In this document: positions 1 through 64,000 of the stretch, in pieces | Numbering within the stretch: the stretch's first letter is position 1 | How the letters are laid out: each line of letters opens with the position of its first letter | Source of the DNA: Dichotomocladium elegans | Lineage: Eukaryota; Mucoromycota; Mucoromycetes; Mucorales; Lichtheimiaceae | NCBI GenBank assembly: GCA_025716815.1 | Contig: JAIXMN010000011.1 | Span: 62,001-126,000 of the forward strand | Direction of reading: 5' to 3' | DNA: 64,000 bases | Translations under genes and position numbers: made by a program | The notes under the pieces: generated by a model | The model's input: the letters and a program-made list of their open reading frames with translations, nothing else | What the model was told of the DNA's origin: nothing | The model's database searches: none

Positions 1-179
1 AACTCCCGCGAATCCTCGAACGCACTGTATTCCGCTTTTTTTTTCTCGCTACGAAGCTCAGTCATCACGAAACGATTGTCGTTCATTTTTGTCATTAACC
101 TGAAGCAACAGCCTCAGAACTGTTCAACCACAGTGATGCGATCCTGATCTGCATGCTTTCGTTACTCAATTTGCAGTCA
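1..179 (+). repeat. Left terminal inverted repeat of the IS630-type element
   Basis: This stretch is the reverse complement of 14437-14615 with about three mismatches. It starts AACTCCCGCGAATCCTCGAA. The repeat may extend a few A residues left of the window. Confidence 0.9.
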
Positions 180-1160
180 TTCTCAAGACGTGTGGCCAGC
201 ATCATCATAATTGAACATCGGGGGCGCGTTGATGCCCGCATTTCACGGGATGGGTTATAAAAATGATCCTTGGACTCCTGCTGGCGAAATCTCCATCTCA
301 TCTCGTGTTTATCAGCAAATGACTTTTCTTCTGTACCAGACAATGCATGAAAATATCACCTGGGATTACAACTATTATATTGTATGTTGCGGTCCCTTGT
401 TCTTCAACATCTAATTGCCGAATACTGGAAGAGCAGTGGGTTTGTCCTAGCACGACAATCATACCCCATCTTTCTTACCCAACCTTGATCCACCTGCAAT
501 TATGCGTGTCAACTGCGATAGATGCTGTAATCAGCGCAGTACATTCTTTATTGCTTTTATTTTTCGATTATGGAAAGACTGGAAAAAGTAATGAAGGTAA
601 TTCATCGTTTGTGATTCGAACGGAAGAGGGCATGTTTGCCCTTCCTAGACCATCGTTGCTTTACCCCCTATTGGAGATATGGACGGTGACGACAGTACAA
701 CAGTGATTACGCGTGACAGTTGGCACAGCGCATATCGGCAAGATGAGGGCTGAGAAGTAAGGCGGAACCCTTTGATGCAGCCATGCTGTAGATAATGCAA
801 AGATGGCCGTCTGGGAATGTAGCGATACTTTAATGCCTGCTATTATGTGGGGCCATACTTGGTTTGAACAAATGCTGATTTGTCAGGATTACAATAAGGA
901 ATGAAGGGACCTACATCCTGTGAGTTGTTAGCATATATAATAAAGGGCACGTTGTTCTCACGAATAATCCGGGCATAATGGTTGCAGGATGTACGAAGTA
1001 AACTTTGTTACTTGTGTGCTCTATCCTGCTCGAGGCATAAAGGTATAGTTCCGATATGATCTTGTAACACATGAAGCAAAACCTATACACGAGTTTGAGA
1101 TACATATCCATGGTCTCACGCTTCTCAGACTTTCTATCTTTTCTTTGTACTCACCATATA
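180..1160. other. Subterminal region with no recognised gene
   Basis: This lies inside the IS630-type element between its left repeat and the first plausible ORF. Short open frames exist but none has recognisable motifs. I see no RNA gene or repeat in it. Confidence 0.5.
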
Positions 1161-1407
1161 ATGGCTAAAACAAAAATAACAAAGGCTAAAACGAGCCAGC
1201 AAGAAAGGAGGACCAACAGCCGAGCAACTACAGATGGCACTGAGCTCCTTAATTTCCATTGCAGACCGTGTGAAAGAGCTCCAAGAAGCAAGGGACTTGC
1301 CGGTGCCAGTGGAGTGTGCCCCTGTGGCAGACAAAATCTCCATGGAGCTGATCGAACCTCTCGTTCCTAGAATGCAAAAACTTTCCATTGAGGACCTTAT
1401 TTGTTAG
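1161..1407 (+). pseudogene. Small lysine-rich/helical ORF, apparently frameshifted
   Basis: An ATG at 1161 opens a Lys-rich start (MAKTKITKAKT). After a shift into the next frame near 1190, a helical stretch continues (AEQLQMALSSLISIADRVK, then KLSIEDLIC) to a TAG at 1405-1407. Either a one-base indel or an unseen intron would join the two parts into about 80 residues. The second frame looks protein-like because its hydrophobic spacing is regular. I do not recognise the family. Its place next to the left repeat suggests an accessory protein of the transposon, but this is inference. Confidence 0.35.
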
Positions 1408-2103
1408 TATAGGTTGTTATTATCTACCTGAAACTACACGCACTCATATGCTGGTTAGCGTTACAAGGATGCGACGCCGATAAAGTGAGCATCACGCATG
1501 GCTCCACATCTGTAACAAACCAGACTAAACTTGACGAGGATCATGGGTCACTGCCACTTACTAGAACAGTGCCTTTCATACAAAAGGAGCCAGTTTATAG
1601 GACAATTAGTCGGTCGGATTTGTTGAAGAGATTTCTCTTTGGTTGTATGATAATTATACCAAAGTCGAAAGACCATATTGTGCAAAAGCATTTGGATGAT
1701 AAATAAACTTGGAGTATTTACAGTAGGGGGTCTCAAAGTAGAAATCTATGCAGATATCTGCCGAGAGAAAATTTTCGGCTGACATTCAAATGAGCCAATC
1801 ACAGAAGAAATCTTTTAAGTTACTTTGAGACCCCTTTTTTTTCGAAGAAGCTTCTTTCGCGTATTTTCCTTTTTTCGTCAATGTTCCCTGAGAGAGCCCT
1901 TTAATCAAAGTACTATTTTTTTTGGAACTTATTCTTTGAGATTCTTCAAAAGCAGTACTTCTTCGTACTTATTCTTTGAGTCTATCTAACCATAAGCGGC
2001 ACTTTTTCCTGGTTATTCTTGCAGTATCGTATATAAGGAGCAATTTTATTTTTTCCTTACAACTACTGTTACATCTCATTTCAACAATAATACATATTCT
2101 ACT

Positions 2104-3405
2104 ATGCCCAACTTCTCGGAACGTCAGAAAACTCTTCATGCTCTGGAAGAACAGATCATCGCTGAAAATGTGCACGAAATGCTTTTTGAAAGCGACTCAG
2201 ATGATGATGGCGATATCATCAGGGATACTGAGGGATCTGGGAAGGACAGCGACGCCGACGATGGTTTTGATGAAACGATGACTTCAACGAATGCCATGTA
2301 CATCCATATCTCCAATAGAAGATATATGGTGACTAAGCGTTCCCGGTCAATCCCTATTTCGAACTTCATGTCAGACATCGTTTTCAATCTGTCCGAGAAA
2401 GAGTTTAAGCAAGAAGCGCGCATGTCATATGAAGCTTTTACCAGTATCGTCGACATGATCAAAGATGACAAAGTGTTCCATAATGCCAGTAACAAGAACC
2501 AGGCACCTGTATATCGACAGCTCATAGTTGCATTGTATCGGTTCGGCATGTATGGCAATGCATCATCGACTGGCCAAGTGGCTAGACGTTTTGGTGTCGG
2601 GAACGGTACAACCGATCTCTATACTAATAGAGTTATCATTGCCTTGCTTCGTCTCAAATCTGTCACGTGGCCAACTCAAGAAGAAAAAAGACGAATCAAG
2701 GAAGTGAACGAGTCCATTTCTGGTTTCCCCAACTGTATTGGATATGTAGATGGAACATCGATCCCATTGGCATATGCACCAGTCGAAAACGCGGAGGATT
2801 ATTACACGCGAAAGAGCCAATATGCTCTTGCTGCTATGGTCGTCACGGATCCTGATCTTCGTATACGCTTTGTCGAATGCGGTCATGTTGGGAGCGCACA
2901 TGACACCCGGGTCTGGCGGAACAGTGATCTGGGTCTTCACCCTGAAAAGTACTTCCAAGGGGGGGAATACTTGCTAGGTGACAAAGGTTATCCTACATGC
3001 GATGAGATTATCACGCCATACAAGGAGCCACGAGCGAGTCTTGCAGAAAACAAGACATTTAACTATCAGCTTTCAACAGCAAGAGTACGAGTGGAGCACA
3101 CCATAGGCGTGTTAAAGGGCTGGTTCCAAAGTTTGCGTGGTCTACGAATCGTTATTGGCAAAGGAGCTGATAGAAGGAAGGACCATGCACGTGCTGTCCT
3201 ATGGTTTTACGCCTGTGCAATCTTGCATAACATTTTGTTGGTTGATGGTGATCCTCTCGATTGGAGAAACGATACTATTGGAGATAGTAATCTGGACGAC
3301 GAGAGGGAGGAGGAAGGCGTGTGTGTCCACAGTACACAGATGTTTTCATCTGGCGAAGCGAAAAGAGAATATATAAAAAACCTAGTTCTTCAGGCTATGG
3401 AATAA
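2104..3405 (+). CDS. Harbinger-type nuclease/transposase (DDE_4, HARBI1-like)
   Basis: This single-exon protein of 433 residues is expected to cut and join the Harbinger element in the nucleus. The DDE_Tnp_4 core is complete. The first Asp is in GYVDGTSI, the second in LGDKGYPTCDEI, and the Glu in RVRVEHTIGVLKGWFQSLRG. An acidic N-terminus of about 60 residues precedes a helical region. No stops or frameshifts interrupt it, and the length is normal for the family. The start at 2104 is the first ATG of the frame. Its partner, the Myb-like gene, runs toward it on the minus strand. It could still be active. Confidence 0.92.
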   Translation: MPNFSERQKTLHALEEQIIAENVHEMLFESDSDDDGDIIRDTEGSGKDSDADDGFDETMTSTNAMYIHISNRRYMVTKRSRSIPISNFMSDIVFNLSEKEFKQEARMSYEAFTSIVDMIKDDKVFHNASNKNQAPVYRQLIVALYRFGMYGNASSTGQVARRFGVGNGTTDLYTNRVIIALLRLKSVTWPTQEEKRRIKEVNESISGFPNCIGYVDGTSIPLAYAPVENAEDYYTRKSQYALAAMVVTDPDLRIRFVECGHVGSAHDTRVWRNSDLGLHPEKYFQGGEYLLGDKGYPTCDEIITPYKEPRASLAENKTFNYQLSTARVRVEHTIGVLKGWFQSLRGLRIVIGKGADRRKDHARAVLWFYACAILHNILLVDGDPLDWRNDTIGDSNLDDEREEEGVCVHSTQMFSSGEAKREYIKNLVLQAME

Positions 3406-3945
3406 TAAAAGATTATCAGTTGAATAATGATAATTCAGTTTCAAAATATTCTGTTTGGTATCGATCGTCGACGCGTGTCCAGCAGGTCAAGTATATACGC
3501 ACTTCTTCTCAAATGTCCATCATTCATTAGTAATAAACATAATTATTTATCTTATTTCTTCGTTTCTCTTCCTATCTGATTCATCTCCTAGCATCTATGC
3601 TTCTTATCAATTCTATTCCAGTACTATTCCAATCTTGCTTGATAATTTTTGCTTCCTCTTGTCCATCACACTTCCATATTTTGCTTGTACTCTGTCCTGT
3701 GCTGTCTTGCTGCAACGCACTTAGCATTTTTTTTACCGGTACTGCCTTCGATTCCTCTTTTCCTTCTTTCACTCCAATACAAACCTACGCCTATCACTTT
3801 CTATTACAGAAATATTCCTAGAACTCCTACAGGGAAGACCAGGTATTCAAGTAAGATACTAAGTAACTATTCAGATATGGTACTATGCACGTCTATCAAT
3901 CATATATTTATTGAAGTAGCATTACTATAGCTATATATGATAACT

Positions 3946-5053
3946 TCAATTCTCATCTTCTTCTTGATAGCTCCCTCTTCTTCGCTTTCGTTGCTCAAGC
4001 TTACTTAGCTCGAGCCTTAACATCAAGGAGCGTTCCTGGGACTCTTGCAGCCTTACTGCAATTTCCTGCTGTAACAGCAGCATTCTAGCCTTCTCCAAGT
4101 CTGTTTGCTGCTTCAATCGCTCCTTCTCCATTTCCGCCCGATGCTTCATCTTTTCTCTCTCCAGCTCCATTTTCATTTCGCCAAGCTGGAGAAGAGATTC
4201 CGCAAGCGTTGCGCCACCGCGGCGTCTCTTGGTGGTAATGGCAGGTCTACTGGGATCAATGCTGCTACTAGTGCGACGAGGGATCGCCATTGCCAGGACA
4301 GAAATCGGTGCAGGGATTGCGTTACCGACATTGTTGCTGCTATCCCTTTCGTCTTCAGAGAATTCCATATCACTGTGGGTACTTGCTGTAGCAGCTGCAG
4401 CACGACCAGGAGTTACTATCCCCTCGTTTATCGTTGCATCTTGATCTGCTAAAATCTCGTCAGCCTCATCGGATGCTCCGAGTGATAAAGTGGTTTCTCC
4501 ATCTGTACTCGGCAAAAGGAGCATCTCCGCTTCAGTTGCAACGCTTTCACGGGCAGAATCTGCATGGTACAGGGGACAAGCTCTAGCTCTATCGCGGGCA
4601 AACTCGTCGATCTCGAAATAAAACGTACAATGTTCAATGACCTTATCTATAATTCATCATTAGACTATGCGTTAAAGTGACATTTTAAATTGCCATATTC
4701 AAACCTTTGATATGCCGAATCTTAAGCTTTTCATCGTCACCATTGATTCCTTCACCTGTAGATGATAAAAAGTCGCGCGCCTTGATATATGACGCCTCGA
4801 GCTTTTTAATCTTGGTGTGTACAGGCCCATCGTCAACTCTGATTCCCTTTTTGCGCAGCTCATCTGCACAATTGCTTGCGACTTCCTTCTTCTTCTTGCC
4901 GCTACCGTTGCTACCACGATACTGTCTGTAGCGCATACCACCATTTTCGCCAAGGATTGATATTAATGCAAGCGTGCGTTCTTGGTCCCATACATAGTAG
5001 CCACGAGTTGTCGCGTCGTTGGATTTGGTTGGGTGGGTATTGGAAGAGGACAT
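3946..5053 (-). CDS. Harbinger Myb/SANT-like DNA-binding partner protein
   Basis: Two exons, 4705-5053 and 3946-4646, are joined by a 58-bp intron (GTTTGA...ATAG) with matching phase, giving about 349 residues. The N-terminal exon carries the Myb/SANT-like trihelix fold seen in fungal Harbinger partners: YVWDQERTLALISILGENGG, then basic KKKKEVASNCADELRKKG and a helix KIKKLEASYIKARDFL. The second exon has acidic low-complexity sequence, a basic patch (TKRRRGG) and a long charged coiled coil to the C-terminus ending KRRRGSYQEEDEN. In Harbinger elements this partner recruits the nuclease to the DNA ends. The start chosen is the ATG at 5053; an upstream in-frame ATG exists at 5089. Confidence 0.85.
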
Positions 5054-5753
5054 AATACAGTGGATAATTAATTGGCGAAAAGCTGTCAAGTTGAGGTGCC
5101 TTTTATATTTATTACTTGCTATCCATTTGACATAGCATTCTTCTAGAAGTATTCAGCTACTTTATTAGGAAAAAGAGTTCTGCGGATTTTAGAGAAATCC
5201 GTCGAAAAAGAAGGTCTGGGAAAATCTGCAAAGATTTTTGCCCTAGCCAAATAGAAGCATCGGTGACGGATTTTCAAAAATCTGCGATTTCTAAAATCCA
5301 CCAAAATCTGCTTATTTGAGACCCCCTAGTATTTTCAAGAAGAACTTTGCCACAAAATTTGGTTATTGGTATAGACCATCTAGGTTTTTCGTTTTTTTGC
5401 TTCAAATTCGAATACAAATTTTAGTATTTCGTTGCTACGCTTTTGTCAAATTTAAAGGCAATAGCAGCAAGAACATTCCAATCAAGGCTATAGGTTAGTC
5501 TTCCTTCTCCTCTTTTTACACCAGAATAGTTTTGGGAGGCCAACCATTTATGTTTCATTCTAATTTCAAAAGAAGAAGAGAAACGAAATACTAAAATTTG
5601 CATTCGAATTTGAAGCAAAAAAACGAAAAACCTAGACGGTCTATACCAATAACCAGATTTTGTGGCAAACTTCTCCTTGAAAATCCTGTATTTTACATCT
5701 TTTTCTGTATACGGCCTTTTCTTTTTAACTTACATCCTACTGCATTCCTCTAT

Positions 5754-7452
5754 GACATCGCCGAAATTCAATAACCAAACTCCTGCCAGGCCAACCCATG
5801 TCTCTGGTAGAATCTCGAAACGTCTCTATCGGCCAGTAACCCGCTCCCAAACAGCCAGCCATATTGCTATCAATACAGTGAACCTCTCTGAGTCGTTGAG
5901 ATCTTTGCATCTTCGCCAGGTACCTACGACGCATGGTAGGTCCTTATTGTATGATATACGAATAGCGCTGACGTTCCATGGACATAACAGACAGAGTGGT
6001 TCACGAGAATGGCAAGTTGTGCGTCTCTAATAACCCAACAATCGTAGTGACTAATCAGAACTAGATGGTGACGCTATGAGCGAGGATGAGGATGAAGATC
6101 GCTTCCGGCAGTACCGCATCACTATCAATGACGAGGAATCTGACGATAGCAGTAACCATGAGTCTAACGATCAGGAGATGGAATCTGAAAATTTGCTCGA
6201 ATTACCTGTATTGCAGTCATTGCTAAGCACTTCAGCTTCATTAGCTGTGCCAGCTATAGATGTTGAAGTAGCAGTTCCAGCGCCTGAAGTCGGACGGGAT
6301 CAAAATGACAATTCATTGACTTCCATTTCCTGCAAACGTCAGAAAAAAAAAGGTCCTAATCTCTCTTCTGACGAGATTAAGAAGGTCATTCAACTTTCAG
6401 TGTTTGAGGGGATGTTCAACAGAGCTGTAGCGGGCATTGTACGCACTTCTGCTAGAAACGTTAGCAACATCGTTAGTCGATACAAGAAAAACCGTGGAGT
6501 CTATTTGACAAAACCGAAGTCTAGGACAGCTCCTCGGAAAATCGATCCAAATGGTGATGCCTTCATCAGAGACTTTGTTTCCCGGCATAACACAGCCACC
6601 TTGGAACAGATCCAGTTCCACTATAACGAAAGGTTCAGCTCGTCAGTGTCTGTTCCAACAATATGCCGACACCTGATCCACCAATGCCACTTGACGTTGA
6701 AACGCGCTGGGAGATATCCTGAACATAGAGATGATGATAAAACGAAGCAGATGCGCGCAGATTATGTCGTTAACTCGATTGACAGCGGGATTCTCGACTA
6801 TGAGCAGAATTGCGTGTTCATCGACGAGGCTTCCTTTAATGCCAGTATGCGTAGGAACTATGCGCGCTCATACGTTGGAACACCTGCCCGTGTGATAGTC
6901 CCAGTTCTACGTGCACCGTCATTTACCCTTTTGGCTGCCATCAGCGCCAACGGGTTAGTAGAGGCAAGCATCAAGTCTGTGCCAAAACGAGTTCGGCCAC
7001 CTAGCAATGGTGGTTTGGCTTCAGGCACCAGCATTGGGACTGGCGCAAAAAAAGTCAAAAGAGGGACGACCAGCCATGATTTTTTGGCCTTTTTAACGTT
7101 GGTGATGAACCGACTGGACGCGGAAAACCGGCAGGGAGCATACTTAGTTTTCGATAATGCCCCGATCCATACACCTGCCTTTATCACAGAAGAGGTTGAA
7201 GAACGCGGATACCACATGATGTTTTTGCCTCGCTATTCGCCGTTCTTAAACCCCATCGAGGAGTTTTTCTCCAAACTTAAAACTTTGTGCCACAGAGATC
7301 CAATCCACGACGGCAACGGTGATGTGGCCAAGGATATTACAACTCGTATAACAGACTCTTTAGCTAAAATCTCCAAAACTGACTATGAAGGCTGGGTTAG
7401 GCATTCAATCAGTTTTTTTGATCGATGTCGTCAGAAGGAGTCCATGCTTTGA
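5754..7452 (+). CDS. IS630-type DDE transposase (catalytic) of the large element
   Basis: Two exons, 5754-5935 and 6065-7452, are joined by a 129-bp intron (GTAGGT...CTAG) with matching phase, giving about 523 residues. A basic, Arg-rich N-terminus and an acidic stretch precede a helix-turn-helix (SSDEIKKVIQLSVFEGMFNR to NVSNIVSRYKKNRG) and a second HTH-like region. The DDE_3 core follows: Asp in NCVFIDEASFNASMRR, Asp in YLVFDNAPIHTPAF, Glu in YSPFLNPIEEFFSKLK. The reading frame is intact. It should act on the 179-bp ends of the surrounding element. Codons upstream of the intron could be extended or dropped; the splice choice rests on the consensus donor and frame. Confidence 0.88.
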
Positions 7453-8350
7453 GCCATGTTACCCGCTCCATGCTGTACACAACTTGCTTTTCCCATTTTA
7501 AAAACGTCATCAGATATACGAACCAATTAAACTTCATACCCTCTTCTGGAATTGTTATTTTTGTGCTTCGAAACATTTACCTTGATATCCTTTTCTTCCC
7601 AGTAAACTCCATATCAAGGTACAGTGATACGTTATGTCCCAAGCATCAGAAGCCACCTATCCATTCCAATACCTAATAATAACCTGTTTAGCGTAACCAT
7701 GAGCAACTCTTCCGAAAACAACTCAATGCAGATTGACCGAATTCCTGAGCGTGAGGCCGACGCAGTAGATACTTTGACAAGGTTGCTCCAAAGAACTGCT
7801 AGTATGGTTGACGATGGTTAGTTGCTTCGAATATTTGATATTTTTCCATTTTCCCCAAATTTCTTCTTACACTTGGATATAAAGATCATAGCGATGATGA
7901 TACGCCTATCGAAAATGGTGACGTAGTCTTCTCGGTACAAAATCAGCGTACGTTAATATTAGCTGTGGAAGTCTGAGATGGCACTTACAATTTATCCTGA
8001 CTATAGCGGACGAGGACATGAGGGAAGTCATTGTCAAAACGAATCGAGCTTCGTCTAGTTCTGGTGGTGTGAAGCGAGCTGCACAGCTTGAAGCCCAGAA
8101 ACCCGCCAAAAAGAGGGTGTGCCAGAAGCATGATGAAAAGCTCGTGCGGGTTGCCATCGATAATCATATAAATCATGGCATGTCCAAGGCCAGCGCTGCA
8201 GAGAGCGTGCATATGGCGCCATCAACGTTCAGCGCCTATGTCGCCCGATACAGAGCATCAAGGGGCTTAAACGTAATGCCCCAAAAAAGACAAGACTCGT
8301 GTCATATCCACGACTATTTTTCTTACCTAACAGCAGTGACCCTGGATTAG

Positions 8351-8690
8351 ACGGGACATCAACACTTTGTTTCACTCTTCGAGCGCCATTATCATAATTA
8401 CTCTCGCGCTATCCGGATTCATAATTTATATCCCCGACCTGTCTCAGGACGCAGTTATAATCACAAGGATAAATGATGAACTTCTTTATCAACCTTTTAA
8501 CTGGTCCACCGTCCCAGGAGACCGCCTAGATGATTATCCACACCCAGCCTCCAGAGTGACCGTTTTGATAAGCACTTCTTATAAATAGGCCCATTATTGG
8601 CACTTAATAAAAAACAATCCTTTTGCGAGTCTCTCAGAATCATATTCTGTCTCTTTTTATTCTTAAAACCCCTTGATTCCACAACTCAAA
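8351..8690. other. Unassigned stretch within the second IS630-like gene
   Basis: This lies between the HTH-encoding exon and the resumed DDE-like frame. It could be an intron or decayed coding sequence. I found no clear splice pair and no recognisable motif. Confidence 0.4.
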
Positions 8691-8753
8691 GGCAAAAAAA
8701 TTCGACCGCGAATTCGTTCGTTCTGTTCTGGAGTACGTGGATCGCCATCCTAT

Positions 8754-9551
8754 GGCAAAAATTGAATTTTGTGTCCGTAAAGCGTGGAGTTCGAAAAATT
8801 GGGTGTGTCCCCAAAAAAATTTCACTAACATCTGTGACCACATAGCCTGCGTTCATTTTTTTCTGAAGTAGCAATCTGCCCCATTCTTTTACCAGCTGCT
8901 AATGCCGCGACATTGTCAACAGAGGACAGCTTTAGTAATGGCTCGCGCAGAGACTAATAAGTTTGAAATTAGTAGCGTGTCATTTCCACATCATGCGTGC
9001 ATCTCTGTCCAATTCAGTAATTTCGGTCTTACGCCTTTTCTAATTACGAACCGCCTGCCATCTGTAGTGGAATGGGTGGATTCCCCTTCAAGATTCAGCA
9101 TCAAGAATATTCCTGCAAGCAAATGTCTATCATCTTGACGAGTGCTTTCTCATAATCACGTTATTTCGCATAATTCAGGCCTGCAGTTTTGTACAATTGG
9201 CATTAGCTTCACCGCCTCCCGCAAAGCAAACAAAGATTGCCATGTGCACAAAGAACGAGCAATGTTCCCCGAAGATTCGGTGTCAGTAGCATCACGCTCT
9301 GTAGATGTCGGCATTGCAGTTGATCGATCTGGAATTGTTACTTATTTCTTGTAAGTCTTGCGCAGAGTAAAATCAGATTGCATGTACTCCAAACTAATTA
9401 GAACAACTGAACAGTTGTAAAAGAGTAATGGAACTTCGCACATTTGTAATTGACGCAAGGATTGGAAGAAAATGTCAGGAATGTAAGGAATGTAACGGAA
9501 TGCCAGATGTGCCAGGAGTGCGATCTTGGACTGCGTAATCACCGGCAAGTA
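8754..9551 (+). repeat. Left terminal inverted repeat of MULE 1
   Basis: It matches 12431-13233 in reverse complement nearly base for base, with small A-run length differences and a few substitutions. Confidence 0.92.
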
Positions 9552-9769
9552 TGAATTGCTAGCATAAAATTGAGGAATTGGTCATAGTTGTATTTCTCTG
9601 TGGTATGCTCAAAAGAAATAAATTGTAATAGAAGGTATTTGTATTATTACAGTACAAAATGCTTTCAAATATGTGCTTCCTCAATAGAACGTATGTATGA
9701 ACGGTGTTGTGCCTGGCTTTCATTTCTCTGTCCTCTTTCCACTCCGTTTGCATTACGTGTCTAATTACA

Positions 9770-12305
9770 ATGTCAGCAATCAACAACTCATCTGCCATTT
9801 CTCGTGCGATCGCGAGTTTGCGATCTATCGGCAATCGTGATCAGATGCCACGATTCTCTGATGAGCATCCAGCTATGGTTTCGATTCGGCGCAACGAAAT
9901 CACGGCGTGGCTGGAAGGCCAGGAAGTACTTTTTGGCTGTACTTTTTACAATCGCACTTCGTCGCATTCACGTACCAGCAATGCGAGATTCTTATCACGC
10001 TTCGGGAATCATGACGGAACGCCCATGGTTATTCAAAGGGAGGGGGAAACAACCCGACCTGAGAGCCAAGTTCGCAGGGGGCGACCTCATGATATCAGTT
10101 TTCACGAGGTACCCCAATGGAAGTGTAGTTAGAAAACACTCTAATAAATAATTTGCCTCAAGGTGTATATTTGCCACAGAGCAGGTACCCCGAAGACTAC
10201 GGCTCTAAACAGCACAAATCCGCCAAAACGACGCAAGGCTGCCCCATTGCCTTGTGGTTGCAAATCGAAAATTTATATTCGCGCCCATGAAAGTAATCCT
10301 GATGAAGCTATCATTGAATATCATTGGCAGCATGATGGTCATAACCCAGGATCAATCGAAGACATGCGCACCGCCCCACTTCAGCATAGTCTACGTCGTT
10401 TAGTTCATGATTTAGTGGAGTCCCATCTTGATTGGAAGTCTATCAAAGCAATGCTGAGGATCGACAATATGCAATTGGACGAAATACTCCTCCGAGAATG
10501 TCAAGACCTGCCGCAGTCAGTGCGGATTACATACAATGTTGTAAAATATGCGATTGACAAGAGACTCCGCTGCCGGGCGTTTCTTGATCAAGAAATGACC
10601 TGCAGCCTACAACAATGGGGCACGAAAATTGCTGGTTCTCAATTGCTGGTTCTCGTGGTCTATACCTGCATGAACAGCTTGACGATATTGAGGAAGGGGC
10701 ATTCCTATTCGGTTTTATGTCTGAATGGCAAATTCAGGTGAGTGCTTTCTACTTGAACACATTATTCTTTCTCACCTGTGGTATAAGATTGGTAGGGAGT
10801 GTGGCGATCTTGTTTGCATGGATTCCACCCATAAAACATGTGTTGGGCGGAACGGAGAAGCATGCTTTTTGTATACCTTGGTTAGCCAGTCGCACATCAC
10901 TGGGAAAGGCGTGCCAATTTGCTGGATGATCACAAACACTGAATCACAACATCCTATTAAGCATTGGCTTAAGTGGCTGAAGGATACACACTCTTTTTTG
11001 CCAAGGAAGATTATGATCGACAATTCGAGAACAGAAATGGCTGGCATCCATGGGGCCTATGGGACTAATGATGTGGATGTTTTGATTTGTCACTGGCATA
11101 TCCTTCGCGCGTGGAGAAAGCAGATCAGAACAAAGATCAGAGTCTTAGAAGGCATGCGTCGCCCAGCAGAAGAAGTGAAAGCGAAGCGCGAACGCGGATT
11201 TGAGCATCTAGTTGCGATGATGTTTGCAGAATCACCATCACTTTTCGAGGCGAAGTATGATTGTTTTTGTCACTGGGTTCAAGAGAATGAAGGCCAATGG
11301 GATGTTGCCGGGATCTTAGTCTATTTTGATGAGCATTACTTATGCAACAAAGAACAATGGAGCCGTGCTTGGAGATCGGTAATTTAAGTCCATTGCTTAA
11401 CTTCTCACGATCTCATTTAGCTTCTGCATTTAGGGTCATTATCATACTGATACAAATAACTATGTTGAAAGTTGGCACCGACTTTTGAAAGAAGGCTATC
11501 TGGGGAGGATGGCTGGACAACGCGCGGATGTATTAGTACATATCCTATGGGATATGGTATTGCCTGACTTTAAAACAGACCACGTCCGCTGCGAGTTTCA
11601 ATTTCAGTTAATTCACAGGAACCAAGCCGATCAAAGGCGATACAACGCTGCACAACAAATACCAGGCACGTTCTTATACCTCTATTCGACGCTGAACACT
11701 TACATCCAGTGATAAATAGATCATACTGCTCAGCAGCTAGTGAATCGACAAGGCAACAACGTTGTTGTACAGTCATTCACAGATCCAGAAAGGGAATATA
11801 CCATTACTCTTGCAATTGACGACTCAAATACAATGCTGTCATGCTCTTGTCAAGATTTCCAGGTGTCTGGATCGATATGCAAGCACATGTATCTTGTAAA
11901 CCGCGTCGAGGGAATCCTGTTCCCAGAAAGTATTCGTGCTATCCGACAGCCATCACCACCTTCCACTTCCAGACCTTCAAATCCAACGACTTTCGAAGAA
12001 GCCAATGCAAATGTTCTTGCAGATAACAATGTTGAATTCCTTGAGGCTTTGGAAAGGTGAATTACTTCTCATGCAGACATATAGCTGTCATACTCAGTGG
12101 ATTCTTCTGTCATAGATTGAGGAGCGCAGCACAACAACTAGATCAGGAAACTCTCGCGATACATAATAGCAGAGGCAGCATGTATAACCACTCAGATATT
12201 GCACTTCTCAACGCAGCTGCTACACAAATCAATCAAGTTTTCTCAAACTTGAAAGATGCACAAAACCAAATTCGCAGTTTGCATGGACGTCAACGCAGAA
12301 CGTAA
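9770..12305 (+). pseudogene. MULE transposase 1 with SWIM zinc finger, frameshifted
   Basis: Six exons can be placed: 9770-10108, 10163-10737, 10788-11378, 11434-11665, 11720-12056, 12116-12305. Exon structure and phases match the intact MULE 2 gene. MULE motifs are present: Asp in VCMDSTHKTC, Asp in MIDNSRTEMAG, CHWH, Glu in NNYVESWHRLLKEG, and a SWIM finger CSCQDFQVSGSICKHMY. Exon 2 contains a 14-bp tandem duplication (AATTGCTGGTTCTC twice, near 10627-10654). It shifts the frame; without it exon 2 is 561 nt and in phase. The donor of intron 4 is GC (GCACGT) where MULE 2 has GT. The gene is therefore close to intact but probably dead. Confidence 0.88.
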
Positions 12306-12430
12306 ATGCAGCATCTCCAAGGAAAGCAATATCCTACATATAATAAAAATATCCTCAGTATGAAGCGACAGCTTGCTCATTGGCGTAATTCGATCATACA
12401 AACCACATTGAACGCATTGTTTAACCACCC

Positions 12431-13233
12431 TACTTGCCGGTGATTACGCAGTCCAAGATCGCACTCCTGGCACATCTGGCATTCCGTTACATTCCTTACA
12501 TTCCTGACATTTTCTTCCAATCCTTGCATCAATTACAAATGTGCGAAGTTCCATTACTCTTTTACAACTGTTCAGTTGTTCTAATTAGTTTGGAGTACAT
12601 GCAATCTGATTTTACAAAGTCTGCGCAAGACTTACAAGAAATAAGTAACAATTCCAGATCGATCAACTGCAATGCCGACATCTACAGAGCGTGATGCTAC
12701 TGACACCGAATCTTCGGGGAACATTGCTCGTTCTTTGTGCACATGGCAATCTTTGTTTGCTTTGCGGGAGGCGGTGAAGCTAATGCCAATTGTACAAAAC
12801 TGCAGGCCTGAATTATGCGAAATAACGTGATTATGAGAAAGCACTCGTCAAGATGATAGACATTTGCTTGCAGGAATATTCTTGATGCTGAATCTTGAAG
12901 GGGAATCCACCCATTCCACTACAGATGGCAGGCGGTTCGTAATTAGAAAAGGCGTAAGACCGAAATTACTGAATTGGACAGAGATGCACGCATGATGTGG
13001 AAATGACACGCTACTAATTTCAAACTTATTAGTCTCTGCGCGAGCCATTACTAAAGCTGTCCTCTGTTGACAATGTCGCGGCATTAGCAGCTGGTAAAAG
13101 AATGGGGCAGATTGCTACTTCAGAAAAAAAATGAACGCAGGCTATGTGGTCACAGATGTTAGTGAAATTTTTTTGGGGACACACCCAATTTTTTGAACTC
13201 CACGCTTTACGGACACAAAATTCAATTTTTGCC
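12431..13233 (-). repeat. Right terminal inverted repeat of MULE 1
   Basis: It is the reverse complement of 8754-9551 and ends CAATTTTTGCC at 13233. Confidence 0.92.
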
Positions 13234-14175
13234 ATCCTATGTGTGCGATAGAAGACGTGATGGCTGCGTGTTCGTCAATGACCATCCAGGCGATATCGAA
13301 GAGCGCACTGCAGAGATGGCTGCAAAAAAATGCCCGGATCACGTTCGAGCGCTTTTGGTGTTTCCCTGTTGGTTATACCGCGGAGGAGATGTGAGAAGCA
13401 ATCTGCCGCTTCGATAAAATAACCAACGGAAGCGACTTTAAGGCGGATGAGAATGTGTTATTTTTTGCCGAAGCAGCATTTGCTGTCAATTCTCGCTGCA
13501 CATACCCAATGTCGCCAAAAGTCTCGCCGCCCCTCACCAGTGATCCTGCGACACTCACACCTGATCTCCGTGTTCTTGCTGCGATGTCGCACGCCGGCAT
13601 ACAAGCATCTTCTGTGCGCTCCTTCTCTGGATTCACCACTGCGCAAGAAATGCTAGATTTCGTTGGCGAAGTCCTCCGCTCCATGCCCAGTTTGGAGGGG
13701 GAAATCTGGTTCTTGGGGTTTAATATCTTACCAGAAGAGATAGCAACCCCCATTTTCCGAGAGATTGAAAAGGCCGGCCACGTTCATTTCTTCTTCCCCG
13801 AAGAAGAAGTCAGTTGTGAGATGGATGGATTAGAGAGAATGAAAAAAGACAACTATAAAAGTATCTTTGAGGTTGATGTTTATTCCTGAAAATAAAATAA
13901 CTCTCTTTTATAATAATTCTATTAGAACGGCGATGTAAGTGCTTAATCCTGTTAGGACGTATCGGATGAGAGCATTCTCTTTTCATTGTCCTCTTCAAGA
14001 CCGGTGATGGATCCTGGGTAGAGGAAGTACCTTTGATAGGTGCGATTGTCCTGTCACGCACGCGGATATGAAATTATCGGTCCCTGAACATCAATGTGTT
14101 AAATTCATCATTGTCTTAGTTTCAGGATATCGGCGATAGTGATGTGAAACCGGCTAAGTTCTCTAACACGGATCA

Positions 14176-14358
14176 ATGTTCACCACAAGTTGGAACGCTG
14201 CCGAATATCTGATGGAAGATTTACTGCTAATTATCAATCGCAGAGCCCTGGATCCATCGAAGAAAGAGAAGTTGGTCAATCGCATGACTGAGATATTGAG
14301 CAACTACAATGCTGCAAAGTGCAATGCCCACGTTAAGTCTGCTTTCCCAGATCAATAA
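14176..14358 (+). CDS. Short ORF next to the right repeat, unknown
   Basis: This is a 60-residue frame starting MFTTSWNAAEYLMEDLLLII and ending KSAFPDQ. It is helical and charged, with no recognised family. It lies between the acatalytic IS630-like gene and the right terminal repeat, so it could be a small accessory gene or an exon of one. Chance ORF is possible. Confidence 0.3.
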   Translation: MFTTSWNAAEYLMEDLLLIINRRALDPSKKEKLVNRMTEILSNYNAAKCNAHVKSAFPDQ

Positions 14359-14436
14359 AACGACACCGCTTTTCTTACTTTCATAGTCCCATCGAGCTCT
14401 TAACCGTGTGTAAATGATGCGACTTCCAGAAAGGTT

Positions 14437-14615
14437 TGACTGCAAATTGAGTAACGAAAGCATGCAGATCAGGATCACATCACTGTGGTTGAACAGTTCT
14501 GAGGCTGTTGCTTCAGGTTAATGACAAAAATGAATGACAATCGTTTCGTGATGACTGAGCTTCGTAGCGAGAAAAAAAAAGCGGAATACAGTGGGTTCGA
14601 GGATTCGCGGGAGTT
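14437..14615 (-). repeat. Right terminal inverted repeat of the IS630-type element
   Basis: It is the reverse complement of 1-179 and ends GATTCGCGGGAGTT followed by a T-run. Confidence 0.9.
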
Positions 14616-15553
14616 TTTTTTTTTCAAGGAAAAGTAAACAAGCCAAATAACGACGAACGCACCTCAGAACTGCAAAACTATAACCCCTTCCCAGACTGCC
14701 TTCCCGCATGAAGATTCTGCCAATTTTTAGTATGCGATCCATTCGTTTCATTTATATTCTTCTCAGCCTTTTATTTTTTCGTGATCTCCCCTTTGCCTTG
14801 CTACCTATCGCCCCTTGCCTCCAATATAAATCTGTAAGCCTCATTCTCTCACCTAGCCTGATCATAGCTACTTTTTTCGACACGACCAAATCAAGCTTGG
14901 CAATTCTCCAATGGCTGACCAATTGCAGAAGGATATTCTCACGCAGGCATTTGCGCCGGTGCTTGATTCAATCCCGAGTTTCACAGTACAAATTTGATGT
15001 CGCTGTTGGCATGAAGAACTGTGGCGTTGCAGGCGTTTGAATCTTGTGTTGGAGCGCTGTAGGAATAATTGTCAACTGAGAAGAAATGCAATCTCTCTTT
15101 TGCCGACCCCAGATGATGGTGGAGTATTTTTTCCCACTATCTTTTTTCATGAGCCGCTTTCTTTCCCACATCCGCTTTCATGGACATAGTTTCTTTCCTT
15201 GCAAACTATCAACTTCTTTGTCTTCTCGTCTCCTCTTTTCTCTTGAATAAAAATTCGGCTAGGGAATACGCCTCACCATGTTTCATAACAAACGCTCTCG
15301 TTCTTCTTTTTACGTTTTCTTTTGTCACACTCCAATGGACCTTCTCCGAAAAAAGGGTGCTTCTTCGCTTGCCTTTTACACAGGAACTTTATCCCTTTTC
15401 TGAGGAAGGAGCATCTGTCATGTTTGTGGCGGCGGAGATACAGCACGGTCTGTCATACAGTCGCATTAAACCACTTCCATTCCTTAACCGCCACTACCTC
15501 AGTACCACCAACGACTATTGGGGGGGTGCTGCACAACGGAGCTTCTCCAAGCT
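14616..15553. other. Sequence between transposons, no gene recognised
   Basis: It contains pyrimidine-rich, promoter-like sequence (14740-14860), then a short frame from ATG 14912 (MADQLQKDILTQAFAPVLDS) ending at a TGA, and an open but unrecognised frame at 15180-15587. It could hold a host gene fragment cut by the flanking transposons, but I cannot support a function. Confidence 0.35.
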
Positions 15554-17100
15554 AGGGTTTCTCATTGACGGATCTGGATCGGATTAGATCCAATCCGGAT
15601 CCACACTGCGGATCGAATTGCTCACACCGAATCTGATCCATTTGCTAAACGGATGCAAATTGCAATCCGGATCCACACCGCTTCAATCCATCCCAATCCG
15701 TCCCAATCCGTGATCCGTAATGCTGAAATGAAGAGATTTATTAAAACACATCAATAGAGCGAAATCGGAAAGAATATGGCCATTCGGCAATACTGTCAGA
15801 ACGGGGAAAGGTGAAAACCGAAGTTGATTTTAAGATGACATTAGCAGTTGTAGCAAAAAATTAAGCGTCAAAGAACAGAAAATCCCAATAGGAATTAAAA
15901 AAGTTGGAGGGTTTGATCCATAGAAGGCAAAGTGGTATAATTGCTGACGCAGGAGCCATTTGGAACGCTTCTGATGTCTGGCAGAATGGCTTCAGACTAG
16001 CTAGTTATGCCTATGGTTGTGGCTGGGTGATGGTCACAAGCTGAACAATTTAATTTTGCACCCATGCCCACCACATTTCAAAGCTGGTCTGCCTTCAGAG
16101 AAACCGCGTACGTAATTGTACTGCGAAACCAGCAACAAAGTATTATTAATCGATGTTAATTGCTGCAATTACAGCGACGCGAAAGCTTTTTTTATTTATT
16201 TACAAGACTCACGCTTAAGGTGACATCTTTCTAGCATAAACAATCTTCTTTTAGTTTGCCGCCTGCTAACGCCCATCTACTCGCCGAAATATGTACACCA
16301 CGAGTTGACAAGTACACTCTCGCGAAGCTTTGCAGGATTGAGCCGATTTCTTGATGCTGGAATGTAATGCTTTGCTCGTGAAAATGTGCGCTCCGAACCG
16401 ACTGACGATGCTGGTATTGCCAGGTATCTGCGCGCCATTGTCTTCAGCTCTTTCCATTCGTTCACCTCGCCGCGCCAGTAGCTGAGAACAAGCTCCTGAT
16501 TGACATCGTTTGTCTCATCAAATATACAATTGGCGGAGACGTATGCCTGCAGCTGGTCAGCAATCCTTTGCGGCCTCCTGATTAAGGCATCTGGATTGCA
16601 AATGGACGACTCATGACCAGCAATCAGCTTGTACGCTTCCCAAGTCGCTTGCACTTGCTCTTTCGCAACATCACTGAAGTGTCCCCAGTTCTCGTCCTCC
16701 CACCATTGGAATTTCAGCTGTGGATCCATAGCAGTCGCGACAGCAAAGGCATGTCCTTCAGCCTTGCAGTAGTAGCCTTTTAATTTTGCCCATCCACAGC
16801 GTGCTGCTTCTGATAGCATGGGCCATTCCTATGAATCAACATATAAGTTTGGTGTCTGGAATCGCTTCACTGTAACCTCGCTTACATTTTTCCAGTCCTC
16901 CTCAAAGTTTTCCAGATGGTCAAGCAACTGGTTATATGAGAGAATTACAAGGTTCAAGGTGGGTGGGAATATGTATACTAAATCGAGGCGCAGGTTGCGT
17001 TTGTGATCATTGCTTGGTGAAATCCAAGAAATACTGATCGCTGGAAAATGAGAAAAGGAAATATGGAAATATGGGGAAAAGCGCATGGCCGTGGAATGAT
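15554..17100 (-). mobile_element. hAT element remnant (3' part)
   Basis: The left end is near TAGGGTTTCTCATTGACGG at about 15554. It is followed by clustered GGATCCG/ATCCGGATCC-type subterminal repeats to 15720, a pattern common at hAT ends. The transposase C-terminal half is on the minus strand. Its N-terminal half and right end are missing before the MITE and CACTA insertions at 17167. The exact left boundary is uncertain because no target duplication partner is present. Confidence 0.65.
16277..17086 (-). pseudogene. hAT transposase fragment with hATC dimerisation region
   Basis: The 180-residue frame at 16277-16819 contains the hAT C-terminal dimerisation motif: ELVLSYWRGEVNEWKELKTM, then RYLAIPASSVGSERTFSRAK and NRLNPAKLRESVLVNSW. 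Upstream, separated by a small intron, the frame at about 16850-16990 adds LNLVILSYNQLLDHLENFEE, typical of the middle of hAT transposases. The BED finger and the first catalytic part are absent. It is a truncated, non-functional copy. Confidence 0.82.
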
Positions 17101-17166
17101 TGATATGGAAGGAATATTTACTTTCGAGGAGTTTGCGTGATTTTTTTACCTTTCACGTTCTGCAAA

Positions 17167-17393
17167 TACAGGATTTTTAAGAAGAACTTTGCCATAAATT
17201 TTAGTTGTTCATATAGACCATCTAGGTTTTACGTTTTTTTTGCTTCAAATTCGAATACAAATTTTAGTATTTCGTTGCTACCCTTTTGTCAAATTTAAAG
17301 GCAATAGCAGCAAGAACATTTCAATCAAGACTATAGGTGAGTCTTCCTTCTCCTCTTTTTACACCAGAATAGTTTTGGGAGGCCAACCATTTA
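17167..17393 (+). mobile_element. MITE copy 2, left part (split by CACTA-A)
   Basis: It begins TACAGGATTTTTAAGAAG and follows MITE copy 1 to the internal sequence CCAACCATTTA. There the CACTA element starts with CACTG. The MITE continues on the far side at 23634. Confidence 0.88.
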
Positions 17394-17399
17394 CACTGC

Positions 17400-18517
17400 G
17401 CCCAGAGTGAGGAATACCCCACCCAAAAAGTGGGTTTTTCTTGGGTGGATTCTTGAGAATACATCAGAGAATAACACTGTGTTATTCTTCAGCCTGAAAA
17501 TGAGATCTGTAAGAATCCACTGGTGGATTCCTCAAAACTAGTCCATAAATGGACAGGCCGGTTTTCCCATTGAACATGACCCCCAAGTTTTATTCTGTCC
17601 ATATATGGTTGTTTTGGTTATTTATAAAATCTGTGCCATATTCCAAACCTTCCATGATGGGATTATACTTCAAAAAAACTATCCGTTTTTTCTTTTACGA
17701 TGGTATCACAATGGAACTGAATGGAAGGTTTTTTTTTTCAATAAAGGAGTAGACGTAGTTTCGTTTTGGATCATAGGATTATGGGATAGTATATTGTATT
17801 TTTTATTATTTTGACTGGCAAAAGCAATAGCGACATTTTACATGGAGCATGGCATTGAAGTAAGAAGATAATGTGGAAAGGCTATTTAGGCCGCGCTCTA
17901 CTATTACCACCACCGAGGGATTCTGATCATTACGAAATGGGGATATTGAATGGCAGTAATGGAGATTGAACAATAAATGGAGCAAGTCGTTTTTATTCAT
18001 TAGCCTACGAACCTCTGTAGCTTTGATTAATTTGAGTAAAGTATGAGCGAATGCAGAACTAACCTTTTACCATAGAAGTGAAGGTGGTAATTCTATTCGA
18101 AAAGAAGAGATATCAATATAAAGAGAAGGCATATCGAAAATGTTTGCAAACATACCTCAAAGAACTATGAAAGCGATTCTGTCAAATCCAAAACTACCAG
18201 AAAGAAGATGAATGTCAAAAAGGCCTTCGTCACTAGCCCGATATCAACAAATGAAATACTTTACTTACTTGTACTGAAGAATAGACCATGATCGTGAGGG
18301 AGGTATTGAATTCGAAAGAGAAAGGAAACATCAGAATTGCGCCCGATTCCTATTTAATACCTGAGAAAACATTTACTAAAAATGGGAGTCGTGTCATCCC
18401 TGATACCCTGTCAAGAGTACAGCCTCCGTTTTCATCCTTGTTCCCATTTACAACGCGAGTATTCAAAGTAATAATAAAGAAAAATCCATAAAAAGATCAA
18501 TACTTATCTTTCCATAG
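17400..18517. other. CACTA-A left subterminal region
   Basis: Apart from short AT-rich frames no gene is visible. The first 150 bp contain repeated GTGGATTC/GAATCCAC and GGAATA-type words, which may be transposase-binding subterminal repeats. Confidence 0.4.
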
Positions 18518-19568
18518 ATGTCCTTCCATAGCAGTGCCTCCAACGACTCCACAGCTGAAGAACGCGAGCAACATGCTCGCAATCTGGAAATAGCGAACTT
18601 GCGTGCCACTATTCGTCGACTTGAAAATCGACTTGAAGATGAGTGTGTCAGCTTCCAAGCTGAAAAAATGGCGCTTCGGCAGCAGCTTGGCGGTCTTGCA
18701 GCTCTCGTTGCAGCAAACCAGCAACAATCTCTGGTGGCTGTTCCACCTGCGGGTCCCCCTGCAGACTTGGTGCAAAAGGCACTGGTATGTAACTTTACGA
18801 GTGTATTCGTAGCTTCTCCATTCCATAGTAACCTCTAGAGGAAACATCCAGAGAAACATTAGCCGTTGCCATGACGCGTATGCTGCAGGCGACGGTTACA
18901 AGTATGGTGAAGACTTCCGGTCGCGCCATAACAATGGTGTGACCACGGCGATTGCTGCATTTTGCCGCAATTCCGTGGACGGCCAAGTACTGGACGAGAA
19001 GGTCTTGCGCGCCAAGATACACCAGTACTTCAAAGGCCAGAAGCGCGAGCACAAGCGTCGGCAGCGAGGGGAGGAAGGGATCGCCGAGGAGGGACGCCTG
19101 AAAGTCCAGAAAAAGCGCAGCAAGCGGGTGTGGAGCGTAAGTTCATATTACGCTATCTTAAATTATGATGAATCACTTACATTGAATTCACAATAGAAAC
19201 TTAGAGCTCGCAAGATTGCTCGCGCCCAAAATGCTGCTACTTTGGAGGCAGAGTTCTCCAATGGAGAGCGCCTCCTGCACAAAGAATGCATGTCGCCGGA
19301 GATTTCCGACACAGAGTCGGGCGTCACTTACGTCCTAAAGCCTGGATTCCGAAATGAGAACGTAAGACCTTTTTATAAGGATTCAACGCTGTACTAACCG
19401 TTATTCGCCTTGATGTAGGTGGCACAATATTTTGACACGTTAGATAGGCTGGCAGAGGCCAGCAAGAAGATCAAGGGGAAGAAAATGTTGAAGAGGGAGG
19501 TGGTCGTCGATGATGGTGCTGAATTGCCAAACGAAATTAGGAGCGAGCTGCCCGAATGGGCTCAATAA
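18518..19568 (+). CDS. CACTA accessory protein with coiled coil, unknown function
   Basis: Four exons (18518-18784, 18852-19136, 19197-19361, 19419-19568) join in phase to 288 residues. Residues 10-60 form a coiled coil (ANLRATIRRLENRLEDECVS). The middle is very basic (KGQKREHKRRQRGEEG, KKRSKRVWSKLRARKIAR), fitting nucleic-acid binding. The C-terminus is acidic and ends NEIRSELPEWAQ. I do not recognise a named domain. By position it corresponds to the second, DNA-binding (TnpA-like) gene of CACTA elements, which is inference. All exons are open, so this gene looks intact. Confidence 0.68.
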
Positions 19569-19648
19569 AATTCTTTTATTATTTTTTTTCGTGCGCTCTA
19601 TTTCTTTTACCGCCATTTCTCTCTTGCTCTCTACATCTCTTATTGACA

Positions 19649-22600
19649 CTAGGCAGCAATTCTTCGCGTTAACGGGATTACAACGATCTTTGCGGTGGTG
19701 GGATTGCTTTGAGATCCATAGGTGACGACAGCAGCTTGCGAGAAAATTCGGTGGATAGGCAGGAAGCACTGGCAGTCGTCAGCCATGAAACTGTTTCGCC
19801 ATTCCTCTAAACCTTGGTCAATGAATCGCTGTGTTGATGCCTCTGTGCGGTACCAACGAACATAGGCAAAGTAATGCTTAACAGGAATGCGGTTGATGAC
19901 AATAACATGGCTGAAATAAAACTGTACTTGTCCCGTCCAGGCGATAGCGCGGTCGTTCTGAACAAATAGAGCCTGTATGTGAGATCCACGAATGGAATGG
20001 GCTGTTGCTGATCTGTATGTCTGTCCAAAGATTTCGATCGTCCGAAACTTCTCAACTTCGCTTTGACAGTAAATTCGGCCCGCCTGTCGCGTGTTGATGC
20101 TGACGACGCCTTCGTAATGGTTTTTGGTACAGGATTTTCAAGAAGAAGTTTGCCACAAAATTTAGTTGTTCGTATAGACTGTCTAGGTTTTTCGTTTTTT
20201 TTTTGCTTCAAATTCGAATAGAAATTTTAGTATTTCGTTTCTCTTCTTCCTTTGAAATTAGAATAAAACATAAATGGTTGGCCTCCCAAAACTATTATGG
20301 TTTAAAAAGAGGAGAAGGAGGACTCACCTATAGCCTTGATTGAAATGTTCTTGCTGCTATTACCTTTAAATTTGACGAAAGGGTAGCAACGAAATACTAA
20401 AATTTGTATTCGAATTTGAAGCAAAAAAAAAACGAAAAACCTAGACCGTCTATATGAACAACTAAATTTTGTGGCAAACTTCTTGTTGAAAATCCTGTAA
20501 TGCTGCACCAACAAATCATGTAGTGCTTCGCTCAAGTGGGATTTCCGGCCATCGCACATGGAGGCAAAGGTGTCTGGTGGTATTGGTTCGCTTCCCGAAA
20601 TATTAGCGTCGACATTGCACGAAAAATCCATGAATTCAAGTGGATCGAAGTTTGGAGTGTTCGTTTCGGTACAAACTAGACGTCGCTGGCCAGCAATACG
20701 CAGCAAGATACTGAGCTCCAAGCCACGTCCCATCAACCGACTACTAACTTCGTTATGGACAAAGTCGAGGGCACCGGTCTTCTCAATGAAGCGCTTCATG
20801 AACGTCAGTTCAAAGGAGTCCTTTTGGTTGGTTTCAACATTCTTCATATATCCGTTATACCGCTCAAAACTGAATAGCCAAAAGGCGTAGATGGGGCCAA
20901 AATCTTGGATGGTGCGGGCCAGATGCAAATGCAAATGCATATTTGGTGTTACGCTTTCAGCACCGTAAAGCTGGCAGCAACCTCGAACAAAGTCGACCAG
21001 CAAATTGTGGGCTTCATCGATGTCAGAGTATGCGATAACGGTCTTGGTGAGCAGCCGGCAGGCGGAGACAAACAGCATCCAGTGCTGGAAATAGCGAGCA
21101 GCAAGGACACCTTTTAAAACAAAGGGAGAGTAGACCAGACACCATGCCTTCCAATCGTCTGCGGTCATAAACCCGAATTTTCGCTCTATTTTGCGGTTCA
21201 GGGACGGAATTCCAGGCGGCAGCACAACTCCATCTGCAAGCTTCTGCATTTCGACACCGTCTGCGTCAGTGAGTAGCCCATGATTTCGCCATAGTCGCAC
21301 CATTCGTTCAGCAGTTCCGAGAAAGAGGTTGTGCATTGGGTCAATAATGGAATCTCGAACAGGATCGAAATAATGGAGCCGATGAATCTGTAACCAGCGC
21401 GTGCCAGTAGCACGCTCAACGCGAATGCGACCTGCTGGCGTTGTCTGGGCTAACCACTCCTCCGCATTACGTGCATTAGCCGCCTTTGTTCTTAAATCGC
21501 CAATAGTATGTCCAGAGTAGTCAAGATTCGAAGTGCCCGTGAAAACGAGAAACTCGCGAGTGCACTTGTTGCATGCTCTGGTACTGCTGTGCGATGTGAA
21601 TCCCCCGACTTTGCGACTAGCTGGAATGTCGCACGCAATGTTAAACAATGCTGCGCGTATGGTTGTTCCACTTGGAATTTCAAAGGTAGGAATTCGGATT
21701 CCATTGTAGAGTTCAAGTAAGTCATCGACAAGTGGCTGCAAATAATGGTTCATTTCGTAGGTACTCGGCTCTTTTGGCCCAGGCATGACACCAGCAAGGA
21801 TCACATTCTCAGTTTTATATCGCTCTGCGCGAGGCAAGTTGTTGACGATAAGGTAGATTGCACCGCATGAATACCCACTATCAAAAGGGGCAAACCAGTC
21901 GACGTTCAATGTAAGCATCAAGGAGCGAGGAGTTTCGACAAAAGGAAGTCCATTGTCTGGATTGTGAAGAGAACGCCATCGTACGCCGTCATAAACATCG
22001 CTGAACACTCCTGGCCGGTATTGACGATGCTCCCACTCTGTTATCTTCTGCTCAAAGCCTTCTCGTTTGAAAAGCCGTGCCAAGCTTTGACGAAGTGGAT
22101 AGTAGGCATACTGCTTGATCGGTATCCGATTATATGGATTGCTCAACGTCGACTTCAATAGTGTGGTGCCGCAAAGATCGCCATTCATGCGCCGACTTTC
22201 ATTTATGCATGTTTGGGGGCCAGGCAACGGGTAAATGGCATGGCATTTGGAGCACGCACTGTACATTTGGAGATCATTTGTGAGACGATCAAAGCCAATC
22301 CATTTTCGCAAGCTTGTGATTGTTTCTGGAACCAAGAGGAAGGGATTATCGGTAAAGGCTTGAACCAGTGCGACAGCAAAGGTGATAAGGATGGCTGCTA
22401 CTCTCTCAGACGTGTGATGTAACTGGAACAGCACGAGGAAGACAAACGCGAACAACAGAGGGTGAGGAATATGATCAAGGATGCTGGCATGGGTGGTCGG
22501 GCGCTGGTCTAATGATAATATCGTTAATCTAACCCCTTTTTTTCCTTCTTTTCTTTTACAAACCCTCTTCATCGTCAACAATGCGGTCAAACTCAATGTC

Positions 22601-23027
22601 AACGGCCTCATTTAAATCGTCATCTTCGGCAATGTCATGTTCAATGTCGAAACTTTCAACCGGCAGTTCTCCTGTTGTAAAAAAATCAGTATTTGTTTCT
22701 GCTCGTGACCACTGGCGTTAACATACCGTTGTCAAGTTCTGACAGATATTGCCTGGCGTCAGTCTCACTATTGACATCGCCGTCAAGTTGCATGGATGTA
22801 TCACCATCTATTTTCGGCATATCAGTTTGGCTGCTTTTAGTACCACACGCACCATTCATTATCTTACCGCCACCGTGACTTGAAGCAACGATAGCAGCTG
22901 TAGCCGCTCGCGCACTAGCCTGAATATGTTCATTATATGTTCGCTCCGTCACATACGCGTATCCCATCTCAGGATTTCGGTGCACGCATAGTGAGCAAAC
23001 ACAAATATGGGTTCTGTTGTTGGTCAT
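19649..23027 (-). pseudogene. tnp2-type CACTA transposase, interrupted by a MITE
   Basis: Exons are 22727-23027, 22564-22671 and from 22508 down. The third exon carries the tnp2 (Transposase_21) region: LNVDWFAPFDSGYSCGAIYL, GVMPGPKEPSTYEMN, HYLQPLVDDLLELYNGI, a Cys pair RACNKCTREF, DPMHNLFLGTAERMV, and DFGPIYAFWLFSFERYNGYM. A MITE (20128-20499) is inserted near the 3' end. Beyond it the C-terminus resumes (TIEIFGQTYRSATAHSIRGS, QVQFYFSHVIVINRI, stop at 19649), but rejoining the TA site leaves a one-base frame difference. It is therefore broken twice: by the insertion and by an apparent indel in an A-run. Confidence 0.87.
20128..20499. mobile_element. MITE copy 3, complete, in the CACTA-A transposase
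   Basis: This is a 372-bp element with perfect TACAGGATTTTCAA / TTGAAAATCCTGTA ends and about 100-bp inverted ends. The flanking TA is duplicated. Its interior is in the opposite orientation to copies 1 and 2. It adds about 65 foreign codons and a stop to the transposase frame. Confidence 0.92.
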
Positions 23028-23633
23028 GGTCAGCTGTGCTCAGAAAGGTAAGAGGTAAATAATGATACAGCGTTCTTCCGGTTATAGTGCTGCCATTATA
23101 TACCTTTTGTCCAAGCTATAAATAAAAACCAAATACTTCAACCTGAATATCATATTGTATCTTTTCTGCCTTGGCAGACGCAATCATTCGTCTTGGCAAA
23201 TGCAATCATTCGTCTTGGCAGAATATATTGATTTCAATCGGTCATCATGGTCGAAGCTGTTGGTATTACATGTATATGACACAAACGAGCTTTTTTGGCA
23301 CTTGTGCCCATATTGGCTTGGCAGCTCTATCTATTAATAGGAAGTTTTCATCAAGCACCTTAAAACCCAACATGATCATTCCTCAGAATGGCAAAGCGTT
23401 TATTTCTTCTCCTGTTTGTGGCTGTATCCCCATCACACAAACGTCTCTTGGCAATTTTTCTTAAAAAAAAACGGGAAGTCGCTTATGAAAGCGGCATCCA
23501 CTTCCATTTTTATTCGTTGCACGTTTCACACACGCAAAATTGGCAGCCAAAAACTGACTATGGTCCCCCCGCTGAATATTATCAAGAATAACACCCTTTT
23601 CCTAGTGGGTTATTCCTCATTCTGGGCGCAGTG

Positions 23634-23686
23634 TTATGTTTCATCCTAATTTCAAAGGAAGAAGAGAAACGAAATACTAAAATTTG
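23634..23686 (+). mobile_element. MITE copy 2, internal piece between two CACTA elements
   Basis: This 53-bp stretch (TTATGTTTCATCCTAATTTC onward) continues MITE copy 2 from 17393. It is then cut by the second CACTA copy at AATTTG|CACTG. The rest of the MITE is missing. Confidence 0.88.
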
Positions 23687-26389
23687 CACTGCGCCCAGAG
23701 TGAGGAATAACCCACTAGGAAAAGGGTGTTATTCTTGAGAATATTCAGCGGGGGGACCATAGTCAGTTTTTGGCTGCCAATTTTGCGTGTGTGAAACGTG
23801 CAACGAATAAAAATGGAAGTGGATGCCGCTTTCATAAGCGACTTCCCGTTTTTTTTTAAGAAAAATTGCCAAGAGACGTTTGTGTGATGGGGATACAGCC
23901 ACAAACAGGAGAAGAAATAAACGCTTTGCCATTCTGAGGAATGATCATGTTGGGTTTTAAGGTGCTTGATGAAAACTTCCTATTAATAGATAGAGCTGCC
24001 AAGCCAATATGGGCACAAGTGCCAAAAAAGCTCGTTTGTGTCATATACATGTAATACCAACAGCTTCGACCATGATGACCGATTGAAATCAATATATTCT
24101 GCCAAGACGAATGATTGCATTTGCCAAGACGAATGATTGCGTCTGCCAAGGCAGAAAAGATACAATATGATATTCAGGTTGAAGTATTTGGTTTTTATTT
24201 ATAGCTTGGACAAAAGGTATATAATGGCAGCACTATAACCGGAAGAACGCTGTATCATTATTTACCTCTTACCTTTCTGAGCACAGCTGACCATGACCAA
24301 CAACAGAACCCATATTTGTGTTTGCTCACTATGCGTGCACCGAAATCCTGAGATGGGATACGCGTATGTGACGGAGCGAACATATAATGAACATATTCAG
24401 GCTAGTGCGCGAGCGGCTACAGCTGCTATCGTTGCTTCAAGTCACGGTGGCGGTAAGATAATGAATGGTGCGTGTGGTACTAAAAGCAGCCAAACTGATA
24501 TGCCGAAAATAGATGGTGATACATCCATGCAACTTGACGGCGATGTCAATAGTGAGACTGACGCCAGGCAATATCTGTCAGAACTTGACAACGGTATGTT
24601 AACGCCAGTGGTCACGAGCAGAAACAAATACTGATTTTTTTACAACAGGAGAACTGCCGGTTGAAAGTTTCGACATTGAACATGACATTGCCGAAGATGA
24701 CGATTTAAATGAGGCCGTTGACATTGAGTTTGACCGCATTGTTGACGATGAAGAGGGTTTGTAAAAGAAAAGAAGGAAAAAAAGGGGTTAGATTAACGAT
24801 ATTATCATTAGACCAGCGCCCGACCACCCATGCCAGCATCCTTGATCATATTCCTCACCCTCTGTTGTTCGCGTTTGTCTTCCTCGTGCTGTTCCAGTTA
24901 CATCACACGTCTGAGAGAGTAGCAGCCATCCTTATCACCTTTGCTGTCGCACTGGTTCAAGCCTTTACCGATAATCCCTTCCTCTTGGTTCCAGAAACAA
25001 TCACAAGCTTGCGAAAATGGATTGGCTTTGATCGTCTCACAAATGATCTCCAAATGTACAGTGCGTGCTCCAAATGCCATGCCATTTACCCGTTGCCTGG
25101 CCCCCAAACATGCATAAATGAAAGTCGGCGCATGAATGGCGATCTTTGCGGCACCACACTATTGAAGTCGACGTTGAGCAATCCATATAATCGGATACCG
25201 ATCAAGCAGTATGCCTACTATCCACTTCGTCAAAGCTTGGCACGGCTTTTCAAACGAGAAGGCTTTGAGCAGAAGATAACAGAGTGGGAGCATCGTCAAT
25301 ACCGGCCAGGAGTGTTCAGCGATGTTTATGACGGCGTACGATGGCGTTCTCTTCACAATCCAGACAATGGACTTCCTTTTGTCGAAACTCCTCGCTCCTT
25401 GATGCTTACATTGAACGTCGACTGGTTTGCCCCTTTTGATAGTGGGTATTCATGCGGTGCAATCTACCTTATCGTCAACAACTTGCCTCGCGCAGAGCGA
25501 TATAAAACTGAGAATGTGATCCTTGCTGGTGTCATGCCTGGGCCAAAAGAGCCGAGTACCTACGAAATGAACCATTATTTGCAGCCACTTGTCGATGACT
25601 TACTTGAACTCTACAATGGAATCCGAATTCCTACCTTTGAAATTCCAAGTGGAACAACCATACGCGCAGCATTGTTTAACATTGCGTGCGACATTCCAGC
25701 TAGTCGCAAAGTCGGGGGATTCACATCGCACAGCAGTACCAGAGCATGCAACAAGTGCACTCGCGAGTTTCTCGTTTTCACGGGCACTTCGAATCTTGAC
25801 TACTCTGGACATACTATTGGCGATTTAAGAACAAAGGCGGCTAATGCACGTAATGCGGAGGAGTGGTTAGCCCAGACAACGCCAGCAGGTCGCATTCGCG
25901 TTGAGCGTGCTACTGGCACGCGCTGGTTACAGATTCATCGGCTCCATTATTTCGATCCTGTTCGAGATTCCATTATTGACCCAATGCACAACCTCTTTCT
26001 CGGAACTGCTGAACGAATGGTGCGACTATGGCGAAATCATGGGCTACTCACTGACGCAGATGGTGTCGAAATGCAGAAGCTTGCAGATGGAGTTGTGCTG
26101 CCGCCTGGAATTCTGTCCCTGAACCGCAAAATAGAGCGAAAATTCGGGTTTATGACTGCAGACGATTGGAAGGCATGGTGTCTGGTCTACTCTCCCTTTG
26201 TTTTAAAAGGTGTCCTTGCTGCTCGCTATTTCCAGCACTGGATGCTGTTTGTCTCCGCCTGCCGGCTGCTTGCCAAGACCGTTATCGCATACTCTGACAT
26301 CGATGAAGCCCACAATTTGCTGGTCGACTTTGTTCGAGGTTGCTGCCAGCTTTACGGTGCTGAAAGCGTAACACCAAATATGCATTTGC
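23687..26389 (+). mobile_element. CACTA transposon B, truncated, inverted relative to A
   Basis: It begins CACTGCGCCCAGAGTGAGGA and is a mirror of CACTA-A to 26389, inside the transposase gene. Unrelated sequence (CCTTTTATACATTTTTC) follows. The other end of the element and the MITE remainder are absent, so it is a deletion or rearrangement product. Confidence 0.9.
24293..26389 (+). pseudogene. tnp2-type transposase, 3'-truncated copy
   Basis: Exons 24293-24593, 24649-24756 and from 24812 join in phase, giving the same protein as in CACTA-A with a few substitutions (for example Pro to Leu in PPGI[P/L]SLNRK). The N-terminus starts MTNNRTHICVCSLCVHRNPE. The gene is open until the breakpoint after NMHL, then runs into foreign sequence and stops. 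The C-terminal SFERYNGYM region and everything after it is missing, so it is presumably inactive. Confidence 0.86.
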
Positions 26390-27428
26390 CCTTTTATACA
26401 TTTTTCAGGTTCTATAGATCATCAAAGATAAGCATGTGATTATCATATGATTATTTCCGATTGGGTGATATTTTTATTCGATTAGTAATGAAATCTGAGA
26501 TCATACAGTACATTTCATCAAGGCTTTCTAGAAAAATATAAAAGTGCAAGCTGCAGGGGCTGGGGAGTGAACCCAGGACCTTTCCATTTCGAACCCGACA
26601 CCCAGGAATTAAAAAATACATGTAAAGTATAAAATTGCAAAAAGCAGGGGATTGAACCCAGAACCTTTCCATTACCCACCCAACACCCTAACCACTTCCA
26701 CAGACTAAACGATTTGGGAGCCTTCAAAAACATATGGTAGATGAGGCAGTCAAACACCTTGATTTTGAGGTTTCACGGGCTTTGTATCACCTTAATATAG
26801 TAGGGACGACTTTCACATAAAGATTGCTGTATTTATTGCTATAGTTATGCAGTGAAAATAATGTAAAATTGGCATTGAAAAGAAAATGGTCATTAATTGC
26901 TGAAAAATAGTAGATTCAGGTACTAAAAATGAATGACAAGTTATAAAAGTTTTCCAGAAATAGATCATAACCATTCAGGGAGTATGGTATGGTGTGTTTA
27001 TAGATAAAACAAAGAAAAAACAAGTTTTCCAGGGGAGTGCCATAGTTAGCGGGGTTTGAAATGATCATTTTTGGATTCCTCGACCCATTTTACATATATA
27101 GGCAACGTTGTGTAACACAAGCATATATATTATTATAGTAATATATAGATATATATATTTAGAGTGTGGCGTGTTATACTCCCAGAGATCCTTTTTTGAA
27201 GCGGACTTGCAAAATTTTTTGGGGGGCCTGAGGGGTGGGGCGATCTAAGGACTTTCGGCTGGGCTATGTGAGAATATATAACTGGGGGTAGTCTAGGTAA
27301 CAGGACTTGCACTCAGACAGAGGACAGGACAAGAGGTAGGCATGGACTAGGAACTGGAAGATAGCGGTAATGCAGAAGTAATGGAATAGAGTGGAAAGAT
27401 CAGGAAGCTATTCTAAAATCAACGCTAG
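26390..27428. other. Intergenic sequence between CACTA-B and MULE 2
   Basis: No protein gene is recognised. It contains two tRNA-like SINE heads (26555-26710) and an AT-rich simple stretch (about 27120-27165). A purine-rich segment (27295-27400) resembles 36840-37060 in composition only. Confidence 0.45.
26555..26710 (-). repeat. Tandem tRNA-derived SINE-like heads
   Basis: On the minus strand, AGTGGTTAGGGTGTTGG (A-box-like) is followed by GGTTCTGGGTTCAATCCCCT (B-box-like), then TTTTGCAATTTTATAC. A second diverged unit follows with GGTCCTGGGTTCACTCCCCA and GCTTGCACTTTTATA. The spacing fits tRNA-derived polymerase III promoters. The units do not fold as intact tRNAs. A related unit lies at 29028-29120. 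Confidence 0.55.
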
Positions 27429-29027
27429 TACAGGATTTTCAGTTGGCTACCGGCCAAAGGTAGGAAAGAAATAATAGGGTGGAGTATTTTTTCGAGAAGT
27501 GCAAGAAAAGAATAATTGAAGCAATAATATTTCAAGAAGCGGAAGGGAAGAATTCCGGAAAGAACTACCTCTATGTCTATAGTATGAAAAAGGATTATGG
27601 TTGGAGAAAGGAATTGCCGGTTGAAGTATGCGTTTCGCCTTGGGAAAGCACCTTGTGTCTATAGTCCGATTTGTATTCCCTGTTTTCATTTTTGTGGTGG
27701 AAAGTTGACGAAAGGAATAGTCCAAGTGAAGATAATTTTCGCGGCACCAATGATTCAGACCAATGGGTGGCATTTTTCGTAGCACAGACGTCGTAGTCTA
27801 TAGGAAAATATATTAGCGTCAACAACGGTTATTTTCGCGGGTAGGATTAGATTCGCATGCTGCTACCTTTATTCGTAGGGTGCACGATATTCATCAGAAG
27901 AGAGCCTTTATGCACGCAAACGTTTGACAGTTTTACTATAAAAGGACATATGAGGAAGACACTTCTTGAAAGAGACAAACAGCCGCGTACCTTTTGTACG
28001 CTTTGAAAATAAAGAGCACAGGGCGCTTTTTTGCGAAAAATTTTTTTTGGCATCTCTTCCACTCCTATTTTTTATTTTGTTTTTTTTCACAATGCCTGAA
28101 CACGAGTCTTCCGCCTTGGACGGTCTCCGCTCGACATTTAAAGATTGACATCTGAAAGCCCCCAAACAAACTCAGAAGTGTTCAGCTTATATCTTCTGAT
28201 GCGTAGTGTGGTGAAGAATGTCGCGTAAACAGCAGCTCTCTACGATTTTCTCAGTTTTCCTCGCAAATCCGCGGTTGTTAATCGTTGCAGAAGTACAGCA
28301 CTGTTTTATCACCCTGCTCAGACAGATCACTAAGCAGATGTCGAGATCTGTTGTTGCAAGAAGACAATTTTGCTTCCATGAAGATCTGGTCTTAAAATTT
28401 CATGGGCGCCCCTTGGTATTTTGTAAGCAAAAAAAAAAAGACGAAAAAGGTTCTGTCCTTATTCCAGTTCGGCATTTTGGCTAAAAGAAAAGATATGTAC
28501 TCACCTTTTTAAATTGATATTACTCCTCCATTATTCATGGTATCGCAATACTGAAAACAGTATCATAAACTGTGGGTTTTTGGTATTCTGTGTGAGTAAT
28601 TTGGTAATTATATCTCCGATTCTCACTATATTATAGCCTTTTGAAAATAGGGACTTTTTTTAAGAATTTCTAGCTTTCAATTTTCAATCGCCATTTTAAG
28701 GATCAAAATGACATTTTTAAGTTATAGTTACTAATACCAATCCTCCTTATTTTTTTCGGAGAATACAGCGGGCAACTCAGTTTGCTGAGCTCAAAAATGT
28801 TAAATTTTCTGGGAAAATCCATTGTTAATTAGTATAGTATCAGAGTAGAGTTTTTTTTATTAAAAAGCATTTGTATATGTTTTCTCTAACCTACTATCGC
28901 AACACAAGCATACAATATATCACCAATCCGTCGCTTTACAGTATACTAATAGGCAGTTACTTTTATTAGCCATTTTAGCAACAAAACAAGGCAAAACTAA
29001 AATTTGGATTTCAAAAATGCATATGGT

Positions 29028-29120
29028 ATAAAAGTGCAAAACCGCCAAATCGAACCTACGACCTACAGTATACCAGTAGTCCGCAGTTACCAGTATACCA
29101 ACATAACACAGATCTTCTTA
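29028..29120 (-). repeat. tRNA-derived SINE-like head inside the Merlin element
   Basis: On the minus strand, GGTCGTAGGTTCGATTTGG is followed by TTTTGCACTTTTATACC, the same order and tail as the units at 26555-26710. The upstream A-box-like part is weaker. It may be a fragment. Confidence 0.4.
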
Positions 29121-29504
29121 CTATACCATGTGGTTTTTGGTATGATAGTCAGTATTCCCTTTATGGTATATGAGTTATTATGGTTCAAATATATAATCCC
29201 TCATGTTTCACCAGATTCATGTAGCATCAGCTACAGTGACAGGTCACTATTAACTGACAGATGCCTCTACTGTGAAATGAGGTGGCTGAAGAGAATTAGA
29301 TTGCTATAGATATCACACATATTGGCACCAACTATCCCCCAAAAAATTATAGCTATGTAAAAATGACTCGGGAGAATGACTCAGGTCCACATTAGTAAGC
29401 TTTTTTCCCTTAATCCGGTATACCTGCTAGGCGGAGTATACTGTTACCAACTATATATAAAGAGGGCCATAGAATACACCCATCCTATCTTATCACTCTT
29501 CCCT

Positions 29505-30881
29505 ATGTCCACTGAGCCTAATCTAACCTCCCTCAGCACACCACTCCCATCTCTGTATGAGTTCTGGCCTATTGCAGGATGTGAATCCACAGCTTTCAGG
29601 TTGTTAAAGATTAACATATGTGATTAACATATATTCTGATGCACCACAATAGGTACCTTGTAGGTCAAGGCACTTTCTATAATGAAGACTACCAAGGCCC
29701 AGAAATTATGTGCCCAAATGGTGTTAGAAGAAACTTGGTTTTTGGTGGATCGCGTGGTCTTGTCTGGCAATGTCCAAAGAAAGAATGCTGCCATAGGTCT
29801 CACCGATCAATTCGTACCCAGTCGTTTTTCTACCAGCTGAAGGCTCCATTAAACAAGATTCTCTTGGTTATCCTACTTTTCCTCCAACGTTGCCCAACTA
29901 CCAATATTTCAGCTATGGCAGGGATATCAGTACCAACAGTAAGAGAAATCCTAAATATGGTCCTTTATGTAATGGAATGCCACCTTACTTTGGATGACAT
30001 GATGGTTGGCAAGTATTCTTTTCCTAGACACATTCACTATGCTATTTACTAATCTTCCATTAAACGATTATAGGAGGAATTGATGCTAATGGTGAGCCAA
30101 TTGTTGTGGAAATCGATGAAAGCAAGTTTGGAAAGAGGAAGTACCATCGCGGCCACCAGGTGGAAGGAGTCTGGGTTGTTGGTGGTGTTGAACGCACAGC
30201 TGCCCGAAAGCTGTTCCTTGCTACAGTTCCAAGGCGTGATGCATCTACTTTGGAGGCAATTATACAGAAGTTTGTTCGGCCTGGAAGCATTGTTCACACT
30301 GATTGCTGGAGGGGATACATGCATCTAAACGAACTGGATGGGTTATCTTTAACCCACCATACAGTAAATCATGAACATGCTTTCATTGCACCTGATGGTA
30401 CCCATACTAATACTATTGAAGGTAAGAATCAAAGCGCATTTTATAGCATTAACTCATCATTTAGTAGGTACATGGAATGGGATTAAAATCAATATCCCAC
30501 CCCGCCAACGCACAAGACAGAAAACGCCATGGAAACTAGTTGAGTTCATGTGGCGGCGCAAGCATTCCTTGGATCTCTGGGGTGGCTTTATGACTGCCTT
30601 AGCTAAGGTCGAATTCCACCATCTGCAAGGTTCAGTAATGCCTGTACCAGTGTACACACAGGTGGAAGAGACGCCTGCTGATTTAAGAGTGCCAATTGGT
30701 AGGTTACTAAATCTTTTACTTAGCATCTAACTGAACTGGATTGTTAAACACTATAGAATGGGACCTCAACAGCAGCCGCTTAACGCGCAGACGCATTAAT
30801 GATGACGATGGAGAGGAATCAAATAGCCAGAGTAGTAGTGATAGTGATTCAGATAGTGACTTTGTAGAATCTGATGACTAG
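29505..30881 (+). CDS. Merlin transposase (ISXO2/IS1595-like DDE)
   Basis: Exons at 29505-29599, from 29653, from about 30074, from about 30468 and 30757-30881. A zinc-ribbon-like part (IMCPNGVRRN, WQCPKKECCHRS) is followed by a helical region. The IS1595 catalytic core is Asp in VVEIDESKFGKRKYHRGH, Asp in IVHTDCWRGYMH and Glu in THTNTIEGTWNGIKI. The protein ends in a Ser/Asp-rich acidic tail (SSSDSDSDSDFVESDD). Four junctions are in phase. The junction near 30013-30074 does not join in frame with any GT-AG pair I could find, so a small lesion or unusual splice is possible there. Confidence 0.8.
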
Positions 30882-31431
30882 TTCTATTAGCTAGGCAAAA
30901 ATCAAAATTTTCTTTCACTTAACATGCATGCATTCAACTCTACACTATTTAAAGATGTGACTTTACTTATATATCATGTCACGGAAATGTCATTTTCATG
31001 CAGAAAATGCATAAAAAGGTGTTTCCTAGTCAGATATTAGATCCCGATCATTTTCAAACTGCAATAGCATATCCATATCTAAACCCCGCGTGACGCAAAC
31101 TATATGTGGAGGAAGCCCAGAAAACACGCTTTTAAACGCATATTTCAGCGTCACGATAGCTCAACCTGAAATAGAGTAACACATGATTTAAAAGGTGAGT
31201 ACATATCTTTACAGAGATCCGGCATTTTCAGCATCTCCTGCATTCAGTAATGTTTTTTGCTTCATCTCGATCGGCATTCGACAAATCTACGCGTCATTGC
31301 TTACTCAGATCTTAATGTCGCGTTTTCTCTTCATGGGGGAGGCAATGTTGGGATTTCAGCAGTTTGATCAGACAAGCTAATTAGCTACATTGCGCAGATT
31401 ATAAAAATTCTTGTTATTAAGGAAACAATCT

Positions 31432-33957
31432 CTAAAAGCGGTTCTGGCGATGGATGTTATTGTTTGATCGCTTATTGTCCCGAAGTTCTGATCGCAAGGC
31501 GCGTAATTGCTCTGATGCGCGATTCAAAATGGGAATGGCATTGTACGCGTAATTTGTGGAATTCACCGCATCTCGTTCATCAACCAGCAAGTTAAGCATG
31601 TCGTGGTACCTATACCAATTAGCTCAAAGTGGATTACTTGTAAGTTGAATTAACTACCTGCTGACCACTGCTTGCAATAATTGCTCTTGATCCACTTGCT
31701 GATTTGGAGTTGACACTTGCTGATTAACGACGATCTCCGCCTGAGATCGGCGCAAGTCTAGTAAGCCAATGCGCTTTACTCTGTTTAATAGGTACATGTG
31801 CTTACAGAGCGCATGGCTGCGCCGGAAATCGGGACAAGTGCAAGCCGTCATTTTGTTATTCTCGATTGCAATTGTGTAAGATATGGTACTGTCTGTGAAT
31901 GATACCACAGTTGCAGACGTTTCAGTGTACCCAGTGATCATTTCAGATGCATCGTCCTCTGTTTAATAAGTCCATTATTACATGCTTATACTAATACTGA
32001 CTATATACTAGATCACATGGAATAATTCTAGAAATAGTGGCAGTGGTGCATAAAGCAAGGAACTTACCATGAATATCTCTCGCAGCCCTATACCGTTGCT
32101 GCTCCGCCCTGGTCATCACGCTTGGCCTTACCAGCAGAGCCGTTTGTACATGGTCTGTCATCAGCGAAGGCAGCACAACATCCCAAAGAATGTACACCAG
32201 TACGTTCACGCGTTGCCGCTTCAGCCCAGCCAGGTAAACCTCTTTCAGGGATTGATGCCAACTTTCAATGAAATTGTTGGTGTCAATATGATAGTTCCTC
32301 TAAAATAAAACCTGAGTAAGCACTTATCTCTTATAATAGCATTGTGTACCTGACGCCAAACTCTGGACCATTTCTCTTTCTTGGGAAGGTAGTGGTCATC
32401 AAAATAAGCAATGAGTTCATCAGCATCCCATTCAGCTTCATGGTGCTCAATCCACATAACGAGTTCATCGTGCAAGCAATCAAAGTCCTCGACGTTCTCT
32501 GCATACATCATTCCCATGAGGTACTTTAAGGCGTCGTCACGATGTTGGCGCTTCTCTTGGATCGTTTTTCTGATTCCTAAACAGGGCATCACCTTAGCCC
32601 GAAGGTTCTTGCGCCATGCGTGAATGATGTGCCAGAAACAGAGCAAGATTTCGCATTCATCACCAAAGACCATAGTGATGGCAAGGATCTCCGTGTTGGA
32701 ATTGTCAATCATTATCTTTTCTGGATGAAAGCCGACGTCGATCTTCAGCCATCTGAGCCATTCAGCAATGGGATAGTGGGCTTCTGAGTTGGTGAGCATC
32801 CAACACAATGGCGCTCCTTTTCCAGTTTGGTGTGAACGCGCAACAATGGTGTAAAGGAAGCAATGGGATCCTGGTTTGTACACGCAGGTCTTGTGAGTTG
32901 AATCCATGCAAATCAAGCTGCCGTTCTCAAATAATGTCTACCGTGAAGATTAACACATATGGTTTAACGAAGCACCAAAGCAGTTTGAAGATTAAGATAC
33001 CTGTCGTTGCCACTGCGAAAGGAAGCTGAAAACAAGCATCCCATTCTGTATGTCGTCCATTTTTTTCCAAAGTACCATTCCAGATTCATTGCGAATTTTT
33101 TCTGCCCATTTGTTGAGACTGTCATCAATCTCGGGACTATGCAGTGCCCGTTTTTGAATGCACATACGCATTGCATAGTAGACGTGACGGTATGTAATAC
33201 GCAGAGATCGTGGGATTTCGGGGTGGCGCGGCATCAACTGGGCTTGGTCTTCATTGCATGCACCTTGCCCTCCTCGTTCGTTCAAAATACTTTCCAGGAC
33301 TGTACGATCGAGGTGCACAATTTGCTGGATGCTTGACCAGTTCAGACCAGTCTCAACCAACTGATTCAGTGCCTTGCGAACTTCTCTACTATTTGGCGCC
33401 GTTGCAAAATCTTGGCGTGAACGAGGAATGTGCCCGGTGTGTCGCCAGTGATAGGTTACAGTGACCTTGTTTGGATTAAAAATGTACCGCACTCCTTTGA
33501 TTGTGGCCTCACACCCACAAGATATGTTATCATGGGTCCGATTAGAGCTGCTGGAGGCTGTTGGCTGTTTGTAACGATGGCACTTATAGATCTGTCGCAA
33601 TATAAAGTAAGGCAAGTATGTTTTGTGTATTAAAATTCTTGCACATACCTCAGTAAAGCTGGTGCCAGAAGGACGGCCGCGTTTCACACCAAGAGCACTG
33701 CTGTTAGAATCACTCGTGCTGATCCCCAAGGGCTGCTCAATGCGCGCAAGAAACTTCTTGTTGCTCGTCGCAGTATTACCGGCTGTTCGGTTATAAAACG
33801 TACACCCTGTTCGTTTTTCCTCATGTGCAATGAAATTATGGAACTCGGCCCATTCGATCTCAATAACTGATGGGCATTCCACATCATAATCATACACGTC
33901 ATCCACAAACGATGCACGGAGTAATTCGGCAGCTTCTTCGACGAGATTTTGTGGCAT
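31432..33957 (-). CDS. MULE transposase 2 with SWIM zinc finger, intact
   Basis: Six exons (33649-33957, 33001-33591, 32350-32937, 32068-32299, 31658-31958, 31432-31609) join in phase to about 732 residues with no stops. All introns are GT-AG. An N-terminal DNA-binding-like region (TGCTFYNRTAGN, ISCGCEATIKGVRY) precedes the MULE domain: Asp in LICMDSTHKTC, Asp in MIDNSNTEI, CFWHIIHAW, Glu in NNFIESWHQSLK. A SWIM finger CTCPDFRRSHALCKHMYLLN and a helical tail follow. Exon 4 has the same length (232 nt) as in MULE 1. This is the best candidate for an active autonomous transposase in the window. Confidence 0.92.
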
Positions 33958-34418
33958 TGCCTATACAATGTAGCTAATTAGCTTGTCTGATCAAACTGCT
34001 GAAATCCCAACATTGCCTCCCCCATGAAGAGAAAACGCGACATTAAGATCTGAGTAAGCAATGACGCGTAGATTTGTCGAATGCCGATCGAGATGAAGCA
34101 AAAAACATTACTGAATGCAGGAGATGCTGAAAATGCCGAACTGGAATAAGGACAGAACCTTTTTCGTCTTTTTTTTTTTGCTTACAAAATACCAAGGGGC
34201 GCCCATGAAATTTTAAGACCAGATCTTCATGGAAGCAAAATTGTCTTCTTGCAACAACAGATCTCGACATCTGCTTAGTGATCTGTCTGAGCAGGGTGAT
34301 AAAACAGTGCTGTACTTCTGCAACGATTAACAACCGCGGATTTGCGAGGAAAACTGAGAAAATCGTAGAGAGCTGCTGTTTACGCGACATTCTTCACCAC
34401 ACTACGCATCAGAAGATA

Positions 34419-36055
34419 CAGCGGGCGCCAAAAGTGCACCAATGTTTTCAACTTTCTCACATTTTCTTAATTTCTTGGGCACATTTCTGTCTAAGGTTTA
34501 CAATGCAGCATTATAATATTCTTTGAGTGAACCACAATCAGCATGATATTTTCTAGGAGCAAAGCACCAGTATACTAGGAGCTATATCTACTTGAATTTA
34601 GACCATTCATTGGTGCACTTTTGACGCTGCCTTCCTTTATTTATAAAACTCTAAATTAAAGGTGGCTAATAGTCTATCCAGTATCCTTTGGCCTTGATAA
34701 CTTCGTTGCATCGCTTTGGCATTGTTTCAATAACCTTCTGGCATTCCTCCTTTGTGATTTTATACCAGGTGGCATAGATATGCTCCCAGTGTGCAATCAT
34801 TCCTGCAGGTGGAGAGTCATAATTATGGTAAAGCCGATATTTCAATAAAGACCACATGTTTTCAATTGGATTAAGGTCTGGAGACTGTGCTGGCCATTTC
34901 ATAACTTGGAATTCCTGAGATTTGAGCCAGTCTTGAACAATATAGGCAGTATGTTTTGGGTCATTTGTCATGTTGAAAGATTGTATCAGTTGCACCAAAG
35001 CCGTAATACTGCATGGTTTTTTGCAAGTCATCCTTGAGAATTGAAAGATAGAGCTCCTTGTCGAGTGTGTGATCAATTTTAGCTATGTATCCAGGGCCTT
35101 CCCAAGTTATACAACTCCAAAGTTTGATATTGCCGCCACCATGTTTGACTGTTTGCTGTACATGACGGGGAAGTAGTGGTTCGCAATCTCGTTTCCATGC
35201 ATAGAATTTCCCATCAGACCCAAAGCGATCGATCTTGGTTTCATCAGACCAAATTACACGTTTCCAGTCATCAATGGTCCAGTGAGCATGCTCGATTGCC
35301 CATTGGAGCCGAGCTTTAACGTTTGCTGTTCGTAAAAGTGGTTTCTTCGGCTTAACAAATGCACCAAGCCCTCCATTCTTGAAGACCCTCCGAACTGTTG
35401 CTGGGCTGACAGATATTCCAAGGTCACTTTCTAAGGCTTTTTGGACTTGCACTGCATTTTCCTTCCTTCCAATTGTGATCTGGCGGATACAGAAAGCTTT
35501 GTCACGCTGCGATAGCTTTGGTGGGCGACCCATTTTCATGATAGGAAGTGTTTCAAACGCTTTTTTCGCAATTCGGTTAACAGTAGAAGCACCAATCCCG
35601 ACTCGCTGAGCAGTTTCACGCCGTGAAAGCCCATCGGATAGATATTTCTTCACCTTGTCTTCGGTATCTTTTGGAATTGGTCGCATTATTTATTGGAGGA
35701 CTTACTATGAGAACTGAAAAGGAATTTATGGTTGCTAATGTCATCATTAGCAAGGCAACGCCTGATATTAGTGTCGCAAAATAAAAACACAACTTGTGGG
35801 TTGTTTTAACATGCATTGGAGCAGTTTGCGAGTAGCATAGAATTAGGCGTCAAAAGTGCACCAATGGCCTTGGTATGTTTACATCCCTTCAACTCCAGCT
35901 CACTCCGTTTCCCTCGCTTTAAAACTCAGATAAATATACAAAATAGGTCAGTGGAGAACATGGTTTAATGCTACAATATATAAATATAAATTGGATGAGA
36001 AAATGTATACTATATCAGAGAGAACTGAACATTGGTGCACTTTTGGCGCCCACTG
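34419..36055 (-). mobile_element. Tc1/mariner transposon in the right repeat of MULE 2
   Basis: The ends are CAGCGGGCGCCAAAAGTGCA and CAGTGGGCGCCAAAAGTGCA as inverted repeats. The flanking TA is duplicated (34417-34418, 36056-36057), and the left arm of MULE 2 shows the empty site. Inner copies of the end sit at 34609-34629 and 35846-35867 facing the outer ones, so each terminus is itself a ~210-bp inverted pair. Confidence 0.93.
34666..35686 (-). pseudogene. Tc1-like DD34E transposase, one-base frameshift
   Basis: An N-terminal paired HTH (SRRETAQRVGIGASTVNRIA; SVSPATVRRVFKNGGLG) with a GRPPKLS hook is followed by the first catalytic Asp in VIWSDETKIDRFGSDG. After IFQHD the frame shifts at an A-run (GACAAATGAC near 34970) and continues as NDPKHTAYIV, then NPIENMWSLLKY. 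With the extra A ignored, the spacing from the second Asp to the Glu is 34 residues (DD34E). The lesion is a single base, so this element is recently inactivated or the base is an assembly error. Confidence 0.9.
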
Positions 36056-36818
36056 TATAAGCTGAACACTTCTGAGTTTGTTTGGGGGCTTTCAGATGTC
36101 AATCTTTAAATGTCGAGCGGAGACCGTCCAAGGCGGAAGACTCGTGTTCAGGCATTGTGAAAAAAAACAAAATAAAAAATAGGAGTGGAAGAGATGCCAA
36201 AAAAAATTTTTCGCAAAAAAGCGCCCTGTGCTCTTTATTTTCAAAGCGTACAAAAGGTACGCGGCTGTTTGTCTCTTTCAAGAAGTGTCTTCCTCATATG
36301 TCCTTTTATAGTAAAACTGTCAAACGTTTGCGTGCATAAAGGCTCTCTTCTGATGAATATCGTGCACCCTACGAATAAAGGTAGCAGCATGCGAATCTAA
36401 TCCTACCCGCGAAAATAACCGTTGTTGACGCTAATATATTTTCCTATAGACTACGACGTCTGTGCTACGAAAAATGCCACCCATTGGTCTGAATCATTGG
36501 TGCCGCGAAAATTATCTTCACTTGGACTATTCCTTTCGTCAACTTTCCACCACAAAAATGAAAACAGGGAATACAAATCGGACTATAGACACAAGGTGCT
36601 TTCCCAAGGCGAAACGCATACTTCAACCGGCAATTCCTTTCTCCAACCATAATCCTTTTTCATACTATAGACATAGAGGTAGTTCTTTCCGGAATTCTTC
36701 CCTTCCGCTTCTTGAAATATTATTGCTTCAATTATTCTTTTCTTGCACTTCTCGAAAAAATACTCCACCCTATTATTTCTTTCCTACCTTTGGCCGGTAG
36801 CCAACCGAAAATCCTGTA

Positions 36819-37310
36819 CTACTAACCAGAAGTATGCCAGATGGCAGATCAAAACAAGACAAGAAGAGAACAGGAAGCAAGTCAAGAGCTAGACTAAAGG
36901 GGTGGGTGTTAGGTACTTTCCATTACGCAGCATACACCAAGTCGGATAACTACCAGGAACAAGGCAGAGCTGGAGAGGCGCGACAAGATGGATCAGATAC
37001 TTCAGGATAAGAGCAGAAACGGTTTACAGGACAGGACCGAGGCTTGACCAGGACAAGGTAAGTGGTATTTGGTAATTGTGACAATAATCTGATGATATTT
37101 ATTAGGACAAACTATGGCAGTATTTATACTAGCTATGATGTGTAGGACCAGAGTTCAGATAGCCTTGGACGTTGAGATACTGACTGGAAATTAATAAATG
37201 CAGTCGATAGATTGGGGAATTGGCCGGGAAGCAAATTAATGCAATGAGGGTGTCCATTGCATGAATGAAAATGCACGACCCTAAATGATTCCCAATTTGG
37301 TCATGACAGG
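36819..37310. other. Spacer between MULE 2 and the LINE array, nothing recognised
   Basis: It contains a purine-rich AGGACA/CAGGA-type segment (36840-37060) and no supportable gene. Confidence 0.4.
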
Positions 37311-37314
37311 CTAG

Positions 37315-37539
37315 GCCTGGGATCTTTGTAGCACAGGGCACAAGGGAATACTGGCGTTTTGCTGTGGTTGTGCTACTGTCGGGCACGTTAGTGTCGCCGG
37401 GAGTGGGATCTGGGGTTGCAGTGGGGATGGTGGTGGTGTTACGAGTGCATGGAATTTTGTTGTGTGATAGGGTATACTTTTAGCTTAAAAAATATATAAA
37501 GCCCTCGCATTCGCCGCGCGCGATGCTCAACAAGGTCTC
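37315..37539 (-). mobile_element. LINE copy 1: 5'-end fragment
   Basis: On the minus strand this is the 5' leader plus the start of ORF1 (DSSTTTAKRQYSLVPCATKI), diverged from copies 2 and 3. Homology stops near 37315, so only the 5' end remains. It abuts a tRNA-like 14-mer at 37540. Confidence 0.75.
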
Positions 37540-37553
37540 GCTTCCTTAGCGCA
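37540..37553 (+). repeat. tRNA 5'-end fragment between LINE copies 1 and 2
   Basis: GCTTCCTTAGCGCA matches the start of an elongator tRNA-Met type sequence better than tRNA-Asn. It marks the insertion point of LINE copy 2. Confidence 0.6.
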
Positions 37554-37792
37554 GTCAAAACATTTTATATTTTATTGAGGAGACGTATGGCCCCCGCCTG
37601 TTGGCATATGGCCACTCCATTAGCGTCTATAAGTGGGCTGATAGATGTAGGGGAATACAGTGTGAATTTCCAGGTGGTGCATTAAAAACCCCTGAGGGGA
37701 AAAGCCAACCACTGGTAAGAAAGAAGAAAATAAATGAAAAAGTATGTGCCTTTTGGCACCAGCGTGAGGGCAAGCCGTACTGGTTGTGGGGT

Positions 37793-40700
37793 CTAATCTA
37801 CAGCTTCTTGTCTAAGACGGGCCAGATCCGCTGCAAGGGCTTGGTCGAGCGCCAGCACTGGGTCGTCTTCGCCCATGTACTCATGCGGATCGGCTTCGGC
37901 ATGACTGAGAAAGTCTACCCGTCGAAGGTAGCGAAGTAGGGCAGGCCAGGTGTCAATCCATTGTCGGGTTTTGAGTCCGGAAGCATTCCGGGGAAGCGCG
38001 TTGCACAAAAAATCCACGGGGTGTTCATTACCTGGGAACGGGTGTGGATATGCTGACTGCAGGTCCTCCATGGCGGCGAGCACCAATGGACAGGCATTGT
38101 AATGCATGCGGTCGGCTTTTTCCTGTCCACACCGACATGGGCGAAGTGGATATGACGGCAGCCAGTGCATTCGCCAGTGCTGCAAACGGTGACGGTCACG
38201 CGTGCATGCTGGCAGAAACATAATCGGGTCGATCTGCCTCGTTGGGCGGAGTCGTGAGATGGTGGGGAATCGGCGGCGGCGAGCGAATTCCAAGTCACGG
38301 TGGTGGCTGACCGCGGCATGAATTGGGTCCAGCGGTGGGTCGGTGGCGGTGACCAGGCTTTTCCACGTTCTCCACACCGGGTTTGCTCTCGATAGCTTTC
38401 GCCAGTTGTCATCAGTATGCATGTGGCTTAACCATGTTAGCATGATTGAGCGCAACATTGTTGGGGTTGGCAGATCGTATGCACGGGCTACAAACTTGGC
38501 TTGCAGTATTTGTACCCGGAGCTGCATCAATGGGAGGTCAGCCATTACCATAGGAACGATGGTGGGGAGACGACGAGACACTGTGCTGTTCATTGCGAGT
38601 TTGACACAGCTGACCTGTGCTTTGTGCAGAAGTTGGAGCTGTGAAGCTGTTAGCGGGGCAATGGCGAGACCGTATTCCAGGACGGGACGCACGAACGTTC
38701 GATAGGCACGCAAAGCAGCCCACATGCCAATGCCATATCGATGGATGCCGACTTGTTGCAGTACGCTCATGGCACTAGTAGCTTTTCCCATACGTTCTAG
38801 GACGAGACGGTTGCGATCCAATCCGTGGGCACCAAAGGGGACACCAAGGTACTTGAAGGATGGGGCGGTGGGGATTGGAGAGTTATACAGGCTAAAGTTC
38901 CAGCCATCAGGGGCGTTGAGCATGACACATTTGTCGGGGTGCCAGCGGAAGCCGAGTTCGATTGAGTGGATTTCAGCGATAGCGAGCATGAGCACCATGT
39001 CTTCAGGTGATCCAACGAGCGCGACATCGTCTGCGTAGAGTAACGCATTGGCAATTAGCAAGTCAGTGTCTGGGCGGCGGTGCGGACGACCTCCTCGAAG
39101 GTTCTGCGTATAGTTCAGTCTATTGCTTCTGGCTTCTGTGACATTGTTGACCGGAGTGGTGCGGATGACCAGCGGGCGCGATAAGACAGGCACACGGGAG
39201 CGCAGGGCCTGTGGAAGTGAGTCAATAAATACAGCGTATAGCAGGGGACTGAGGATAGAGCCCTGCAGGACACCGCGGGCAGGTTGGATAAACCGTGACT
39301 GATGATGCTGAAGAATGACAGCGACGTGAACATCTTCGAAGAGGTGGCGGCATAGCTGTAGTAAAGGCCCAGGGACATGACCTCGTAATCGAGACCAGAT
39401 CACCTTTCTGTCAACAGAATCATAGGCGGCCTTAATATCCAGAAAGGCCACGACAGGCCACGCATCATACATCTGCTGATACCGGCGCATCAGCATCTGC
39501 AAGCAAAAGGCTTGGTCCAGCGCACCACGGTTTTGTCGGAATCCACCTTGAGCAATGTCCAAGGCAGGAATTTTGGACAGGAGACGTGGGAGCATGCATC
39601 TTTCCAGTATTTTGCGAAAAAGGCTTGTGAGGCTGATTGGCCTGAAGTTGCCAGGCTGTGCAGGGTCGCCTTTCTTGTAAATGGGTACGACTTGCGCTAT
39701 GCGCCATTCTTTTGGAGTCCACGACCATCGCCAGCAGAGCGTAAAAAAATCCGTGAGGAGCTCAGCGAGAGGGACAGCAATTGGCTTCAGCATGGCCCCG
39801 GTGATGTGATCGACGCCTGGTGCTTTACGGCTGGGCTGGACACGGATAGCGTCTATGACATCCTTGAGTCGAAAGGGTGAAGCACCCATCTCAGCAGGAT
39901 CAATACCAGGAGGTGGTCGGGTGCCCTCTTGCAGGGTCCCCCCGAACACGCTCTCAAGGTGTGACGCCATCATCTCTGCTGCTTGGTGTGGCCCATCATG
40001 ATGCGATAGCCACACGGAGGTTTGTCGGCTACGACGCATTCGTTTAATTACCGCGTTCATCTCGCCGTGAGGCTTGTGTTCCATTGTCCGGCAGAATTGC
40101 TTCCAGTGTGTTCGTCGAGTCCGTCGAAGTTCTTTGTCGAATGTGTCCCTAGTTCGGATAAAGTGCGCCCAAAGGATAGACCGCGCAACAAAGTTTCCGC
40201 CGGCGGTACGCCACGCACGATATGCCGCTTCGCGGGCATCTGCCAAACGCTGGAGCTCCTCGGTCCAAAACCATTTCCAATGCTTTGGCCGCATACGCCC
40301 TCGAGTCACGCTCTCATCCAATGCCTGTGTAATGCAGTTAGTAATGCGCGTACCAAGTTGTTCGATAATGTCGGCGCGTGTTAGATGGAAGTTACTGATA
40401 TTGAGGTGCGTGTCGATTTCTTTCCCTATGGGCTCAGCGATTCGGGTGAACTGCTGTACGTACAGCTCGAGTATTTCTGGGTCTTGAAGACGCTGTAGTT
40501 TCCAGTGTAGGCGTGGAGCGTTAGGTAAGGGCGTTGGTTGGATCGGGACGGTCGGGACAAAAGAAAACTCGCAAAGATGGTGTCAGAGTTCAGTGAGAGC
40601 TCCTGATGGACTACAAGGGATGGGTCGCGTACGGCGTCGTAGCGAGAGACGAAGAGGTCGATGATACTTGAGCCTAGATGGGACTCAAATGTAAATTGGC

Positions 40701-41220
40701 CTCGAGCCAAGGTACTGTTCCAGATGTGGAGTCCCCTTTCCATGATCCAATCACGGAACGGGGGGCCACGTTCGTTAGTGATCCGATCACCAAGAAGATC
40801 GGTGATCCGCGTATTGAAGTCGCCCAGGAGAATGGTGTTCTCTTCGATAGTGAGGTTGTCGAGGATGCGGTTGTATTGTTGTAGTGGGAGGGAAGGCGGT
40901 AGGTAGAGTCCATGGATCATGTAATGCCCCAGCTCGAAGCTGAGGATGTAGGGTGATGAGTTTGTGAGGCGGTGGATGTGGTATGGGAATTCTGGTCGAA
41001 CCAGTAATGTGAGCCCTCCAATGCCGCGTGTGCCATTGGTCGGTGTGTGTGCATAGTTGTGATGTTGGATCCAGTCCGTGGTAAGTCATCCGTTAGTTAG
41101 GTATGTTTCGGTTAGTAAAATAAGGTCAATGTTGAAATTAACGCAATGTCGTAATAGCTCGTCCGGTGATCGTTGAAGTCCTCGAGCATTCAATAAACCA
41201 ATCTTGATGTGGTTTATCAT
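37793..41220 (-). pseudogene. LINE ORF2 (endonuclease-reverse transcriptase), copy 2
   Basis: The ATG at 41220 overlaps the ORF1 stop as ATGA. The endonuclease part has LLNARGL, LLTETYL and LLGDFNTRITD. It is broken by a TGA at 41086-41088 (CGA in copy 3) and by a one-base loss near 40577. From 40321 to 37793 an 842-residue frame is intact: RT motifs FRPISLTSLFRKILERCML, VVAFLDIKAAYDSVDRK, GVLQGSILSPLLYAVFIDSL and the active-site box LLYADDVALV, then GFRWHPDKCVML and SFKYLGVPFG. A C-terminal Cys/His knuckle follows (PCRCGQEKADRMHYNACPL). It would prime reverse transcription at the nicked target. Confidence 0.92.
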
Positions 41221-42506
41221 TGTTGCATGTCTTCCGTCGTTGCATCTTCACCGTCGACGTCAATAGCGTCCTCTGGTGTCTGGAGGGTGCCAAAAACGGT
41301 TCGTGCATCGTCTTGGGATGGAACCGCTAATTGTCTCCGTGTTGGGCGAGGGCGTGCTAAGAGGAAGCACTCGAGGATTGACTGGTCCAGACGGTGCGGG
41401 TCATTGGCTGCCACATCGGCCACGAAATGGCGGAGGATTGCATAGCCTAGGTGCGCTTTGGGCAGGCGGATGCAAGCCCTCAGCATTCGCTCTGAGTACA
41501 ACTCACGAGCTTTCTCGATGCGTTGATCGGCAGTAAGGTCGGCATAAGCGGGCTGGACTATCGTATTAGCTGCGACGGGATCAAAATCGATCAACGTTAT
41601 TTTAGCCTGAGCGAGCTTCTCTTTAAGCTCGTTGACGAAGGAGGAGTGTATCAGCAAGCTGGTAACACCGCGCACGGGAAAATGCACGTCTATGATGCGC
41701 CCTTGAGGTACACCAAGGATTGCAAGCGCCCTTCTGACCTCGCTGTGTTGCGTTCGACGAGGGGATGAGAGATACAGCATCGCGTACCCCCGATTGCCAT
41801 CAACTGCTGCCGGTGCGAAGCAGCGGCTAGCCCAGTTTCTCATACCTTCGGTTGGTTGATCGACGCGTTGGCGACGACGTTGGGCGCGAGATGGAGGCAT
41901 GTGCTTTTTTGCAACAGAAGCCCAGGTAGTCGGGGAATTCTTTTGCGGTGTGGCATTGGTAAGATTGGCAGGACGATGCCGCGAATCCATGGTAGAGGTG
42001 CCTGGAATAGCTACTGCGTCCATGAAACGCACCACCGCAGATGGGCGTTCTGGCATGATGCTACCTTCTTGCGTTGGGGTGTATGGCTGCTGCGAGGTGG
42101 GGTTACGCAATGCGTCTAGTTCTTGACGGAGTTCTGCCGCAATCGCTTGTTCCTGAGCAAGGGCTGCTTTGAGTTGATCTCGCTCAGTGAGGAGTTCTTG
42201 CAATTGGCCCATCATGTTGTCATGGGCAGACACCAGCTGCTTCTGTTCGGCAAGTTGATGTTTCATCTCTGAGAGCTGCCGTTGTACAGTTTGCACCCAA
42301 TTAAACAAGTTAATTGAGTGTGGCACCTCCACTGGAGTTGCGATGGGTGTGTCATTTGCTTGCATTTCCTGTATTAATTTATCAAATGGCTGATCCACAG
42401 GGGATGTCGCTTGCGGGGAGGGCAGGTTATCGCTGATCCGTGTCGCCGATGATGCCTCTATCTCGGAAGTGATAGCGTCCTGGCGCATTGGTGAAGGTTG
42501 CATCAT
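41217..42506 (-). CDS. LINE ORF1 protein, copy 2
   Basis: The first in-frame ATG is at 42506; the open frame reaches 42557 before a one-base difference from copy 3. It is about 430 residues: a Pro/Ser-rich N-terminus, a coiled coil (VQTVQRQLSEMKHQLAEQKQ to QEQAIAAELRQELDALRN), a basic stretch (SRAQRRRQRVDQ), then an RRM-like fold (GYAMLYLSSPRRTQHSEVRR, VHFPVRGVTSLLIHSSF). This layout matches the RNA-binding ORF1 of L1-like elements, which packages the LINE RNA. It ends in the ATGA overlap with ORF2. Confidence 0.85.
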   Translation of the reverse strand: MMQPSPMRQDAITSEIEASSATRISDNLPSPQATSPVDQPFDKLIQEMQANDTPIATPVEVPHSINLFNWVQTVQRQLSEMKHQLAEQKQLVSAHDNMMGQLQELLTERDQLKAALAQEQAIAAELRQELDALRNPTSQQPYTPTQEGSIMPERPSAVVRFMDAVAIPGTSTMDSRHRPANLTNATPQKNSPTTWASVAKKHMPPSRAQRRRQRVDQPTEGMRNWASRCFAPAAVDGNRGYAMLYLSSPRRTQHSEVRRALAILGVPQGRIIDVHFPVRGVTSLLIHSSFVNELKEKLAQAKITLIDFDPVAANTIVQPAYADLTADQRIEKARELYSERMLRACIRLPKAHLGYAILRHFVADVAANDPHRLDQSILECFLLARPRPTRRQLAVPSQDDARTVFGTLQTPEDAIDVDGEDATTEDMQQ

Positions 42507-42767
42507 TCGCTTTTTCACCGGCTGTGGTGGGCCTGGGATCTTTGTTGCACGTGGCACAAGTGAATGCCTACGCTTTGCACGTGTTTGGGAGCCGTGGTGC
42601 TGCTGTCAGGCACGCTAGAAGTGTCGGTGGTGGTTGCGGGAGTCGTAATGGAGTTTGTAATGATGGCAGTTGTTGGGGCGAAAATTTCGACGGGCCGGAG
42701 AAAGTGTTTTACCGAAAAAGTATATAAAGACCTCGAATTCGCCGCGCGCGATGCTCGACAAGGTCTC

Positions 42768-42781
42768 GCTTCTATGGCGCA
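42768..42781 (+). repeat. tRNA-Asn 5'-end fragment between LINE copies 2 and 3
   Basis: GCTTCTATGGCGCA is identical to the first 14 nt of the complete tRNA-Asn at 47985. It is the left target duplication of LINE copy 3. Confidence 0.88.
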
Positions 42782-43019
42782 GTCAAAACATTTATATTTT
42801 ATTGAGGAGACGTATGGCCCCCGCCTGTTGGCATATGGCCGCTCCATTAGCGTCTATAAGTGGGCTGATAGATGTATGGGAATACAGTGTGAATTTCCAA
42901 GTGGTGCATTAAAAACCCCTGAGGGGAAAAGCCAACCACTGGTAAGAAAGAAGAAAATAAATGAAAAAGTATGTGCCTTTTGGCACCAGCGTGAGGGCAA
43001 GCCGTACTGGTTGTGGGGT

Positions 43020-46000
43020 CTAATCTACAGCTTCTTGTCTAAGTCGGGCCAGATCCGCTGCAAGAGCTTGGTCGAGCGCCAGCACTGGGTCGTCTTCGCC
43101 CATGTACTCATGAGGATCGGCTTCGGCATGACTGAGAAAGTCTACCCGTCGAAGGTAGCGAAGTAGGGCAGGCCAGGTGTCAATCCATTGTCGGGTTTGA
43201 GTCCGGAAGCATTCCGGGGAAGCGCGTTGCACAAAAATCCACGGGTGTTCATTACCTGGGAACGGGTGTGGATATGCTGACTGCAGGTCCTCCATGGCGG
43301 CGAGCACCAATGGACAGGCATTGTAATGCATGCGGTCGGCTTTTCCTGTCCACACCGACATGGGCGAAGTGGATATGACGGCAGCCAGTGCATTCGCCAG
43401 TGCTGCAAACGGTGACGGTCACGCGTGCATGCTGGCAGAAACATAATCGGGTCGATCTGCCTCGTTGGGCGGAGTCGTGAGATGGTGGGGAATCGCGGCG
43501 GCGAGCGAATTCCAAGTCACGTTGGTGGCTGACCGCGGCATGAATTGGGTCCAGCGGTGGGTCGGTGGCGGTGACCAGGCTTTTCCACGTTCTCCACACC
43601 GGGTTTGCTCCGATAGCTTTCGCCAGTTGTCATCAGTACGCATGTGGCTTAACCATGTAGCATGATTGAGCGCAACATTGTTGGGGTTGGCAAATCGTAT
43701 GCACGGGCTACAAACTTGGCTTGCAGTATTTGTACCCGGAGCTGCATCGATGGGAGGTCAGCCATTACCATAGGAACGATGGTGGGGAGACGACGCGACA
43801 CCGTGCTGTTCATTGCGAGTTTGACACAGCTGACCTGTGCTTTGTGCAGAAGTTGTAGCTGTGAAGCTGTTAGCGGGGCAATGGCGAGACCGTATTCCAG
43901 GACGGGACGCACGAACGTTCGATAGGCACGCAAAGCAGCCCACATGCCAATGCCATATCGATGGATGCCGACTTGTTGCAGTACGCTCATGGCACTAGTA
44001 GCTTTTCCTATACGTTCTAGGACGAGACGGTTGCGATCCAATCCGTGGGCACCAAAGGGGACACCAAGGTACTTGAAGGATGGGGCGGTGGGATTGGAGA
44101 GTTATACAGGCTAAAGTTCCAGCCATCAGGGGCGTTGAGCATGACACATTTGTCGGGGTGCCAGCGGAAGCCGAGTTCGATTGAGTGGATTTCAGCGATA
44201 GCGAGCATGAGCACCATGTCTTCAGGTGATCCAACGAGCGCGACATCGTCTGCGTAGAGTAACGCATTGGCAATTAGCAAGTCAGTGTCTGGGGCGGCGC
44301 GGGACGACCTCCTCGAAGGTTCTGCGTATAGTTCAGTCTATTGCTTCTGGCTTCTGTGACATTGTTGACCGGAGTGGTGCGGATGACCAGCGGGCGCGAT
44401 AAGACAGGCACACGGGAGCGCAGGGCCTGTGGAAGTGAGTCAATAAATACAGCGTATAGCAGGGACTGAGGATAGAGCCCTGCAGGACACCGCGGGCAGG
44501 TTGGATAAACCGTGACTGATGATGCTGAAGAATGACAGCGACGTGAACATCTTCGAAGAGGTGGCGGCATAGCTGTAGTAAAGGCCCAGGGACATGACCT
44601 CGTAATCGAGACCAGATCACCTTTCTGTCAACAGAATCATAGGCGGCCTTAATATCCAGAAAGGCCACGACAGGCCACGCATCATACATCTGCTGATACC
44701 GGCGCATCAGCATCTGCAAGCAAAAGGCTTGGTCCAGCGCACCACGGTTTTGTCGGAATCCACCTTGAGCAATGTCCAAGGCAGGAATTTTGGACAGGAG
44801 ACGTGGGAGCATGCATCTTTCCAGTATTTTGCGAAAAAGGCTTGTGAGGCTGATTGGCCTGAAGTTGCCAGGCTGTGCAGGGTCGCCTTTCTTGTAAATG
44901 GGTACGACTTGCGCTATGCGCCATTCTTTTGGAGTCCACGACCATCGCCAGCAGAGCGTAAAAAAATCCGTGAGGAGCTCAGCGAGAGGGACAGCAATTG
45001 GCTTCAGCATGGCCCCAGTGATGTGATCGACGCCTGGTGCTTTACGGCTGGGCTGGACACGGATAGCGTTATGACATCCTTGAGTCGAAAGGGTGAAGCA
45101 CCCATCTCAGCAGGATCAATACCAGGAGGTGGTCGGGTGCCCTCTTGCAGGGTCCCCCGAACACGCTCTCAAGGTGTGACGCCATCATCTCTGCTGCTTG
45201 GTGTGGCCCATCATGATGCGATAGCCACACGGAGGTCTGTCGGCTACGACGCATTCGTTTAATTACCGCGTTCATCTCGCCGTGAGGCTTGTGTTCCATT
45301 GTCCGGCAGAATTGCTTCCAGTGTGTTCGTCGAGTCCGTCGAAGTTCTTTGTCGAATGTGTCCCTAGTTCGGATAAAGTGCGCCCAAAGGATAGACCGCG
45401 CAACAAAGTTTTCGCCGGCGGTACGCCACGCACGATATGCCGCTTCGCGGGCATCTGCCAAACGCTGGAGCTCCTCGGTCCAAAACCATTTCCAATGCTT
45501 TGGCCGCATACGCCCTCGAGTCACGCTCTCATCCAATGCCTGTGTAATGCAGTTAGTAATGCGCGTACCAAGTTGTTCGATAATGTCGGCGCGTGTTAGA
45601 TGGAAGTTACTGATATTGAGGTGCGTGTCGATTTCTTTCCCTATGGGCTCAGCGATTCGGGTGAACTGCTGTACGTACAGTTCGAGTATTTCTGGGTCTT
45701 GAAGACGCTGTAGTTTCCAGTGTAGGCGTGGAGCGTTAGGTAAGGGCGTTGGTTGGATCGGGACGGTCGGGACAAAAGAAAACTCGCAAAGATGGTGATC
45801 AGAGTTCAGTGAGAGCTCCTGATGGACTACAAGGGATGGGTCGCGTACGGCGTCGTAGCGAGAGACGAAGAGGTCGATGATACTTGAGCCTAGATGGGAC
45901 TCAAATGTAAATTGGCCTCGAGCCAAGGTACTGTTCCAGATGTGGAGTCCCCTTTCCATGATCCAATCACGGAACGGGGGGCCACGTTCGTTAGTGATCC

Positions 46001-46436
46001 GATCACCAAGAAGATCGGTGATCCGCGTATTGAAGTCGCCCAGGAGAATGGTATTCTCTTCGATAGTGAGGTTGTCGAGGATGCGGTTGTATTGTTGTAG
46101 TGGGAGGGAAGGCGGTAGGTAGAGTCCATGGATCATGTAATGCCCCAGCTCGAAGCTGAGGATGTAGGGTGATGAGTTTGCGAGGCGGTGGATGTGGTAT
46201 GGGAATTCTGGTCGAACCAGTAATGTGAGCCCTCCAATGCCGCGTGTGCCGTTGGTCGGTGTGTGTGCATAGTTGTGATGTTGGATCCAGTCCGTGGTAA
46301 GTCGTCCGTTAGTTAGGTATGTTTCGGTTAGTAAAATAAGGTCAATGTTGAAATTAACGCAATGTCGTAATAGCTCGTCCGGTGATCGTTGAAGTCCTCG
46401 AGCATTCAATAAACCAATCTTGATGTGGTTTATCAT
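43020..46436 (-). pseudogene. LINE ORF2 (endonuclease-reverse transcriptase), copy 3
   Basis: The N-terminal 455 residues (45069-46436) are open and give a complete APE-type endonuclease: IGLLNARGLQRS, LILLTETYL, GGLTLLVRPEF, LLGDFNTRITDL, SSIIDLFVSRYD, LNSDHHLCEF. The following RT (FLDIKAAYDSVDRK, LLYADDVALV) is broken by about ten single-base deletions compared with copy 2, mostly in short runs (for example near 45152, 44463, 44091, 43660, 43230). The frame therefore jumps repeatedly. The shared stop is near 43020. Confidence 0.9.
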
Positions 46437-47722
46437 TGTTGCATGTCTTCCGTCGTTGCATCTTCACCGTCTACGTCAATAGCGTCCTCTGGCGTCTGGA
46501 GGGTGCCAAAAACGGTTCGCGCATCGTCTTGGGATGGAACCGCTAATTGTCTCCGTGTTGGGCGAGGGCGTGCTAAGAGGAAGCGCTCGAGGATTGACTG
46601 GTCCAGACGGTGCGGGTCATTGGCTGCCACATCGGCCACGAAATGGCGGAGGATTGCATAGCCTAGGTGCGCTTTGGGCAGGCGGATGCAAGCCCTCAGC
46701 ATTCGCTCTGAGTACAACTCGCGAGCTTTCTCGATGCGTTGATCGGCAGTAAGGTCAGCATAGGCGGGCTGGACTATCGTATTAGCTGCGACGGGATCAA
46801 AATCGATTAACGTTATTTTAGCCTGCGCGAGCTTCTCTTTAAGCTCGTTGACGAAGGAGGAGTGCACCAGCAAGCTGGTAACACCACGCACGGGAAAATG
46901 CACGTCTATGATGCGCCCTTGAGGTACACCAAGGATTGCAAGCGCCCTTCTGACCTCGCTGTGTTGCGTTCGACGAGGGGATGAGAGATACAGCATCGCG
47001 TACCCCCGATTGCCATCAACTGCTGCCGGTGCGAAGCAGCGGCTAGCCCAGTTTCTCATACCTTCGGTTGGTTGATCGACGCGTTGGCGACGACGTTGGG
47101 CGCGAGATGGAGGCATGTGCTTTTTTGCAACAGAAGCCCAGGTAGTCGGGGAATTCTTTTGCGGTGTGGCATTGGTAAGATTGGCAGGACGATGCTGCGA
47201 ATCCATGGTAGAGGTGCCTGGAATAGCTACTGCGTCCATGAAACGCACCACCGCAGATGGGCGTTCTGGCATGATGCTACCTTCTTGCGTTGGGGTGTAT
47301 GGCTGCTGCGAGGTGGGGTTACGCAATGCGTCTAGTTCTTGACGGAGTTCTGCCGCAATCGCTTGTTCCTGAGTAAGGGCTGCTCTGAGTTGATCTCGCT
47401 CAGTGAGGAGTTCTTGCAATTGGCCCATCATGTTGTCATGGGCAGACACCAGCTGCTTCTGTTCGGCAAGTTGATGTTTCATCTCTGAGAGCTGCCGTTG
47501 TACAGTTTGCACCCAATTAAACAAGTTAATTGAGTGTGGCACCTCCACTGGAGTTGCGATGAGTGTGTCATTTGCTTGCATTTCCTGTATTAATTTATCA
47601 AATGGCTGATCCACAGGGGATGTCGCTTGCGGGGAGGGCAGGTTATCGCTGATCCGTGTCGCCGATGATGCCTCTATCTCGGAAGTGATAGCGTCCTGGC
47701 GCATTGGTGAAGGTTGCATCAT
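46433..47722 (-). CDS. LINE ORF1 protein, copy 3
   Basis: The frame is open from before 47830 to 46433. The first in-frame ATG is at 47722, and initiation further upstream would need a non-AUG codon. Coiled coil, basic segment and RRM-like region are as in copy 2, with a handful of substitutions. The stop TGA (46433-46435) overlaps the ORF2 start as ATGA, suggesting ORF2 is translated by termination-reinitiation. It looks functional. Confidence 0.86.
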   Translation of the reverse strand: MMQPSPMRQDAITSEIEASSATRISDNLPSPQATSPVDQPFDKLIQEMQANDTLIATPVEVPHSINLFNWVQTVQRQLSEMKHQLAEQKQLVSAHDNMMGQLQELLTERDQLRAALTQEQAIAAELRQELDALRNPTSQQPYTPTQEGSIMPERPSAVVRFMDAVAIPGTSTMDSQHRPANLTNATPQKNSPTTWASVAKKHMPPSRAQRRRQRVDQPTEGMRNWASRCFAPAAVDGNRGYAMLYLSSPRRTQHSEVRRALAILGVPQGRIIDVHFPVRGVTSLLVHSSFVNELKEKLAQAKITLIDFDPVAANTIVQPAYADLTADQRIEKARELYSERMLRACIRLPKAHLGYAILRHFVADVAANDPHRLDQSILERFLLARPRPTRRQLAVPSQDDARTVFGTLQTPEDAIDVDGEDATTEDMQQ

Positions 47723-47937
47723 TCGCTTTTTCACCGGCTGTGGTGGGCCTGGGATCTTTGTTGCACGTGGCACAAGTGAATGCCTACGCTTTGCACGTGT
47801 GTTGGGAGCCGTGGTGCTGCTGTCAGGCACGTTAGAAGTGTCGGTGGTGGTTGCGGGAGTCGTAATGGAGTTTGTAATGATGGCAGTTGTTGGGGCGAAA
47901 ATTTCGACGGGCCGGAGAAAGTGTTTTACCGAAAAAG

Positions 47938-47946
47938 TATATAAAG
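47938..47946 (+). promoter_or_regulatory. TATA-like element 39 bp upstream of tRNA-Asn, inside the LINE
   Basis: TATATAAAG lies at 47938-47946, on the tRNA strand, 39 bp before the tRNA start at 47985. The same block is present at the 5' ends of LINE copies 1 and 2, so it is LINE sequence that ends up as the tRNA's upstream region. TATA boxes near -30 assist polymerase III at tRNA genes in several fungi; the role here is inferred. Confidence 0.5.
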
Positions 47947-47984
47947 ACCTCGAATTCGCCGCGCGCGATGCTCGACAAGGTCTC

Positions 47985-48058
47985 GCTTCTATGGCGCAAT
48001 TGGCTAGCGCGTCTGACTGTTAATCAGGAGGTTGGTGGTTCGAGCCCACCTAGGAGCG
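47985..48058 (+). tRNA. tRNA-Asn (anticodon GTT)
   Basis: This is a 74-nt cloverleaf. The acceptor strands GCTTCTA and TAGGAGC pair with one U-G wobble at position 4, and the discriminator is G. The D-arm has GGCGCAATTGGCTAGCGC. The anticodon loop is CTGTTAA with GTT at 48019-48021, and the T-arm has GGTTCGAGCC. There is no intron. T-runs follow at 48093 and 48130 as possible terminators. Canonical eukaryotic tRNA-Asn starts GCTC; the T at position 4 may come from the abutting LINE. Confidence 0.95.
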
Positions 48059-49855
48059 ATTGTCAAACCTGAAAAAAATTGGTATGGATATTATTTTGGC
48101 TCCCTGCAGTAGGTCACGTGATTTTCTCTTTTTTTTTGATAGCCCGTGACCTACTCAAAATGCTGGAAGCATCAGTTATCCTAAACCATCAAATGTCACC
48201 TCCTTCCTTCGTGAGGATTATGGATATCCCTTTCTGCCAGTTTTACCATGTCATTTGTCTGTTCACTATACTTTTGCATAATGGTATTTCACATAGCTAT
48301 ATTCCTATACGTGGCTTTAGTAATCCTCAGCTGTAGTGGTATCTACACGATATCAATTCATAAAATTGAAAAGACATCTTTCATCTTCAGTTCAGTTATT
48401 CTTACATATGGCCAAGGTCTATCCGCCAAAGATAACAACCATCTGTGGTTTTTCTGTTTGTCGTTGCACTATCGTTATTTTTGGCGGAAAGACGTTAACC
48501 AAATGTAGAAGCGATATCCTTTTAATGTTATGAATTAATGAACCTATATATACGTACTGCTGCTCTTGATGGTTACTAAAGATAGAATAAGAAAGGATAA
48601 TAAAAACGATAATAGTTAGTAATCCGCACGAAAGCTGTAGATGATGACCGCGAACAATGCCGCTAAATATTTCAATTGCTCACAAAATTCTAACGCAATA
48701 GCACAACGATCCCGGTAAATTAGAAGCTGTGTGAGGCCGCAGCACTTCCTGACTAGAATGTTGAGACGCCCCATCCATCATCATAGATTAGAAAATATTA
48801 GTGCCACATCACATAGCTAGTAATAAAGATCATACAAGGTATTTTTTATTATTATTACCACCTTGCTCCCCAGCACGTCTCTACTAGCCACAGATATATC
48901 CGCCAAAAGTCGACAATTTTCACTTCCACACGGACAAATACAAAGAAGAATAGCGGGAGCGTAAGATAATGTTTTAATGTTTATCTTCTGGGATTGTCCA
49001 CTATTTATAAATTGCTGAGGTGGTGCTAAGCATGATATGGCCAAGATCATCCGGTTTGTTTCTTTGATATTTGTTGTCCTGTTTTGGAAGAAGGACAGTT
49101 GGAATCTTCGTATTCGTTTGAAGCGCAAAGTGTGAGTAGACCATAAAGTAATCACAAGGGAATCTGAAGATAAATGATGCTTTATATTGTAAGATAAGTT
49201 GTCCCTTATTATGCCGTTTTCTAATATGTACTATAAATATCATCCATACAGAACTAATGCGTTTAAAGAAGTAAAATGTCGTACTTAGGGGCGTAATGAT
49301 GATGCATATGTTATTGTTTGCCTGTCATGGGATCAAGAAAAGAATCTCATGGATTACACCTGAGAAACAAGACCAAAATGGAAGCCGATTACTGAGTCAA
49401 CCAGATGGCTGATCTGGCTGCAACGCCTTCACTGTTTTCCGAAATTAAAAAGTCGCGTCCTAGCCCAGAAATTTTTACGCATGATGACAAAGCAAATGTC
49501 GCATGCAAGGCAAAAGATGTCGTCCAGAAACGTTTGATAAATTCATCTCCACAAATGCTAGTCAGTGTCTTGCCATTTCTTTTATACCCTTTTGCATTAT
49601 AAAACGAGCAATCTATTCTTTTACGATGAGGATGGCTCCCCTATTAACTATGTTGTTGATGAGAAAATATACTCTCTTCAATCAGTTTTTTCTCGCGCAG
49701 AATACCTGCGTAGTCTATCTTGCAGGGATCACTCTGATATTGTTGCTACGCATATCTCTAAGCGAAAGGATGCAGATATTCAATGAAAGAAGCAGATTTT
49801 AAGCGCGGCTACACAATGCACACCGACAAGGATAAGCTCATATTTTTAAATTGAT
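48059..49855. other. Region downstream of tRNA-Asn, no recognised gene
   Basis: AT-rich, with only short frames. It contains an 11-bp perfect inverted repeat AGTAGGTCACG (48108-48118 / 48145-48155) enclosing a T9 run. Frames at 48817-49155 and 49405-49800 have no recognisable motifs. Confidence 0.45.
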
Positions 49856-51190
49856 GTTTGAGGAGGTCTTAATGCATCAGCTGCTACAAAACAGCTAGGA
49901 ATACATGTTCATTCAGCGTATCGATGGGAATCACAGTAGGAAAAGTAACCTTACAGCATGGTAAGAAACGTAGAGGCAGAGATCGTTCACGTATTCTCAA
50001 CGACGACGAGCATAAGATGCTATTTTAAAATGTGTAGCAGTAGCTACTGTGACGGGTAACTATCTACCGACGACCAAGATACTACAAGGATAACGATCAC
50101 GATCAAGACCGTATCTTCGGCGACGATATTATGTACCACACTCACTTTCTCTGTACGATGATCCTATATGCATACCACTGTTATTGCCCCGCTACTGTTT
50201 ACTATATAAACAAGGATGCCCTGTGACGTCGGACATTCCCACGTTGTATTATTATAATCATCGTTCTTCTCGTCGCGTTCGCGCTTTCTCCACGTTGTAT
50301 ATCAGACTCTCTTTGTAGTTACTCGCACAATTGTGCCTGTACTGTTACAGAATGGGTTGATAAAAATCCGTCAGTTGTCCTAGAGCAACCGATGGAGCAA
50401 TTGCTCCAACGATTCGAGGGTATTAAAGTATCAAAGAGGTGTCCCGTCGGTTTACGACAAATGAATGAACTTGTTACCGAAAAGGCCTAGTTTCAACCTG
50501 TAGACAGGAATAGTGATGTAACGATACAAGAGCGCCCTGACTGGGTGGGTTGATGGGACACGATCGACATCGATTTTAGAAAAAAACGGCATTTTTCTTG
50601 ATGAGTCCGGTTTCCATATTAGCATGAACAGCAGCATGGCATAGCCCAAGAAAGGAACTTCTGCATTAGTCACAGTGCCAAAAACAAAAGCGAAAACAAC
50701 TACAATCCTGGGAGCAATTTCGGCGTCAGGCACAATTGAATGAAGCAGGAGACTTCCACAATAACCAGCCAACGAAAAAAAAGCGCGCATTCTACATTTG
50801 CAAGCAAAGAAACTGTAGTGGACATTATCTCAGTTTTCTTAAGGTTACCATGGATGAAATGGATAATTATGAGCATATGAATGGTCATTATTTGGTAATG
50901 GACAATGCACCTACTCATAAAGCTGAGGATGCCGGTGCGTCTACCTTCCATCCTACTCGCCTGAACGCAATCCTATTGAACAATTTTAATCGTTTATGAA
51001 GAGCAAAGTAAAACGCAATAAATTATTGGAAAGCGAGACCGGTTGACCCGAATCGGGAAACATAAAATAGCTTGTAAGTTGAGCGATATCGAACGATTCA
51101 TCTCTCACCCTTATAGGTACCTAGTTAACGGTCATCTTGGAGAAAGCTATGATCCGACTTGTGATAATTCAACAAAGACCGTCACGGTAT
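49856..51190 (+). pseudogene. IS630-like transposase relic 1
   Basis: An HTH-like piece (EGLNASAATKQLGIH, then KRRGRDRSRILNDDEH) is followed, across many stops and frame changes, by the DDE_3 landmarks: TIQERPDWV, FLDESGFHISMNSSMA, then KTKAKTTTILGAISASGTIE, YLVMDNAPTHKAED and LPSYSPERNPIEQF. The order and spacing are those of a full IS630-type transposase. It is heavily decayed and belongs to a different subfamily from the intact gene at 5754. Confidence 0.8.
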
Positions 51191-51199
51191 GAATATTGA

Positions 51200-53480
51200 T
51201 ATGAATATGTTAAAGCTGGGAGGAAAGAGTGAATACGAGAAGATATCGGATAGCAGATTTCTTTGGATATGTTGAAGGATCGTTGAGATACAAAGGGTAT
51301 TATTCCTATATGTAATAATGCAATATTAGATCGAAGCTTGGATAAAACGAAGAAATAGCTCTATAACTATGACGCATGGATGGTCACTTGTCTGATCGTA
51401 TATAACAATTAATCAGCGAAACGGATGATGAAGAGCTTTTTCATGCGGAGGTAGGGCTGTGAGTTCTTTGTGGAGCGTAGGTTTGTTTATCATTGATAAT
51501 AAGTGTATACTCATGTTCATTGATATGAGGCAGCAAATCTGACGCATTAGTGGTTTTAATACACAGCTCATGACGCACAATAACACGAACTCTCTTGCTG
51601 CCTCGTAATCAAACAATGTCACTTCCTATGTCACATTCTGATAAACTGGATTATCCCTGATGCAATACTTTGCAACCGAATCATCTCCTGTATGTATCTT
51701 GATTATCAGATGACAGTGTGAAAAAAATCAAAGGGCCCGTTTAAACTTTTCAGCAAAACATTGTGGTCTGACAAACAAGAAGCATCGTGAAATAGCGCGA
51801 TGAGAGTCGTACGTGTAACTATTCTGTAGGAGGGTATTCTCTGATACGTCACGGTTCTTGTTCCAGCATTGTTGATCACGTGGGCGACTGATTGCTCATA
51901 AATAATGAATTTTGAGCGAACTATTTCCTCTTTATCAAACCTTGCCCTTTCTTCCATGGGTTAACCGGTATGAATATTTATATGGACATTCTTGTTATTT
52001 GAATCTCACACCTTTTATCCTTTATAGATTGACCAATCGTACCCGTACTTGATGAGCCATGTAAAAAAATGTAAAAGCGGAATCGCATTATCCGGCGCGG
52101 TTGCGATTTGGCGTTGCTTCCGCCGCACGTGCTCTCATTTTTTTTTGCTATCATCTTCCTTGTCCCCAAGTATGCTCTTGCCGTTGCTTCTGGCGCTGTC
52201 TGTGCCTGATCCTGCCGCTGCTACTGGCGCACCGCCGATCGTACTCCATGGTTATCGCCATGTGCAGACCTGGATACGCCTGGAATGAGCCGGTTTGCCA
52301 AGTCAAAGTTTAAAGGAGATATTTTATGCTGGCTAACGAAATCTTTTTGTCTGTTGATACGACAACTCCATATAGTTTTATGTGACATTTTCTTTATATT
52401 TTGGACGGCATTATTTTTTATCTTGTATACGAAATTATAATTCTATTTCTTGAAAATAAATAAATCTATTCTCATTATTTTCCAAGGATAAACACCCCTA
52501 AGCACCTCCAGCAACTCCTATCCAGCTTCCCCGGATACTCGCTCTAACTCGCGCGCGGACATCGCCCAAGACGTGAGCGGTGACTGTATCGAAGCCGATT
52601 CCGACAAGCCTCGCCAGCCCAACTAGTTGGAGTCTGAAGGCCAGGCACGGGTCAATGGATGGATGACTACGTCCATTTGATCCGATAGCTGGAAGACGCC
52701 AGGCGGCTGACTAACAGCTTTGGAGCGCAATCTTCAACAGTTTTGCGGAGAGCGGCGACGTGAATCACCAGGATATGCAATCTTGCATTAATCGCTGAAA
52801 TTTATTAACAAATGTTGCGAACAATAATCTCAATGGGGATCATACTAAGCCAAAGAAATTAATAGATATTCTATCATAAAACGTAACTGGAGCACATGAA
52901 TAATAACATTTGAGCAGATTGACGCGTGATGGGTCTGTATAAGAAAGATCTTCCAAAGAACACAAGAGGAGATTAAGTTACTCCAATGCTGACTTCTTCA
53001 CAGAAACGAGCATAAATGGGAGGTGCTTTGTTCATCAAAGAAGAATACAGGTGCTGATCGGTCGAACGAGAGAACGCGCACTCCGGGGGCCAAGAAGACA
53101 AAGGAAGCCGCCCGTGCCCTCCAAAAAAAGCTCCTATGATGACGTTGAGAAGTCGGAGGAGAAGATGTTCAAAGGTAGCACCCGCTTTTGCCAAGAACTG
53201 GCAGTAAAACGCAGGGTCATAAACATGGATCTTTCGGGCCTTATCCCAGTCCAACTTGAGTAATATCAGCTAAATGCGACGAAGTATCCCCAAGAAGCCG
53301 AAAAAAGGGCCCAGGACGAAGAAGAAGTTTCTGAGGGCGAAGACGAGAACAAACTATTTCTTATTGTTGGCCATAATATAGGCAATCATAAGTTAATTTG
53401 ATGCCTTCATTATGCCCAATCCCATAGCCGCGCAGTCTCCACAGGTACACACTCAAATTAAATTGTATTCATTGATGAAG
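51200..53480. other. Decayed region, possible exon remnants
   Basis: No gene can be supported. Protein-like but broken stretches occur at 52505-52625 (SSNSYPASPDTRSNSRADIA) and 53285-53395 (KYPQEAEKRAQDEEEVSEGE). A basic stretch lies at 53050-53140. These may be remains of one degraded gene. Confidence 0.35.
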
Positions 53481-53489
53481 GGTGATGTC

Positions 53490-54040
53490 GCACACTTGAT
53501 CACTTAGAGGACCAACACATGAGAAGGCAGGTCAGTGCAAAAAGTCGCAAGCAGCATAGTCCTGGATACGTACTTGCTGACATGATGTTTTTCCATGAAT
53601 GTTATACTCCATGTACGCGCTGGTGAACGAAGAATTGCGATAGATACCTCCAGAATACAAATGCACACTTGATGTCCTTGCGGCAAGTTTCTTGCATTTT
53701 CGTAGTGTTGTAGATAATATATTAGTTACCCTTCAGTGCATTGCAGTAAAAATGATATTATGCTTTATCTCATGTTTTGTGGGAGATGAATATTTCTCAC
53801 AAATGTTGTCCAAGGAGGATATATACCGTCGGTCAAGTAGCCCATGATATATTAGTGGTCATTAATTGGATATCCCACCTTAGGAGCTCGGCTGTTGATA
53901 ACATCATCAAACAATTGAGACCTGTGCAAGATGTTGATATCATTACAGGAGCCTGGCATACAAAAGAATAAATGCAAGATCCATAAGCCTTGCGAAGCAT
54001 TAGCTTCTGGGACTACGGTAGCGAGGGCGAGCATAATGCA
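53490..54040 (-). pseudogene. Harbinger-like (Plant_tran type) transposase relic
   Basis: The 53852-54034 frame contains FFCMPGSCNDINILHRSQLF and SRAPKVGYPINDH. The next stretch reads MGYLTDGIYPPWTTFVRNIH and then QETCRKDIKCAF. These match, in order, the central and C-terminal motifs of the Plant_tran/HARBI1-like family (SNNDINVL, GYYLADGIYP, QEAxRKDVERAFG). Stops and frameshifts interrupt it. It is unrelated to the intact Harbinger at 2104. Confidence 0.75.
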
Positions 54041-54049
54041 ACTGCAGAT

Positions 54050-54750
54050 ATGGACGCAATGATATTATCACCTCATTTTTTGTATATTATTCTTTGCCTA
54101 GTATAACTTTACTGTACAATATATACAATGCCTTAAGTTTTTAGTACTGAAAAACCATGAGGTAATCAATATTTGGTATCTGTGCTAAACATCGCCTTCC
54201 TAGTATAAATTTTGCCTTACGTTTTGCCACTCGAAGGCATCCTTTTTTTGGCTTGCTAAGGAGCTGTGACGTGTCCCTAGTAACAACAGGCGGTTCTACT
54301 GCTTTGCTTTTTTCGTCTAGTTCACCTTGCACCATCCTTACAGCAACACAATCAAGCTGGCTATAGAACAATTTTATCCTACCGGTGCAAAACGCCAGGT
54401 CAGAGCCCTTCAGAAAATCTCCTTAAATTGAAACAAGTCTGTCCAGAAGTTACCTTCCTTTTTCTTGCACAACAATTGCTTTGGAAGCAACATCTGCCTA
54501 CCGTTCGACTTCCCGTCCGACATTGACGAGAGCATTCTTTTATCAATCATCAACTACACCAACTATGCTGCTTTACGCCTTCAGGCATCATGGATGTCTT
54601 ATGTATACTATTTACTATTATCAGTATTCGCTGTTACGTCCATAAATACTCTGATTGCCTTCACCCTCCATCAATACCGCCGCACATACTCGACTTAACT
54701 TTACTGTGTACTTTGAAAAATCGATATATCATTTTCTTTTTATATATCTA
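54050..54750. other. No recognised feature
   Basis: The frame at 54141-54371 (minus) is Lys/Arg-rich (LSKPKKGCLRVAKRKAKF) but has no family I know. The rest is AT-rich sequence. Confidence 0.35.
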
Positions 54751-54754
54751 CTGG

Positions 54755-55650
54755 TATGTGAGGAGTTATGGAAAGACATATAACATCTGTAAGAATGAGA
54801 AATGAAGGCTTCAAAATCACAGAGCCTTTAGCGATTGGGTGATTCACTTATTCTTGTGATCGACATCTTGCTTTCCCAAGAAAGTACTGCATTTTATATT
54901 GCTTTTTTAACGGACGAATTCCTCAAAATGATGAATTTAGATGCATATAACCAAAGTTAGACGCAGCAACATCCGCCATCTTCGGTATATCCAAGGATGT
55001 ATTGGATTGATGAATAGGTTCATTAACTTCAAGTAATGACACTTCATACGTTTCTACTATCCACTTCTTCCATTATAGCCGGAGGAAGCCGAAATAATGT
55101 CCAGTTGTCTGTGGTTGCCTTTCATCTTGTCCTTGGTGCAACAAGCATTGCAGGAGTCACTCGATTGAGGCCACGTCATGCTGCGCTTCATGTTAATATG
55201 AGATCGAAATTTGTCAAGATACATGTTGTTCCTTAAATCTCAATCATGTCCTATTGGCACATGCAGTCCAGCCGCTCTTGAATTCTTGCACCACTGCTCC
55301 TATTCAACAGGCTGGAACCGAACCCTATTTACCAATAGCATACATTCATCTTTTATAAACCGACTGAAGACCTGATGTTTCTTGAACCTGTTGAGCAACT
55401 GCTCCATAAGTAGTTCAACAACAATTACTGGACCCTCTTCCATACGCTCTAAACTAACACGCATATGTTTCTCTCTGAAAAATCCCCGAAAAAAACCCAG
55501 TTCTCCATTTTACAAAAAGTGGTGCCGACATCGTTTTCCCACCGTTTTACTGAACATTATGCTGAACAGTCATATATTTCTAGCCGGTTTGCGTTGGGTC
55601 AATGTACACTGGCAGTGGTCAAATTTGCCTTCTGCCGTTTAAATCCCTGA
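54755..55650 (-). pseudogene. IS630-like transposase relic 2
   Basis: On the minus strand, scattered fragments match relics 1 and 3 in order: RIQERLDCM, then FRSHINMKRSMTW, CCTKDKMKGNHRQLDIISAS, and finally EAFISHSYRCYM (relic 1 has ERFISHPYRYL). Frames change several times and stops are frequent. The N-terminal part near 55500 is barely recognisable. Confidence 0.62.
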
Positions 55651-55659
55651 TCTTCTCAC

Positions 55660-56619
55660 TTGGAAACATACATAGCAGCATGCTCAAAGTTAGGCCAGCC
55701 AGATCAACCATGCAGTTAATCTGGCTGGAAAGAAATGTATTAAAGAAAATACACCTCTTTATTCAACGACATAGGTTTTATAATGATAAATCTGGTAAAC
55801 TTCTTTTTGCAACTGCTGAATTGGGTGGCATGCAATTTTGACGTGAGAAATTGTGTAATATCCACAGGAGCTTTATTGTCTTCAACAAAATTTGAACTTG
55901 CTCTCAAATGTGAGAAGTAAAAGAATATTAGTTCTGCAGATTGGCTCTTGGGCATCTACCGGGTGCGTTGTCTGAGATGTAAAATACAAGGCTTTGTTTA
56001 CCTGACCTATAATGTTCAGGTTTGTGTGACCAAGTGTCCACTAATGATGGTTGTGTCTATCTGATTTTATCTGTAGATGAACTTATTTTGGGGAAAAGCG
56101 CCAACGCTGGAATCCAGTTTCCAGCAGTAAAGAACGAAAAGAGTCCATTATCGATTTGACAAATTTCAAAGACAGGATGCAGTACATAACGAAGCCTAGA
56201 TGGATTCAGGCCAAGGAGGAAGGCGGTTTTCATCAAAGCATACACACAGCTTACATTCCTTACGCATCGTTGCACAACGGCTTTTTTGGGTTCCTTTCAT
56301 CTCCGTGTGAGTTGATTACAAGTGCCATTCCTTCTATTAAACGCGCGTTTGCTGACTGCCCCACTCTAATTTCTTTCTTAAACCTCCCTGCTTTGTCCCG
56401 TTCCTTTTTTTTTCTTTCCCTCCAGCACCAGCACCCACAGTTTAGTCAGTCCTTCCTTCTTTTCCTTCCCTAACCATCCTTTCTCTATCCCTTTGGAGCC
56501 GGATCACCATCACCCCAGTACATTCATTGAAGCCACCACCACTCGTTATCCTTCCAGCAATAGCAACAGCATACACCAGTTCCTTCGCCCTTTACTTCCC
56601 CCAGTACAGTTAACGAACC
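55660..56619. other. Upstream region of the bHLH gene
   Basis: No gene is recognised to about 56300. 56370-56470 is strongly C/T-rich, as in fungal promoters, and 56480-56619 is probably 5' leader (CA-rich). Confidence 0.4.
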
Positions 56620-58092
56620 ATGACCGAAATAGTCCTTTCCACTTCCACCAACGATCCGTACGTCCCCGACTACTCAGCCGCCATGGCTGGGTATGCTAAC
56701 CCTGCAACCATAGTTCCCAAATTGAACTCGCCTTCCAGCACCTCCCCTCTACCGTCAGACGCCCCTTATGACGACCCGCACCACCCCAGCAACCAATATG
56801 GTGTCTATCAAGGTATTATTATTTATATTACTCACTTCTTATTTCTATTCGGAGTTTCAATTTGCCCAAATGAACCTTTGAGATTGGCTCAAAATTATCT
56901 TTCCTTTTTTTTTGCGTTGCTCTGCAAAAAAAAGGGGTGGATTTTTGTTGATGAGCAGTAACGAGAATTTTGTTATGTACATCAATATAAAAGTTGTTTT
57001 TATTTGCTAATGGAGAAAGGGAACTTTTTAAAATAGATTATGCTTTTCAGCATATACCTATGAGTTATCAGGTCGCTGTCCCGATGCCAACATACTCTGT
57101 GTCACCCTCGCGGTTGCCGTACTATGGCGAAAAAAAACAACATCCTGGTAGTCCTGATAATTCCATATCCTCCGCCTCATCCCCCCCGACACCACCCACC
57201 GCTGCTACTGCCATGGCAGCTGCCGCCGCTGTTGCAGTAAACGAATCCCCATCCGAAACCCTTTTGACCCCTTCTCTCGATCAGCAGCATCCTTCATCGA
57301 CAACAACTTCCACCGGGGGACAGCTCGTGACACCTCTTATCTCGTCCTCGACCTATACCAATACGACGACCGAGCGTGTGAAAGAAACTATTGCCCGCGC
57401 CAACACGGTCCCCATGGAGTTTTACCACACCGAGTTTCTCGAGTATTCCAAGGAGACCTATGAAAAGAAGATGGATGCCAAGCGTAACAAACGCAAGCGA
57501 TCGTCCCCTGAGGAGCAAGGGCAAACCGCAAAAAAAGCCAAGAAGGCTGCCTCCCAAACGACAACAGCATCTGATGATTCACCCTCGTCAGATAAGGCGT
57601 ACTCTGATGACGACCAGCTCGACGATGATGAGGAGATTGACCGAGAAGCTAAAGAGTCAGTGCGAAAAAAAAGCGAGGATATTGACAAATGTTGTTTTCA
57701 TTAACGCAAATCGACGCTTTTTTTTTGTTGTAGTCGTGGGGTCTCCACTGCCGAACTTCGCCGACAAATTCATATCCAATCTGAGCAGAAACGCCGCGCT
57801 CAAATTAAGAATGGATTTGATGATCTTCGCAATCATCTTCCCGGCTGCAGCAACAAGAAAATGAGCAAGGCAGCGTTGCTTACGCGAAGTATGTATTAAT
57901 ACACCTTCAATCTACGTGATTCCTTTAATGACATCCATCCTTGCAGCTGTACAGCAGATCCAACATCTGAAGAACATGCAAGCTGAATTATTATCGGAGG
58001 TCGAACGCCTTGTGCAGGAGAATGAGACACTGAAAAAGTTTCAGCATGATGTTTTGCAACGGCAAGCAATGGAAAAGATGTACACCTTCTAG
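56620..58092 (+). CDS. bHLH transcription factor, Mlx/Mondo-like
   Basis: Exons are 56620-56812, 57037-about 57690, about 57734-57888 and 57947-58092. The N-terminus is Pro/Ser-rich. A Ser/Thr/Ala-rich middle leads to a basic, nuclear-signal-like patch (KRNKRKRSSPEEQ, KKAKKAAS) and an acidic region. The C-terminal bHLH is ELRRQIHIQSEQKRRAQIKN, GFDDLRNHL, loop, then MSKAALLTRTVQQIQHLKNM and a leucine-zipper-like helix. The basic region H-E-R pattern (HIQSEQKRR) resembles Mlx/Mondo proteins, which bind E-boxes and act in sugar-responsive transcription in animals. The junction before the bHLH exon is out of phase by one base with any GT-AG choice I could find, so an indel or unusual splice is likely there. 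Confidence 0.82.
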
Positions 58093-58686
58093 AGCGTACG
58101 AGTAAGGACATTTTACTTCCATATCGCGCAACCGCGTCTACACATGCCCATGCGACCAGAATCTACATTATGCCATCTCCTAGCGTTTCACCTCCCCCAC
58201 CTTCTGTTATTACGAAATCGAACATAATTGCCAACATTTTCTCCTCGTCCTCTGCTTGGCCTCTGTATGCGTACTTGCAAACGCCCTCCACATTACATTC
58301 GCAGTAACCCAAATGCACAAATCAGTTTGTTGGATACCTTCTGCTCTCCCCGTCCTGTGTCCGGAGGATGCAGTAGAAACATGCCCATATTTTTTTTTTT
58401 ATCTTTGTTATCTTGTGATTCATTCTTCTCATTTTCTCTTGTCTGTACCTGAACTTTTTTTACTCACGTATTCTCTCGCACATAGCTCTTTCATTCCCCA
58501 CGAATATTTTCAAGTGCGTTAGCACTTTGTTGTCCTGTGTACACTTTTTCCCTTTCACCAAAAATAATGAAGTAAATGTTTTGAGATTGTCTCACTCGAG
58601 TTTACGCACTTTTCAATTGCTTGCGCGACCCGTCATTGGGTCTGATTATTGTATCTATCCAAAGTTGCAGAAAAAAAAGGATGGTA
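58093..58686. other. Convergent intergenic region
   Basis: The 3' ends of the bHLH gene (+) and the phosphatase gene (-) face each other here. The sequence is T/C-rich with no further gene recognised. Confidence 0.5.
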
Positions 58687-61497
58687 TTACGACTCGCGGT
58701 ATGTCATATTTAATCGATGAATCGCACTGCAAAGAGTCGGCCAAGCAATCATCATTCGTCCGTAGAGGTCTTGCTCCAGCTGAAGCATCTCGTACATGAA
58801 CTTTAGGTTTGGCTGTATTATCACATTCAGCCGCCGCGCACGAACAAAAAGGTAGGCTTGAACTAAAGTCATTTTGAGGTGGTACATAACATAGCAGATA
58901 GTAATTGCAGCGCTCCGGCTAACACCCACACGGCAGTGGATTAAACAATTTTCCCCATTCGTATGGGCATCATCTTAAAGGAAACTTCGCATCAGCACCA
59001 ATTACACATACACACGTGCCATGTCTCGTGTACAAACATTGACTTAGACTGCTTACCAACAAATCGCAGCACCTCGTCCATCCGTGCACGGATCGAATCA
59101 ATTCCATCGTCATAAAGATTATCCAGAAACAAAAGTTTGAACTGCGATCTGTCGAGATCTGCATGCTCGCCTACGCTCACAACATGGGTGATCCTCAACA
59201 CCTTGAGCATTTCTGGATTCGTTGCGTGGTTCAAGTTGCCAAGGTACAAAAATGGCAGGATACGGGACGGAAATGACCCTTCAAAACGCGTCGAGTAGAA
59301 CCACGGATAAGCATTATATTCGCCTGCGAGAACTGTTGGCACGAGTGGGCCCTGGAGGCTGTTTGCCCATATTTCGTCATTTTCTGCAGGGATGTCATGT
59401 CCAGAATTGCCGTTCGTTGAGTCGATTGGCTTTCCAGGGATGGCGGTTTCCACGTTCATAGTATTACTAACATTGTAGTCCTCGGAAGAATGACCAAGAC
59501 CTCGATGTTGCAGGTCATTGGAGATAGTGTTAATGTATGCATCATGATGAAGCTGTCGATTGCCTCTGGAAGATGGGTTGGCGATGATTTCACTCTTGGC
59601 AGATATTCTGGGCTGGTAATAATTGCTTTCTTCGTCTTCATAATCATCTTCCTCATCCTCATCCTCATCCTCCTCATCCTCCTCCATGGGGAGTTTGACC
59701 AGGGCACCTGATCCAATCTCAAGGTCTTTTATCGTAAACCGCTTCTCCTCTATTACGCTGTCCCATCCCTTTCTGGCCATAGGTGAGCGCAGCTGCTCTG
59801 CAGGCGAATGATCGCCGTCATAATTGCCGCCGTCATAATTGTCGCCATCCTGTCGTAAATCGCCATCTTCCCGCTTCCGTTTGAGATTCCCACCCCTGAT
59901 AGCCCTTGGTCCTGAGAGGATGTAGTACTCAATACGTCGTAGAGCCACAACGTCGGCTGCATAGACGAAAAAGCTTCGTCGCTCTTGGAGATATAGGTAT
60001 GCTTCAGGTAACTGCACCTTTCTTTTGTACATGATCCATGTTAGAGTTATTAAGCTCGTCTCGCTGTATCCGTCTGAGCAATGTATCAGGATGTTGCGAC
60101 CGCGGCTGGATTGATCATCGAGAAACATTAGCAAATGGATTAGCCTGTCGTAAAATGTGTCAAACGCAGCTAATGATGGAGGAGTAAAGGTTGAGTAGAC
60201 GTCAAGATGAATGATATCTGCAGGAAGCGCGCCCGGCGGTAGTTCGTTGAGACTTTCTCGAGCAAGCGTGAGGGTTGATGGGAGCGGCATATCGGCGAGG
60301 TCGTGCGCCTCGATACAAATCGAAAATTTATTGGGGTTTTCATCAAGGTCGTACGTATCGTCTATTGGACAAGTATTTGATGCTGGTGCATCCTGCGTGT
60401 TGCCCACCTTTTTAAATCATTAGATCATTCAGTGTTATCTGCATCCATCAAGCGAGAATAACACACCGTCTTACCCAAATATGTGGCGTAATCAGAGTAG
60501 CCTTACTCATCTCCCAGATTTCCTCTTTTTCTTGTTTCCAGAAGTTGATTTCGTTGACACAGACGCCGTTAGAGTCATATCCGACGTAATCGCGGTAGTT
60601 CTGTTCAAATACTGTAAATGGATCTGGATAAAAAAAGATTTAGACGACTATACACGCTTGTACGTATTCATTCTCACCTCTAATCATCAGTACTCTGTAC
60701 TCGAGATCATTTAATTCCAAGGCATCTTTCATATTCATGCGATCTGCTAGTTCCATACGTTCCTTTCGAAGCTGAGCTTGTGCATGCGCAATTTTGTGGG
60801 CCCAAATATCAGCGTTGCGCCCATAGACGACAATATCACTAATGGAAGCGTATCGGACCACCTGAATTTTGAAGTTGCGAAGATTGATCGACGGATCGGA
60901 AACATCAATGAATACCGGTCCATCTTCACTAATGATCTCACTGGGTAACACAGAGTCCACCAAGCGCGAGTGCAGCGGATAAGCTTCGTCGGCATGGACA
61001 AGCATGATACCCCGGTGGCGAGGAGCTATGGTGGTCGCAGCAATAGCAGAACAAGAGCTGCCACCGATCCTATTATTCTGGACAGTTCTGAAAAAGATGT
61101 TCTGTCGGTCTGACTTCCCATCCACACCATGGAGCCATGGGAATAATATATCGTCTGGCAGCCGGGTTCTAACGTAGCGATGATGAATGGCGATATACTG
61201 CTCAGCTGAAATGGAATAGATATGGCTCTCCAGCGAATCTGACTGCGTTATTTGCAGCAGTATATCGGCTGGTATGTCAAATAACTGTTCCTGCTGCTGT
61301 AAATCCTCATTGACCGATAATGCAATGGGGTCATCGCTCCGGTCGTTATCCACTATCGTCGGAGTAACTGAGCTACTGTCAGGACGTGTAGCAACTTTTG
61401 AACGGGAGCTGTGCATATAGGAGTTCGATCTCGGGCCTGCCAGCTTGGAGGTAAAGAGATTCTCTACCGGAGCATGCGAGGCGGGATCGACATCCAT
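58687..61497 (-). CDS. PPS1: PPS1-like dual-specificity protein phosphatase
   Basis: Four exons (60678-61497, 60475-60623, 59057-60407, 58687-58973) join in phase to 868 residues. The N-terminus holds a fungal PPS1-type region (DGPVFIDVSDPSINL; FWKQEKEEIWEMSKATLIT). A first phosphatase-like domain follows, with a signature NILIHCSDGYSETSL lacking the P-loop Arg, as I recall for PPS1 homologs. An acidic linker leads to a catalytic C-terminal domain: SRILPFLYLGNLNHATNPEM, then CLIHCRVGVSRSA with the complete HCX5R loop. In budding yeast PPS1 is a dual-specificity phosphatase linked to S-phase control. The start at 61497 is the first ATG. The gene appears intact and is convergent with the bHLH gene. 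Confidence 0.9.
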
Positions 61498-61567
61498 GGC
61501 GTGTTGAATAGCCTAAAGGGAAAACCAAAGGAATAGAAGGAAAAGAATAAGCGGGAATCAAAATAGT

Positions 61568-61591
61568 ACACACACACACACACACACACAC
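61568..61591. repeat. (CA)n microsatellite
   Basis: Twelve uninterrupted AC dinucleotides lie just upstream of the PPS1-like gene's start. Confidence 0.97.
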
Positions 61592-62440
61592 TGCCCGGGA
61601 GCAGGAAAGGTACACAGGAAAGTCCGGGGCGGACAGAGTGTCCTCACAATGATCTTGGGGAACACTGGTTCACAGGAAACAATGCACAGATAGTCTATTA
61701 CATTGGGATATACTCTACATCCAAAAAATGCTCCCATCGTAACGTATCGGTAGATAAAAAGATTTCGCATCCCATGTAAGCAACAAAGAAACACTAGCTA
61801 TCAAAAAACGTCGGCCCTTCTCCATACGCTTTGACGTGCATATATGCTCGCGGGGTAGCAAGATATGAGCTGGAAACAACTATCCCGGAGGAAGCAGTGC
61901 GGCCGGCAACGCCAGAAGCAGGGCGTCGTTTTTGTGGAGCAAACAAACCTGCACGAGAGAAAGCAACCATTGGCCAGGGCAACGATGAAAAAAAAGATGC
62001 CCTGCACGTGACAGCTAAATCGTAGCCGGAACGTAGACTCCGGTGTCCATCTCACGCTCTTCCACGACTCAGGTACGAGTGAGATTGTTCAAATCTAAAA
62101 GCAGCAACGAATTCCAGGGATAGAAGAGACAAGTCAATACCATATAAGTTTATATCGCGTAATGTCATGGAATATAGTTTAAAGGAAAAAGAGATATTAT
62201 TATATCTCAAATTTCATACAAGGGAAAATAATGCGAACACATAAGCAAGACATATCAATAAGTAAAACGATTTCGCATGCATCGATTAAAGTATTTAATC
62301 AACAGAAAACTTCACTTCTTCTTCACACTGTGAATTTGCAACACGCCGTCCTTTCAAGGGCTGTGGTTATCCCGAGTTCGTCAGCGATAATTATTGCTAT
62401 GGTGGTGATCGGGCTCGATTGACCAGTGCGTGTAAGTCGT
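61592..62440. other. Upstream region of the phosphatase gene, no gene recognised
   Basis: A 64-codon plus-strand frame at 61831-62025 is hydrophilic with no known motif. The rest is non-coding in appearance. Confidence 0.4.
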
Positions 62441-62444
62441 GGTC

Positions 62445-62717
62445 TTACGTTCCGTTGCTCCGATTCAGGCGAGCGTAGCCTCCTACGAACTGCTGACACC
62501 CGTGCAGTGCTTCCGCTATGAAATCTGCTGGGATGATGCCATCTTCCCCAAAGATCACAGAGGATACGATGCATATTAAGAACTGCCGCCAGATCCCGAC
62601 TCCATAACTTTGGTTGATGAACTCCCTATGCCATACCTGCTGTACAGCACTGTCGTACGACGATCCATGTAGATACAGAGGTTTGCTACGATAGTCGATC
62701 GACAGAATTTCTTCCAC
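62445..62717 (-). other. Unrecognised 90-codon open frame
   Basis: The frame reads MEEILSIDYRSKPLYLHGSS with a hydrophobic middle (FLICIVSSVIFGEDGIIPAD). It lies just downstream of an IS630 relic but does not match its C-terminal part. It could be coding debris; I cannot name it. Confidence 0.3.
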
Positions 62718-62779
62718 TTAATCACGTCTACCTGCTTCCCCAGCTAGTTTGACACCATAGTGCAAGTGACAGCCACCCC

Positions 62780-63410
62780 TAGTTAGTGACGCATACTATT
62801 ACAATCATACGTTTCATGTTGGTATGGAATCTGGACTCATCAAGTAAAACGCAATTATTTCTTTAATCGATATCGATCGCATCCCATTGGTGCAATGGTC
62901 CAAGTCGCTCTTGGATCTTATTACCCTATTCCTGTTTACAGACTATAATCGAAAGTCTTTAGCAACAAGTTGCAGTCGTTCTCCACAACCACTGGAGAAT
63001 CGTCTTGCATACCTTGAGGCCCTCATGTAGAACCAATGGATTTTCTTCCTATGTTCTTTCATTGTGAACATGTAGACAACCTATGCTTCTAAGTATCTTA
63101 AATACTGTCAGGTTCTTTTTCGTTATTGTATTGCTGTTGAAAAACCTGACTTTATCGGTATACCCACGCTTCAATCCTGCCTTATTATGTGAATTTCTAT
63201 GGAGTCCGTGCTCGATTTTCCAGCCATACCGTTGAAATCTGATTAATGAATCCGTTCGATTTCCCATACATTTCTCAGTACTATTACTTGCTTCTTTAAA
63301 CCGTCGAGCTTTGGTGCGCCAATCCAGCTTGTATGGATTCTCCCAAAAAGTTTCAAGATTTGTGATTCGATAGACAAATAAAGCTATTAGTACAACAATT
63401 AGGGACACAA
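62780..63410 (-). pseudogene. IS630-like transposase relic 3
   Basis: On the minus strand, KIQERLGPLHQWDAIDID is followed by NCVLLDESRFHTNMKR, the first-Asp region of the same family as relics 1 and 2. Upstream frames (63049-63408) give basic sequence leading into it. Stops interrupt it and the later catalytic motifs are not found. Confidence 0.65.
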
Positions 63411-64000
63411 TAGATCAGAGAATAGGATAGGGTACCTAACCGGCACCATAGCGGAAAACGATTGCGATCATCCAATCTAGACTACACTACAAGGAATTCT
63501 GCTCAGTTTTCAGTGGCATTTGATGACTGGCACGTAATCTTGCTGGGACATTGTGTATAAGCGTTTTTTCCCCCCAGGCCTCTAATTATAACGTATCCTT
63601 ATCTGCCAGAATACAAAGGTCAGCGTCATCCGTGAGACTCCTTTACCAGAAAGAATATCCGTAGAAAATATATCGAGCCAACAGCCGCGCCAATGGGACT
63701 TTAAGAGACAGCGTTTAAAGAAGCACAGTGGCTCCAAAACGAACATTAAGAAGATGAGCATATATATGAGCTATACGTGACATGTAGGAAATACTGATAA
63801 TAGCATAAAAAAAAAGGTACAGGGAGGAAAAATAGGCGGCAGTACGGACTTCAGGGACAGCAATCATGGCGAGAAAGTCTTGCAAATATAAAGTCTATTT
63901 ATACTATCCTACTATTAGCGTAATTAGGAAGGAGAGCGGTTGAAAGGAAAGCGAGCAATGTGGACGCTCTGTTCTTTGGGCTGGCGATCATCCCATCGCA
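63411..64000. other. No recognised feature to the window end
   Basis: I see no open frame of note, RNA gene or repeat here. Confidence 0.5.

Follow-up and report, generated by a model that had tools for sequence, protein, structure and literature searches.

It has been reported that the dictyostelid elements TRE5-A, TRE3, NLTR-A and NLTR-B are APE-type non-LTR elements found at characteristic distances from tRNA genes, given in the passages cited as 40-54 bp upstream for TRE5, 40-150 bp downstream for TRE3, 2-6 bp upstream for NLTR-A and about 50 bp upstream for NLTR-B (PMC5911963, PMC5006619). The same passages place Ty3 and similar LTR elements at the start sites of tRNA genes, in the Pol III start region. 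Dada DNA transposons, as described in passages of PMC3706591 and PMC8869645, insert inside tRNA genes, some of them in the A box (TAGCTC, nt 8-13), and are characterised by a DDE transposase and a 6-7 bp duplication. The non-LTR element R2 carries a ribozyme at its 5' end, according to the cited part of PMC3414825. Here we describe LINEs of Dichotomocladium elegans that lie within tRNA genes, beginning with an array in the window, the whole 64,000-nucleotide stretch of DNA that was analysed.

The LINE array in the window

LINE copy 1 (37314..37539, minus strand) was recognised by blastn to copy 3 as a 5' part ending in the leader module discussed below, with 73% identity over 37314-37391 and 92% over 37487-37539. 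Left of copy 2 (blastn of 20001-37539), homology to copy 3 was confined to these two segments, and judged by this similarity copy 1 is what remains of an older LINE. It is followed by an orphan tRNA-Met nt 1-14, GCTTCCTTAGCGCA (37540..37553, plus strand), which matches the first 14 nt of tRNA-Met at C110:13545 and C13:30291; contig C110 also holds the 3' end of a Met-linked LINE copy. LINE copy 2 is full length (5214 bp; 37554..42767, minus strand), 98.9% identical to copy 3, and has the leader module at its 5' end (42717..42767, plus strand in tRNA sense). Next come nt 1-14 of tRNA-Asn, GCTTCTATGGCGCA (42768..42781, plus strand), and LINE copy 3, also full length (5203 bp; 42782..47984, minus strand) and with a broken ORF2 frame, its 51-nt leader module again at the LINE 5' end (47934..47984, plus strand in tRNA sense). 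The array ends in an intact tRNA-Asn(GTT) (47985..48058, plus strand; Rfam RF00005, 65.7 bits), which ARAGORN calls with one flanking base extra at either end. Both LINEs are thus antisense to the tRNA, the LINE 5' end touching tRNA nt 1 and the LINE 3' end following nt 14.

The preliminary description of this DNA placed copy 3 between a perfect 14-bp duplication of tRNA-Asn nt 1-14, with the right-hand duplication forming part of a complete tRNA-Asn(GTT). Both points hold, as the left target-site duplication of copy 3 (42768-42781) is identical to the right one (47985-47998), the 14 nt that open the intact gene. Its statement that copies 2 and 3 end where a tRNA begins is correct for copy 3, but copy 2 is followed only by tRNA-Asn nt 1-14 and then by copy 3. 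Copy 2 has the Met 14-mer on its left and the Asn 14-mer on its right, mismatched at 3 of 14 positions, and is therefore without a matching duplication. As such, head-to-tail growth by repeated insertion, which was also proposed and which agrees with arrays elsewhere in the assembly, is not by itself sufficient for the array in the window.

The coding content is that of an APE-type non-LTR retrotransposon. The APE endonuclease part of ORF2 was found in copy 3 (45069..46436, minus strand; PF14529, E 5.2e-11; PF03372, E 8.1e-7) and the reverse-transcriptase part in copy 2 (37793..40321, minus strand; PF00078, E 6.9e-21), and relatives carry both domains; ORF2 is open, at 1127 aa, in five copies of the F type defined below. 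ORF1 of copy 2 (446 aa; 41217..42557, minus strand) is a probable coiled coil, with weak coiled-coil Pfam matches under the curated cut-offs, and ORF1 of copy 3 (465 aa; 46433..47830, minus strand) likewise has weak coiled-coil matches. No terminal repeats between a copy's own two ends were seen on comparison of copies 2 and 3. The nearest relatives by sequence are Lichtheimia reverse transcriptases (55-57% identity), with Circinella also represented among the relatives, PDB matches to R2-like reverse transcriptases and to human L1 were of about equal strength, and a search of viral contigs with LINE ORF2 gave no match.

Junctions and target site across the assembly

In the 39.4-Mb assembly 37 LINE 3' ends were surveyed, representing five 3'-end types (A 6, B 8, D 12, E 6, F 5). 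A sequence like tRNA nt 1-14 (at most 3 mismatches) precedes the LINE 3' end in 36 of the 37, exactly so in 32, the exception being an E-type 3' end at C28:146817 away from any tRNA. At the opposite end, the terminal 18-mer of the LINE was found with no more than one mismatch at 49 places (43 exact, 6 with one mismatch), and all 49 precede a tRNA 5' end, 28 of them an intact tRNA and 21 an array junction consisting of nt 1-14 and the next LINE. Chance is therefore excluded as an explanation of the arrangement in the window. The LINE 5' end lies at nt 1 in 44 of these 49 cases, one base off in 4 and seven off in 1. Six of 12 places with two mismatches were read; four of the 12 were kept as LINE (C73, C77, C80 and C112; one tRNA, three junctions), and two read on C1 are not LINE. 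Two three-mismatch places among the matches listed were also read (C13:30308 and C21:9831), and both adjoin LTR elements. In viral contigs the 18-mer had three matches, a chance level, none of them before a tRNA. In this LINE group most copies do not lie away from tRNA genes, since 31 of 33 ORF2 copies with at least 49% identity to copy 2 have one or both ends mapped to a tRNA junction (all except C56:189778 and C97:23117). A further 19 LINE loci are more distant (<49%). These junctions bear out the earlier proposal of insertion in the 5' part of a tRNA gene with a 14-bp duplication and regeneration of an intact tRNA, although the single LINE family then envisaged is divided into five 3'-end types and two target classes. 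Two tandem LINEs on C31 belong to another LINE group.

The target motif, in the A box, reads TRGCKCA/RTYGG in types A, B, E and F and TRGTMYA/GTGG in type D (the slash marking the probable nick), and of the two target classes in tRNA genes the second comprises Glu and Asp. The leader is present at 29 of 62 tRNA 5' regions with target motifs: 20 of 45 in class 1 (50 pattern matches, 5 removed for want of a B box) and 9 of 17 in class 2 (23 matches, 6 (TCTCCTRTGGTCCAG) removed by sequence, one of the 6 having been read, with 6 of the 17 kept genes judged on their first 23-26 nt). None of the 13 Gly and Arg tRNA genes examined has the leader, and the three Lys-TTT genes possess the target motif yet none carries a LINE. 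A search pattern for A-box tRNAs that lack C at nt 2 was discarded for want of signal, with 112 matches against 162 in a reversed control.

Both flanks could be compared in 29 copies, the other 8 of the 37 having a single known end. The left and right 14-mers are identical in 21, against a mean of 4.2 and a maximum of 11 in 20,000 shuffles of the right ends, and such a target-site duplication is consistent with the class assigned from ORF2. The flanks of the remaining eight, which include copy 2 in the window, differ by one mismatch in four, three in three and six in one, probably as a result of recombination or decay. Three F-type copies (C41 Phe, C44 Thr and C79 Thr) have unrelated upstream sequence and nt 1-14 on the left, and the LINE leader and a complete tRNA of the same kind on the right. 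The flanking base differs between the two sides, and the duplication therefore begins precisely at nt 1. The nick position is uncertain by one base because A14 is common to all targets, with a two-base ambiguity for type D.

It is very likely that these patterns are the outcome of one process, in which an antisense group of APE-type LINEs enters tRNA genes at a single fixed position by a nick at A14/R15 and target-primed reverse transcription, the 14-bp duplication rebuilding the tRNA behind a leader supplied by the element and further insertions building the arrays. Within the A box, the endonuclease of the element would nick the strand in tRNA sense, separating A14 from R15, and the 3' end exposed at nt 14 would serve as primer for reverse transcription of the LINE transcript. 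The second strand would be cut 14 bp away, which would be nt 1 in every tRNA because the position of A14 is fixed. Direct reading of the sequence shows that nt 1-14 are duplicated on both sides, which makes the copy downstream a whole tRNA gene. Insertion would do little harm because the leader module would allow Pol III to transcribe the regenerated tRNA, and this tRNA would be a new target, so that arrays would extend at their tRNA end. Some of the copies with unequal flanks may have arisen by later exchange among tRNA loci that carry LINEs.

The leader module and the origin of the arrays

Overlooked in the preliminary description was a conserved leader of the element which replaces the tRNA upstream region. 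The last ~51 nt of the LINE, in tRNA sense, read TATATAAA...CAAGGTCTC and are common to three otherwise dissimilar 5'-end types, with 81-92% identity over 51-62 nt and little else alike in 400 nt. In copy 3, TATATAAA lies at -47 (47938-47945) and CAAGG at -9 (47976-47980), and the module stands where the tRNA would otherwise have its original upstream sequence. The four nuclear tRNA-Asn genes that were found all bear this leader and no other, and it is therefore probably functional for tRNA expression. The C58 and C61 copies, which have identical flanks, lack the leader, the tRNA coming after a truncated LINE. In 27 native leaders, chosen by hand with leaders bearing an LTR end excluded, TATA-like words peak at -40 to -21, compared with -47 in the LINE; 8 of the 27 have them at -50..-31 against 3.3 in mononucleotide shuffles (9/1000 as high), a modest enrichment, and 14 of the 27 have CAA at -16..-5 against 5.4 expected, which fits CAAGG at -9. 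An upstream TATA is used by the tRNA genes of S. pombe. We see an even chance that a portable promoter or leader for tRNAs, antisense to the element, has evolved at the 5' end of these LINEs and replaces the host external promoter, such that all nuclear tRNA-Asn and much Ile, Thr and Glu tRNA would be made from LINE-borne leaders and the element would be nearly harmless. If so, an essential set of genes would have come under the 5' control of a selfish element.

It is possible, if rather doubtful, that the 51-nt module is instead kept for the LINE's own use, as an internal Pol II promoter or in R2-like processing of the RNA end, its resemblance to a tRNA leader being a by-product. The module is invariant at the extreme 5' end of the element, where many LINEs retain an internal promoter, and its TATA precedes the native peak by ~10 bp. 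However, no predicted RNA fold is common to the module in the three 5'-end types (z -1.8, +0.3 and +0.2), and the Rfam matches in 47500-48150 (E up to 5) include no HDV-like ribozyme, two results on which an R2-like 5' ribozyme was rejected; the agreement of CAAGG with native leaders and the apparent dependence of essential tRNA-Asn on the module also argue against such a use.

Segmental or tandem duplication of a LINE-tRNA unit, in place of repeated insertion, is an improbable origin for the arrays. Adjacent copies are sometimes of the same type (the window, C44, C58 and C61), some flanks are duplicated (C58/C61), C74 and C95 are equidistant from contig ends, and the eight copies with unequal 14-mers require some exchange. 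However, four arrays are of mixed types, with A followed by B (C13:1066786), B by A (C68), E by B (C55) and an A-like copy by B (C35), and duplication alone is therefore insufficient. As a sole cause it is refuted by the five F copies, which lie at five separate tRNA loci with differing flanks and their own 14-mers. Some arrays, and part of the one in the window, may nevertheless have arisen by duplication.

It is less likely still that the leader is host-owned, an upstream sequence that tRNA genes always had and that the LINE picks up or adjoins. Its presence upstream of 29 tRNAs, and remnants such as ACAAGGTCTC at 10 tRNAs that follow an LTR end, would be in keeping with this origin. However, comparison of tRNA loci with and without the LINE, as the preliminary description had suggested, shows unrelated leaders at LINE-free paralogues (Thr, Phe, Lys, Ile, Met, Glu and Asp), and in the three F copies an unrelated leader lies to the left of the same insertion; on these two grounds a host-derived leader is rejected. 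Every 18-mer place with at most one mismatch precedes a tRNA or array junction, and an LTR element splits the LINE leader at C55 (L016) and C21 (L108 and L117), which explains the remnants there. Finally, an assembly artefact from repeated LINE and tRNA sequence is extremely improbable, for although near-identical 5-kb repeat arrays are hard to assemble, some junctions are close to contig ends and C74:68139 and C95:34319 are probably a single locus, identical junctions recur on 32 contigs, with five 3'-end types and at tRNAs of nine amino acids.

Comparison with known systems

As far as the cited passages describe them, the TRE and NLTR elements resemble these LINEs in being APE-type non-LTR elements that are aimed at tRNA genes and leave the tRNA intact. 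In contrast to those elements, which insert at preferred distances upstream or downstream of the tRNA, the LINEs cut inside the gene at a fixed position (nt 14/15), with their 5' end at nt 1 and a common leader module. Damage would thus be avoided otherwise, by cutting where a 14-bp duplication restores the whole gene from nt 1 and by supplying a leader. The stagger of the two nicks would be tied to tRNA geometry, and an endonuclease that reads the A box is predicted. Such loci would be natural tests of the upstream sequences needed by Pol III in Mucorales, could give a programmable 'safe' insertion system, and suggest how a host may become dependent on element-borne sequence for an essential RNA. 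In the literature searched, we found no published description of LINEs inserting in and rebuilding tRNAs.

The Dada site overlaps the LINE site in the A box, but the LINEs have reverse transcriptase and APE domains and a 14-bp duplication in place of a DDE transposase and 6-7 bp; regeneration of the whole gene by Dada is not described in the available passages of PMC3706591 and PMC8869645. R2, Keno/Utopia, Mutsu and Dewa similarly combine site-specific insertion at multicopy RNA genes with target-primed reverse transcription, but their targets differ from those of these LINEs, Dewa being in tRNA-Leu spacers. R2 uses a restriction-like endonuclease, where the LINEs have an APE endonuclease, and the interval 47500-48150 holds no counterpart of its ribozyme. 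Ty3-like LTR elements at tRNAs also occur in this assembly, some within LINE leaders. Ty3 and its relatives have an integrase and LTRs and lie upstream of the gene, and these LINEs are likewise placed at the Pol III start region. In bacteria and archaea, integrative elements enter tRNA 3' ends by means of a recombinase and att sites. Their insertion likewise restores the tRNA gene with element-borne sequence, but does so at the 3' end, in contrast to the 5' end that is rebuilt here.

Junctions of the LINE with tRNA genes

In the window (C13:62001-126000 of the 39.4-Mb assembly, whose 122 contigs carry C numbers), two LINE copies with 98.9% identity are arranged head to tail on the minus strand, copy 2 at 37554-42767 and copy 3 at 42782-47984, separated by nt 1-14 of tRNA-Asn (42768-42781). 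Directly after copy 3 stands an intact tRNA-Asn(GTT) at 47985-48058, and to the left of copy 2 are nt 1-14 of tRNA-Met (37540-37553), preceded by an older LINE remnant, copy 1. ORF2 encodes APE endonuclease and reverse transcriptase domains (Pfam), and ORF1 gave just weak coiled-coil matches under the Pfam cut-offs. The ORF2 frame is broken in both copies 2 and 3, and open frames are present in copies outside the window. The closest reverse transcriptases, at 55-57%, are those of Lichtheimia ramosa and L. ornata.

The preliminary description had proposed that this LINE inserts in the 5' part of tRNA genes and rebuilds the tRNA, and junctions across the assembly agree with this. Using four observed LINE 3' ends as queries, we located 37 places of five 3'-end types (A 6, B 8, D 12, E 6, F 5); at 32 of these the preceding 14 nt match nt 1-14 of a tRNA from this genome exactly, and at four more they are off by 1 or 3 bases, leaving C28:146817 as the sole 3' end without a tRNA in front. 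This E-type end (C28:146750-147070, locus L122) is not at a tRNA, and none of the scored ORF2 matches falls on its contig. Apart from this place and a degenerate Asn-like 14-mer on C68, types A, B, E and F are restricted to Asn, Met, Lys, Tyr, Ile, Thr and Phe genes, with the target motif TRGCKCA|RTYGG, and type D is confined to Glu and Asp, with the motif TRGTMYA|GTGG. Combinations in which element and target disagree at nt 15 (A in Asn and Lys, B and E in Ile, F in Lys) place the break after A14, to within one base because A14 is present in every target. All types start, in tRNA sense, with RTY(G) (A GTC, B ATTG, E ATCG, F GTCG, D GTT), matching tRNA nt 15-18, and the orphan-side A box is therefore nearly whole.

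At the 5' end, the terminal 18-mer of the LINE (GATGCTCGACAAGGTCTC, tRNA sense) has 43 exact occurrences in the assembly and six with one mismatch, and all 49 stand before a tRNA 5' end, 28 of them before an intact tRNA and 21 at an array junction, where the next LINE comes after nt 1-14. The tRNA starts at the adjacent base in 44 cases, one base later in four and seven later in one. Of six places read among the 12 with two mismatches, four are also of the LINE-tRNA type and two are unrelated, bringing the totals, over 32 contigs, to 29 tRNAs and 24 junctions; at up to three mismatches the pattern gave 137 matches, against 23 for a reversed control. Among the 54 of 197 ORF2 candidates that were scored, 31 of the 33 copies with at least 49% identity have at least one end mapped to a tRNA junction, the two without one being C56:189778 and C97:23117; 19 further loci fall under 49%.

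Target-site duplication and the formation of arrays

Of 29 LINE copies with both ends known, 21 have the same 14-mer on the left and on the right, and the two differ at one base in four, at three in three and at six in one, compared with a mean of 4.2 identical pairs (maximum 11) when right ends were shuffled, a procedure that ignores relatedness within arrays. The clearest duplications are those of the F copies, which occupy five different tRNAs and have open 1127-aa ORF2 frames, four with equal scores and the fifth 1.5 bits lower. In the F copies on C41, C44 and C79, the left 14-mer is preceded by unrelated sequence and the right one by the LINE leader, the terminal ~51 nt of the element's 5' end, so that the duplication begins exactly at nt 1; on C60 two flanking bases are the same on both sides, and on C63 a LINE-type leader is present on both. 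Pairs differing by a single base may reflect decay. Other unequal pairs, such as Met/Asn in window copy 2, Tyr/Ile on C95 and Asp/Glu on C21, could not have arisen through one insertion and suggest exchange between tRNA loci that bear LINEs.

Insertion leaves an intact tRNA adjoining the LINE 5' end, and at the 24 junctions a further LINE is present in that position. Four arrays are of mixed type (A to B at C13:1066786, B to A on C68, E to B on C55, A-like to B on C35), which favours repeated insertion as their origin; neighbours of the same type may also have arisen by unequal exchange. We infer that arrays are youngest next to the tRNA; in the window the divergence of copy 1, which lies farthest from it, supports this. 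A more distant LINE (37-44%) is present as two copies spaced 5242 bases apart at C31:497244-504801, possibly another targeted tandem array.

DNA transposons are also plentiful in the window: a 5.4-kb inverted repeat at 20931-26389, with 99% identity to its own reverse complement, carries genes for tnp2-type transposases (PF02992) on both strands, and DDE transposase genes lie at 2104-3405 (DDE_Tnp_4) and 6076-7452 (DDE_3).

The leader module and its tRNAs

Three 5'-end types (A with the old form; C2/E/F; D) are 81-92% identical over their terminal 51-62 nt, past which alignment is weak and limited to short stretches (17-55 nt). Each of the three window copies has TATATAAA beginning at -47 and CAAGG at -9 relative to the tRNA. 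Among 27 native leaders chosen by hand, CAA occurs at -16 to -5 in 14 (5.4 expected; none of 1000 shuffles reached this), and the weaker signal of TATA-like words at -50 to -31 in eight (3.3 expected; reached in 9 of 1000), the native TATA peak, at -40 to -21, being closer to the gene than that of the LINE. The module agrees well with native leaders for the start site and only fairly for TATA. It folds differently in the three types, and appears closer to a DNA element than to an RNA structure.

Scanning with two patterns for the targeted tRNA 5' parts yielded 50 and 23 matches, of which 45 and 17 were counted as tRNAs; an Rfam tRNA search scored only 63 of 1319 candidates, and the shares given here are those of the pattern-matched genes. 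The leader adjoins 20 of the 45 (Asn 4/4, Ile 5/9, Thr 5/8, Phe 2/5, Lys-CTT 2/9, Lys-TTT 0/3, Met 1/3, Tyr 1/4) and nine of the 17 (Glu 7/11, Asp 2/6). C74:68139 and C95:34319, each 581 bases from its own contig end, are probably one locus, and the independent count is therefore 28 of 61. Two extra Glu genes with the same flanks (C58, C61) stand behind a truncated LINE that lacks the leader, and the leader was also absent from all 13 Gly and Arg genes read.

tRNA-Asn is essential, and the LINE leader lies upstream of all four nuclear tRNA-Asn genes found by similarity search (E up to 10) and pattern, whose downstream flanks differ; at least one leader therefore probably supports expression, provided that the assembly lacks no Asn gene and that none is so divergent as to escape both searches.

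Many tRNAs have LTR-type ends (...AGGACCTGACA, ...GACA, ...GTGTCA) roughly 8-13 bp upstream (extracted loci L016 at C55:17985-21145, L043, L046, L109, L117, L135, L138-L144 and L154-L156), and L016 contains a 398-bp solo LTR within a LINE leader, flanked by GACA copies (4-bp duplication); Ty3-like elements thus use the same tRNA start regions. Ten other genes have an LTR-type end and then a remnant resembling ACAAGGTCTC. The LINE leader is on the far side of an LTR on C55 (L016) and C21 (L108), and one of these two places lies before an orphan Asp 14-mer.

Comparison with known systems

Our literature search, of sources other than subscription journals and Repbase, returned nothing on a LINE that sits within tRNA genes and regenerates them, and nothing on Dichotomocladium retrotransposons. 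The L. corymbifera genome is reported with 174 tRNAs and non-LTR elements, with no link between them mentioned in the parts consulted (PMC4133162). In the consulted portions of the relevant papers, the tRNA-directed non-LTR elements of dictyostelids all insert outside the gene (PMC5911963, PMC5006619), and Dada DNA transposons are described as lying within tRNA genes, some of them at nt 8-13, in the A box (PMC3706591, PMC8869645). What we call new for site-specific APE-type LINEs is the target position together with a tRNA leader borne by the element.
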